DNA of 64,000 nucleotides from an uncultured Elusimicrobia bacterium (GTDB taxonomy: Bacteria > Elusimicrobiota > Elusimicrobia > Elusimicrobiales > UBA9959), in assembly GCA_903873295.1 (NCBI GenBank), contig CAIQNV010000049.1, positions 1-64,000 on the forward strand, given 5' to 3'. The position numbers and the translations under genes are program-made. Below are positions 1 to 64,000 of this stretch, piece by piece; the stretch's first letter is position 1; the number at the start of each line of letters is the position of its first letter. The notes under the pieces were generated by a model. It made no database searches. It saw only the letters and a list, made by a program, of their open reading frames with translations, and was not told the DNA's origin.

Positions 1-114
1 AAGGCTTACGGTTTTCATGATTGGCAGTATTTTCGACTCAAAATACTTCGTACGTGCGGCAAACTGAAAAATGACTCATTTAAACAGGATTGAAGCACTG
101 TTTTCTCGACGTTC

Positions 115-3100
115 GTGCACTGTAATTCCAGAAGTTCCATAAAAGTTCACAGGGGGCTGGTCCACATGCCGGCGGTCATTTCGGGAAGACATATCCGCGG
201 CGTTTCCCTTGAGCTCACCTATCCGACCGAGACCGGCTGCTCTATTTCCGGCGACTCAGGGGGGATGTCCGTTATATTGTCCGCTGACGGTTACGATCCC
301 GACGACCGCGAGAACGTAAGCAGCGAGTGGGATAATATCCCGTTGATCTTAGCTTATCCTTTTTCAGTGCCGGCGCCGCTTACCTTTACCTCCTCCTTGG
401 CTATCACTAACCTGGACTGGAGGCTTCCGCAATATACGGCGCTGACGATAACAAAAACACCGAATACAAAAGCCATGACCAAAACCTGCCCCGGCGGGGT
501 TATTTCCGCTATTGCGCCCGGTGCGCTGGAGTACGAGGTTAAAGCGAGCATTGACTCCTCGTGGACCTCTATAGTGGCTCCGAGGGTAATCCACCAGGAG
601 TGGGTGCTGCCTGACCTCAATGTGCTAGTTAAGGCGGGAATATTGGAAGTGGAAATCGACAAAGTTATCGCCCCCGGGCGGGTCAGCGTTTCGCGCGCGC
701 AGTATGACCCCGGGATTACCGGGTTCAGGCTTGGCGGCGATAATTATGTCTACGACGTAAATATAGACGCCGTTTATGAAGGTAATGTCCGCGTGACCTT
801 CTACATAAACATGTCCGGCCTCACGGAGAAACAAAAAAGCGGTATCGCTGTATATCATAATAGCGGTGCGGGCTGGCAAAACGCGACCACTGAGGTCGGT
901 GCGGACCATGTAACTTACGAGGGGCCGACAGCGTCGCCTTTTGTGGTGCTGGTGCCGGTAGACGACACTCTGGCGCCCCAGACGAGCCTTTCATTGCTCG
1001 GCGCCGCCGCCGAAGCCGGCAATAAAACGTATATCTCTTCAGAGACCGCTGTTGAACTGTTCGCGCTGGACACGGCGCTGGATCCTGCGGATGTTACCGG
1101 CGTGGCTACCACCTACTACCTGATAGACGCCGAGCCCGCCGCGGAATGTCTGGCGACGCCTTATAACGCGGCGGCAGCGCCCGGCACATGCGCCAACCCT
1201 GTTTATACCAGTCCTTTTGTGCTGTCCGAAGGCGTCCGCGCGGTTTCATACCTCAGCGCGGATAAAGCCGGCAATTACGAGGCTGCCCGGTCGCGAACTT
1301 TATATGTCGACGGCACCGCGCCGAAAACCGCGCTTTTTGCCGGCGGAGCGGCGGTCGAGAATGCAGGCGCGGCCTATATGACCGACACGGCTTCGATAAC
1401 GATAACCGCCGTCGACCAGGAATCCAACGGGGTAAGTTCGAATGTAAAAGAGGTTTATCTTCTTATAGACGCTACAATGGCTTCCTGCGGCGAGCTGGGT
1501 CCGGTCGAGACCGGCGCCCCGGTCGGAAGCTGTCGGAATTATTTGTACACTGTGCCGTTTAGGACGACAGTCGGTACGCATACGGTGTATTATGGTGCGG
1601 TTGATAATGTGGGCAACCAGGCCGGGGTGAAGAGCGCCCGGCTAACGGTTATCGGGTCGGTGTACAGCTCCATTAAGGTGGGCGGCTATCCGGAGGTCAG
1701 TTTTAATTCGCCGGTGAGCAATACTGCCGTAACCCCCGTGGCCTTGGATTCCGCGCCGGGAATTGCCGCTTTAGCCGAAGCTTCTGCCGCCGGCCTGCAG
1801 CGGGTGAGCAATCTGTATGAACTTGGCCCTGACGGGAATTATCCGCAGTCCTCCAATATAATATTCTCGTATTCGCCCGCGGCTTTACCTGCCGGTATTT
1901 TGGAAGCCGGGATAGCTGTTTATGAACATTTCACATCCGGCGGGTGGGTTAAACTTTCCGGCCAGGCAGTGGATGCCGTAAACCACAGAATAACCGCGCC
2001 GGTGACGCAGATAGCGTCCTTGTTCGCTATTTTCAGCCAAAGACCCACGCTGGCCCCGGGCGCAGCCGGCTTAAGCGAGGAAACCGCCGCCGGGCTCACC
2101 GCGCGCTGGACCGCGAACGGCAATCCCGCCGGCACGCTCTATTCCGCGCAGCTCTCGACGGCGGCGGATTTTTCTCCGCCCGCGGCGTCAACGCAGACCG
2201 TGGACCTGAGCGCTATCTTCTCCGGGCTGGCGCCGAACACTACTTACTTCGGGCAGGCGGCGGCGTACAGTATAAACACCGGGACCTGGACGGCGTTCAC
2301 GCCGCTGGGCTCCGCTTCAACGCTCGCTAACGCACCCGCCTCAATATTGGTGAGCGCCGTAAACCGGACTTCGGTGAGCCTGGGCTGGGACGCTAATAAC
2401 AACCCTGTCCCCGGAACTGATTTTGAATTGTGGCGTGACGTGTCTTCCTCGTTCACTTCGCCGGTCAAAACCATCGTGCCCGCCGTGGTTTACCAGGCGC
2501 AGGGGCTTGCGCCAGATACCACCTACTACTTTAAGGTCCGGGTGAGCGGTAACAATGGCGCCTTCACTGCTTTTGATTCTACGGTGAGCACCGCCACCTG
2601 GCCGCCGGCACCGGGCCAGCCGGGAACGCCGGTGGGAACGGCTCTTGGCGTTTCCTCTGTTTCCTGGAGCTGGTCAGCCGCGCAGTACGGGCAGACCTAT
2701 AAAGTTTACCCGGCCGCCGACGCCGCCTCTTTAATAGCGAGCCCGTCCGCGCTTTCTTATGTGCAGACCGGGCTTTCCTCGAACACGGCTTACGGGATCG
2801 TTGTCGCGGGGCTTAACCCGGGCGGTCAGGGAGCGCTCTCATTGCCGGCTACAACTTATACCCTGGCGGCGCCTCCGGCCGGAACGGCCGTTTCCGGTAT
2901 CTGGATCACAAGCGCGGCTATAAGCTGGGAACTTAACGGCAACCCGCCGGGCACGGCGGCCCAAGTTCAGCGTTCTTCCGACGGCAGTTCCTTCGCCGGT
3001 GTTTTTCTTGGCGCGGCGCTGTCAGTTACTGACGCGGAGCTGGACGCCTGCACCACCTATTACTTTAGAGTGCGCAACAGGAACGGGGACGGGCAGGCTT

Positions 3101-4584
3101 CCGGGTATGATGCCGCTATCCATTTCACCACGTCGGGCTCCGCTCCTTCGGCGGCGGGCGGGCTGACGGCTGAATCACTCAGCGGCGGCAGGATCGCATT
3201 AGAGTGGGGCTTCTCGCCTTCGGCGGACGTTACGCAATACCGGCTGTATTACGGTTCCGGCGCCGGGACGATAGACTATACCACGCCTCTCGCTGTGTTC
3301 AGTTCCACCGTTACAAGCTGGACTACCGCCGCCTTAACACCCGGCACGGCCTATAAATTCGGCCTGAGAACAACCAACCGCTGCGGCATCGAAGAAGCGA
3401 ATACATCGCTTTTCGCCACGGCGGCGGCGCTCGGCAGCCTCACCGGAGTCCGCGCGGCTATTAAGTCTCCGCAGACCGGTAGGCATATCAAAGGCAACAG
3501 CGTTACGGTGGCAGCAGAATTGCTGCTCGGTAAGCCTGCGCAGATCAAGCAGGTCAGCTTCCAGTACAGCATCCCGGGGGCCGACAGTTGGACTGAACTA
3601 ACGGCGGCGAATATAAACCATCCGAACCCCGGTACGGCTTCACCTTATCTTATGCATTGGGATGTAGATGCTCTGAATGTGCCGGTCCCGACGGCTTATG
3701 AATTGCGCGCGGTCGCTACCGATACGGCCGATACAGCGGACGCCGCCCCGCCGGGTATTACAATAGTGGTGGATCCGGTGAATTTCGAAATTAACGAAAA
3801 CTTTTCAGGCGGCCGGGTCGAGAAAGAGCAAGAGCTCAATAATGTCGTCGCCAACACCGTGCAGGCGGCGGACGGTGGGTCCTCGCTGTTAACCAAAATC
3901 GTTATCCCCGCGGGCGCATTGGACAGTTCCACTGTAACGATCACAGTGGTTAATAACCCCGCCGTTAAACCGCCGGTCCCGCCGGGCGCCGAGGATGTGG
4001 GCATGTTTACTCGAATAAACCTGTCCAACGGCCAGAGCCGGCTTGCCGGCGGAAAAACGGCAATGCTGACGCTTAATTATAAGGATGACGACGATAACGG
4101 CGTGGTGGACGGGACCTCGGTAAGGGCCGATTATCTGAGGATGTATTCCGCGGCCACGGCGGCAGGCCCCTGGGCGCTTTTGCCGTCAAGCGTGGACAGG
4201 GCTAGGAGGTCAGTGACCGGAACCACGCCGCATTTCAGCTTCTTCGCCGTCTTTGCCGCAGCGGCGTCCGACCTCAGCGCGGTCCGGGTCTATCCTAATC
4301 CGTTCAAGCCCGGAGGCGGTAAGGCGGACGAAGGGATCGCCTACAGCGCAGGCAACCCGAACTCCGGGATAGTATTTGATAATCTTACGGAGCAGGTTAC
4401 TATAACGATCTATACGGTAACTGGCCAGCTTGTGGCTAAATTCAGTTCGGCGCACAGCGGCGGAAAGATACAATGGGACGCGAAAAACGACAGCGGGCGC
4501 GACGCAGCCTCCGGCGGCTATGCAGCCGTTATCTCCGGCCCGGGCCATTCCGCCGTGGTTAAAAAGATCCTGATAGTGCGGTAA
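115..4584 (+). CDS. Large secreted-type protein with Ig-like/chitobiase-like and multiple fibronectin type III repeats and a C-terminal FlgD/T9SS-like sorting domain; N-terminus uncertain (GTG start, no signal peptide seen)
   Basis: 1489-aa ORF; repeated FN3-like segments (e.g. VSLGWDANNNPVPGTDFELWRD, APDTTYYFKVRVSG); C-terminus VRVYPNPFKPGG...VTITIYTVTGQLVAKF...WDAKNDSGRDAASGGYAAVISG...KKILIVR. Confidence 0.8.
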   Translation: MHCNSRSSIKVHRGLVHMPAVISGRHIRGVSLELTYPTETGCSISGDSGGMSVILSADGYDPDDRENVSSEWDNIPLILAYPFSVPAPLTFTSSLAITNLDWRLPQYTALTITKTPNTKAMTKTCPGGVISAIAPGALEYEVKASIDSSWTSIVAPRVIHQEWVLPDLNVLVKAGILEVEIDKVIAPGRVSVSRAQYDPGITGFRLGGDNYVYDVNIDAVYEGNVRVTFYINMSGLTEKQKSGIAVYHNSGAGWQNATTEVGADHVTYEGPTASPFVVLVPVDDTLAPQTSLSLLGAAAEAGNKTYISSETAVELFALDTALDPADVTGVATTYYLIDAEPAAECLATPYNAAAAPGTCANPVYTSPFVLSEGVRAVSYLSADKAGNYEAARSRTLYVDGTAPKTALFAGGAAVENAGAAYMTDTASITITAVDQESNGVSSNVKEVYLLIDATMASCGELGPVETGAPVGSCRNYLYTVPFRTTVGTHTVYYGAVDNVGNQAGVKSARLTVIGSVYSSIKVGGYPEVSFNSPVSNTAVTPVALDSAPGIAALAEASAAGLQRVSNLYELGPDGNYPQSSNIIFSYSPAALPAGILEAGIAVYEHFTSGGWVKLSGQAVDAVNHRITAPVTQIASLFAIFSQRPTLAPGAAGLSEETAAGLTARWTANGNPAGTLYSAQLSTAADFSPPAASTQTVDLSAIFSGLAPNTTYFGQAAAYSINTGTWTAFTPLGSASTLANAPASILVSAVNRTSVSLGWDANNNPVPGTDFELWRDVSSSFTSPVKTIVPAVVYQAQGLAPDTTYYFKVRVSGNNGAFTAFDSTVSTATWPPAPGQPGTPVGTALGVSSVSWSWSAAQYGQTYKVYPAADAASLIASPSALSYVQTGLSSNTAYGIVVAGLNPGGQGALSLPATTYTLAAPPAGTAVSGIWITSAAISWELNGNPPGTAAQVQRSSDGSSFAGVFLGAALSVTDAELDACTTYYFRVRNRNGDGQASGYDAAIHFTTSGSAPSAAGGLTAESLSGGRIALEWGFSPSADVTQYRLYYGSGAGTIDYTTPLAVFSSTVTSWTTAALTPGTAYKFGLRTTNRCGIEEANTSLFATAAALGSLTGVRAAIKSPQTGRHIKGNSVTVAAELLLGKPAQIKQVSFQYSIPGADSWTELTAANINHPNPGTASPYLMHWDVDALNVPVPTAYELRAVATDTADTADAAPPGITIVVDPVNFEINENFSGGRVEKEQELNNVVANTVQAADGGSSLLTKIVIPAGALDSSTVTITVVNNPAVKPPVPPGAEDVGMFTRINLSNGQSRLAGGKTAMLTLNYKDDDDNGVVDGTSVRADYLRMYSAATAAGPWALLPSSVDRARRSVTGTTPHFSFFAVFAAAASDLSAVRVYPNPFKPGGGKADEGIAYSAGNPNSGIVFDNLTEQVTITIYTVTGQLVAKFSSAHSGGKIQWDAKNDSGRDAASGGYAAVISGPGHSAVVKKILIVR

Positions 4585-4591
4585 ATAATTT

Positions 4592-5521
4592 ATGAAATAT
4601 TTCAGATTGGCGGGCATTTTGCTGGCGGGTTTTTGCGGGGTACGGCCCTGCGCGGCGGCTTCTTCGGCCGGGGCCGAGCCGTTCAATTTCCTGTTCCTCG
4701 ACGCCAACGCCAGGGCAGTGGGAATGGGCGGGGCCTATACGGCGCTGGCCGCGGATGCTAATGCCCTTCTTTATAACCCCGCGGGACTGGGGCGCATCGG
4801 CGGCCGCGAAGCCACCTTCATGCATAATCAGCATTTCGAGGGGATAACGCAGGAATACTTCGGTTTCGCCGATCCCTCCGGGTGGGGGGTAAGCCTCAAT
4901 TATTTAAATTTCGGGGAGGTGCCTAAAACCACCGTCTCCAATCCCTCGGGGACGGGCCTGGGCAGCGCCGGCATGACGGACCTGGCCATCGGCGCGGGCT
5001 ACGGGCGGGCTATCAGCGAGTCCCTGAGCCTGGGCGCGGGGTTCAAGTTTATCAAGGAATCTATCGACGATATTTCGGTCGACGCGTTTGCCCTGGACCT
5101 GGGAGTTCTTTACTCCGTGCCCGGTATTCGGAAACTGGCTCTGGGCGTTGCGCTGCAAAACCTGGGGCCTGCCGTTAAATTTCAGGGAACCAGTGAAAGT
5201 CTGCCGCTTAATATGCGCGCCGGAGCGGCTTATGGCTTTACTATCTTCGACCGGAAAAGCATCGCGGCCATAGATGTAATGAAAGAGAAGAGCGAGACCG
5301 CGCTGACTGGTTTCGGGCTTGAAGTCATGGCCGCCAGAACAGTGCCGGTGCGCCTGGGATTTAACACGCGCAACGACGCGGGGACGGGCATTTCAGCCGG
5401 GCTGGGCTGGCTGCACAAGAGTTTTGGTTTCGATTATGCGATAATGTCCTACGGTGACCTGGGGCTTACTCACCGCATCAGTCTGACTTACACCTGGGGC
5501 CGGAGTGGCGGTCCTTTATAG
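4592..5521 (+). CDS. PorV/PorQ family (UPF0164-like) outer-membrane beta-barrel protein
   Basis: Signal peptide; FLDANARAVGMGGAYTALAADANALLYNPAGLGRI motif; ALQNLGPAVKF...LPLNMRAGA; FDYAIMSYGDLGLTHRISL. Begins 7 bp after the stop of the upstream gene. Confidence 0.85.
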   Translation: MKYFRLAGILLAGFCGVRPCAAASSAGAEPFNFLFLDANARAVGMGGAYTALAADANALLYNPAGLGRIGGREATFMHNQHFEGITQEYFGFADPSGWGVSLNYLNFGEVPKTTVSNPSGTGLGSAGMTDLAIGAGYGRAISESLSLGAGFKFIKESIDDISVDAFALDLGVLYSVPGIRKLALGVALQNLGPAVKFQGTSESLPLNMRAGAAYGFTIFDRKSIAAIDVMKEKSETALTGFGLEVMAARTVPVRLGFNTRNDAGTGISAGLGWLHKSFGFDYAIMSYGDLGLTHRISLTYTWGRSGGPL

Positions 5522-5543
5522 TACACTTAAACTGATCTGACCC

Positions 5544-8147
5544 ATGAAAAGCACACCGCAGTCTCTCCTGCCAATGTCAACCGAGCGCATTTTTATAATA
5601 GACGCACACGCTTTCCTTCACAGGAGCTATCACGCTTTGCCCAAGTTCTCCACCTCTAAAGGCGAGGAGGTGGGGGCGCTTTACGGCTTCACCCGCATCC
5701 TGCTTAAAATACTGCGCGAGCGCAAACCGGATTATGTGGCCGTCTGTTTCGATTCCAAAGGCGGCACTTTCAGGGACGCACTTTACGGCGAATATAAAGC
5801 CAACCGGGCCGCGACCGAGCCGGGGCTGGTCAGCCAGCTGAATACCGCGCGCGACCTTGTTAAGGCGCTGGGACTTAAGGGCGTTCATCTGAACGGTTTT
5901 GAAGCGGACGACATCATAGCCACGCTGGCCAGGCGGGCTGAAAAGGCCGGCCTGGAAGCCGTAATAGTTTCGGGCGATAAAGACGCCGCCCAGCTGGCGG
6001 GGGAAAAGGTTAAGCTCTGGGACGGCTCCTCGCCCGAGTTCTCCGGGCCGGAGGAGGTCCTTAAAAAATACGGGCTTCCGCCCGCGCTGCTGCCCGACTA
6101 TTTCGCCCTGACGGGGGACTCCTCCGATAATGTGCCCGGCGTGGCCGGCGTCGGGCCGAAGAGCGCGGCGAAGCTGGTGCAGACTTACGGGCCGCTGGAA
6201 AAGATCCTTGCCGCCGCCATGGACCCCGCGCTGGTCGCGGCCGATAAAGCGCTGGCCAAGGTGGCCAAGGATATGGAGAACGCGCGCCTGTCGCGCCGCC
6301 TGGTCACGCTGGAGGCTGACGCCCCGGTAGAGGAAGGGCTGGAGATATTCAAACCGCTTGTTCCCGGCGGCCCCGGGCTGGAAGAGATGGCCCGCCGCCT
6401 GGAATTCAAAGATCTGCTGGCCCTTTTGGGCCCCGCCCCGGCGGAGCTGAAACCGGCGGACCTGCCGCCGCTTAAAACCCCTGAGGAAGTTTTTGACGCC
6501 GCCGCTGGGGAGATTTCCATGGCCGCTTTCGAAGACTGCCTGGCCCTGGGCGGCAAAGAGGGCGCCTGCGTCCTGCGCCCCGGCTTCTTTTTCCCGGAGG
6601 CCGCCGCCAAAGCCGCGGAGCTGCTGGCGGATGAAAAGATATTTAAAGCCGTTTACGCCCTGAAGGCGGTTATGCGCCTGCTTGACCTCCCTCCCGGGTT
6701 CGAGCCGCGTAATTATTTTGACGCCGAGGCCGCCGCCGCGCTGCTTTCCGCCGGCGCCCGGCGCTTTGAGCTGCCGCAGCTGGTTTTTGAAAGGCTCGGC
6801 CTGCCCGCGCAGCCGCCTGGCTCGGAAGAAGAGAAGGTCCAGGCCATTGTCGCGCTCGGAAAACTTTCGCTTAAACTTAAGGAAGAACTGGAGAGCGCCG
6901 GGATGCTGCAGGTCTATTCAGAACTGGAGCTGCCGCTTTTGCCGGCGGTTTACGGCATGGAGCGGGCCGGCACGGCGGTGGATACCGCCCTGCTGGGAGA
7001 GCTGTCCGAGCGGTTCGAGAAGAAACTGGCGGAACTTCAGCTGGAAGCCAACCAACTGACCGGGACGGAGATAAACCTCAACTCGCCCAAGCAGGTGGCC
7101 TTCCTGCTTTACGAGAAGCTGAACCTGGGCCTGGCCGAGGCGCAGAAAAAACAATTTAAGATAAAGGACGGCTACTCCACCGGGGAAGAAGCTCTTCAGT
7201 ATTTGAAGGCCGCGCACCCGGTGGTGCCGCTGCTGCTGGAATACCGCGAGATCTCCAAGCTGAAGTCCTCTTTCGTGGATAACCTGCTGGCCGCCGCCGG
7301 CCCGGACGGGCGCCTGCACACCACTTTCGACCAGCTGGGCACGGCCACCGGGCGCTTCTCAAGCTCGAAGCCGAATCTGCAGAATATCCCGGCGCGCTCC
7401 GAGTCGGGCCTGCTGGTGAGGAAATGCTTTACCGTGCGGGAAGGGTTTGTGATGCTCAGCGCGGACTACTCGCAGATAGACCTGCGCGTGCTGGCGCACC
7501 TTTCCGGCGACCGCAATTTGACGGAGGCTTTCAGGAACGGCGAGGATATTCATCTGCGCACAGCGGCCGAGGTTTTTCATTGTCTGCCGCAGCTTGTGAC
7601 GCCCGAAATGCGCCGGGCCGCCAAGGCCATAAATTTCGGCATAGTTTACGGACAGACCCCCATGGGGCTTTCCCGCGAACTCGGGATAAGCCGGAGCGAG
7701 GCCGCTGATTATATAAAGCATTATTTCGAGGCCTGCCCCGGGGTTAAAGAGTGGAGCGACAAGACCATGGCCGAGGCCAAGCTGAAGGGTTTTGTCACCA
7801 CTTTCGCCGGGCGCCGCCGGCTGCTGCCGGAGCTGGCGGCCTCTAATCCGCATTTGCGGAGTTTCGCCGAGCGGGCCGCGGTCAATACTCCGGTTCAGGG
7901 CGGTTCGGCGGATATCATTAAGAAGGCTATGGTAAGTCTTTTTGGCAGGCTCAAAGATTTAAAAGATATCGTGATGCTCCTGCAGGTGCACGATGAGCTT
8001 GTTTTTGAAGTGCGCCGGGATAAGCTTAAAGAGGCGGCCGCCCTTATAAGGAAGGAGATGGAGGGGGCTTACACGCTGTCGGTGCCCTTGAAAGCCGATC
8101 TTAAGACGGGTTTAAATTGGCGCGATATGGAAAAATATGAGAGCTAG
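5544..8147 (+). CDS. polA: DNA polymerase I (5'-3' exonuclease plus polymerase; 3'-5' exo domain degenerate); start may be the internal ATG at 5574
   Basis: 5'-3' exo motifs (GFEADDIIATLARRAEK, GDSSDNVPGVAGVGPKSA), polymerase motifs (DYSQIDLRVLAHLSGD, RRAAKAINFGIVYG, LLQVHDELVFEV). Confidence 0.97.
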   Translation: MKSTPQSLLPMSTERIFIIDAHAFLHRSYHALPKFSTSKGEEVGALYGFTRILLKILRERKPDYVAVCFDSKGGTFRDALYGEYKANRAATEPGLVSQLNTARDLVKALGLKGVHLNGFEADDIIATLARRAEKAGLEAVIVSGDKDAAQLAGEKVKLWDGSSPEFSGPEEVLKKYGLPPALLPDYFALTGDSSDNVPGVAGVGPKSAAKLVQTYGPLEKILAAAMDPALVAADKALAKVAKDMENARLSRRLVTLEADAPVEEGLEIFKPLVPGGPGLEEMARRLEFKDLLALLGPAPAELKPADLPPLKTPEEVFDAAAGEISMAAFEDCLALGGKEGACVLRPGFFFPEAAAKAAELLADEKIFKAVYALKAVMRLLDLPPGFEPRNYFDAEAAAALLSAGARRFELPQLVFERLGLPAQPPGSEEEKVQAIVALGKLSLKLKEELESAGMLQVYSELELPLLPAVYGMERAGTAVDTALLGELSERFEKKLAELQLEANQLTGTEINLNSPKQVAFLLYEKLNLGLAEAQKKQFKIKDGYSTGEEALQYLKAAHPVVPLLLEYREISKLKSSFVDNLLAAAGPDGRLHTTFDQLGTATGRFSSSKPNLQNIPARSESGLLVRKCFTVREGFVMLSADYSQIDLRVLAHLSGDRNLTEAFRNGEDIHLRTAAEVFHCLPQLVTPEMRRAAKAINFGIVYGQTPMGLSRELGISRSEAADYIKHYFEACPGVKEWSDKTMAEAKLKGFVTTFAGRRRLLPELAASNPHLRSFAERAAVNTPVQGGSADIIKKAMVSLFGRLKDLKDIVMLLQVHDELVFEVRRDKLKEAAALIRKEMEGAYTLSVPLKADLKTGLNWRDMEKYES

Positions 8148-8154
8148 CGGTGGG

Positions 8155-8285
8155 GCGTGCCGGGGGGGCCGGAACGCAAAACACGGGGTCGGCCACACCG
8201 TGGCCGCCCCTCCTCACTCAGCCTCGTCGCTTACGCAAGCCTCGGCCTCCGTGAGGGTTTTGCTAACCCGGCCCCCCCGGCACGC
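8155..8285. repeat. Intergenic structured repeat, family B copy 1, bounded by an 18-bp perfect inverted repeat
   Basis: gcgtgccgggggggccgg (8155-8172) is the exact reverse complement of ccggcccccccggcacgc (8268-8285); reverse complement aligns with 56105-56220. Confidence 0.85.
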
Positions 8286-8323
8286 TGAAGGCTTTGTCGC
8301 AAAATTTATGGAGAAGGAAGGCT

Positions 8324-9073
8324 ATGAGGTTTAACGCTGCGCCTTTGCGCGAACTGCCGCCGGTGACTAAGGGGCTGGCGGCGCTGTTTTTTGCGGGGTG
8401 GCTGGGGGAGATGGCTTTCGGCTCCTGGCTGAATTTTTATTTCGGCCTGGTTCCGGCGGCTTTTACGGGGCGGCTGTGGCTCTGGCAGGCTGTTACTTAT
8501 ATTTTTATCCACGCCGATTTCTGGCATTTTCTTTTTAACGCCCTGATGCTCTGGATGCTGGGCCGGACCATTGAGCCGGAGATGGGGTCGCGCAAATTCC
8601 TGCTATATTTCCTCGGCTGCGGCGCCGCGGCGGCCCTGCTGACGGTGGTCTGGAATTCCGGCTCCCATACCGCGGTGATAGGGGCTTCCGGCGCGGTTTA
8701 CGGCCTGCTCGGCGCTTTCGCTTTCCTGTATCCGAACGCCACGGTTAATTTTTATTTCCTCTTCCCCATGAGCGCCCGCTCCATGGCTATCCTGCTGGGG
8801 GCGGTGGAATTCGTAATGACGCTCGCCAGGACGGGCTCCAGGATTTCAAGCGTTACCCACCTGGGCGGGCTGGCCGCCGGGCTGCTGTGGCTCTGGGGAG
8901 AGCGCCGCTGGCGGGAAAGGCCGGTTTATGAAGAGCCGGATCCGGCCCTTGAAGAGAAGGCGGAGGTGGACAGGCTGCTGGAGAAGATCTCCACCAAAGG
9001 CCAATCCTCGCTGAGCCGTGCGGAGCTCGCCAGGCTTGATGATTACGCCAAAAGGAAAGGGGGGCGGGCTTAA
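8324..9073 (+). CDS. Rhomboid family intramembrane serine protease
   Basis: HADFWHFLFNALMLWMLGRTIE, catalytic GASGAVYG, THLGGLAAG; ORF opens at 8294 but ATG at 8324 has an AGGAAGG Shine-Dalgarno just upstream. Confidence 0.93.
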   Translation: MRFNAAPLRELPPVTKGLAALFFAGWLGEMAFGSWLNFYFGLVPAAFTGRLWLWQAVTYIFIHADFWHFLFNALMLWMLGRTIEPEMGSRKFLLYFLGCGAAAALLTVVWNSGSHTAVIGASGAVYGLLGAFAFLYPNATVNFYFLFPMSARSMAILLGAVEFVMTLARTGSRISSVTHLGGLAAGLLWLWGERRWRERPVYEEPDPALEEKAEVDRLLEKISTKGQSSLSRAELARLDDYAKRKGGRA

Positions 9074-9075
9074 AA

Positions 9076-9702
9076 ATGGAAAGAGCAAAACGCAAGATCG
9101 GAGCGCGCGGAAGGACCGTAATAGGGCTGACCGGCCCGATAGCTTCCGGCAAGAGCCTGGCGCTCGGGCTGTTCGTTAAGGAGGGCGCGCTGGGCATTTC
9201 TGCCGACGAGGTGTCGGCTTCCCTGTTGACAGAGCCCGCTTGTTATAATAGAATCTTAAGGAAGTTTGGTTCCGATAAAATCCTTACAAACGGTTTACTG
9301 GACAAAAAAAAGCTTGCGGCTGAGATTTTCAACTCACCCGCTAAGCGGGAGTGGCTTGAAAGTCTGCTGCACCCGCTAATCCTTAAAAGAATCCACTCAT
9401 TAATAACCAGATCCAAGAAAAAAATATCGGTTGTCGAGGCGCCTCTGCTGTTTGAGGCCGGGCTCGCGGAGTGTTTCACTTTTACGGTCTGCCTGGCGGC
9501 GCCGGATAAAATACTGGAAGCCAGGGCCCTGAAGCGGGGCTGGAGCCGGGCGCAGTACGGAAGCAGGATAAAGGCCCAGCTGTCCGCCGCTGAAAAGTGC
9601 GCCAGGGCGGATATAGTGCTGGAAAATGCCGGCGCGGCGCGCGAGCTGGCCGGGAAGATAAAATTCATATACCGCTTCCTTAAGGAAACGGGCAGGAGAT
9701 AA
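9076..9702 (+). CDS. coaE: Dephospho-CoA kinase
   Basis: P-loop IGLTGPIASGKS; ISADEVS; HPLI; VVEAPLLFEAGL. Confidence 0.92.
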   Translation: MERAKRKIGARGRTVIGLTGPIASGKSLALGLFVKEGALGISADEVSASLLTEPACYNRILRKFGSDKILTNGLLDKKKLAAEIFNSPAKREWLESLLHPLILKRIHSLITRSKKKISVVEAPLLFEAGLAECFTFTVCLAAPDKILEARALKRGWSRAQYGSRIKAQLSAAEKCARADIVLENAGAARELAGKIKFIYRFLKETGRR

Positions 9703-9711
9703 AGGTACAAA

Positions 9712-11256
9712 ATGAACGATCAACAGCCGGAAGATAAAAATATACAGGCGGCCACGCCTGAGAGCAGGCCGCACAGGAACGATTTTCAAAGAAATCAGCA
9801 TAATTCACACAGGGGCGGGCCGAGGAACTATGGCGGCCAGCCGCAGGACACAAGGGGAACTCAGAAAATGGAAAACAACAGGACGCCCAATCAGGGCCAG
9901 AATCAGGGTCAGAACCAGGGCCAGGGCCAGAACCAGGGCCAGAACCAGGCTCAGAACCAGGGTCAGGCTCCGGGGCCCAATCCGAATTTGCCGAAGATGG
10001 ACGTCACGGTGCTTACGAAAATGACCGTGGCCGACCTGGTCAAGATCGCCGAGGAGCATAAACTGGAGGGCGTCTCCGGCCTGCGCAAGCAGGAGCTGAT
10101 AGGCAAACTGATGGAGGCGCAGGCCAAGCAGAACGGCATAGTGCAGGGCGAGGGCGTGCTGGAAATACTGCCGGACGGCTTCGGCTTCCTGCGCTCCCAG
10201 GAATACAACTACCTTTCAAGCCATGAAGATATTTATGTCTCGCCTTCCCAGATAAAGAAGCTGGGCCTGCGCAAGGGCGATTCGGTGAACGGCTTTATCC
10301 GCCCGCCCAAGGACGGCGAAAGGTTCTTCGCGCTGCTGCAGGTGAAGACCGTGAACGGTTTCGAGATAGAGAAGATAGGCCACCGGCCGCTGTTCGACAA
10401 CCTCACGCCGCTGCACCCGAACGCCCGGTTCCTGCTGGAAACCGCCAAGAACGAGATGACCGGCCGCGTTATCGACCTCATCGTTCCCGTCGGCAAGGGC
10501 CAGCGCCAGCTCATCGTGGCCGCGCCCAAGACCGGCAAGACCATGATATTGCAGCGCATCGCCAATTCCCTGGCCACCAACCACCCTGAAATAGAGCTGC
10601 TGGTGCTGCTCATCGACGAGCGGCCCGAGGAAGTCACCGATATGAAGCGCTCCGTGCGCGGCGAAGTCATCGCCTCCACCTTCGACGAGCCCGCCGACCG
10701 CCACGTGCAGGTGTCGGAAATAGTTCTGGAAAAAGCCAAGCGCATGACCGAGCACGGCAAGGACGTCGTAATATTGCTAGACTCGATCACCCGCCTGGCC
10801 CGCGCCTACAATACCGTGGCGCCGTCCTCCGGCCGCGTGCTTTCCGGCGGTCTTGAATCCACTTCCCTGCAGCGGCCCAAGCGCTTCTTCGGCGCGGCCC
10901 GCAATATAGAGGAAGGCGGTTCCCTGACCATCATCGCCACGGCGCTGGTGGAAACCGGCAGCCGCATGGACGACGTTATCTTCGAGGAATTCAAGGGCAC
11001 CGGCAACTCGGAGATCTACCTGGACCGGAAGCTGGCGGACCGCCGCATCTTCCCCGCCATAGACATCAACCGCACCTCCACCCGCAAGGAAGAGCTGCTG
11101 ATGAGCGAGGACGAGCTGAACAAGGTCTGGATACTGCGCAAGGTGCTGGCCCCGCTCTCTCCCATAGACTCCCTGGAACTGCTGGTCTCCAAGCTGGGCG
11201 CCACCAAGTCCAACAAGGATTTCCTGAAATCCATGGAGATGGGCTCGGACAGGTAA
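9712..11256 (+). CDS. rho: Transcription termination factor Rho with N-terminal Q/N/G-rich extension
   Basis: [17 protein letters not shown]-loop, [58 protein letters not shown]. Confidence 0.98.
9892..9969 (+). repeat. Tandem repeat (about 12-bp CAGGGCCAGAAC-type unit) within rho, encoding (GQNQ)n
   Basis: cagggccagaatcagggtcagaaccagggccagggccagaaccagggccagaaccaggctcagaaccaggg. Confidence 0.9.
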
Positions 11257-11310
11257 AGGCAGGACCGAGGAGCAGGATACGAGACTTAAGATTCGGGATT
11301 AGGACCGGGG

Positions 11311-12246
11311 ATGAAGCTTAAGGGTAAAAACCGCTGGAGCTTAGCCGCGGGGCTGGGGGTGCTGCTGGGAACGGCGGCGCTCTCCTCCGCCCTGGCGCCA
11401 GGAGTAACGGCGTTCTCTTACGCCAGGTTTTCCGTGCTGACCCCGCCCGGCCCCGCCGAGCCGCCGTCCGAAGCGTTCAGGCTTATCCCGCGCCTGATAC
11501 ATGCGCGGCACAAGGTGGCCAAGGGCGAGAACGTGCGCTCTATCGCCTCAGATTACGGCACCGACGTAAGGTCCCTGCAGAGCACCAACTCCAACGAATT
11601 CATCTTCATGTCGCGCGGCGGCTATATCCGCGTGCATAACGGCAAAGGCCTCCTTTACGAGGTGTCCGCCGACGGCGAGACGCTTAGCGGCATCGCCGCC
11701 CGCTTCTGCGGCAAGAGCCGCGATCTGAAATCGTTCAAATCGGAGATCGTGGAAGACAACGGCCTGCCGCCCTCCGCCCTGCTCGTGAACCATAGGTTCA
11801 GCAAGGGGGACAGGCTTTACCTGCCCGCCGTCTACCTGGACCTGGACACCTACCGCATGCCGCTCCGGAGCTTCGGGCGCATCAGCTCGCGCTTCGGCAC
11901 GCGCTACCATCCCATACTTAAGCGGAAAATTTTCCATAACGGCTGCGATATCCCGATGCCCCTGGGCACCCCGGTTTATCCTTCCCGCTCCGGCACGGTT
12001 ACTTTTTCCGGCTGGAAGGGCGGCTACGGCAACGTGGTGGAAGTGCGCCATAAGGACGGCTCCATGTGCCGCTACGGGCATCTTTCACAAACCAGCGTCG
12101 CCGTGGGGGAAACCGTGCAGAAATCGAAGACCCTCCTGGGTAAGGTGGGCTCGACCGGCATGTCCACCGGCCCGCACCTGCATTTCGAAATAATCACCCC
12201 CTCCGGCAAATCAGTCAACCCCATGGCGAAGATAGGGAAGAAATAA
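11311..12246 (+). CDS. LysM-containing M23 family metallopeptidase
   Basis: HKVAKGENVRSIASDYGTDVRSL (LysM-like); SRFGTRYHPILKRKIFHNGCDI...HLHFEI (M23/LytM motifs). Confidence 0.9.
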   Translation: MKLKGKNRWSLAAGLGVLLGTAALSSALAPGVTAFSYARFSVLTPPGPAEPPSEAFRLIPRLIHARHKVAKGENVRSIASDYGTDVRSLQSTNSNEFIFMSRGGYIRVHNGKGLLYEVSADGETLSGIAARFCGKSRDLKSFKSEIVEDNGLPPSALLVNHRFSKGDRLYLPAVYLDLDTYRMPLRSFGRISSRFGTRYHPILKRKIFHNGCDIPMPLGTPVYPSRSGTVTFSGWKGGYGNVVEVRHKDGSMCRYGHLSQTSVAVGETVQKSKTLLGKVGSTGMSTGPHLHFEIITPSGKSVNPMAKIGKK

Positions 12247-12346
12247 AGGAAAAATCGGGGATCAGGGATCGGGAATCTGAAGCAGAGGATCTCCGGATTA
12301 TGCTATAATTTATATTAAGTAGACTTTAATTTCAGAGGAAAAGACA

Positions 12347-12724
12347 ATGAAAAACGACACACACCCCACCTATAATCTCTGCGAGGTTTCCTGCGTCTGC
12401 GGCAACGCTTTCCAGACCCGCTCCATAAAACCCGTCATAAAGGTTGAAGTCTGCGCGGCCTGCCACCCTTTCTACACCGGCAAGCAGAAGCTGCTGGATA
12501 CCGCCGGCCGCGTCGAGAAATTCAATACGAAATTCGCCGCCAGCGGCGGCAAGATGGTGGAGCGCAAGATGAAGAAGGTCGTGATAAAGTCCGTAACGCC
12601 CAAGCACGCCGCCAAGCGCAAAGTGCTCTCCTCGGCGCCCGCCAAGAAAGCGGATGTGAAGGCCGCGAAGGCCGCCGCTCCCAAAGTCGCCCCCGCAGCC
12701 GAAAAGAAACCCGAAACTAAGTAG
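12347..12724 (+). CDS. rpmE: 50S ribosomal protein L31 with long K/A/P-rich C-terminal extension
   Basis: [26 protein letters not shown]...[27 protein letters not shown], followed by ~60 aa of K/A/P-rich tail. Confidence 0.93.
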
Positions 12725-12735
12725 CTTAGTTCCTT

Positions 12736-12776
12736 AAACGGGCGTTCCTATGTGATGGAGCGCCCGTTTTTTTATA
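12736..12776 (+). terminator. Intrinsic terminator after rpmE
   Basis: aaacgggcg (12736-12744) pairs with cgcccgttt (12761-12769), followed by a T-run. Confidence 0.8.
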
Positions 12777-12786
12777 TACGCGCGGA

Positions 12787-13845
12787 TTGGCCCTTATGCT
12801 TGAAGAAGATTTAAGCGCTATTAAACGGGAATTTGCCGAAATAGAGGCACACCTCTCCTCCGGCGGCCTTAAGCCGGAAGAGATAGAAAAATTCTCAAGG
12901 CGCCACGCCGTCTGCCGGCAGCTGCTCGAAACTTCAGCCGCGCTGGGGAGGGCGCTGAAAGAAGCTGAAGACGCCCGCCAGATGCTTTCCAGCACCGACA
13001 AGGACATCGCGGAGATGGCCGCGGCGGAACTGCCCGCCCTTGAAGCCGCCGCGGCGTCCCTGGGTAAAAAGCTGAAACTTCTCATAATCCCGCCCGACCC
13101 GGCGGATTCCAAGAACATCTTTCTCGAGATCCGCGCCGGAGTCGGCGGCGACGAATCCGCCCTTTTCGCCGCTGATCTGCTGCGCATGTACACCCGCTTC
13201 GCCCAGAACATGGGCTGGCAGGCGGAGCTGCGCGACCTTTCCTCCACGGGACTTAAAGGCATAAAGAACGCCGTGCTTTACATTTCTGGCCAGGACGTTT
13301 ATGCTTTGATGAAATACGAGGGCGGTGTGCACCGGGTGCAGCGCGTGCCGCTGACCGAGGCCTCGGGGCGCATCCATACTTCCACCGTCACCGTGGCGAT
13401 AATGCACGAAGTGGACGAGGTGGAGATAAAGATAGAAGCCAAAGATCTGAAGATGGACACCTACCGCTCCAGCGGGGCCGGCGGGCAGAACGTCAATAAA
13501 GTGGAAACCGCCGTGCGCATTACCCATATTCCCAGCGGCATCATCACTGCCTGCCAGGAAGAGCGCTCGCAGGGCAAGAACCGCGCGAAAGCCATGGCCA
13601 TGCTGGCCGCGAAGCTCGCCCAGGCAAGCGAGGAGGCGCAGGCCAAGGCCAATGCCGGCGCGCGCAATATCCAGGTGGGCACGGGCGACCGCTCGGAAAA
13701 GATCCGCACTTACAACTTTCCGCAGAACCGCGTGACGGACCACCGCATACAGGTTTCCTGGCATAATCTACAGGCTATCATGGAGGGGGAGATCAAGGAA
13801 ATGCTTGAGGAAATACGGCTTGAACTGACCAAGGAAAAAGAATGA
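12787..13845 (+). CDS. prfA: Peptide chain release factor 1
   Basis: SSGAGGQNVNKVETAVRITHIPSGI; VHRVQRVPLTEASGRIHTSTVTVAIM; DHRIQVSWHNL. Confidence 0.96.
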   Translation: MALMLEEDLSAIKREFAEIEAHLSSGGLKPEEIEKFSRRHAVCRQLLETSAALGRALKEAEDARQMLSSTDKDIAEMAAAELPALEAAAASLGKKLKLLIIPPDPADSKNIFLEIRAGVGGDESALFAADLLRMYTRFAQNMGWQAELRDLSSTGLKGIKNAVLYISGQDVYALMKYEGGVHRVQRVPLTEASGRIHTSTVTVAIMHEVDEVEIKIEAKDLKMDTYRSSGAGGQNVNKVETAVRITHIPSGIITACQEERSQGKNRAKAMAMLAAKLAQASEEAQAKANAGARNIQVGTGDRSEKIRTYNFPQNRVTDHRIQVSWHNLQAIMEGEIKEMLEEIRLELTKEKE

Positions 13846-14690
13846 CGGCGGGTAAAGCGCTGCTCGAAGCCGCGGCCCGCCTCGCCGCCTGCGGGGTGGA
13901 CGAGCCCGGGCCCAACGCCCAATGGCTGCTGGCCGACGCTATGGGCGTGCCGCGCCTCCGCCTGCTGTCCGAGCCCGGCCTCCCCGTAGAAGCCGCCGCG
14001 CTGCGCAAATTTAAAAAAGGCCTGGTGCTTAAAGAGCAGGGCCTGCCGCTGGCCTATATACTCGGCTGGCAGGATTTCAGGGATATCAGGATAAAAGTGG
14101 ATAAAAGAGTGCTGGTGCCGCGCCCGGAGACAGAGGAGCTGGCGGGGCTGGCCGCCGCTTTCCTGCGGACCCGCTCCGGCGAGCTCCTGGCGCTTGATTA
14201 CGGGGCCGGCAGCGGCGCCATCGGCCTGTGGCTGGCAAAGGAATTTCCCGCCCTGCGTCTTAAGGCCGTAGAAAAATCGGCCCGGGCCCTAGCCTGCGCG
14301 GCCGAGAACGCCGCCGCGCTCGGCCTGGCGGGCCGCGTAGAATTTATCAAAGCCTCGACGCTGGAGACCGTGGCGGGGCCTGTCGACCTCATAGTTTCAA
14401 ACCCGCCCTATATCCCCACCAGCGTCATCCCCGGGCTTGCCCCTGAGGTCCTGAGCGAGCCGCGCGTGGCGCTGGACGGCGGAGGCGACGGGCTGGACAT
14501 CGCCTGGATGCTGGTGCGGCTGGCGCCCTCAAAACTTAAGAAAAACGGCGCTCTTATAATGGAACTGGGCGGCGCCCAGGCGAAAAAGATCATGGCCGCC
14601 ATGCCGGATGCGGTCTGGAAAGAAAAGCGCACCCATAAAGATCTGAACGGCATAGAAAGATTCGTTTTCGCGGTTTTGAATGATAAATGA
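13842..14690 (+). CDS. prmC: Release factor glutamine methyltransferase
   Basis: VLVPRPETEEL; DYGAGSGAIGLWLA; SNPPYIP motif; 4-bp overlap with prfA. Confidence 0.95.
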   Translation: MTAGKALLEAAARLAACGVDEPGPNAQWLLADAMGVPRLRLLSEPGLPVEAAALRKFKKGLVLKEQGLPLAYILGWQDFRDIRIKVDKRVLVPRPETEELAGLAAAFLRTRSGELLALDYGAGSGAIGLWLAKEFPALRLKAVEKSARALACAAENAAALGLAGRVEFIKASTLETVAGPVDLIVSNPPYIPTSVIPGLAPEVLSEPRVALDGGGDGLDIAWMLVRLAPSKLKKNGALIMELGGAQAKKIMAAMPDAVWKEKRTHKDLNGIERFVFAVLNDK

Positions 14691-14700
14691 GGCGACCAAG

Positions 14701-14808
14701 GTTCGGACGTGTGGTTGCCCTGGAGCCGCTTTGCGGAGGGGGGCCCCGCTTCGGGGGGAACCACGCAAGGGTTCCTGCGCGGCGGAATGGGCAATTACAC
14801 GGCCGGAC
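14701..14808. repeat. Intergenic structured repeat, family A copy 1
   Basis: gttcggacgtgtggttgccc / gggcaattacacggccggac are an imperfect (about 16/20) terminal inverted repeat; interior matches the reverse complement of 55930-56042. Confidence 0.8.
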
Positions 14809-14846
14809 CGTGACTAGCCCAAGACTTAATTGCCATGGAGAAATAA

Positions 14847-16103
14847 ATGGATAATTTTATTATACGCGGGGGCAGGCCTCTCAACGGGCAGACCGTGATA
14901 AGCGGCTCCAAGAACGCGGCGCTGCCTATCCTGGCGGCGACGCTGCTCACCAGGGAAAAATGCGAGATAAAGAACGTTCCCGAACTGATGGATATAAAAT
15001 CCACCTTCGAGCTGCTTAACTACCTGGGCAAGAACTGCTTTTACGGCTACGGCAATTTCGTAGCCGAAGAACACGGCCAGATGAAACTGCACGCCCCCTA
15101 CGACCTCGTGCGCAAAATGCGCGCCTCGGTGCTGGTGGCGGGGCCGCTGCTGGCCCGCTTCAGGAAAGTCCGCTTCGCCCTGCCGGGCGGCTGCTCCATC
15201 GGCATGCGCCCCATAGACATACACCTGGAAGGTTTTAAAAAGCTGGGCGCCCGGATCTCCTACGAAAAAGGCGACGTGATCCTTTCCGCTAAAAAGCTGA
15301 AGCCCGGAAAAGTGAAGTTCCGCTTTCCCAGCGTCGGCGCCACCGAGAACCTTATGATGTGCGCCGCGCTTATTGAGGGGACCTCTACGCTTGAAAATTG
15401 CGCCCGCGAGCCGGAAATAGAAGACTTGGCGAACGCCCTTTCCAAAATGGGCGCCAAGGTGGAAGGCGCGGGCACGCCGGTCATTAAAATAACCGGCGCC
15501 GCCGTCCTGAAAGGCCTTAAACATACGGTGATGCCCGACCGCGTCGAGACCGGCACCTTCATGCTGCTTTGCGCGGCCGCCGGGGGCAGGATAAAGCTCC
15601 TTAATACGGCGCCCAAAACGCTGGAAGCGCTTATCCGCGCCATGAAAAAAGCCGGCGTGAAGATCAACACTTTCAAGGATTCCATGGAGATCATAGCGCC
15701 GCAGGGCCGGCCCAGGCCGGTGAGCGTGGTCACAAAGCCGCACCCCGGCTTCCCCACCGATCTGCAGGCCCCCTGGATGGCCTTCATGGCGCGCGCCACC
15801 GGGGCTTCCGAGGTGCACGAGCAGATCTTCGAGAACCGCTATATGCACGCCCCCGAACTGGTCCGCATGGGCGCGGATATAACCGTGCTGGACAGGAAGG
15901 CCGTTATCCGCGGAGTGCCGGCCCTGCTGGGCGCGCCGGTCATGTGTTCCGATATCCGCGCCGGCGCCGCCATGGTGGTGGCAGCGGCCTCCGCGAAGGG
16001 CAAGTCGGTCATACGCCGCATCTACCACATCGACCGCGGCTACGAGAAGCTGGAGCATAAACTGAAAGACCTGGGCGTGGACGCGTCGAGAGTAAAGGCG
16101 TAG
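14847..16103 (+). CDS. murA: UDP-N-acetylglucosamine 1-carboxyvinyltransferase
   Basis: SGSKNAALPILAATLLT; GGCSIGMRPIDIHLEG (catalytic Cys present); TDLQAPWMAFM. Confidence 0.97.
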   Translation: MDNFIIRGGRPLNGQTVISGSKNAALPILAATLLTREKCEIKNVPELMDIKSTFELLNYLGKNCFYGYGNFVAEEHGQMKLHAPYDLVRKMRASVLVAGPLLARFRKVRFALPGGCSIGMRPIDIHLEGFKKLGARISYEKGDVILSAKKLKPGKVKFRFPSVGATENLMMCAALIEGTSTLENCAREPEIEDLANALSKMGAKVEGAGTPVIKITGAAVLKGLKHTVMPDRVETGTFMLLCAAAGGRIKLLNTAPKTLEALIRAMKKAGVKINTFKDSMEIIAPQGRPRPVSVVTKPHPGFPTDLQAPWMAFMARATGASEVHEQIFENRYMHAPELVRMGADITVLDRKAVIRGVPALLGAPVMCSDIRAGAAMVVAAASAKGKSVIRRIYHIDRGYEKLEHKLKDLGVDASRVKA

Positions 16104-16126
16104 GGTTATTCCAGAAAATTATTGCG

Positions 16127-17446
16127 ATGATTTCTTTTAAAGAAGCCGAAAAGAAACTTATAGAACGGCAGGACTTCGTGAAGAAGGACGGGCTGGGCCG
16201 CGCCCTCGCCTGCCTGGCAAAACTGGGCAATCCCCATCACGGCCTTAAGACCGTGCATGTTACCGGCACCAACGGCAAAGGCTCGGCCTGCGCGCTTTTT
16301 GAAGCCGCCGCCAGGGCCGCCGGGCTTAAGACGGGGCTGTTCATTTCCCCGCACCTGATAAGCATTACGGAGCGGATACGGTTTTGCGGTGAGAACATCG
16401 GCGAAGAGGCTTTTGCCGCGCTCTTCGGGGAAGTTTTTGAAGCCGGCCCGGACCTGAGTTTTTTCGAGCTGCTCACCTGCATGGCTTTTCTCCATTTTGA
16501 AAGGCGGAAGACCGATCTGGCGATCATAGAGGTGGGCATAGGCGGCCGCTTCGACACTACCAACGTGCTGCTGAAACCCGAACTGAGCGTTATAACGTCC
16601 ATCGACTATGACCACAAAAAGTATCTGGGCAACACCCTGGCGGAAATAGCGTACCAGAAGGCCGGCATAATAAAACCGGGAGGCGTCTGCATGGCCCCCC
16701 TGCTGGCGCCTGAAGCCAGGGCGGTAATTTCAAAAGAAGCCGCCGGGAAAGCGGCCCAGTGCCATTTTTACGCGCCTGTTTTCGAGATAACGGGCAGGGA
16801 CTGGGAAGAGAACCGGATAATGCTGCGCCATAAAAAGACCGGCGAGGTTTACCCTTTCGGCATACTCGGCGAGACGCAGGTCTCCAACGCCACGCTGGCG
16901 TGGGAGGGCCTGGAAATAATGCGGGGCCTGGGCTGGCCCATAAGCCGCGCGCACGCCGCGGCCGGCTTCGCCTCGGTGCGCTGGCCCGCCAGATTCCAAT
17001 GCCTGCGCGGCCCGGGCGGGGAGGGAAAAACTATTTTTATCGTGGACGGGGCGCATAACGAAGAGGCAGCGCGGACCTTCGCCGCCACCTGGAAAATGTC
17101 GCCTTTCGCCGGAAAACCGGCGGTTTTCGTGGTGGGGATGCTGCAGGATAAAGAGCGCCGCGGCATACTCGGGCTGCTGGCACCGCTGGCAAAAAAATTT
17201 ATTTTTACCAGGCCGGAGTCTTCGCGGGCGGCCGATCCCTGCGCGCTGGCGGACGAGCTTTTCGCCATAAACCCCGGCGCCGAAGTGGAAGTGCAGGAGG
17301 ACATCGGGGCGGCGCTTTCGGCCGCGGCGCGGAGCGGGACGGCCGCCGTGCTGGGCTCGTTCTACCTGGCCGGCTCGGCGCTGGAAATACTAGGGGAAAA
17401 GGTCCCCGGTGGCCAGCGGCCCGGTCACCAGTCCGGCAACCGGTAA
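16127..17446 (+). CDS. folC: Bifunctional folylpolyglutamate synthase/dihydrofolate synthase (Mur ligase family)
   Basis: VTGTNGKGSACALFEAAAR; FISPHLISITERIRF; EVGIGGRFDTTNV; VDGAHNEEA. Confidence 0.95.
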   Translation: MISFKEAEKKLIERQDFVKKDGLGRALACLAKLGNPHHGLKTVHVTGTNGKGSACALFEAAARAAGLKTGLFISPHLISITERIRFCGENIGEEAFAALFGEVFEAGPDLSFFELLTCMAFLHFERRKTDLAIIEVGIGGRFDTTNVLLKPELSVITSIDYDHKKYLGNTLAEIAYQKAGIIKPGGVCMAPLLAPEARAVISKEAAGKAAQCHFYAPVFEITGRDWEENRIMLRHKKTGEVYPFGILGETQVSNATLAWEGLEIMRGLGWPISRAHAAAGFASVRWPARFQCLRGPGGEGKTIFIVDGAHNEEAARTFAATWKMSPFAGKPAVFVVGMLQDKERRGILGLLAPLAKKFIFTRPESSRAADPCALADELFAINPGAEVEVQEDIGAALSAAARSGTAAVLGSFYLAGSALEILGEKVPGGQRPGHQSGNR

Positions 17447-17461
17447 CTGGCAACCGGCAAC
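17397..17461. repeat. Short direct-repeat tract (GGCAACCGGTAACTGGCAACCGGCAAC type) spanning the folC 3' end
   Basis: ccggtggccagcggcccggtcaccagtccggcaaccggtaactggcaaccggcaact. Confidence 0.6.
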
Positions 17462-17479
17462 TTTCTTTAGGAGGATCTT

Positions 17480-18424
17480 ATGCTTGGAATCGGAATAGAT
17501 ATCGGCGGGACTAACACTAAGCTGGTGGTGGTGAACCGCGCCGGCAAACTGCTGGCGCATGAAAGATTCCGCACCGAGGCTTCGAAAGGCTCCGGCTTTT
17601 TCATAAAACGTCTGGCCGCGGTAGTGGAAGGTTTCAAGCGCGACTATGGCCGCCAGCTTGTTTCCATAGGCATCGGGGCCGCCGGCGACGTCGATCCCGA
17701 GCGCGGCATACTTCGCTTTTCCCCCAATCTGGCCTGGCGCTCCGTTAAGATCGCGGGCCCGCTGGAAAAGCTCACCGGCCTGCCCTGCGTAATGGAGAAC
17801 GACGCGAACATGGCCGCCTGGGGCGCCTATGAGCTGGAACTGGGGCGCAAAACCGCCGATATTCTTACTTTGACCATGGGCACCGGCATAGGCTCCGGGA
17901 TGATACTGGCGGGGAAGCTTTACCACGGCGCCACCGGGTCGGCCGGAGAGGCCGGGCACCTTATAATAGAGCCGGACGGGCGCCCCTGTCACTGCGGGGG
18001 CCGCGGCTGCCTGGAGGCTTATTGCGGCAGCTACGCTATAATGGCCCGGGCACGCGAGCTGATAAAAAATGAAGCGGCGATGGTAAAAAAATTCTCCGCG
18101 CCGGGACACGAAAAATTCAACACTATCTGTCTCACCAATGCCGCCGCCGCCGGCCACGCCGGCGCGCGCAGGGTGTGGGCGGAGACCGGGCATTACCTCG
18201 GGATGGGGCTGGCGGGTCTTATCCTGCTGCTTAATCCGGGCTGCGTGGTATTGACCGGCGGGGTTTCCAGGGCCCGCAAATGGTTCCTGCCGGCCATGTG
18301 TAAGATTCTTAACGATCAGCAGATAAAAACGCCTTTTGAAAAAGTGAAGATAAAAATTTCAGACAGCGCCGACCTCGGCTCCCACGGCGCCGCGCTGTTC
18401 GGCCTGGAGCACGGGCTTAAGTAG
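17480..18424 (+). CDS. ROK family sugar kinase (glucokinase-like)
   Basis: GIDIGGTNTKLVVV; MENDANMAAWGAYELE; TMGTGIGSGMILAGKLYHGATGSAGEAGHL; CHCGGRGCLEAYCG. Confidence 0.93.
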   Translation: MLGIGIDIGGTNTKLVVVNRAGKLLAHERFRTEASKGSGFFIKRLAAVVEGFKRDYGRQLVSIGIGAAGDVDPERGILRFSPNLAWRSVKIAGPLEKLTGLPCVMENDANMAAWGAYELELGRKTADILTLTMGTGIGSGMILAGKLYHGATGSAGEAGHLIIEPDGRPCHCGGRGCLEAYCGSYAIMARARELIKNEAAMVKKFSAPGHEKFNTICLTNAAAAGHAGARRVWAETGHYLGMGLAGLILLLNPGCVVLTGGVSRARKWFLPAMCKILNDQQIKTPFEKVKIKISDSADLGSHGAALFGLEHGLK

Positions 18425-18433
18425 GGATAAGGA

Positions 18434-20596
18434 ATGAATAAAGACTCACCACGGAGGCACAGAGGAGACGGAGTTCCACGGAGTTTTTTTCTCCGTGTTT
18501 CTCCGTGTCCCCCGTGTCTCCGTGTTTTATTCTCCGTATTTTTTGTTATAGGGGCGGCTTTTAACGCAGCCGCCTACGAGCTGCCGTCTTCGACCGGCAC
18601 GCACAGGGTAAGCTTTGAGGCGGACGCGGCCGGCTTTAACGAATATACGCGCGTCATAGAGCTGGAGGGGAACGTGCGGCTGGAGGAGCTCTCCGCCGCC
18701 GGCAAACAGCAAAAGCTGATAAGGGCCCGGAGCCTTACGGTCAATATGGCCAGCCGCACCGTAGTCTCTCCTTCGGATTTTGTGATGGATGACGACACCG
18801 GCACCGTCTACGGCAAGAGCGGCTTTGTGGATTACGGTTCGGAATCCGGGCGGATCAACGAGGGGCGCTTCGCCTATAAAAATTTTATTATCAAAGGCAG
18901 AGTGGTCGAATTCAATAAATCCAAGTACACCTATAAGAAAGCCAGCATAACCAGCTGCGACGAGGAGCCCCCGCATTACCGCCTCAGAGCGTCGCGCCTC
19001 TACCTGGAGCCGGACCGCTATTTCCTCGCCTATAATACGGTTTTTTTCGTGGGCAGGATCCCCGTGTTCTACTTTCCGGTCGTGTACCGGCCCATAGGCG
19101 GCGGTACGCCGTTCGTCAGCATTTTTCGTCCCGGCTACGACCAGCGCAACGGGTTTTTCATCAAGTCCAGCTATGTCTACCGGGTGAACAAAGAGACACG
19201 GGCCAAGCTCTATCTGGACTATTTTGCGCGGCGCGGTTTCGGCACCGGCGGCGAATTGGATTTCCGGCGCCCCGAAAAGAATATTACAAGCGTTTCCCTT
19301 TACCGGATCCGCGAGTACGGGGTGGTGAGGGACCGGTGGGGGATGAACGGCGGCTACTGGCACCTGCTGAACCGCTTCAATGAATCCGATCCGGCGCAGT
19401 ATTACAGCCAGGGCTTTTTCCGGCTGCTTTCGGATCCGAAGGTGAATAACGATTTCTTCCGGACTAACCCTTTCGCCGTCAGCCCGGACGAGCAGGCCAG
19501 CATGGCCCTGACGCGGAAGACCAACTACACCGTGACCCGCGTGAGCGCCTACGGGCGGGAAACGCACACCGCGGATTTTAACCGGTTCCAGAAAGCCAAC
19601 AGCTCCATCCCGAGGCTGGATTTCAACACCGTGCCTTTCAGCGTGCTGCGGCTGCCGGTGCTGAACTCTTTTTCCGGATATTTCGAGAACGCGCGCGACG
19701 AGGGAATGACCTACGCGCAGAAAAGGGGCGAGGGCGCCTGGAATGTGTCAAAGTCCGTGCCGATAATCCGCCATATCACGCTTTCCCCGTCCGTGTTTTA
19801 CGACCAGTCCGTTTTTATCTCCACCGTGCCCGGCAGGAACGATGTCTGGACTGGGCGCTACGGCGGCGGGGCCACGCTGCGCTACGACAGGCTCTGGGGC
19901 TCTTTTGACCTGGGGTACGCGTACAAGCGCCGCCTGCGCAAGAACAAGCTTGAGAATGACTCTCTGGCCGCGGATAAAGGGCAGGAGGCCAGCTCGGTCT
20001 CCTCGCAGCTGTTCGTAATGCCGCGTTTCAACACTTACTATAAGCTGTCCACTTCCTATGACCTGCGCGAATATTTCGACGCCTCGTTCATAAAACGCCT
20101 GGCCCCGGTCACCGCCGAGATCTATTACGCGCCGCGCCCTCTGGTGGATATTTTCGCTTCGGGAACCTACAGCCTTTCCGGCGGCAGCCGCAGTTTCGTC
20201 ACTCAGATCAACATGGGGGACAAGGAAAACTATATCGGCGGGGGCATAGCCAACTACAGCACCGCTCCGCGCGCCTGGGTCTTCAGCAATATCCTGGGTT
20301 TCCGCCCGTGGCGCGGCTCCGGCTGGCGCGCCGAAACCGTGCTGCGCTACCGGCTGAAGTCAGAGGGCAGCTTTAATTTCAGCGATTTTAAATTTTTCGA
20401 GAAAGGCATTACGCTTTACCGCGATTTCCACGATTTTCGCACCAAGTGGAATTTCAGGGAGCGCTCCGGCGGGGTAAGGGAGTTCTTTTTCTACGTGAAC
20501 CTCAGGATAAGCGATCCCGCGCGCAAGGACGACCTGGAGGACAGATCCCGGGAGTACTGGCATCCGTGGCGGCAGGAGGGGGAAGTGAGGGATTAA
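18434..20596 (+). CDS. lptD: LPS-assembly protein LptD/OstA-like
   Basis: N-terminal OstA-like LEGNVRLEE...RARSLTVNM...; GRIPVFYFPVVYRPIG; long C-terminal beta-barrel-like region (FRPGYDQRNGFFIKSSYVYRVN). Confidence 0.85.
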   Translation: MNKDSPRRHRGDGVPRSFFLRVSPCPPCLRVLFSVFFVIGAAFNAAAYELPSSTGTHRVSFEADAAGFNEYTRVIELEGNVRLEELSAAGKQQKLIRARSLTVNMASRTVVSPSDFVMDDDTGTVYGKSGFVDYGSESGRINEGRFAYKNFIIKGRVVEFNKSKYTYKKASITSCDEEPPHYRLRASRLYLEPDRYFLAYNTVFFVGRIPVFYFPVVYRPIGGGTPFVSIFRPGYDQRNGFFIKSSYVYRVNKETRAKLYLDYFARRGFGTGGELDFRRPEKNITSVSLYRIREYGVVRDRWGMNGGYWHLLNRFNESDPAQYYSQGFFRLLSDPKVNNDFFRTNPFAVSPDEQASMALTRKTNYTVTRVSAYGRETHTADFNRFQKANSSIPRLDFNTVPFSVLRLPVLNSFSGYFENARDEGMTYAQKRGEGAWNVSKSVPIIRHITLSPSVFYDQSVFISTVPGRNDVWTGRYGGGATLRYDRLWGSFDLGYAYKRRLRKNKLENDSLAADKGQEASSVSSQLFVMPRFNTYYKLSTSYDLREYFDASFIKRLAPVTAEIYYAPRPLVDIFASGTYSLSGGSRSFVTQINMGDKENYIGGGIANYSTAPRAWVFSNILGFRPWRGSGWRAETVLRYRLKSEGSFNFSDFKFFEKGITLYRDFHDFRTKWNFRERSGGVREFFFYVNLRISDPARKDDLEDRSREYWHPWRQEGEVRD
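18450..18524. repeat. Imperfect palindrome of CACGGAG/CTCCGTG units (family C copy 1) overlapping the lptD 5' coding region
   Basis: Arms 18450-18483 and 18491-18524 are about 27/34 complementary around a 7-T loop. Confidence 0.85.
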
Positions 20597-20679
20597 AGGG
20601 GCGGGTTTTTTTGTGGGGGAATTTAAAGTTGATTTTTAAAATGATAAACTATATTTTACGGGAGAGCAGCGAGATAAAT

Positions 20680-21639
20680 ATGAAAAAACCGCTTTGGCTT
20701 GTTACCGGGGGGGCCGGGTTTATAGGCTCCAATATCGTAGAGGAGCTCGTGCGCAGGGAATGCCGCGTGCGGGTGTTCGATAATCTTTCGACGGGGAAAA
20801 AAGAGAATCTGGCTCCTTTCGCCGGTAAGATAGAATTTGTAAAAGGCGATCTCCGTAAGCCCGGGGACCTGGTTAAGGCCATGAAGGGCGTCGCCTATGT
20901 GCTGCACCAGGCGGCTTTCCGCTCGGTGCCCAAATCGGTGGACGACCCGCGCGCGGCCAACGACAATAACGCCACGGGCACGCTTAACGCTCTTATGGCG
21001 GCCAAAGCCGCCGGGGTCAGGCGCTTTGTTTACGCCGCGACCAGCTCGGCCTACGGCGAGTGCAATATCTTTCCGCAGAAAGAGAGCCTGCCCACCATGC
21101 CTGTTTCCCCCTACGCCGTCAGCAAGCTGGCGGGGGAGCACTATTGCCATGTTTACGCCAGGACCTACGGGCTGGAAACCGTGGCGCTGCGTTATTTTAA
21201 CGTGTTCGGCCCCAGGCAGAATCCGGAGTCGGTCTATTCCGCCGTGATCCCGCGCTTTATGGAGCTGGTGATGCAGGGCAGGCCGCTCGAGATACACTGG
21301 GACGGGAAGCAGTCGCGCGATTTTACTTACGTGAGCAACGTGGTGGACGGGAATATCCGCGCGGCGCTGGCCGGCGGGGGGATTTCCGGGAAGACCATCA
21401 ACCTGGCGACGGGAACCAACATCTCGCTGCTCGATATCGCGAGCCAGCTTGAGAAGATCACCGGGCATAGGATCGCCCGGACTTTCTCCCCGAAGCGCAA
21501 GGGCGACATCCGCAAGACTTATTCGGATATTTCCCTCGCCCGCAGGGAGCTCAAGTATAAGCCGCTGGTCGGCTTCCCGGAAGGCCTCAGGCTTACCTGG
21601 GACTATTTCTCTAAAAAGTTCACGGGGGCCCTGAAATGA
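20680..21639 (+). CDS. NAD-dependent epimerase/dehydratase (UDP-glucose/GlcNAc 4-epimerase-like)
   Basis: VTGGAGFIGSNIVEELVRR; YAATSSAYGE; SPYAVSKLAGEHYC; ORF opens at 20446 but family start is the ATG at 20680. Confidence 0.93.
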   Translation: MKKPLWLVTGGAGFIGSNIVEELVRRECRVRVFDNLSTGKKENLAPFAGKIEFVKGDLRKPGDLVKAMKGVAYVLHQAAFRSVPKSVDDPRAANDNNATGTLNALMAAKAAGVRRFVYAATSSAYGECNIFPQKESLPTMPVSPYAVSKLAGEHYCHVYARTYGLETVALRYFNVFGPRQNPESVYSAVIPRFMELVMQGRPLEIHWDGKQSRDFTYVSNVVDGNIRAALAGGGISGKTINLATGTNISLLDIASQLEKITGHRIARTFSPKRKGDIRKTYSDISLARRELKYKPLVGFPEGLRLTWDYFSKKFTGALK

Positions 21640-22199
21640 TATTCAATGTCTCTTCCTCTTCTGGCTGGATAGAAGTGGTGTGCGGCAGCATGTTCTCCGG
21701 CAAAACCCAGGAGCTGATACGCCGCCTCAAGCTTGCCGCTATAGCGAAGCAGAGGGTGCAGGTGTTCAACTCCCATCTGGACGTGCGCTATTCGAAGGAG
21801 CATCTTGTCTCGCACGACAAGTCCACGCTGGCGGCCCGCCCGGTCAAGACCGCGAAGGAAATTTTAAAAGAGATAGGCAAGGATACCCAGGTGGTGGGGA
21901 TAGACGAGGCGCATTTCTTCGGCGAGGAAATCGTGGAGGTCGCGCAGAAGCTGGCCGATTCCGGCCGCCGCGTGATAGTGGCGGGGCTCGACCAGGATTA
22001 CCGCGGCGAGGCTTTTACGAATATGGCGAAGCTTATGGCGGTGTCGGAATTCGTCACCAAGAACCTGGCCATCTGCATGGTCTGCGGCAACCCCGCTCAT
22101 TACAGCCAGCGCCTGACTGATTCCGGCCGCCGCATCGAAGTGGGCGCCGGCGATAAATACGAGGCCCGCTGCCGCAAATGCTTCCAGCCGGAGAAATAG
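21636..22199 (+). CDS. tdk: Thymidine kinase
   Basis: GSMFSGKTQELIRRL; GIDEAHFF; CMVCGNPAHYSQRL; C-terminal zinc-binding Cys pair. Confidence 0.95.
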   Translation: MIFNVSSSSGWIEVVCGSMFSGKTQELIRRLKLAAIAKQRVQVFNSHLDVRYSKEHLVSHDKSTLAARPVKTAKEILKEIGKDTQVVGIDEAHFFGEEIVEVAQKLADSGRRVIVAGLDQDYRGEAFTNMAKLMAVSEFVTKNLAICMVCGNPAHYSQRLTDSGRRIEVGAGDKYEARCRKCFQPEK

Positions 22200-22210
22200 C
22201 ACCCGCTCTT

Positions 22211-22708
22211 ATGTACCGATCCGAAAAATTCAATCCTACGCTGTTCGGAAAGCTTTTCCACCTCGGGAGCAAGCTCGCGGGTTCCAACCGCTGGCTTAAG
22301 CTGGCCGAGATCCTGCCCTGGGAGAGACTGGACGCGGCTTACGGCCGGCATTTCTCTGCCGGGTACGGCCGCCCGGCCAAGGACTCCCGCCTGGTCTGCG
22401 GCCTGCTGGTAGTGAAGCGGCTTAAAGAGCTGTCGGACGAGGACGCCGTCGCCGAGTTCATGGAGAGCCCGTATCTGCAGGCCTTCTGCGGCCTGGAATA
22501 TTTCTCCCTCGAGGACGTGATAAATCCCGGGATACTTTCCGAGCGCCGCAAGCGCCTGGGCGCCGAGTTCCTGGCGTTCCTCGACTCGGAGCTCCTGGCC
22601 GCGCTTAAAGCCAATAAGGACCTGAAGTTCCGCCTGCCCCGCGCCGTCTCTCCCGAAGAGGGTTTCTGGCCGTCCCTGCTGTCAAAGCTCCGCACCTTCT
22701 TTCCATAA
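22211..22708 (+). pseudogene. IS5/IS1182-type transposase N-terminal (DUF772-like) domain only; DDE catalytic region absent
   Basis: GRPAKDSRLVCGLLVVKRLKELSDEDAVAEFMESPYLQAFCGLEYF...INPGILSERRKRLG resembles the IS5-family N-terminal signature; ORF ends after about 166 aa. Confidence 0.7.
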
Positions 22709-22730
22709 ACAGCCGCCGGAGGCCGTTCAA

Positions 22731-22757
22731 ATAAAAAAGCGGAACTTCCGTTCCGCT
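22731..22757 (-). terminator. Intrinsic terminator of the pal-cpoB-tolB transcript
   Basis: agcggaac-ttcc-gttccgct perfect 8-bp stem followed on the minus strand by TTTTTTAT. Confidence 0.8.
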
Positions 22758-22784
22758 CTCCCCGGCCCCCGCTAAACCTTCCGC

Positions 22785-24068
22785 CTACTGCGACCAGCTC
22801 GGCGTAAACGAGTTCCCCTTCAGCTCCACCAGCGGGTGGGGGGCGCTGCCGTCCGCGTCCATGATAAAGATCTCCCTGCGCCCGTTGCGCGTCGAGGTGA
22901 AGGCCACGAACCTTCCGTCCGGCGACCAGGAGGGGTCCTCGTTGTCGCCGGCGCCGCTGGTCAGGCGGCGTATCTGGCTGCCGGTCAGATCGGTTATGAA
23001 AATATTGAATTTTTCCTTCGGCGTCTCGCGCCCTGCAAAAACTATCCATTCCCCGGACGGCGACCAGGAGGGGGAGTCGCACCAGTTGAAGCGCGTGAGC
23101 TTGCGCGTCTTGCCGGAGGCTATGTCCAGCACGTAAAGCTGCGGGTTCCCGGAGCGGTCGGAGACGAAGGCCACCTGGCCGCCGTCGGGGGCCCAGGTGG
23201 GCGAAGAGCTGACCCCGAAGCCCTTCAGCAGCTTCTTCACCGCCTTGGTCATCACGTTAAGCGTGTAGATGCCGGGGTCCTCGCCGCGCGAAAGCGTCAT
23301 GACCATGGTCATGCCGTCCGGCGAGAAACCGCCGGGGATATTGAGGCCCTGGAATGTGGTAAAAGGCCGGATCTTGCCGGCCTTCAGATCGATCTCGAAC
23401 ATGTCCGGGTTGCCCCAGCGGTAGGTGGTGTAATAGATCCTGGAGGAGTCGACCGACCAGCGCGGCAGCAGGTCGATGCTGTTGTCGGAGGTGAGGCGCA
23501 CAAGGTTCTCTCCGTCGTAGTCGGCTATGTATATTTCCTTGCGGCCGGTGGCGTTGTTGGCGAACGCCAGTTTCGAATGGGCTATTCCCTGCCGCCCGGT
23601 CAGGCGCATCACCACGTCGTCGGCGAACATGTGCGCCGCGCGGCGCATGGCCCGCTTCTCCCCCTGATAGAACTTCTCCATCACCACCTTGTCGCCGGAG
23701 AGATCGTAAAGGCGCGCCGTGAAAGTCCACACCGCGCCGGAATCCTGCGCCCGGCCGGTAATAAGGTGGCCGGCCAGGGATTTCCAGTAGGCGAGGGATT
23801 CCTGGCTTGCGTCAAGATTGGCGGTGGACAGGGCGTCCTCTTTCAGGTCAAAATAGCGGGAGTAAAGCAGGTCCGCGCGGATTATTTCGCGCAGGGCTTC
23901 CGCGAGGGCGAGGTCTTCGGGGGTCTGCGGCCTGGACGGGTGGAACCGGGCCAGGGCCACGGCGGTTTTTTTTACTTCGATGCCCGGCGAGACGCCGATG
24001 TAAACTTCGGTGCCGGCGCCGGCGCGGGGCGCCAGCGCGAACATCGCGGCTGCCAGTACTTTAAACAT
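22785..24068 (-). CDS. tolB: Tol-Pal system beta-propeller protein TolB
   Basis: Repeated SPDG/W-type TolB propeller blades (DLLPRWSVDSSRIYYTTYR, SSSPTWAPDGGQVAFVSDRSGNPQLYV, DNEDPSWSPDGRFVAFTSTRNGRREIFIM). Confidence 0.95.
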   Translation of the reverse strand: MFKVLAAAMFALAPRAGAGTEVYIGVSPGIEVKKTAVALARFHPSRPQTPEDLALAEALREIIRADLLYSRYFDLKEDALSTANLDASQESLAYWKSLAGHLITGRAQDSGAVWTFTARLYDLSGDKVVMEKFYQGEKRAMRRAAHMFADDVVMRLTGRQGIAHSKLAFANNATGRKEIYIADYDGENLVRLTSDNSIDLLPRWSVDSSRIYYTTYRWGNPDMFEIDLKAGKIRPFTTFQGLNIPGGFSPDGMTMVMTLSRGEDPGIYTLNVMTKAVKKLLKGFGVSSSPTWAPDGGQVAFVSDRSGNPQLYVLDIASGKTRKLTRFNWCDSPSWSPSGEWIVFAGRETPKEKFNIFITDLTGSQIRRLTSGAGDNEDPSWSPDGRFVAFTSTRNGRREIFIMDADGSAPHPLVELKGNSFTPSWSQ

Positions 24069-24074
24069 GCGGGC

Positions 24075-24851
24075 TCAGCCCTTCTTCGCGGGAACTTTTG
24101 CCGGCCTGGCCGGAACCCTGGCCGGGGCCGCCGGGGGCTTTGCCGTAAGCCTGACAATATAGTCCCTGGCTGTTTTTGCTTCCTGCGACTGCGGAAAATC
24201 CTTTACCACTGACTGCAGGTATTTAAGCGCTTCGGCCTTTTTGTCCTCGGGCAGCTTAAGCAGCGCCGTCGCGTATTTAAGCCGGGCGGCGGGTACGCGC
24301 GCGCCCTGGGGGAATTTTTCAAGCACGCTGGCGTAGGCCAGCGCGGCGTCCTGCCAGCGCTCCTTGAGATAGAGCGATTCCCCCAGATAGAAATAAGAGC
24401 CCTCGGCCATTTCCCCGGCGGGGAACTTGGAAAGATAGGATTTGAAGCCGGCGGCGGCGGCGTCGAAGCTGTTGTTGAGGAAAGCGTTATAGGCGTCGTT
24501 GTAGATCTTGGCGGGCAGCAGCGAGCTTTCCACTTCCTCCTGTTGTTTGCGTATGGTCTGGCCTATGGCGTTGACGCGCTTGCTCATGGAGTTGTCGATC
24601 TCGTCGAGCCGCGAGGTGAGGCGGTCCATCTGGACGGAGAAATCCTTCATGCTCTCCGAGGACGCGTTGAGGTTCTTGGAGAGGTCCTCCATCTTCACCG
24701 CCAGTTCCGCCTGGTTCTTCTGCATATTGGTCAGGCTGGTGTTCAGATCGTCCATCTGGCTCTGCATCTGCAGCATATCCTGCTGCGTGGCCACGCAGCC
24801 GGAGGCGAGCAGGCAGACGGGCACGAGCAGCAGTATTTTGGGAAGGGACAT
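24075..24851 (-). CDS. Tol-Pal system protein YbgF/CpoB-like, predicted lipoprotein
   Basis: Lipobox LLASGC; coiled-coil N-terminus; TPR tail (YNDAYNAFLNNSFDAAAAGFKSYLSKFPAGEMAEGSYFYLGESLY). Confidence 0.88.
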   Translation of the reverse strand: MSLPKILLLVPVCLLASGCVATQQDMLQMQSQMDDLNTSLTNMQKNQAELAVKMEDLSKNLNASSESMKDFSVQMDRLTSRLDEIDNSMSKRVNAIGQTIRKQQEEVESSLLPAKIYNDAYNAFLNNSFDAAAAGFKSYLSKFPAGEMAEGSYFYLGESLYLKERWQDAALAYASVLEKFPQGARVPAARLKYATALLKLPEDKKAEALKYLQSVVKDFPQSQEAKTARDYIVRLTAKPPAAPARVPARPAKVPAKKG

Positions 24852-25400
24852 TTAATTGCCTTTTATCTTTGTTTCCGCGCGGCGGTTCTGCAGCCAGCAG
24901 GCCTCGCTGGCCTCGGTGCAGAGGGGCATTTCCTCACCGTAGGAGATGGTGCCGATTGTATTTTCCTGCACGCCCAGGCGCACGTAGTAGTCGCGCACGG
25001 CCTTGGCCCTTTTCTGGCCCAGCGCCAGATTATATTCCACGGTCCCGCGGTCGTCGCAGTGGCCTTCCACCAGCACGGCCCAGTCCTTGCGGGCCTTTAT
25101 CAGCGCGGCGTTGGCCTGCAGCGTAGCGCGGGTCGCTTCGGAAAGCTCGTAGCGGTCATAGTCGAAGTTTATGGTCTTGATGCTAGTCTGGCTGAGGAAT
25201 TCCCCCCTGCGGATCTCCCCCTCCGTGGTGAAGGTGTCGGAACTCTCCTGCACATCCAGGCCGGGGATGGTGGCGGTATCGGTGGTCATGTCGGCTTTTA
25301 GATCGCTGGCGCTTTTGACATTTTTATTATTGCAGGATGAAAGCGTGAAAGCGGCGAGCAGCGGTAAGACAAAAGCGAGCAGCAGGGTGCATTTCTTCAT
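24852..25400 (-). CDS. pal: Peptidoglycan-associated lipoprotein Pal (OmpA family)
   Basis: Lipobox LSSC; FDYDRYELSEATRATLQANAALIKA; VEGHCDDRGTVEYNLALGQKRAKAVRDY. Confidence 0.94.
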   Translation of the reverse strand: MKKCTLLLAFVLPLLAAFTLSSCNNKNVKSASDLKADMTTDTATIPGLDVQESSDTFTTEGEIRRGEFLSQTSIKTINFDYDRYELSEATRATLQANAALIKARKDWAVLVEGHCDDRGTVEYNLALGQKRAKAVRDYYVRLGVQENTIGTISYGEEMPLCTEASEACWLQNRRAETKIKGN

Positions 25401-25494
25401 TACTGAAACCTCCGTATACTGTGACGTCCTATATAATTTATAAAAAATCCCGCGTCTTTACAATAGGGGGGAGCAGAAACAGCGTGGCAGTTCC

Positions 25495-26358
25495 CTAAAG
25501 TTTTGTTTGCGCCGCGAGGTAAAGGCCGGCGGAGAGGAGGAGGCCGTAGACGGCCACAAGCTTTGCCGTTTCAGGCACAAGCGCCGGAAAATCGCCCTTT
25601 GAAGCCAGGCGCATAAGCTTCAGCGAAAGCGGAATGGAGACGGCGCAGAAAACCGCGGGCCAGACGCTGCCGAACGTGAGAGAGAAAAAATAGGGCGCAA
25701 AAATAAGGGCGTAATAAAACGTTTTAGCCCGTCGCGGCCCGAGCGCGGCGGCCAGCGTAGTAAATTCCGCCTCCGTATCGCTCTTTACGTCGCGCATGTT
25801 GTTCGCGTGGAGTATGCCCACTATCAGCAGGCCCAGCGGGATGGAGGCCCAGAGGGCCTCGGGCAGGAAAACCCCGGTCTGTATCAGCGCCGTGCCGCTG
25901 ACTATGCACGGCCCGAAAGCGAAGAAGATCCCCGCGTCGCCCAGCGTGCGGTACTTGTAGGCGAAGCCGGAGGCCGTGTAGAACCAGGCCAGCGCGAAAC
26001 CGGCCGCGCCCAGCCAGAGCAGCGAGGGAACATGGTTCTTGAAAGCCAGCAGAAAGCCTATGCCCGCTCCGGCGGCGAACATCCCGAGCGACGCAAGCAT
26101 CATTGCCCGCGGGGTTATCAGGCCGTCGACCAGGCCCCGGTCGTCGGCTGTTTCCTTATGGTCCACGCCGTTCTTGAAATCAAAATAGGTGTTGGCCAGG
26201 TTGGCGGCGGAGTGTACGAGCAGCGCCGCCGTAAGCGTCAGCGCGAAATCCAGCCGGGAGAACCTCCCGTGCCGCCAGGCTATCACCGAGCCTAAAATGA
26301 CCGTAACCAGAGAGGCCGGCCAGGAATAAGCGCGCAGTATTATCAGCCATTTTTTCAT
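25495..26358 (-). CDS. UbiA family prenyltransferase (MenA-like)
   Basis: NLANTYFDFKNGVDHKETADDRGLVDG; multiple TM segments; NNMRDVKSDTEAEFTTLAAALG. Confidence 0.85.
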   Translation of the reverse strand: MKKWLIILRAYSWPASLVTVILGSVIAWRHGRFSRLDFALTLTAALLVHSAANLANTYFDFKNGVDHKETADDRGLVDGLITPRAMMLASLGMFAAGAGIGFLLAFKNHVPSLLWLGAAGFALAWFYTASGFAYKYRTLGDAGIFFAFGPCIVSGTALIQTGVFLPEALWASIPLGLLIVGILHANNMRDVKSDTEAEFTTLAAALGPRRAKTFYYALIFAPYFFSLTFGSVWPAVFCAVSIPLSLKLMRLASKGDFPALVPETAKLVAVYGLLLSAGLYLAAQTKL

Positions 26359-26416
26359 AAAATGCGGGTTTCGCCGCGGTACGCGGCGAGCGGCACGGTG
26401 CGGCGGCTTACTGCTT

Positions 26417-27382
26417 CTACGCCGTGCGCGCGCCTAAGGCCAGCAGAAAATCTTTCAGGGCTTCGGCTTCCTTCCTGTGCGGGAAGGTGTCTATAAGCGG
26501 GAAGAGATTTTTAAGCTTTTCCGCCGCCGTTTTTCTCGCCGTTCCGGAAAAACCGCCTTTCCTCACAAGTTCCGCGAGGTCCAAAGCGGGAGCCAGGTCG
26601 GCCTCCGGCCCGGCTTTTACAGAGGCCAGCAGCTTCTCCGCCCGCGGCCCGGCCTGCGCGTCGTTCAGCGCCAGTATAAGCGGCAGCGTGAACTTGCCTT
26701 CTTTGATATCCTTCAGGGTTTCCTTGCCGCAGGCGTCGGCGTCGCCCTCGAAATCCAGCACGTCGTCAATGAGCTGGAAGGCCGAGCCCGCCTCTTCCCC
26801 CAGGCGCGCGCAGTCGTCGAGCATTTCCGGCTTTTCCGCCAGGCGGCAGGCCGCGAGGGCGCACCAGCGGAAAAGCGCCCCGGTCTTGAGGGCCACTATC
26901 TTTTCCGCCGCCGCGGCCGGGATCTTCTTGCCCCGGGAATTCTCTTCTATGAGGGCGCCCTTCGTCATGCGCTTTACCGCCTCCACCAGGCTTTCCTGCA
27001 GATCAGGGGCCGCGCGCCCGGCGCATTCAAAAGCCAGGGCTATCAGAAGGTCGCCGACCAGTATCGCCGAATTTACTCCCACCTGGTCGTAGAGGGTGGG
27101 CAGGCCTCTGCGGTAGCGGGCCATGTCGAGGCAGTCGTCGTGCAGCAGGGAGGCGGTGTGGGTAAGCTCCGCGGCGGCGGCGGCTTTTTCCGCCCGGCGG
27201 GACTCCGCTCCCAGAGCGCGGGCCATAAGCAGGGTAAAGCGGGCCCTTGAGGCTTTGCCCATGAAGCTGAAGGGGAATTTTTCAAAATTAAAAACTTCAC
27301 GGTCTATCGCGGCCAGTTCGGCCGCGATATACCCGTTCACCGAGCGCAGAGAATCTTCAATATTCCCGGCAGTTTGTTCCAT
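26417..27382 (-). CDS. Polyprenyl synthetase family protein
   Basis: TASLLHDDCLDMARYRRGLPTLYDQVG (first DDxxD) and FQLIDDVLDFEGDADACGKETLKDIKEGKFTLP (second). Confidence 0.93.
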   Translation of the reverse strand: MEQTAGNIEDSLRSVNGYIAAELAAIDREVFNFEKFPFSFMGKASRARFTLLMARALGAESRRAEKAAAAAELTHTASLLHDDCLDMARYRRGLPTLYDQVGVNSAILVGDLLIALAFECAGRAAPDLQESLVEAVKRMTKGALIEENSRGKKIPAAAAEKIVALKTGALFRWCALAACRLAEKPEMLDDCARLGEEAGSAFQLIDDVLDFEGDADACGKETLKDIKEGKFTLPLILALNDAQAGPRAEKLLASVKAGPEADLAPALDLAELVRKGGFSGTARKTAAEKLKNLFPLIDTFPHRKEAEALKDFLLALGARTA

Positions 27383-27459
27383 GTATACATTTTAGCATTT
27401 AGCCCGCGCTTTTCCTTCAGGCGAAAGCGCCTGGCATATAAAAATAATATAATCTTTGA

Positions 27460-28389
27460 ATGGGACACGAGCACGAACACGGGCATGAGCACGGACATTC
27501 CTGCGCGCACGGGCACGGCGCCCATTCCCAGCGCAGGGCCATCGCCACCGCGTTCTTCATAACGGCCGGCTTCATGCTGGTGGAGGCGGCCGGCGGCCTC
27601 TTTACGGGCAGCATGGCGCTGCTCAGCGATTCCATGCATATGCTGACCGATGCCGCGGCCCTGGGAATGAGCTTTTTCGCGTCCAGGCTGGCCGGCCTTA
27701 AGCCGGACTCCTCCCGCACCTTCGGCTACCGGCGGGCGGAGGTGGTGGCTGCGCTCGCCAACGCCATGCTGCTGTGGCTGCTGTCCGGCTACATGCTCCG
27801 CGAGGTCTATGAAAGGTTCCAGAGCCCGGTGGCGGTGCTTTCCGGGCCCATGCTGGTGATCGCGGTTATCGGACTCCTGGCCAATGTGGTCAGCGCTTAT
27901 ATCCTGCACGGCCACAGCGGCGACAATATCAATATCCGCGGCGCTTTCCTGCACGTGCTGAGCGATCTGGCCGGTTCCGTCGCGGCTATCGTAGCCGGCG
28001 TCGTGATCTATTTCAGCGGCTGGTACCTGGCGGACACTATAGTTTCGCTCCTGATAATAATCCTCATACTGTTCAGCTCCACCCGGCTTCTTCTGGAGGC
28101 TTTCCATATTCTTATGGAGGGGGCTCCGCGCGGGCTTTCCCTGAAAGCCCTGGAAAAGGAGCTGCGCGCCATAGACGGGGTTTCGGACGTGCACGAGCTG
28201 CACGCCTGGAGCCTTTCCTCCGGCTTCAACGCCCTGAGCGCCCACCTGGTGGTAAAAGACCAGTCCAGACAGCAGGCCGCCCTTAAAGCCGCCACCTGCG
28301 GGGTGGCCGCCTCCTTCGGCATCCGCCACAGCGTTTTTCAGGTGGAAACCGAACCCGTTGAAAACTCCTCCTGCGACATCTGCGCCTGA
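27460..28389 (+). CDS. Cation diffusion facilitator (Zn/Co efflux) with His-rich N-terminus
   Basis: MGHEHEHGHEHGHSCAHGHGAHSQRR; SDSMHMLTDAAALGMSFFAS; HVLSDLAGSVAAIVAGVVI. Confidence 0.93.
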   Translation: MGHEHEHGHEHGHSCAHGHGAHSQRRAIATAFFITAGFMLVEAAGGLFTGSMALLSDSMHMLTDAAALGMSFFASRLAGLKPDSSRTFGYRRAEVVAALANAMLLWLLSGYMLREVYERFQSPVAVLSGPMLVIAVIGLLANVVSAYILHGHSGDNINIRGAFLHVLSDLAGSVAAIVAGVVIYFSGWYLADTIVSLLIIILILFSSTRLLLEAFHILMEGAPRGLSLKALEKELRAIDGVSDVHELHAWSLSSGFNALSAHLVVKDQSRQQAALKAATCGVAASFGIRHSVFQVETEPVENSSCDICA

Positions 28390-28423
28390 AAACCTGATGT
28401 ATCAAAAGTAACAGAATTTGTTG

Positions 28424-28452
28424 TTGACTTACGGTTGCCGCTAACCTATAAT
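28424..28452 (+). promoter_or_regulatory. Near-consensus sigma70-type promoter upstream of the FecR-domain gene
   Basis: TTGACT (28424-28429), 17-bp spacer, TATAAT (28447-28452). Confidence 0.75.
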
Positions 28453-28528
28453 CAAAAGTGAGCAGTTCAGGGGACGTTAATAAGCCCTAAGGGTGGGCTA
28501 TGCCCGCGTTATAAAACAGGAGTTCCTA

Positions 28529-29974
28529 ATGCGTTATCTATTTTCTTTGATATTGCTGGCCGGCCTTTCCGTCTTTTCCGGCGCCGCCTACGTTAACTCG
28601 CTGCAGGGCGACGTCGACCTGAAAAAAGCCGGCGCCTCCGAATGGGTCCGCCTTACCGGGGCCGATAAAACGCCTCTCGGCGCGGGCGACGAAATGCGCA
28701 CCGCCCGGGCCTCCACGGCGGAGATCTACATGGACGACGGCTCAAAGGTGAAAGTAGCGCCGCTTACGGCCTTCAAACTGTCGACGGAGAACAAGGAGGC
28801 CGTCTCGCTCGGCCTGTATTTTGGCCGGGTGCGCTCCTGGGTGAAGAAATTCTCGAGAAAATTCGAAGTGCGCACCCCGTCGGCCGTCTGCGCCGTGCGC
28901 GGCACCGATTTCATGGTTTCCGCCGACGGCGACGGCAACAGCCGGGTGGAGGTCTACGAGGGCACCGTGCTGACCGGCGACTCCAAGGGTAATTCCGGGC
29001 TGGTGCGCGAAGGGCAGTTCTCCGAGATCCCCAACGGGGGGAAAATGAAGGACCCGGGGCAGAATCCCAACGAGCCCGGCGACATGAACTCCTCGCTGGG
29101 AGACGCCAGGCAGCTGGCCAGGGCCGAGATCTACAGCGAAATTTCAAAAGAGGACGTGCTGGCCCGGGCGCAGGAGGAGATGCAGTCGGCGGAGTACCAG
29201 AACCGCAAGGTGGCCATAGACGCCTTCGGCAACCGGGTGCGCATGGAAGAGTACACCATAAGGCCCGCCGCCGACCAGTTCAAGTACGTAGTGCTCAACA
29301 CCCGCGCCGACCGCTTCGACTTCGGGAAGATCCTGTTCACCTTCAACGCGGCCCTGCCCGCCGATCTCTCCCAGGCCACGCTGAACATGATCTCCTCGCC
29401 CGGTTCCACGGCGCCGCAGTGGCAGCTTGTAGCCATGAACAGCGTGATGAGCAATACCACCGACAAGGTTACCGAAGACGCCTCGGGGGGCGGCATGGCC
29501 TACAACGGCAGCCTGACCGATCCGCGCTATAATCTGGTTTTCGGAAATTATTCCTTTTACGCGGCGGGGCCGGCGGAGGCCAATGATAACGGCGGGCTGG
29601 GGAAGCTGTTCTGGACCAAGACGAATTACAATGTGCCCGCGAACCATTATGACTCAATTTCCTTCCTGGGGAGCGCCGCTCCTTTAATAGACGCCTCCAG
29701 CCCTTCCGGCGCCGATGTTTTTCACACCTTCGCGAAGAACACCTATAACGACGGCACCTGGATAGCGGCGGAGGACTTCGTGCTTTTTAATAACGGGGAC
29801 CTTCTCGCCGCCGGGGAGTTCAGCCAGGGCCTGGGCAACGGCAACACCGTTGACGAAATAACCGACAAGCTTAATTTTCAGCGCGTTTACACAAGTTCGC
29901 TTTTCGGCGGGCGCACCATCGACGTGATGTACTCCGCCAAGCTGCTGAAGGAAATCGGCCTGCTGCGGTTCTGA
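28529..29974 (+). CDS. FecR-domain secreted protein of unknown function
   Basis: Signal peptide MRYLFSLILLAGLSVFSGAA; FecR-like VNSLQGDVDLKK...AGDEMRTARASTAEIYMDDGSKVKVAPLTAFKL...VRTPSAVCAVRGTDF. Confidence 0.85.
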   Translation: MRYLFSLILLAGLSVFSGAAYVNSLQGDVDLKKAGASEWVRLTGADKTPLGAGDEMRTARASTAEIYMDDGSKVKVAPLTAFKLSTENKEAVSLGLYFGRVRSWVKKFSRKFEVRTPSAVCAVRGTDFMVSADGDGNSRVEVYEGTVLTGDSKGNSGLVREGQFSEIPNGGKMKDPGQNPNEPGDMNSSLGDARQLARAEIYSEISKEDVLARAQEEMQSAEYQNRKVAIDAFGNRVRMEEYTIRPAADQFKYVVLNTRADRFDFGKILFTFNAALPADLSQATLNMISSPGSTAPQWQLVAMNSVMSNTTDKVTEDASGGGMAYNGSLTDPRYNLVFGNYSFYAAGPAEANDNGGLGKLFWTKTNYNVPANHYDSISFLGSAAPLIDASSPSGADVFHTFAKNTYNDGTWIAAEDFVLFNNGDLLAAGEFSQGLGNGNTVDEITDKLNFQRVYTSSLFGGRTIDVMYSAKLLKEIGLLRF

Positions 29975-30018
29975 GGAAGGGCGGCGGGTCAATGAACGGA
30001 AGGATTTCTGGAGGAATA

Positions 30019-31269
30019 ATGCAGTTCAATTCTGTGAATAAAAAAACCAAGTTCCTGCTGGCGGCCGCCGTAGTTTTGCCTTTTTCCCTCTGCTCTCTGC
30101 CCCCGCTTTACGCGGCGATGAAAATAATACCCGTGGCCGATATTTCCCTGCTGGGCGGAAAATATTTCCTGGACTCGCAGGCCGCCGCCTTCCAGGGCCG
30201 CGTGGACGCTTTTATCTCCCCGGCGATCACGCTGGCGGAGAACCATGACCTGCTCCCGGTCTATTCCGGCAACTATTCGGGCACGCAGGACATACAGGAA
30301 CTGGCCGGCGGCGGCGTGCTTACCCGCAAGCGCCAGACGCACACTTTTTCCCTGAAATATATCTACACCAGCGATTTTAACAAGTATAAGCCGCGCCTCT
30401 CTTATTCGAAGGCGGGCATAAATGAAACTAAGGACGAGAAGTGGGGCGACGGACTTTTCGACTATGCCACGCTCTCTTTCGGGTTCGAGGCCGAGCAGGA
30501 GCGGCCGCGCGGGACCTATACCGAATCCTACGATTATTACAAGGTGGGGTATCCCAATTACAGCACGCTGCTGTCGCGGTCGCAGTCCGTCTTTAACGAC
30601 ACCACCACCTTCAACGAGCTTTCCACCAACGCCGGGGAAAATCCGCTGGACAATATCAGCCACCGCCTGGCTTTGGGCTATGCCTGGTTCCCCGAGCCGC
30701 TTAATATGAAGGCCAACTACGACTTTACCTACCGCACCTACGCCGAGCAGGCGATAGCGGCCAGGCCCGCCACGGGGCAGTCGCCCTTCAAGAGCGACAA
30801 GCGCTCCGACATAATGCAGAATTTCAGTCTTAAGGCCAGCCGGGCGCTTAAGCCGCTTTACCTGAGCGCCGTCGCGCGCCTGGGCTGGCTAAGTTCTAAT
30901 CAGGGGTCTTACGACTCTGTCCGCAGCAAGTACATGAAGGACTATTATAGTTATATGGATTTTTCCATAAGCCCGGCGATGGGCCTGGTGCTGGAGAACG
31001 GAGCGCAGTTTAATTTCGGCCTGGACTGGCGGCGGGTTTACTACCTGGGGCGCCTTAAACAGGGCAACACCGGAAATTACGGAAGCTCCGAGATAACCCA
31101 GACCTTCTGGCTTACTTCGCTTTCCGCGCGCTATCCAGTAGCCAAAAGGTTCTTCGCCCGGGCGGCCTGCAACTACCAGATCTCTTCCTCCAATATGCGT
31201 TACGAGGAGAGCTACCGGTATAACTACAGGGCCAGCACCTACCTGCTGGGTCTGGAGTGGGAGTTTTAA
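30019..31269 (+). CDS. Hypothetical outer-membrane beta-barrel protein
   Basis: Signal peptide (KTKFLLAAAVVLPFSLCSLPPLYA); alternating amphipathic strands rich in Y/F; C-terminus LLGLEWEF ends in aromatic F. Confidence 0.7.
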   Translation: MQFNSVNKKTKFLLAAAVVLPFSLCSLPPLYAAMKIIPVADISLLGGKYFLDSQAAAFQGRVDAFISPAITLAENHDLLPVYSGNYSGTQDIQELAGGGVLTRKRQTHTFSLKYIYTSDFNKYKPRLSYSKAGINETKDEKWGDGLFDYATLSFGFEAEQERPRGTYTESYDYYKVGYPNYSTLLSRSQSVFNDTTTFNELSTNAGENPLDNISHRLALGYAWFPEPLNMKANYDFTYRTYAEQAIAARPATGQSPFKSDKRSDIMQNFSLKASRALKPLYLSAVARLGWLSSNQGSYDSVRSKYMKDYYSYMDFSISPAMGLVLENGAQFNFGLDWRRVYYLGRLKQGNTGNYGSSEITQTFWLTSLSARYPVAKRFFARAACNYQISSSNMRYEESYRYNYRASTYLLGLEWEF

Positions 31270-31350
31270 GAAGGGGCAGCGGCGCGGACGGAAGAGTGTT
31301 TTAGAAATTGATTTTATTCCCAGATGTAAGTTTTCAGCCGGAGAAAAATT

Positions 31351-34300
31351 ATGCGCAAGATAAAAAACATTTTCATAAACCTCCTGGGGGCGGCGCTTTT
31401 AGCCGCCGGCTCCGCCGGACCGGCGCTGGCCCAGTTCACCGGGGATTTCTCCCAGCCCGGCGGCGCGGTTTACGACGGCGGCTCGGAGGACCAGGCTCAC
31501 CGCGTGGCGGTGGATACCGTGGCGCTTAACGGGCCTTTTATTTATGTGGCGGGCACTTCGGAGTTCGACTCCCAGACTACCGGCTTAACCGCTAAGTACG
31601 ACAAATTCGGCGTGCTGGCGGCCTCCGCGGTCTTTACCGGCCCTGGTTCCAGCTTTGCAGTGAGCGACGGCATAGCCATAGGCGCCGACAATATCTTCGT
31701 CGCCGGCAGTGTAGGGGGGGGGCTATGCGTAGCGCAGAAGTATGATAAAAACCTGGTTTTTCAATCTTCAGCTACGTACTCTTTCAGCATTCAAGAGTGC
31801 GTCGGGAACGATATCACCCTCAGCAAGACCGGGAACCTTTATGTGACAGGCCACACGGGCTACACCTCGGAGTACCGTTCATTGCTGATAATAAAATACG
31901 ACGAGAACCTGAATTTCGCGAACGCCGTCACTTTCAGCGGCGGAGTTTACGATAAAGGAATGTCGATAAAAACCGATGACCGCGGGGATGTCTACGCGGT
32001 CGGCTATTCAAGCGCCGCCGGCAATTTGCAGATACTTACGTTGAAATATGATCCGGCGCTGGTTTTCATAAGCTCGGCGGTTTTCAGCATTCCCGCGGGA
32101 AGCCCTGAGAAACGGGTGTCCCTGAGCTTTGGCCAGGATTCCGTTTATGTGGCGGGTATAGATTTTGACAAGGGAGTTCTGCTTAAGTATAGCCTCGACC
32201 TGGTCTTTAAATCCTCGGCGGCTTTCAATCCCGGCGCCGCCAGCGGTTGGGAGGGGGTCGGAGTCAACAGCCTCGGAGACGTTTTCACCACCGGCAATGT
32301 GTTTAACGGCACCGACCTCGATTTCCTGACCGCCAAATACACCCCTGATCTCGTGTTCGTTTCCTCCATAGCGTACGACGGCGGCCACGAAGATGTGGCC
32401 CTGGACGTCGCGCTGGACGCTTCCGATAATCTTTATGTAATTGGCGTTTCGTCCAACAGCTTAAATAACGACTGGCGCACCCTGCGCTACCCGTCGTCCG
32501 CCTTCGGCGCGCCCGCCGCGCCCGCGGGCTTCACCGGGAATTTCGCCGCTCCGGGAGGCGCCGGGTTCGACGGCGGGGATATGGACTACGGCACCGGGAC
32601 GGCGTTCTATGGCTCCAATGTTTATGTTGTCGGGATTTCTTCTTCAGCCGGTGTTTTGTCCAGCCTTATTGTCAAATACGACCTGGCCGGGAATGTCGTC
32701 TCCTCCGCCACTTCCGCCGCTTTCGGCGACGCTGGCTTCTTTGATGTGAAGGCCAATGCCAACGGCGTATATGTAGCAGCTCAGGGGGAGGGATTTCTTA
32801 CTGTGAAGTACACTCCTGACCTGGTTTTTGTGTCTTCGGCCGTTCTCGCCGGAGATTCCAGCGCGCGCGATCTTGCGTTGGATACGGGCGGTAATGTCTA
32901 CGTGATAGGCTCCAATTGGGGCGACGCGGGAGGCAACAACGATTATAAGTTCGTGAAGTATAGCAAGGATCTGGCCCAAATTGGTTCGCCGGTCACCTTC
33001 AACGCCGGAGGCATGGATGAGGGCAGAGGCATAGCCGTTGATAACGGCAATGTTTACATCACGGGCGACAGCCTGATAGGCAACACTACTTATTTTGCAA
33101 CCGCGAAATTCGATTCGTCGTCGATGGCTTTTATTTCTTCCGCCTCGTACGCCGGCGGTTATCTCGACGGGCCGGCCCATGAACGCTTAGCTGTAAACCC
33201 GGTTACGCACGACGTTTATCTGTTGGGCGCGCAGGGCCCTGAAGGCAGCAGTCATCTGGTAACTGTGAAATATTCGCAGAACCTGCAGCAGATGGTGGCG
33301 GATATCTTCCCCGGCGACGGCTCCAGCAAGGGCAAAGTGTTTGGCACGGATATAAAACTGGATGCTGACGGCAACGTCTACTCGCTCGGTAAAGATTCCT
33401 ATGAGACCGGCGGGATAACTTATGAATATGCGCTGGTGGTAAAATACACGCCCGGCCTTGTTTTCCTCTCCAGCGCTGCAAGCTCCGCCGGGTCCATTAA
33501 ATATAACGGCTTTGCCATCGCCCTGGATACCACTACCGGCTACAGCTACGTAACTGGTCTCGCTGACGATGACGCGGGCCAGGTGGACATGCGCACCGTG
33601 CGCTTCGACCCGCTAGGCGGGGTGGCTCCGGTCGCGCACGCCATGGGGCCGAACGAATTTATTATTAAAGAGACGGACGTCGAAGACTCCGGCGGGTTCT
33701 CCGCGTACGGCGGGGGGAAATTCCTGGTGGGCTATCAGCACGCTACTTCAAGCATCACCGCGCGGCTCGTTCTGCCGGACGGGACCTTAGTGGGCTCCGA
33801 AATCACTTTCAACACCACTACCGAATACGGCTCCGGCGGCTGGCCCGCTTTCGCGTTCGGCGGCACTGATTTCCTTATGGCCTGGGCCTGCGACCTGCCC
33901 GGGTATCAGGGGCGGATACGCGGCCAGCGCATCGACACCTCCGGGAATAAAGTCGGCTCCTCTTTCTGGATCAGCTCTACCAGCGGTTTCGACTCGCATC
34001 AGTTGGGAAATATCGCATTCGACGGTGTAAATTATTTTGTCGTCTGGAGCGCGAGCGATACGGTGAATTCGTACGATAACATGTACGGCCAGTTCGTAAG
34101 CACGGCCGGCGTTTTAGTCGGCTCAAGGCTTACAATAGGGGCCGGCGGAAAAGACGGCACGGTCGCGTACGGCCATGGCAAATATCTCGCTGCCTGGCGC
34201 AACGACGGCAATTACGGAGATGTCGGCCCGGTAAAAGGCCGGCTGATACTTCCTAATCAGATTTTCGGCGGCACGGAGTTCGTGATCGACGCGAGCCCCG

Positions 34301-37300
34301 CCCCGAGTTATAATCCTGTAATAGTTGCGGCGGACAATACGAGATTTCTTGTCGCTTTCCATGATGAATGGAGTGCTCCCTGCAGCGAAGTGAACCCTGA
34401 TTGTTCCGTTTCCTCCCACTTGTTCGGTAAATTCGTGAACGCTGACGGCACGGTGGCGCCTTCCACTTTCACCATTTCAGACAGCCCCGATGCGCAGTTC
34501 TTGCCCGAGCCGGTCTGGGACGGATCCAAATACCTGATAACCTGGAACGACGCCGATGGGCTTTCCACCGCTACCGTGCATATGCGGTATTTCGACGCTT
34601 CCGGCAATCCGCTGGACGCTGATACCGTGATCGCTTCCGCGGTATCGGGAAGGATCCCGTTCAGCCTCGGATTCTCCTATGACAGCGCGGATAAAAAATT
34701 CTTTGGCGGAGTAAATCGATACCCTGTAACCGGCAGTTACGACGATGCGACCACCGATCTCTACGGCCTTATCCTCACCACTACGAGCAGTGGTGCCGGT
34801 TTCACCGGGAATTTCTCGGAATCCGGCGGCGCGGTTTATGACGGCGGGAACTCTGACGTAGGCGCGGATATCGCTCTTAACCCGGCCACCGACGACACTT
34901 ATGTGGTGGGAGCCTCTTCGGTTTCCGGTCTGAGTCAGGGACTTGTGATCAAGTATAACGCGGCCGGAGTGATGGTCGCGTCCGCGCCGGTCACGGATAC
35001 CGGCGGCATGTATCTGTCGGGCGTCGCGCTTAATGGCAACGGCATCTACGTAGCCGGCGGGGTCTATAATACGAATAATTTCGTGGTTAAAAGGTACGGG
35101 CCCGGGTTGAATTTGATATCCAGCGCGGTTTTACCCGGTGTGCACACGCCAAGAGTGGCTTTGGACGGCGCCGGGAACGTCTATCTTGCCGGTTCTTCCG
35201 ACGGCGACCATAACTATCATCTCGCCAAATACGGCCTCGGTCTCGGCTTTATCTCCAGCACGACCTTTGATGCCGGCGGCGTCGACAGGGCGATCGGAGT
35301 GGCGGTGGACAACGGTTACGCTTACGTCACCGGGTACGCCCTGATAAGCAACAGCACCTATTATGTCACCGCGAAGTTCGACGCGGGCTCATTGGCCTTT
35401 GTTTCTTCCGTTTCATATGCGAACGCTTATGCGGAAGGAGGATCTTTTGAACGCCTGGCCGTTAACCCGGTCACTCATGAGGTTTATCTTGTGGGCACGC
35501 ACGGCACGGAAAACAACAGGCAGATGGTGACGGTCAAATATTCCCAGACTTTGCAGCAGCTCGGCGAAGCCATCTTCCCCGGCGGCAGCTATGGGCTGGG
35601 TGCCGACGTGAAACTGGATACCGCCGGCAATGTGTACGCGCTCGGAAAGGAGTATAACGGCTCGGACTACGCGTTCGTCGCCAAGTATAATTCCGCCCTG
35701 GTTTTCCTTTCCAGCGCGGCAAGCGCGTCCGTTCCCGGGAGCTTCACCGGCATGGCCGTTGCCCTTGATACCACCACCGGCAATAGTTATGTGACGGGAA
35801 TTAAATCCGACGGCGGCATCGGGCCAAAAGACCCCACGAACGATATCCGCACCGTGCGCTTCGCCCCGCTCGGCGGGGTCGCTCCGGTCGTGCACGCCAA
35901 GGGGCCTAACGAGTTTGTTATCAGTGAGACCGACGGCAGGGATTCCGGCGGCAGCGTCGCATATGGAAACGGCAATTTTTTGACCGTGTATCAAAAGAAC
36001 GATGTCAACGTCGAAGCAAGGCTTTTTGATACGAGCGGCAATCCGGTCGGCGCCGAAATCGTTCCCGCCGGGAATACGGACTGTCAAGCCGGGCAGGGGC
36101 CTGCCGTGGCTTTTGACGGTACAAATTTCCTGATGACATGGGGCTGTCGTTTGTTGTCTAACACATCGGCGATCCGTGGTCAGCGCGTTGATTCGTCGGG
36201 TAATACAATAGGTTCGGCGTTCGCCATAAGCGCCTTCACAGGTTCGCGGGGCGATGGGGATGTGGCGTTTGACGGCACCAATTATTTCGCGGTCTGGAGT
36301 TCGACCGAAAGCGGCGCGTGGAATATCTACGGACAGTTCATTTCAGCGACAGGCGCGCTGGTCAACTCCCGCATAACAATAGCTACCCCGGCGACGGCCT
36401 GGATAGACCACACACCGGTAAAGTATGCCGGCGGAAAGTATCTGGTCACATGGACTGAAGGAAACAACGTGAAAGGCCGGATGGTACTGCCGAATGGCAG
36501 CCTTTATGGCTCTGAAATAGCCGTTAATGTGGATTCCCTTACGAGCGATGGTCCCACGGTTATAGCGTACGATCCCGGTTCTGCAAAATTCCTTGTGACA
36601 TATAACAACGGGATTAACGTCAACAGTAGACATTTGTATGGCAGATTTGTAGACCTGTCCGGTGTTGCGGGCTCCAGTTTCACTATTACCGAAGCTGCGG
36701 GCAATCAGTTCGGCGCGGTTCCTGTGTGGGACGGTTCTAAATATCTGATAACGTGGAGTGACGGCTATCCACTTTCTACGGCCACTGTTCATAAACGTAA
36801 TTTCAGCGGCGCGGGCATTCCGCTTGATACGGATGCCATCATCGCGTCCAATGAGTCCGGTAAAGTTCCGTTGAGTATTGCCTCGGCCATTGCCGGCGGA
36901 AAGGTGTTTGTGCTCGTCAACAGAGGCGATATAGGGTCGTATAACGATGCCAGCCTCGATCTCTACGGCCTTATCATCACCACCACCGCGATCCAGCAGG
37001 CCGCGGGGTTCACCGGGAATTTCTCGCAGGCGGACGGGGCCGGGTTTGACGGCGGGGCTATGGACTTCGGCACGGCCGCCGCGTTCTATGGCTCGAATGT
37101 GTATGTCGTCGGGCTGTCCTCGCCTACCGGCGCCATTATCGTTAAATACGACCTGGCCGGGAACGTGGTGTCTTCCGCCACTTTGGGCGGGCTGGAGTCG
37201 TTTGACGGCGTGGCCGTTAATGCCAACGGCGTCTACGCAGCCGGCAAGGGCGTGACGGGGACGGGGTTTGTGACCGCGAAGTATAATTACAGCCTGACCC

Positions 37301-40300
37301 TTACTTCCGCGGCGGTCCTTCCCGGGCAGAACCACGCGCGGGACCTGGCGCTGGATACCGGCGGCAATGTTTACGTGGTCGGTGCGAACGACACCGAGAC
37401 CGGCTATAAATTCGTCAAGTACAGCGCGGACCTCGCGCAGCAGGGCTCCCCTGTCGTCTTCAACGCCGGCGGCGCGGCCACCGGCAGAGGCATAGCCGTC
37501 GACAGCGGGAACATCTACGTCACAGGCGACAGCCTTATAGGCGCAGCCACGTATTATGTGACCGCCAGATATAATTCATCGCTGGCTTTCGTCTCCTCCG
37601 TCGCGTACGCGGGCGGCTACTCCAACAGCGAAAGCTTAGGCGCGAAACTGGCGATCAATGCGGCCACGCATGAGGTTTATTTTGTGGGCACGCACGGCGC
37701 CCACACGGACCTGATCGACAGCAATATCCTGACGATAAAATATTCCCAGAACCTGGTGCAGCTGGCTGCCGCCCTGGCCCCCCACTATTACGCGGAGGGC
37801 ACCGACATCGCGCTCGACAATGCCGGCAATGTTTATACGCTCGGCGTGAACCAGGTTATTAATAACGGCCCTGATTACCCGGTGGTGCTTAAATATAATT
37901 CCGACCTGGTTTTCCTTTCCAGCGCGACCCGGCAGATGACCAACTGGTATGCGCCTTTCGGCCTCGCGCTGGATAATGCCACGGGCGAAAGCTATGTGAC
38001 CGGGTTAGATGATGGAGGGGGCATCTCTTCGGACATGCGCACCGTGCGCTTCGCGCCGCTGGGCGGCTCCGTGCCCGTGGTATATATTTCCACCCGTGAC
38101 GTCTCGCCGGCGGTTTACCTGGCCGGCCAGGAGGCCGCGGCGCTCAGGATAACCCCGCATACGCTTTCCGGTACGGTTTCCTTCACCGGCCTTCAGATCG
38201 CGGTAAACCCGGCCGGGGCTTACGCTAATGTCGCGTCCGCGGCTCTCTACGCCGACCTCGACAGCGATCAGATCTGGAATCCCAGGAACGACCTGCTACT
38301 GTCCAGCGGCGCGGTTACCTCCGCCGGTCATTACTTTGACCTCAGCGGTATGGGCGGCGTGATCGATCCGGATACGGTGGTCCTTTTCATAACTTTGACC
38401 CCGGCTATTTCGGCCGTGGACAGCAGTATTAATGTGGCCGTGCCTTCCTCCGCCTCTTTCCACACCAACGGCGATATGGCCCAGCAGACCATCTATCCCA
38501 TAACTTCGACTCCCACGCTGGTCACCTATCTGGCCGGCTTGACCGATCTTACCGCCGAACCCGGCGCGAACCTGAACTCGGTCAGCCTGAGCTGGACCTA
38601 TCCGCAGGATATCACCTCCGGGCATTATATAATCCGCTACAGCACGAATACGGCCGATCTTGATAACCCGAATCTTAACGCCGTCACGGGAGCGATAAGC
38701 GGTATCACGGCCGGGGCTTACGGCAGCTACACGGCGAGCGGACTCACCCCCGTGACCAGCGGCCTGCGGGTGTTCCCTTACTACTTCGCCGTCTGGCTCT
38801 ACAACGGGATCAGCACCTCCGCCGTTTCTTCCACCCTGGCGCGGAACCTGTACTTCCCCGCGGCCGCCGTGAGCGACAAGGACGCCGCGCTTACTCTCCG
38901 CACAGGCATGAGCCTTACAGCTGAAAACGCGGCCAGGTTCGCCAAGTCAACCGCCGCCGCGGGCGCGTATTCCGCCCTTACCTTCTATGACGGCGGTAAA
39001 TACTTCATCGCCCTTAATACTCCGGACGGGAAGACCCAATTCTATTACGACCAGACTTATCTGGCGCTTAGAGACCTGGCCGCCGATCCAGCGGGGAACG
39101 CTTACGGCCTGATACAGAAAGCGAACAACGTCTCCCTGGTCGTAAAGCTCGGCCCGGACGGGGCGGTTTTGTGGACCAGCCCCTTCACCTCTTCCTCGAG
39201 CGAAACCGCCAGGGCGCTGACCTATGGCGCCGGCGCCGTTTACTACGCGGCCACCGGTTTCCAGCCCGGCTCCGCCGGCCAGGATATTAAACTGCGCAAG
39301 CTGAGAGATACCGACGGCGCTTTGCTCGCGGTCTACAGCAGCTCGCCCGCGGGCTCTTACGACGAGGTGAACAGCCTCGCCTTCGTGCAGGACGCGTCGG
39401 GTAAATATGTTTACGCCGCCGGCGCCAGCGGGTCTCCGCTGTACGGCATGCTGTACAAGTTCGCGGATACCGGCACGGCTTTTTCCGTCTCCCCATCCGC
39501 TGTCGCCGGCAGCTGGCCCGTGCGGTACGTCAACCCGGGCGGCGGGGATGCCCGCGCCCTGGCAGTAAAAGCTGACAGCCTGAACAATACCCTGGTGGTG
39601 GTCGGCGCCGAGCAGCGCAACGACCTGAACCAGGGTTCCAATATCTGGCTTAACAGATATGGCCCTTATGGCGCGCCCATATTCGCCAATCCTACGCGCT
39701 ACAACAACGCGCAGTCTAATTCTGACGATATCCCCGTCGGGCTGGACTTCGACAGCTTCGGCAATATTTACGTCTCCGGCTACACCGACATGTGGAACCT
39801 GGGGCAGGGCTATAATATGCTCCTGGGCAAGTTCGGACCCGGAGGCCAGTTCCTCTCCGCTCGCATTTATGACTCCGGTTCCGGCTCAAACGACACAGGC
39901 GCCGGAGTGCTGGTCTCCACTAATAATTATGCGTATGTGGCCGGTATGTTCGGCGCGGCCGGCACCTTCGGCGTTTACTCCTTGCCGCTGGGCTCTTCGG
40001 TCAACGCGCAGTTCTTCACCGCCGCGGAGGGCCCCTACACGGGCTCCGCGGACCTGACCTGGAACTACACCGGCAGCCTGCCCGCCGGCTCCACCTATTA
40101 TGTGCAGTACAGCACCGCCCTGGCGCCCGTCTGGAGCCGCGCCTCGGCGCAGCTGGCGGTCAACGCGGGTCCTTCGTATTCCGGCGCGGTGCAGTCGCAG
40201 CGCCTGGGCGGTCTGCCTGCGCTGCGCTACCCCGGCCAGGACGGCCAGGAGACGCGCGGGAACGCCTACAAGTTCAAGGTCTGGATAACCAGCGGCGGCC

Positions 40301-43300
40301 TTACTACCGAGCTGCCTGTGGCGCAGACTTTCGCCCGGACGCCTTCGGCCTATGATAATACGCAGTATTTCGGGCGCGAGCGCCTCTCGTATATGAGCGG
40401 CCTGAGCGGCCCGGGCGGCGGCATAGCCGTCGACGGTACCTATGTCTATCACGCTTTCGGCGGCAGCTCGGAAGGCGGTTCCGCCGGGTTCGGGCTGCGC
40501 AAGTATAATACGGACCAATACCTGGAATGGACCAAGTTCTTTAACCACGCGGGCGACCGCGCCTATAATGTGGCCAATGTGACGCGCGACGCCGCCGGCA
40601 ATTTCTACCTGGTGGGCAGCCAGCGGCTCCCTGATACCGCGGCGGGCGCGCCTGATTATCTGGCGGCGGACAAGGACCTGTGGATCGCCAAGCTGGACGC
40701 GGCGGGCGACCTGGTCTGGTCCTACTCGGCCGACGCTTCAGGCATAAACCAAATGGATGAGCTTTACGACGTCGCTGTGGAGGAAATCGGAGCGCAGAAA
40801 TTCCTGTACGTAACGGGCGTCGCCGCCACAGTTTCCAGCGGCCTTGATATGGTGGCGCGGAAATACGATGTTTCACAATCGACTTATATCGCGCCGCTGT
40901 GGACCTATTCCGAGCCCGGCGCCGGCGAAGACGTCGGTTACGGCGTAGCCGTGGGGACCGGCGCGGTCTATCTGTCCGGCGCCGTGTTCAACACGGATAA
41001 GGATATTATCGTGCGGGCGCTCAGCAAGACCAGCGGCCTGCCCGTCGGGGGCCCGATAGTGATCAACTCCGGGCACGGCGACGACGCGGGCTATGACCTG
41101 GCCGTCACCACCGCCGCGCCGGGGTACATCTATGTGGCCGGCTCGGTCGGCACCGCGAGCGAGGGGACTAATGCCGCGCTCTTCAAGTATAGCCTGGCCG
41201 GAGCTTTAGTGTGGGACCGCTATTACAACGGCAGGGCCGGCGCGGACGACGCCCTCCTCGGAGTGAAAGCCAGCGGCAGCGGGGTAATTGTCGCCGGCTA
41301 TGAAACCACCTACGACCAGGGAAAGAACAGCATTTACCGCAAGTTCAGCGCCGCAGGAACCGAGGAGTGGAGCCGCGGCTTTGACTTCGCCGGCGGCGGC
41401 GATGACGAGGCCCATACCCTGGCGCTGGACGCCTCGGGGCGGGTCTATTCAACGGTCTCCCTATGGAGCAAGAATCCCGGCTTCTACTACTTCCCCGAGC
41501 CCAGCTTCGGCCTGATGGCCGCCGCGAATTATGTGCCGGGCTCGGTGCGGCTGGACTGGATGAGCCAGTACGAAGTGCCCGCCGGCTCGCTCTTCAGTAT
41601 TCAATACTCCACCAACAGCGGCCAGGTCTGGGATCCGGCCGGCGCCCAGGTGCGGTTCGGCGCCGACGCTTACATCAGGGCGGGTATGAATGTCACCCGC
41701 GCTGTTTATGGTCTGGATAACGGCCGCGATATGCAGGGTGCGCCCGTGGGCCCCGGCTACTTCTTCAGGGTGTGGTTCTCGACCGCGGCGGGGATCTTTA
41801 CCCCGGTGCCCGGCGTGGCTTCGGCCCGCGCCTCCGACGGCTGGGCGTTCGAGAATATGGTCATGTATCCTAACGAAGCCAAGCTTTTCGTAATGGGCAA
41901 TAACCAGCAGGGAACTTCCTCCGTAAATATATCGGGAGAAAAAGAGCTGCCCGGTATAGCGCGCGACGCCGCCGGCAGCCTCTATATGCTGGCCAATATG
42001 GACTGGAACAGCAGCGGCGGCTTTGCCATAAAGAAATTCAGCTCCGCCCTGACGCCGGTCTGGACCAGGTATTACGCTCCCGGCGAGCGGTTCGCGGTTA
42101 AAGCCAACCGGATGGCGGCTGACGCCGAGGGGAATCTCTATCTGACCGGCTACGAGCGCGGTCCTGACAGCTCCAACGGCAAGGATATTTTCGTCATGAA
42201 GTTCGGCAGCGGGGGTCTGGTCTGGAAATCCACCTATAACTTCGCCGGCGGGGACGATACCGGCTACGGCGTGGCGCTTGACGCCTCCGGCAATGTTTAC
42301 GTGGCCGGCTCGGTGTACACCGGGTCCGACGACGATATCTTCGCCGCCAAATTCAGTCCGGCGGGCGTGCTGCTGGATACCGTGACATACTCCGGCAGCG
42401 GCAGCGGGCCGGATGCGGCCTACGGCATAGCGGTGCAGGATGCAAATCTGTACCTGACCGGCTCGTCATATGAGACGGATCACGGCTCTCATTTCTGGAC
42501 GGGGCTTTTCAGCTCTTCCGGACTCGACCAGCTCGGCACCTCCCTCACCGGCGGCGACGCCGCCGGCTCGGGTTACGACGTCGCGGTAGATACTTTAGGC
42601 TACGTCTACGCAGCGGGCGAGATATACGGCGCCGATACCGCCAACGACGCTCTGGTCACGAAAAGCTATGCGAACCTCGACGCCGTGCCGGGCGCGTACC
42701 CGATCCGTTATAACAGCCCGGGCAACGCCAACGACGCCGCCTATGGCCTTGCCATAGACGCCGCCGGAAGCGTTTACGTCACCGGCTCCCAGGAGCGCTA
42801 CGACATAAACCAGGACAAGAACCTCTGGATCCGCAAGTATGCGCGGGACGGTTCCGAGCTCTGGAGCCAGGAATTCCATTCCAACGCCATCCCCGGCGAT
42901 CCTTACAGCGCGGGCGCCAACTCCGACGAGGGTTTCAGCCTCGCTGTGGGTACTATGGGCTTTGTGTCGGTGAGCGGCAGGTTCAACGACTACTACGGCC
43001 TGTACCGCTACCGCCAGACCAGCACGCTGGCCGTCAATCCCACGCTTACCGTGGTGGTATCCAGCGCCTCCTGCTCCTCCTGCGCGTCCTTCCGTTTCGG
43101 GGGGGTGGGCGTGGCGCTGATCCCTTACTCGCAGACCGGCGGCATTGACGCGGCCAGCATAAGGAGCTCCGTCACTTCCCCTTCCGGGACGGCTTCTTTT
43201 CAGGTGCCTTCCGGCAAGCAGTATTTCATCGCGCTGGACAAGCAGGGCTATAACCCCAACATAAAAGACCAGCAGATGGATCCCTACGGGAACTTCTTCG

Positions 43301-46300
43301 TGCAGCTTAACGCCGATATCACCAAGCAGTACACCCTGTCGCCGCGCCCCGCCAGCGACCCGTATTACCCGCTGACGGTGACGGTCACCTCCGCTACCGC
43401 CAGCGACTATATTATGGCGGAAGTGTTCTTTACCCAGACCGGCGAGAAAGCGGCTTACGGTATAGCACAGGTGCCGGTAAACAGGAGCAGCGTGACCTTC
43501 ACGGTCGCCAACGTGCCTCCGGCGGACGCGGGCGCGTACACGCTGGGCGTGACCATCCCCGGCCGCGGCCTGGCGCGCAGCCTTCCTATGAACGCGCTTT
43601 TCCCGCAGACGAGTTCGTATATAGTCAACATGTCCACCTCCTCCGGCGCCGTCGCGACCACCGGCGGTTTCGACGTGGGGGCTTCCACCACGCCGCCGTC
43701 GGTGGAAGGCGTGGCCAGGAACGCGGGCACCTGGGCCCCGGTGGAAGGGGTGCGCGTGCGGATGTGGAATTCAGTGCAGAACTGCATGAGCGGGAACTGC
43801 GATTACAATGTCTACGAGACGCTCACCGACGTGACCGGCAAGTATTCATTCTACAACGTGGTAAGCACTCCCGCGTATTACAACCTGTCCGCCCAGAAGG
43901 CGGGCTATAAGCGGGCCTGGGACGGCGGGCTTACGATAGCCGCCAACGCGGCTACCATCTACCGCGAGTTCCGGCTGGAGGAGTCCACCTATACCCTGCG
44001 CGGCGTGATACGCTACCGGGACGTCCCGGTGCCTAACGCCGACGTTATGGTTTGGGGCGACTACAGCTGGTACCAGAACGGCTCCGACAGCTACCGCGGC
44101 GGCCGCGGCATGGATACCGACGCCAGGACCAAGACAGGGGCCGACGGCTCCTTCGTGTTCAGCGGCGCCACGCTGAACGGCCTGCCTGACGGACAGCTGC
44201 GCATGAACGTGTCCTTCTTCGGCAACTGGGTGGACCTTAATCAGGGCAATAACCAATCCAGCTCGGCGGATGACGTGCGTATCATCATCTCCAGCGACTC
44301 CGCCACCGGAGCAGGCAATTGCGCCAAGGGCAGAGTTTGGAAACTTTTGGCCGAAAGCGGCGCCTGCCAGGAGTCCGGGGATATCAACTTCAACATCATG
44401 CCCCAGGCGCAGAACGATTATGCCACGCTCAGCGGCTCCGTGACCTTTGTCACGACTTACACCGTAAGCGGTACCAACCCGCTGGTGATAAGCTCCATGG
44501 CGCCGGTGACGGTGATGGCTATGCAGGAGTGCAGCGGCGACTGCAAAGGCCGGTCCATGGGCTTCGCGGTGATCAGCGGCACCTACGAGCTCAATACGGC
44601 CACCTACAGCATAACTCTGTCCACCGGCATCTCCTATTACACCCGCATAACCTCGAACGAATGGGGCGAAACCAGCGCTTTCGACGACAGGGCCGATTTC
44701 CGCTCCACTACCACGCTCTCGGTCGTCATGAACTTCGTGATTACGAAAGCGGGCTCGATGAAAGGCGTGGTAAAAATGCCGGACGGCTCCAACTACAAGC
44801 CGAATTACAACTTCGCGTCGGCGGAGCAGTACCACAGGATCGATATCAACGTAGCCGGCCAGAACGTGAACGTGAACGAGGGCTGGAGCGTGGACGATTA
44901 CGGCGCCTTTGAGTTTCCCAACCTGGCGCCGGGTCTCTACACCATCACAATGAGGCCCCAGGGTCTCGGTTTCCACTGGGCCGCGCCGGCTCTGACCGGA
45001 GTGGCCGTTGTGGCCGGGAAGACTACGCAGGTCACGCTGAAACTGGAGGATGGCCTGGTGGTGCAGCCGCAGATAATAGGCCTCCCGGAGATCTCCACGC
45101 CTACCTGGTCTTACCTGATGATACCGGTGGAATCCGGTACCGAGATGAACCAGAAGAAGATCACCGAGATGTTCTTCGGCTCCGACGTCTTCGCCTTCAA
45201 CTACAGCACCAGCACGCATCTCTGGGACAAGAAGGTGATGCTTACCGGCCAGTACGACTTCTATCTCATGATGGGCGCGCGCTACAGCCCGGAGGGAGGC
45301 AACAACCAGCCCCTGAGCTTCGACCAGTTCGGCAACTTCATCGGCAAGGTAAAGGGCTTTGCCGTGCAGCGGGTGGAAAACTCGCCCAACCTGGGCACCG
45401 AGGCCCAGCCCATACCGGTTAACGTGCTGGGCTCGCTCGGGCAGGACTCGTTCGGGGGCACTATCGTCGGAGAGCGGGTCTATACCGATGCCGACCTCGA
45501 CAGGATCTTCTCCAACATGAACGAGATCTACCCGGTTATTCCGACCGTCATGGTGTACGACGCGGCCGGGGACCTGCGCGGCTATACCGCCGGCCTGCCC
45601 GGCAAAGAGGACTTCAACGCGTTCTGGAACGCCCTGCTTGCCAAAGATAAGGCGCAGATGAAGGCTTACTTCGCGGCGCATCCGAGCCGGTTCATGGTGC
45701 CCGGCCTGCCGCCGGGGCGCTACACGGTGGTATTCTCCAACCCCAACTACCCGCCCATAGCTAAAGAGCTGGACATTCCGCTGGCGTCGTCTTTCAACGG
45801 GGTTTACGCGTTCAACTTCGAGGAGCAGAGCGTGCGCACCGGCGATATTTACGGCACGGTCAGGAGCAGCGCGACCGGCCTGGGCCTGCCCAGCGCCGTG
45901 GTCTACCTGAAGCACCGGACCGTGGAGAAGTTCGCCGATACCGCCGCCGACGGCTCTTATTCCTTCTCCAACCTCCCCCCGGGCATCTACCGCCTGGAGG
46001 TTACGCGCGAAGGCTTTGTGAAGACCGGCCAGAAAACTTCCCTGACCGGCTCGCTGACGGGCGACGACGAGTCGAAGCTGGACTTCTATCTTACGCCGTC
46101 GCAGACTAACATGACGGGCAAGGTCTACCTGAGCAAGTTCCCCGCCCCGCTGACGAAGTCGGGCGTAAAAATAGTGGCTTACGACGAGACCTATAACACA
46201 GAGCACCCCTCGGATTATCTGCCCAAGATAGAGGCCACCACCAACGACTCCGGCGAATACGAGATCGCCGGGGTAGTGCCGGGCCATAACTACAGGGTCT

Positions 46301-47685
46301 CGGCCTTCTACGGCGGCAAGCTGCCCGCGACGCTTGACGTCTCCGGCGACGCGGTGACCGAGGGCGTCACCTACCTGCCGGATATAGTGCTGCGCGAAGT
46401 TCCGCCGCAGATCATGGTGAAGGTGCGCAAATCGCCCGACTCGGTCAATAAAGTGGACGTCACCATTAAATCGCCCAAGCAGCTGGTTTCTACGCCGGTC
46501 TGCAAAGTGAACCCGGGCGAGCTCTATGTCTCCAGCACGGCCGTCAGCCTGGCGCTGGTGCCCGGGCCTAACAACACCTATGAGGGCCAGTTCACCGTAT
46601 CGCGCGGCCAGGCTTTCTACAATGTGCATGTCTCGGCCGGCGACGGCAGCAACAAGATGGAAAAATCCGTCACCTACAGCCCCAACAACCAGGCCAAGAC
46701 CGAACAGTACATTCAGGATGAAGCCATACAGGGCGGCGAGGTGCAGATGGACAAGGAGTCGGAGGAGTATTCCGGCCTGGAGCTGGACGCCGGCGGCCTC
46801 TCCTACTCCACCTTCAGCGCCACGGCCAGCCAGGACTTCGGCAATCTGGTGGGCGGCTTCTTCAGCGCGCTGCCTTCCGTGCGCACGATAAAGACCGCAA
46901 AGGGCGACTTGAACATCACGCAGGCCATGCAGGACCTGATGGCTTCCGAGGTCTACAACATGGAGCTTGAGAACGCTTCCGCCAACAAGCCGTTCACGCT
47001 GACGCTTAAATACGACAAAGAAAAAGCCGGCGGCAACGGCAATCTGCGCATCTACCAGTACGACGACGCAAGCGCAGGCTGGAAAGAGGTGCCCGGCGAC
47101 TACACTACGGACCCGATGCTGGGAGTGCTGTCCGTGGGCGTGGCCGGCCTTTCCAACGCGCACGAGGGCACCCGCAGCGCAAGCACGCCGCTGGGCCGCA
47201 AGCGCTTCGGGATGAGCGCGGTAGTCAACGGGCGTTATGTGCCGTCGGCCGCGGGGACCTCGCAGAGCGGGCGCTTCGCGGTGTTCACCGCCAACCCGCC
47301 CACCGGCACGGCGGCGTTCAGCTCCGCGCTCGTGGTCTACAACATGCCCAACCCGTTCAACCTAAAGAGCAAGAGCGTTTCTCTGGGCACGGACATCGGC
47401 TCGTCGGGCATAGCCAACCCGTATCCCACGAACGGCACGGTCATAAAATACAACCTGCCGGCGGGCAAGTCGGGAAATCTGAAGTTCGTCATCTACAATA
47501 TGGCGGGCGAGAAGGTGCGCACTATCGACGAGGGCTCGCGCACCGGCGGTCAGATATACTACTCCGAGTGGGACGGAAGGAACGATACCAACCAGGAGTG
47601 CGCGTCCGGAGTGTACTTCATGCTGACCTACATGGACGGCAAGAAGCTGGGGACCAAGGCGCACAAGCTGGCGATAATAAAGTAG
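31351..47685 (+). CDS. Giant (5444 aa) secreted modular protein: SBBP-like beta-propeller repeats, FN3 domains, carboxypeptidase-regulatory-like domains, T9SS/FlgD-like C-terminal domain
   Basis: Signal peptide; many GNVYV(T/V)G...-type blades (FDGGAMDFGTAAAFYGSNVYVVG); CarboxypepD_reg-like blocks (GDIYGTVRSSATGLGLPSAVVYLKHR...ADGSYSFSNLPPGIYRLEVTREG); C-terminus MPNPFNLKSK...IYNMAGEKVRTIDEG...WDGRNDTNQECASGVYFMLTYMDGKKLGTKAHKLAIIK. Confidence 0.9.
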   Translation: MRKIKNIFINLLGAALLAAGSAGPALAQFTGDFSQPGGAVYDGGSEDQAHRVAVDTVALNGPFIYVAGTSEFDSQTTGLTAKYDKFGVLAASAVFTGPGSSFAVSDGIAIGADNIFVAGSVGGGLCVAQKYDKNLVFQSSATYSFSIQECVGNDITLSKTGNLYVTGHTGYTSEYRSLLIIKYDENLNFANAVTFSGGVYDKGMSIKTDDRGDVYAVGYSSAAGNLQILTLKYDPALVFISSAVFSIPAGSPEKRVSLSFGQDSVYVAGIDFDKGVLLKYSLDLVFKSSAAFNPGAASGWEGVGVNSLGDVFTTGNVFNGTDLDFLTAKYTPDLVFVSSIAYDGGHEDVALDVALDASDNLYVIGVSSNSLNNDWRTLRYPSSAFGAPAAPAGFTGNFAAPGGAGFDGGDMDYGTGTAFYGSNVYVVGISSSAGVLSSLIVKYDLAGNVVSSATSAAFGDAGFFDVKANANGVYVAAQGEGFLTVKYTPDLVFVSSAVLAGDSSARDLALDTGGNVYVIGSNWGDAGGNNDYKFVKYSKDLAQIGSPVTFNAGGMDEGRGIAVDNGNVYITGDSLIGNTTYFATAKFDSSSMAFISSASYAGGYLDGPAHERLAVNPVTHDVYLLGAQGPEGSSHLVTVKYSQNLQQMVADIFPGDGSSKGKVFGTDIKLDADGNVYSLGKDSYETGGITYEYALVVKYTPGLVFLSSAASSAGSIKYNGFAIALDTTTGYSYVTGLADDDAGQVDMRTVRFDPLGGVAPVAHAMGPNEFIIKETDVEDSGGFSAYGGGKFLVGYQHATSSITARLVLPDGTLVGSEITFNTTTEYGSGGWPAFAFGGTDFLMAWACDLPGYQGRIRGQRIDTSGNKVGSSFWISSTSGFDSHQLGNIAFDGVNYFVVWSASDTVNSYDNMYGQFVSTAGVLVGSRLTIGAGGKDGTVAYGHGKYLAAWRNDGNYGDVGPVKGRLILPNQIFGGTEFVIDASPAPSYNPVIVAADNTRFLVAFHDEWSAPCSEVNPDCSVSSHLFGKFVNADGTVAPSTFTISDSPDAQFLPEPVWDGSKYLITWNDADGLSTATVHMRYFDASGNPLDADTVIASAVSGRIPFSLGFSYDSADKKFFGGVNRYPVTGSYDDATTDLYGLILTTTSSGAGFTGNFSESGGAVYDGGNSDVGADIALNPATDDTYVVGASSVSGLSQGLVIKYNAAGVMVASAPVTDTGGMYLSGVALNGNGIYVAGGVYNTNNFVVKRYGPGLNLISSAVLPGVHTPRVALDGAGNVYLAGSSDGDHNYHLAKYGLGLGFISSTTFDAGGVDRAIGVAVDNGYAYVTGYALISNSTYYVTAKFDAGSLAFVSSVSYANAYAEGGSFERLAVNPVTHEVYLVGTHGTENNRQMVTVKYSQTLQQLGEAIFPGGSYGLGADVKLDTAGNVYALGKEYNGSDYAFVAKYNSALVFLSSAASASVPGSFTGMAVALDTTTGNSYVTGIKSDGGIGPKDPTNDIRTVRFAPLGGVAPVVHAKGPNEFVISETDGRDSGGSVAYGNGNFLTVYQKNDVNVEARLFDTSGNPVGAEIVPAGNTDCQAGQGPAVAFDGTNFLMTWGCRLLSNTSAIRGQRVDSSGNTIGSAFAISAFTGSRGDGDVAFDGTNYFAVWSSTESGAWNIYGQFISATGALVNSRITIATPATAWIDHTPVKYAGGKYLVTWTEGNNVKGRMVLPNGSLYGSEIAVNVDSLTSDGPTVIAYDPGSAKFLVTYNNGINVNSRHLYGRFVDLSGVAGSSFTITEAAGNQFGAVPVWDGSKYLITWSDGYPLSTATVHKRNFSGAGIPLDTDAIIASNESGKVPLSIASAIAGGKVFVLVNRGDIGSYNDASLDLYGLIITTTAIQQAAGFTGNFSQADGAGFDGGAMDFGTAAAFYGSNVYVVGLSSPTGAIIVKYDLAGNVVSSATLGGLESFDGVAVNANGVYAAGKGVTGTGFVTAKYNYSLTLTSAAVLPGQNHARDLALDTGGNVYVVGANDTETGYKFVKYSADLAQQGSPVVFNAGGAATGRGIAVDSGNIYVTGDSLIGAATYYVTARYNSSLAFVSSVAYAGGYSNSESLGAKLAINAATHEVYFVGTHGAHTDLIDSNILTIKYSQNLVQLAAALAPHYYAEGTDIALDNAGNVYTLGVNQVINNGPDYPVVLKYNSDLVFLSSATRQMTNWYAPFGLALDNATGESYVTGLDDGGGISSDMRTVRFAPLGGSVPVVYISTRDVSPAVYLAGQEAAALRITPHTLSGTVSFTGLQIAVNPAGAYANVASAALYADLDSDQIWNPRNDLLLSSGAVTSAGHYFDLSGMGGVIDPDTVVLFITLTPAISAVDSSINVAVPSSASFHTNGDMAQQTIYPITSTPTLVTYLAGLTDLTAEPGANLNSVSLSWTYPQDITSGHYIIRYSTNTADLDNPNLNAVTGAISGITAGAYGSYTASGLTPVTSGLRVFPYYFAVWLYNGISTSAVSSTLARNLYFPAAAVSDKDAALTLRTGMSLTAENAARFAKSTAAAGAYSALTFYDGGKYFIALNTPDGKTQFYYDQTYLALRDLAADPAGNAYGLIQKANNVSLVVKLGPDGAVLWTSPFTSSSSETARALTYGAGAVYYAATGFQPGSAGQDIKLRKLRDTDGALLAVYSSSPAGSYDEVNSLAFVQDASGKYVYAAGASGSPLYGMLYKFADTGTAFSVSPSAVAGSWPVRYVNPGGGDARALAVKADSLNNTLVVVGAEQRNDLNQGSNIWLNRYGPYGAPIFANPTRYNNAQSNSDDIPVGLDFDSFGNIYVSGYTDMWNLGQGYNMLLGKFGPGGQFLSARIYDSGSGSNDTGAGVLVSTNNYAYVAGMFGAAGTFGVYSLPLGSSVNAQFFTAAEGPYTGSADLTWNYTGSLPAGSTYYVQYSTALAPVWSRASAQLAVNAGPSYSGAVQSQRLGGLPALRYPGQDGQETRGNAYKFKVWITSGGLTTELPVAQTFARTPSAYDNTQYFGRERLSYMSGLSGPGGGIAVDGTYVYHAFGGSSEGGSAGFGLRKYNTDQYLEWTKFFNHAGDRAYNVANVTRDAAGNFYLVGSQRLPDTAAGAPDYLAADKDLWIAKLDAAGDLVWSYSADASGINQMDELYDVAVEEIGAQKFLYVTGVAATVSSGLDMVARKYDVSQSTYIAPLWTYSEPGAGEDVGYGVAVGTGAVYLSGAVFNTDKDIIVRALSKTSGLPVGGPIVINSGHGDDAGYDLAVTTAAPGYIYVAGSVGTASEGTNAALFKYSLAGALVWDRYYNGRAGADDALLGVKASGSGVIVAGYETTYDQGKNSIYRKFSAAGTEEWSRGFDFAGGGDDEAHTLALDASGRVYSTVSLWSKNPGFYYFPEPSFGLMAAANYVPGSVRLDWMSQYEVPAGSLFSIQYSTNSGQVWDPAGAQVRFGADAYIRAGMNVTRAVYGLDNGRDMQGAPVGPGYFFRVWFSTAAGIFTPVPGVASARASDGWAFENMVMYPNEAKLFVMGNNQQGTSSVNISGEKELPGIARDAAGSLYMLANMDWNSSGGFAIKKFSSALTPVWTRYYAPGERFAVKANRMAADAEGNLYLTGYERGPDSSNGKDIFVMKFGSGGLVWKSTYNFAGGDDTGYGVALDASGNVYVAGSVYTGSDDDIFAAKFSPAGVLLDTVTYSGSGSGPDAAYGIAVQDANLYLTGSSYETDHGSHFWTGLFSSSGLDQLGTSLTGGDAAGSGYDVAVDTLGYVYAAGEIYGADTANDALVTKSYANLDAVPGAYPIRYNSPGNANDAAYGLAIDAAGSVYVTGSQERYDINQDKNLWIRKYARDGSELWSQEFHSNAIPGDPYSAGANSDEGFSLAVGTMGFVSVSGRFNDYYGLYRYRQTSTLAVNPTLTVVVSSASCSSCASFRFGGVGVALIPYSQTGGIDAASIRSSVTSPSGTASFQVPSGKQYFIALDKQGYNPNIKDQQMDPYGNFFVQLNADITKQYTLSPRPASDPYYPLTVTVTSATASDYIMAEVFFTQTGEKAAYGIAQVPVNRSSVTFTVANVPPADAGAYTLGVTIPGRGLARSLPMNALFPQTSSYIVNMSTSSGAVATTGGFDVGASTTPPSVEGVARNAGTWAPVEGVRVRMWNSVQNCMSGNCDYNVYETLTDVTGKYSFYNVVSTPAYYNLSAQKAGYKRAWDGGLTIAANAATIYREFRLEESTYTLRGVIRYRDVPVPNADVMVWGDYSWYQNGSDSYRGGRGMDTDARTKTGADGSFVFSGATLNGLPDGQLRMNVSFFGNWVDLNQGNNQSSSADDVRIIISSDSATGAGNCAKGRVWKLLAESGACQESGDINFNIMPQAQNDYATLSGSVTFVTTYTVSGTNPLVISSMAPVTVMAMQECSGDCKGRSMGFAVISGTYELNTATYSITLSTGISYYTRITSNEWGETSAFDDRADFRSTTTLSVVMNFVITKAGSMKGVVKMPDGSNYKPNYNFASAEQYHRIDINVAGQNVNVNEGWSVDDYGAFEFPNLAPGLYTITMRPQGLGFHWAAPALTGVAVVAGKTTQVTLKLEDGLVVQPQIIGLPEISTPTWSYLMIPVESGTEMNQKKITEMFFGSDVFAFNYSTSTHLWDKKVMLTGQYDFYLMMGARYSPEGGNNQPLSFDQFGNFIGKVKGFAVQRVENSPNLGTEAQPIPVNVLGSLGQDSFGGTIVGERVYTDADLDRIFSNMNEIYPVIPTVMVYDAAGDLRGYTAGLPGKEDFNAFWNALLAKDKAQMKAYFAAHPSRFMVPGLPPGRYTVVFSNPNYPPIAKELDIPLASSFNGVYAFNFEEQSVRTGDIYGTVRSSATGLGLPSAVVYLKHRTVEKFADTAADGSYSFSNLPPGIYRLEVTREGFVKTGQKTSLTGSLTGDDESKLDFYLTPSQTNMTGKVYLSKFPAPLTKSGVKIVAYDETYNTEHPSDYLPKIEATTNDSGEYEIAGVVPGHNYRVSAFYGGKLPATLDVSGDAVTEGVTYLPDIVLREVPPQIMVKVRKSPDSVNKVDVTIKSPKQLVSTPVCKVNPGELYVSSTAVSLALVPGPNNTYEGQFTVSRGQAFYNVHVSAGDGSNKMEKSVTYSPNNQAKTEQYIQDEAIQGGEVQMDKESEEYSGLELDAGGLSYSTFSATASQDFGNLVGGFFSALPSVRTIKTAKGDLNITQAMQDLMASEVYNMELENASANKPFTLTLKYDKEKAGGNGNLRIYQYDDASAGWKEVPGDYTTDPMLGVLSVGVAGLSNAHEGTRSASTPLGRKRFGMSAVVNGRYVPSAAGTSQSGRFAVFTANPPTGTAAFSSALVVYNMPNPFNLKSKSVSLGTDIGSSGIANPYPTNGTVIKYNLPAGKSGNLKFVIYNMAGEKVRTIDEGSRTGGQIYYSEWDGRNDTNQECASGVYFMLTYMDGKKLGTKAHKLAIIK
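31435..38090 (+). repeat. Four large in-frame repeat modules in the N-terminal half of the giant gene
   Basis: FTGNF module starts at 31435, 32530, 34801 and 37009; shared NA-level segments such as ttcaccgggaatttc..., cgcaccgtgcgcttcg.ccgct.ggcggg. Confidence 0.85.
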
Positions 47686-47710
47686 GCCAGGGAAGGGCAG
47701 CGTTAAAGAG

Positions 47711-47810
47711 TTCACCGCTGAGACGCGGAGGACAGAATGAGCAGAGAGTAGGGACACGGATTAATATTTTCTCTTCCGAACTCTGCGACCTCTGCGCCTC
47801 CGCGGTGAAT
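47711..47810. repeat. CACGGAG-like palindromic repeat, family C copy 2
   Basis: ttcaccgctgagacgcggagg ... cctctgcgcctccgcggtgaa imperfect inverted repeat in the intergenic space. Confidence 0.75.
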
Positions 47811-47882
47811 ATCGGTAAATCGGCCCGATTAGTGAATTGATTGATTTGTTTTTATGAGGAAAAGAATCGATTGAGGTAATTT

Positions 47883-64000: not shown

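Follow-up and report, generated by a model that had tools for sequence, protein, structure and literature searches.

Gene pairs of Type-A-like CTD cargos and PorV-class barrels in Elusimicrobia suggest one barrel per cargo

Introduction

Does a PorV-family barrel that is encoded directly behind a large repeat protein serve that protein in particular, or is it a general shuttle that would take any cargo? The question is raised by the 64,000-nucleotide stretch of DNA from an uncultured Elusimicrobia bacterium that was analysed here (the window), in which, as had been noticed from the letters alone, the same two-gene logic occurs twice and in the same order (115-5521 and 31351-48815). The original prediction was that this repeated pairing reflects cargo-specific shuttles rather than one general PorV. 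For Type B CTDs, cognate cargo-shuttle pairs encoded by adjacent genes have been described (PMC12618676), and the T9SS is described as limited to the FCB superphylum, its genes being absent outside FCB phyla (PMC11285876). We found no report of a T9SS in Elusimicrobia in the literature searched, a search that left most subscription papers and preprints outside, and the co-mentions appear to be passing.

Two gene pairs in the window

The two ORFs of the first pair (115-4584 and 4592-5521) exist as originally described, barrel 1 following cargo 1 after 7 bp; between cargo 2 and barrel 2 the gap is 197 bp (Table 1). The quoted tail motif, PNPF...(I/V)Y...G..V...WD.(K/R)ND.G...ASG.Y...K(I/L)...I(V/I)(R/K), is present, and so are the barrel motifs NPAGL, ALQNLG..(V/M)KF...LPLN(M/L)RAGA and DYA..(Y/F)GDLG..HR. 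Cargo 1 had been called a secreted FN3 protein; the FN3 part is borne out by Pfam (3.4e-22, with FlgD_ig matching weakly at the C terminus), whereas its secretion is something that we only infer, since ORF 115-4584, which lies at the contig edge (window base 1 is the contig start, and the frame has a stop at 91-93), shows no signal peptide. A signal-peptide-like start is present in the 5444-aa cargo 2 and in the paralogue cargo on contig C79.

Table 1. Features of the two cargo-barrel pairs, in window positions
Feature	Position	Strand	Remarks
Cargo 1	115..4584	+	ORF, 1489 aa, FN3 repeats; putative start, contig edge
Best FN3 domain of cargo 1	3148..3402	+	Pfam PF00041, residues 1012-1096
Domain adjoining the CTD of cargo 1	3991..4233	+	about 80 aa, residues 1293-1373; retained with the CTD where the remaining passenger differs; BLAST between related cargos
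Type-A-like CTD of cargo 1	4282..4581	+	profile A1 94 bits; TIGR04183 23.7 bits
Gap, cargo 1 to barrel 1	4585..4591	no strand	7 bp
Barrel 1, PorV/PorQ-family, 14-strand	4592..5521	+	309 aa; NF033709 160 bits; PDB 6h3i PorV by sequence; fold 8gl6/6h3i PorV
Cargo 2	31351..47685	+	5444-aa repeat protein, signal-peptide-like N terminus
Type-A-like CTD of cargo 2	47428..47682	+	profile A1 73.8 bits; TIGR04183 25.4 bits, above cut-off
Barrel 2, PorV/PorQ-family	47883..48815	+	310 aa; NF033709 187 bits

With TIGR04183 (T9SS type A sorting domain; cut-off 23 bits) the tail of cargo 1 scores 17.8 bits when the protein is taken whole and 23.7 bits in a genome search, the model exceeding its cut-off at 15 places in this genome. 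The best two PDB matches of A1, a profile built from the tails of this genome, are the CTDs of PorZ and PorU, with the NucA CTD lower. Scanning cargo 1 with Pfam and both tails with NCBIfam gave no match to a Type B CTD (PF13585, TIGR04131). A single-sequence fold model of CTD 1 (pLDDT 34) gave no usable structure.

Both barrels fall in the PorV/PorQ family NF033709 by a wide margin (160.1 and 186.8 bits; cut-off 90 bits) and share 32% identity (E 4e-35), though neither is a PorV or a PorQ equivalog: they score 69.7 and 80.9 bits with NF033710, for which at least 250 bits define PorV, and 110.3 and 137.5 bits with NF033711, for which at least 220 bits define PorQ. Both are thus nearer PorQ than PorV in NCBIfam. 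With the PorP/SprF models barrel 1 reaches 22.9 (PF11751, cut-off 22.3) and 22.1 (TIGR03519, cut-off 90.55), and it scores higher as PorV.

Cargo 2 is preceded, at window positions 28493-31269, by genes for a FecR-like protein and for a predicted outer-membrane protein. On contig C99 (L032), too, a FecR-like gene is found, there in the middle of a pair, with the CTD on one side and PorV on the other.

Pairing across the phylum

This genome encodes some 22 PorV-family genes and some 25 CTDs, and a CTD gene lies directly upstream of 17 of the 22 PorV genes and two to three genes upstream of 3 more. Across eight genomes of the phylum, counting a PorV-family gene as adjacent if it follows the CTD within 600 bp on the same strand, at least 92 of 150 CTDs have one directly downstream, as compared with 0.46 expected; the reverse order, PorV before CTD, was not found among the matches listed for these genomes. 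The genome-wide adjacency that the original prediction implied is therefore present. Paired genes occur in 7 of the 8 genomes; of the 86 PorVs that exceed the family cut-off, at least 69 come immediately after a CTD. In three other assemblies (two Elusimicrobia and one Omnitrophota), the PorV most closely related to barrel 1 likewise follows a CTD cargo, and the CTD is of the same subtype. Pairing is the rule and not absolute, since 58 of the 150 CTDs (39%) among the matches listed for the eight genomes stand without an adjacent PorV; these orphans must share a barrel.

Some loci depart from the simple pair. In L041 (3966-4490) an ORF6N-like ORF of 174 aa lies between a CTD cargo and a PorV-like gene, as if inserted into the pair. 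On contigs C4 (L028) and C82 (L030), very long repeat proteins resembling the tail-fibre type, with no CTD recognised on them, stand beside two PorV genes that have C-terminal TPR-like extensions. In one related family, the small genomes retain SprA together with one to three PorV-family genes, but most of these genomes have no CTD that the profile recognises; another tail, or only one cargo, may be in use there.

Covariation of CTDs and barrels

Because a plain distance score could be driven by generally divergent rows, the co-phylogeny of CTDs and barrels was assessed with row-centred tests. The distances among CTDs and those among PorVs vary together, both inside genomes and from family to family, as expected for cargo-specific barrels: the row-centred Mantel correlation is r = 0.36 for the 92 listed pairs, against 0.01 +/- 0.02 with partners shuffled inside genomes, and the best matches of CTD and PorV in another genome agree in 143 of 371 cases, where chance would give 22. 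Among paralogues the correlation is significant in five genomes taken singly (p from 0.0005 to 0.011). It persists between families only (r = 0.33; best-match agreement 82 of 273 versus 15.6), and is also seen when the comparison is restricted to cargos whose passengers show no similarity (r = 0.28, p = 0.001).

In genome G045, the pair most closely related to the first window pair has a PorV that is 80% and a CTD that is 73% identical, and carries a laminin-G-like passenger where cargo 1 has FN3; all that the two cargos have in common otherwise is a stretch of 86 aa just before the CTD. The passenger has thus changed while CTD and PorV stayed alike, which marks CTD plus PorV as the kept unit. 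Several cargo-PorV units have been duplicated or inherited whole, passenger included.

The CTD is, at the same time, the part of the cargo nearest the PorV gene, and tightly linked sequences co-diverge without any contact, so neither the co-phylogeny nor the change of passenger is proof of binding; linkage by itself could yield part of the former and the same pattern in the latter. The extracellular half of PorV tracks the CTD more than the periplasmic half does within genomes (partial 0.31 vs 0.11; 2 of 219 label shifts) and over all pairs (11 of 219 shifts), and the difference falls short of significance between families (28 of 219), the split between the halves resting on a barrel model of moderate confidence (pLDDT 64). 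This loop-side signal, read from that model, is suggestive only, and would partly separate recognition from linkage.

The strongest competing explanation is that the barrels are promiscuous, i.e. that any PorV takes any CTD, the pairing merely balances amounts, the unit duplicates as such, and the trees agree by linkage. It would fit the units duplicated or inherited whole and the 39% of CTDs among the matches listed that must use a barrel other than an adjacent one, and it has a precedent in Bacteroidota, where all Type A CTDs share a single PorV (PMC12618676). We nonetheless regard promiscuity as unlikely, because the CTD-PorV correlation remains where passengers are unrelated, CTD and PorV remain paired through changes of passenger, the loop side carries a signal within genomes, and some 20 PorVs cost more than a single general one would.

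The barrels and an SprA-type translocon

Of 100 genomes of the phylum, 91 encode an SprA homologue about 1800 aa long. In this genome it reaches 137 bits with TIGR04189, below the curated cut-off of 200, and a profile of seven such homologues matches solved SprA at 8e-34; the profile alone found this match, as a single-sequence search of the PDB and a Pfam search gave none. Of the nine SprA-negative genomes, seven lack every PorV and every CTD, and none of the 91 SprA-positive genomes lacks PorV (Fisher 2e-9, a value that is overstated since the SprA-negative genomes are partly close relatives). The T9SS features present are an SprA homologue, Type A CTD cargos and a PorV-class barrel.

These data bear on a second alternative, that the barrels are FadL-like channels which import whatever the neighbouring surface protein binds or breaks down, and are not secretion parts at all. 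In its fold model (pLDDT 64), barrel 1 shows 14 strands and resembles FadL, with TodX and FadL as its next matches after PorV, and barrel 2 has a sub-threshold match to Toluene_X in Pfam. An uptake role is nevertheless very improbable, given that PorV is the best match by sequence and by fold (the best solved structures being PorV subunits of the T9SS translocon), that NF033709 is passed widely, and that the presence of PorV follows SprA across the phylum. A chance or artefactual juxtaposition of two unrelated neighbours on one contig, for which one might cite the contig-edge position and putative start of cargo 1, is refuted by the at least 92 pairs in 7 of 8 genomes, none reversed among the matches listed, and by the same pair in three independently assembled relatives.

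A PorU-type sortase (peptidase C25) was found in 0 of the 8 genomes and in 1 of 100 in the phylum, and the match in this single positive genome is strong, so the search is able to find C25. With models built on Bacteroidota and with no positive control, GldM was found in 0 of 8 genomes and GldL in 0 of 100 above cut-off, with three weak matches. No motor-like genes lie near SprA, the neighbours being lptF/lptG-like and comF-like.

The only C25 matches in the 100 genomes, in G006, are on two contigs (L162, L163) and could be sortase or cargo. At the SprA loci of seven genomes from several families (L059-L065), lptF/lptG-like LPS-export permease genes always adjoin, and comF-like genes mostly do.

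Possible anchoring by the barrels

Among the 76 paired PorVs of the other genomes, 34 are longer than 400 aa. Ten long PorVs were scanned for C-terminal modules, which proved to be OmpA (3), LysM (1), TPR (2), CsgG/LpoB-like (2), a carboxypeptidase-regulatory domain (1) and DUF2914 (2); no peptidoglycan-binding module is present on either window barrel. The C terminus of PorV-class barrels is periplasmic, and OmpA and LysM fused there would therefore grip the cell wall. A comparable cell-wall part, PorE, stands beside Type B pairs in Flavobacterium (PMC12618676), and in porU mutants of Porphyromonas the cargo stays on PorV, while PorQ anchors PorZ (PMC5562754). A phylum without sortase should permanently be in this cargo-on-PorV state. 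By analogy with these systems, the missing sortase and the peptidoglycan-binding fusions suggest that many of the barrels may be permanent anchors rather than recycling shuttles. Of the predicted cargo-specific shuttles, then, the specificity is well supported by adjacency and co-phylogeny; as for the shuttle part, with no sortase and with fused modules a receiver or anchor may fit better.

OmpA or LysM is fused to the barrel C terminus at L056 (5001-6392), L069 (485-2479), L118 (476-2536) and L130 (151-2145); in L118 a weak match to CHU_C (the Type B signal) lies between barrel and OmpA.

Proposed mechanism

We consider it probable that there is one barrel per cargo, which receives its CTD at SprA and then most likely anchors the cargo. 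What we infer in this scheme is that recognition is physically specific, that the barrel captures the CTD, and that the anchoring is permanent. The cargo would cross the inner membrane by Sec, and its Ig-like CTD would enter the SprA-type translocon, at whose lateral gate the PorV-family barrel from the next gene would sit. The barrel would bind that CTD with its extracellular loops, as PorV loops bind the CTD inside SprA (PMC10994853), and would carry the cargo out. Because there is no C25 sortase to cut the CTD, the cargo would most likely stay clamped in the barrel, which would thus become its anchor. The wider picture, which we offer tentatively and rate as somewhat short of probable, is a stripped-down T9SS outside FCB, with no sortase and possibly no GldLM motor; in each genome, some 20 cargos would be locked by uncut Type A CTDs in private PorV-class barrels, many of them tied to peptidoglycan, as a one-barrel-per-protein surface display.

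Relation to known systems

The nearest parallel is the Type B CTD/PorP-SprF system of Flavobacterium johnsoniae (PMC12618676), which likewise has a shuttle gene directly downstream of the cargo, an SprA translocon, CTDs that are mostly paired with some orphans sharing, and peptidoglycan-binding PorE-like partners in some operons. It differs in that its CTDs are Type B and its shuttles PorP/SprF, whereas here, in another phylum, Type-A-like CTDs go with PorV/PorQ-family barrels and the peptidoglycan-binding module is, in some pairs, fused to the barrel itself. The PorZ-PorQ and PorU-PorV pairs of Porphyromonas gingivalis (PMC5562754, PMC10202324) are alike in that an uncleaved Type A CTD is held by a dedicated barrel, as we propose here; the window barrels are nearer PorQ, and among solved structures the CTD profile fits PorZ and PorU best. 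P. gingivalis has two such pairs, for its attachment complex, while here there are about 20 pairs per genome and no sortase was found in eight genomes. The Type A CTD/PorV shuttle of Bacteroidota (PMC10994853, PMC5562754) shares the CTD family, the barrel family and the SprA homologue, and differs from one barrel per cargo in that all Type A cargos there rely on a single recycling PorV and have their CTD removed by PorU.

The cognate-pair principle is thus known; its use with Type-A-like CTDs and PorV-class barrels, at this scale and in this phylum, is new. A phylum-wide set of SprA, PorV and CTD with one barrel per cargo challenges both the restriction of the T9SS to FCB (PMC11285876) and the single-PorV rule (PMC12618676), and about 20 natural cognate pairs per genome are direct material for testing CTD-barrel recognition. 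Speculatively, anchoring could be the older role of PorV-class barrels, with sortase recycling added later.

Some CTD cargos are giants: an open frame in this genome (contig C64) is 13111 aa long, one in G037 has 17343 aa, and one in G045 has 10805 aa.
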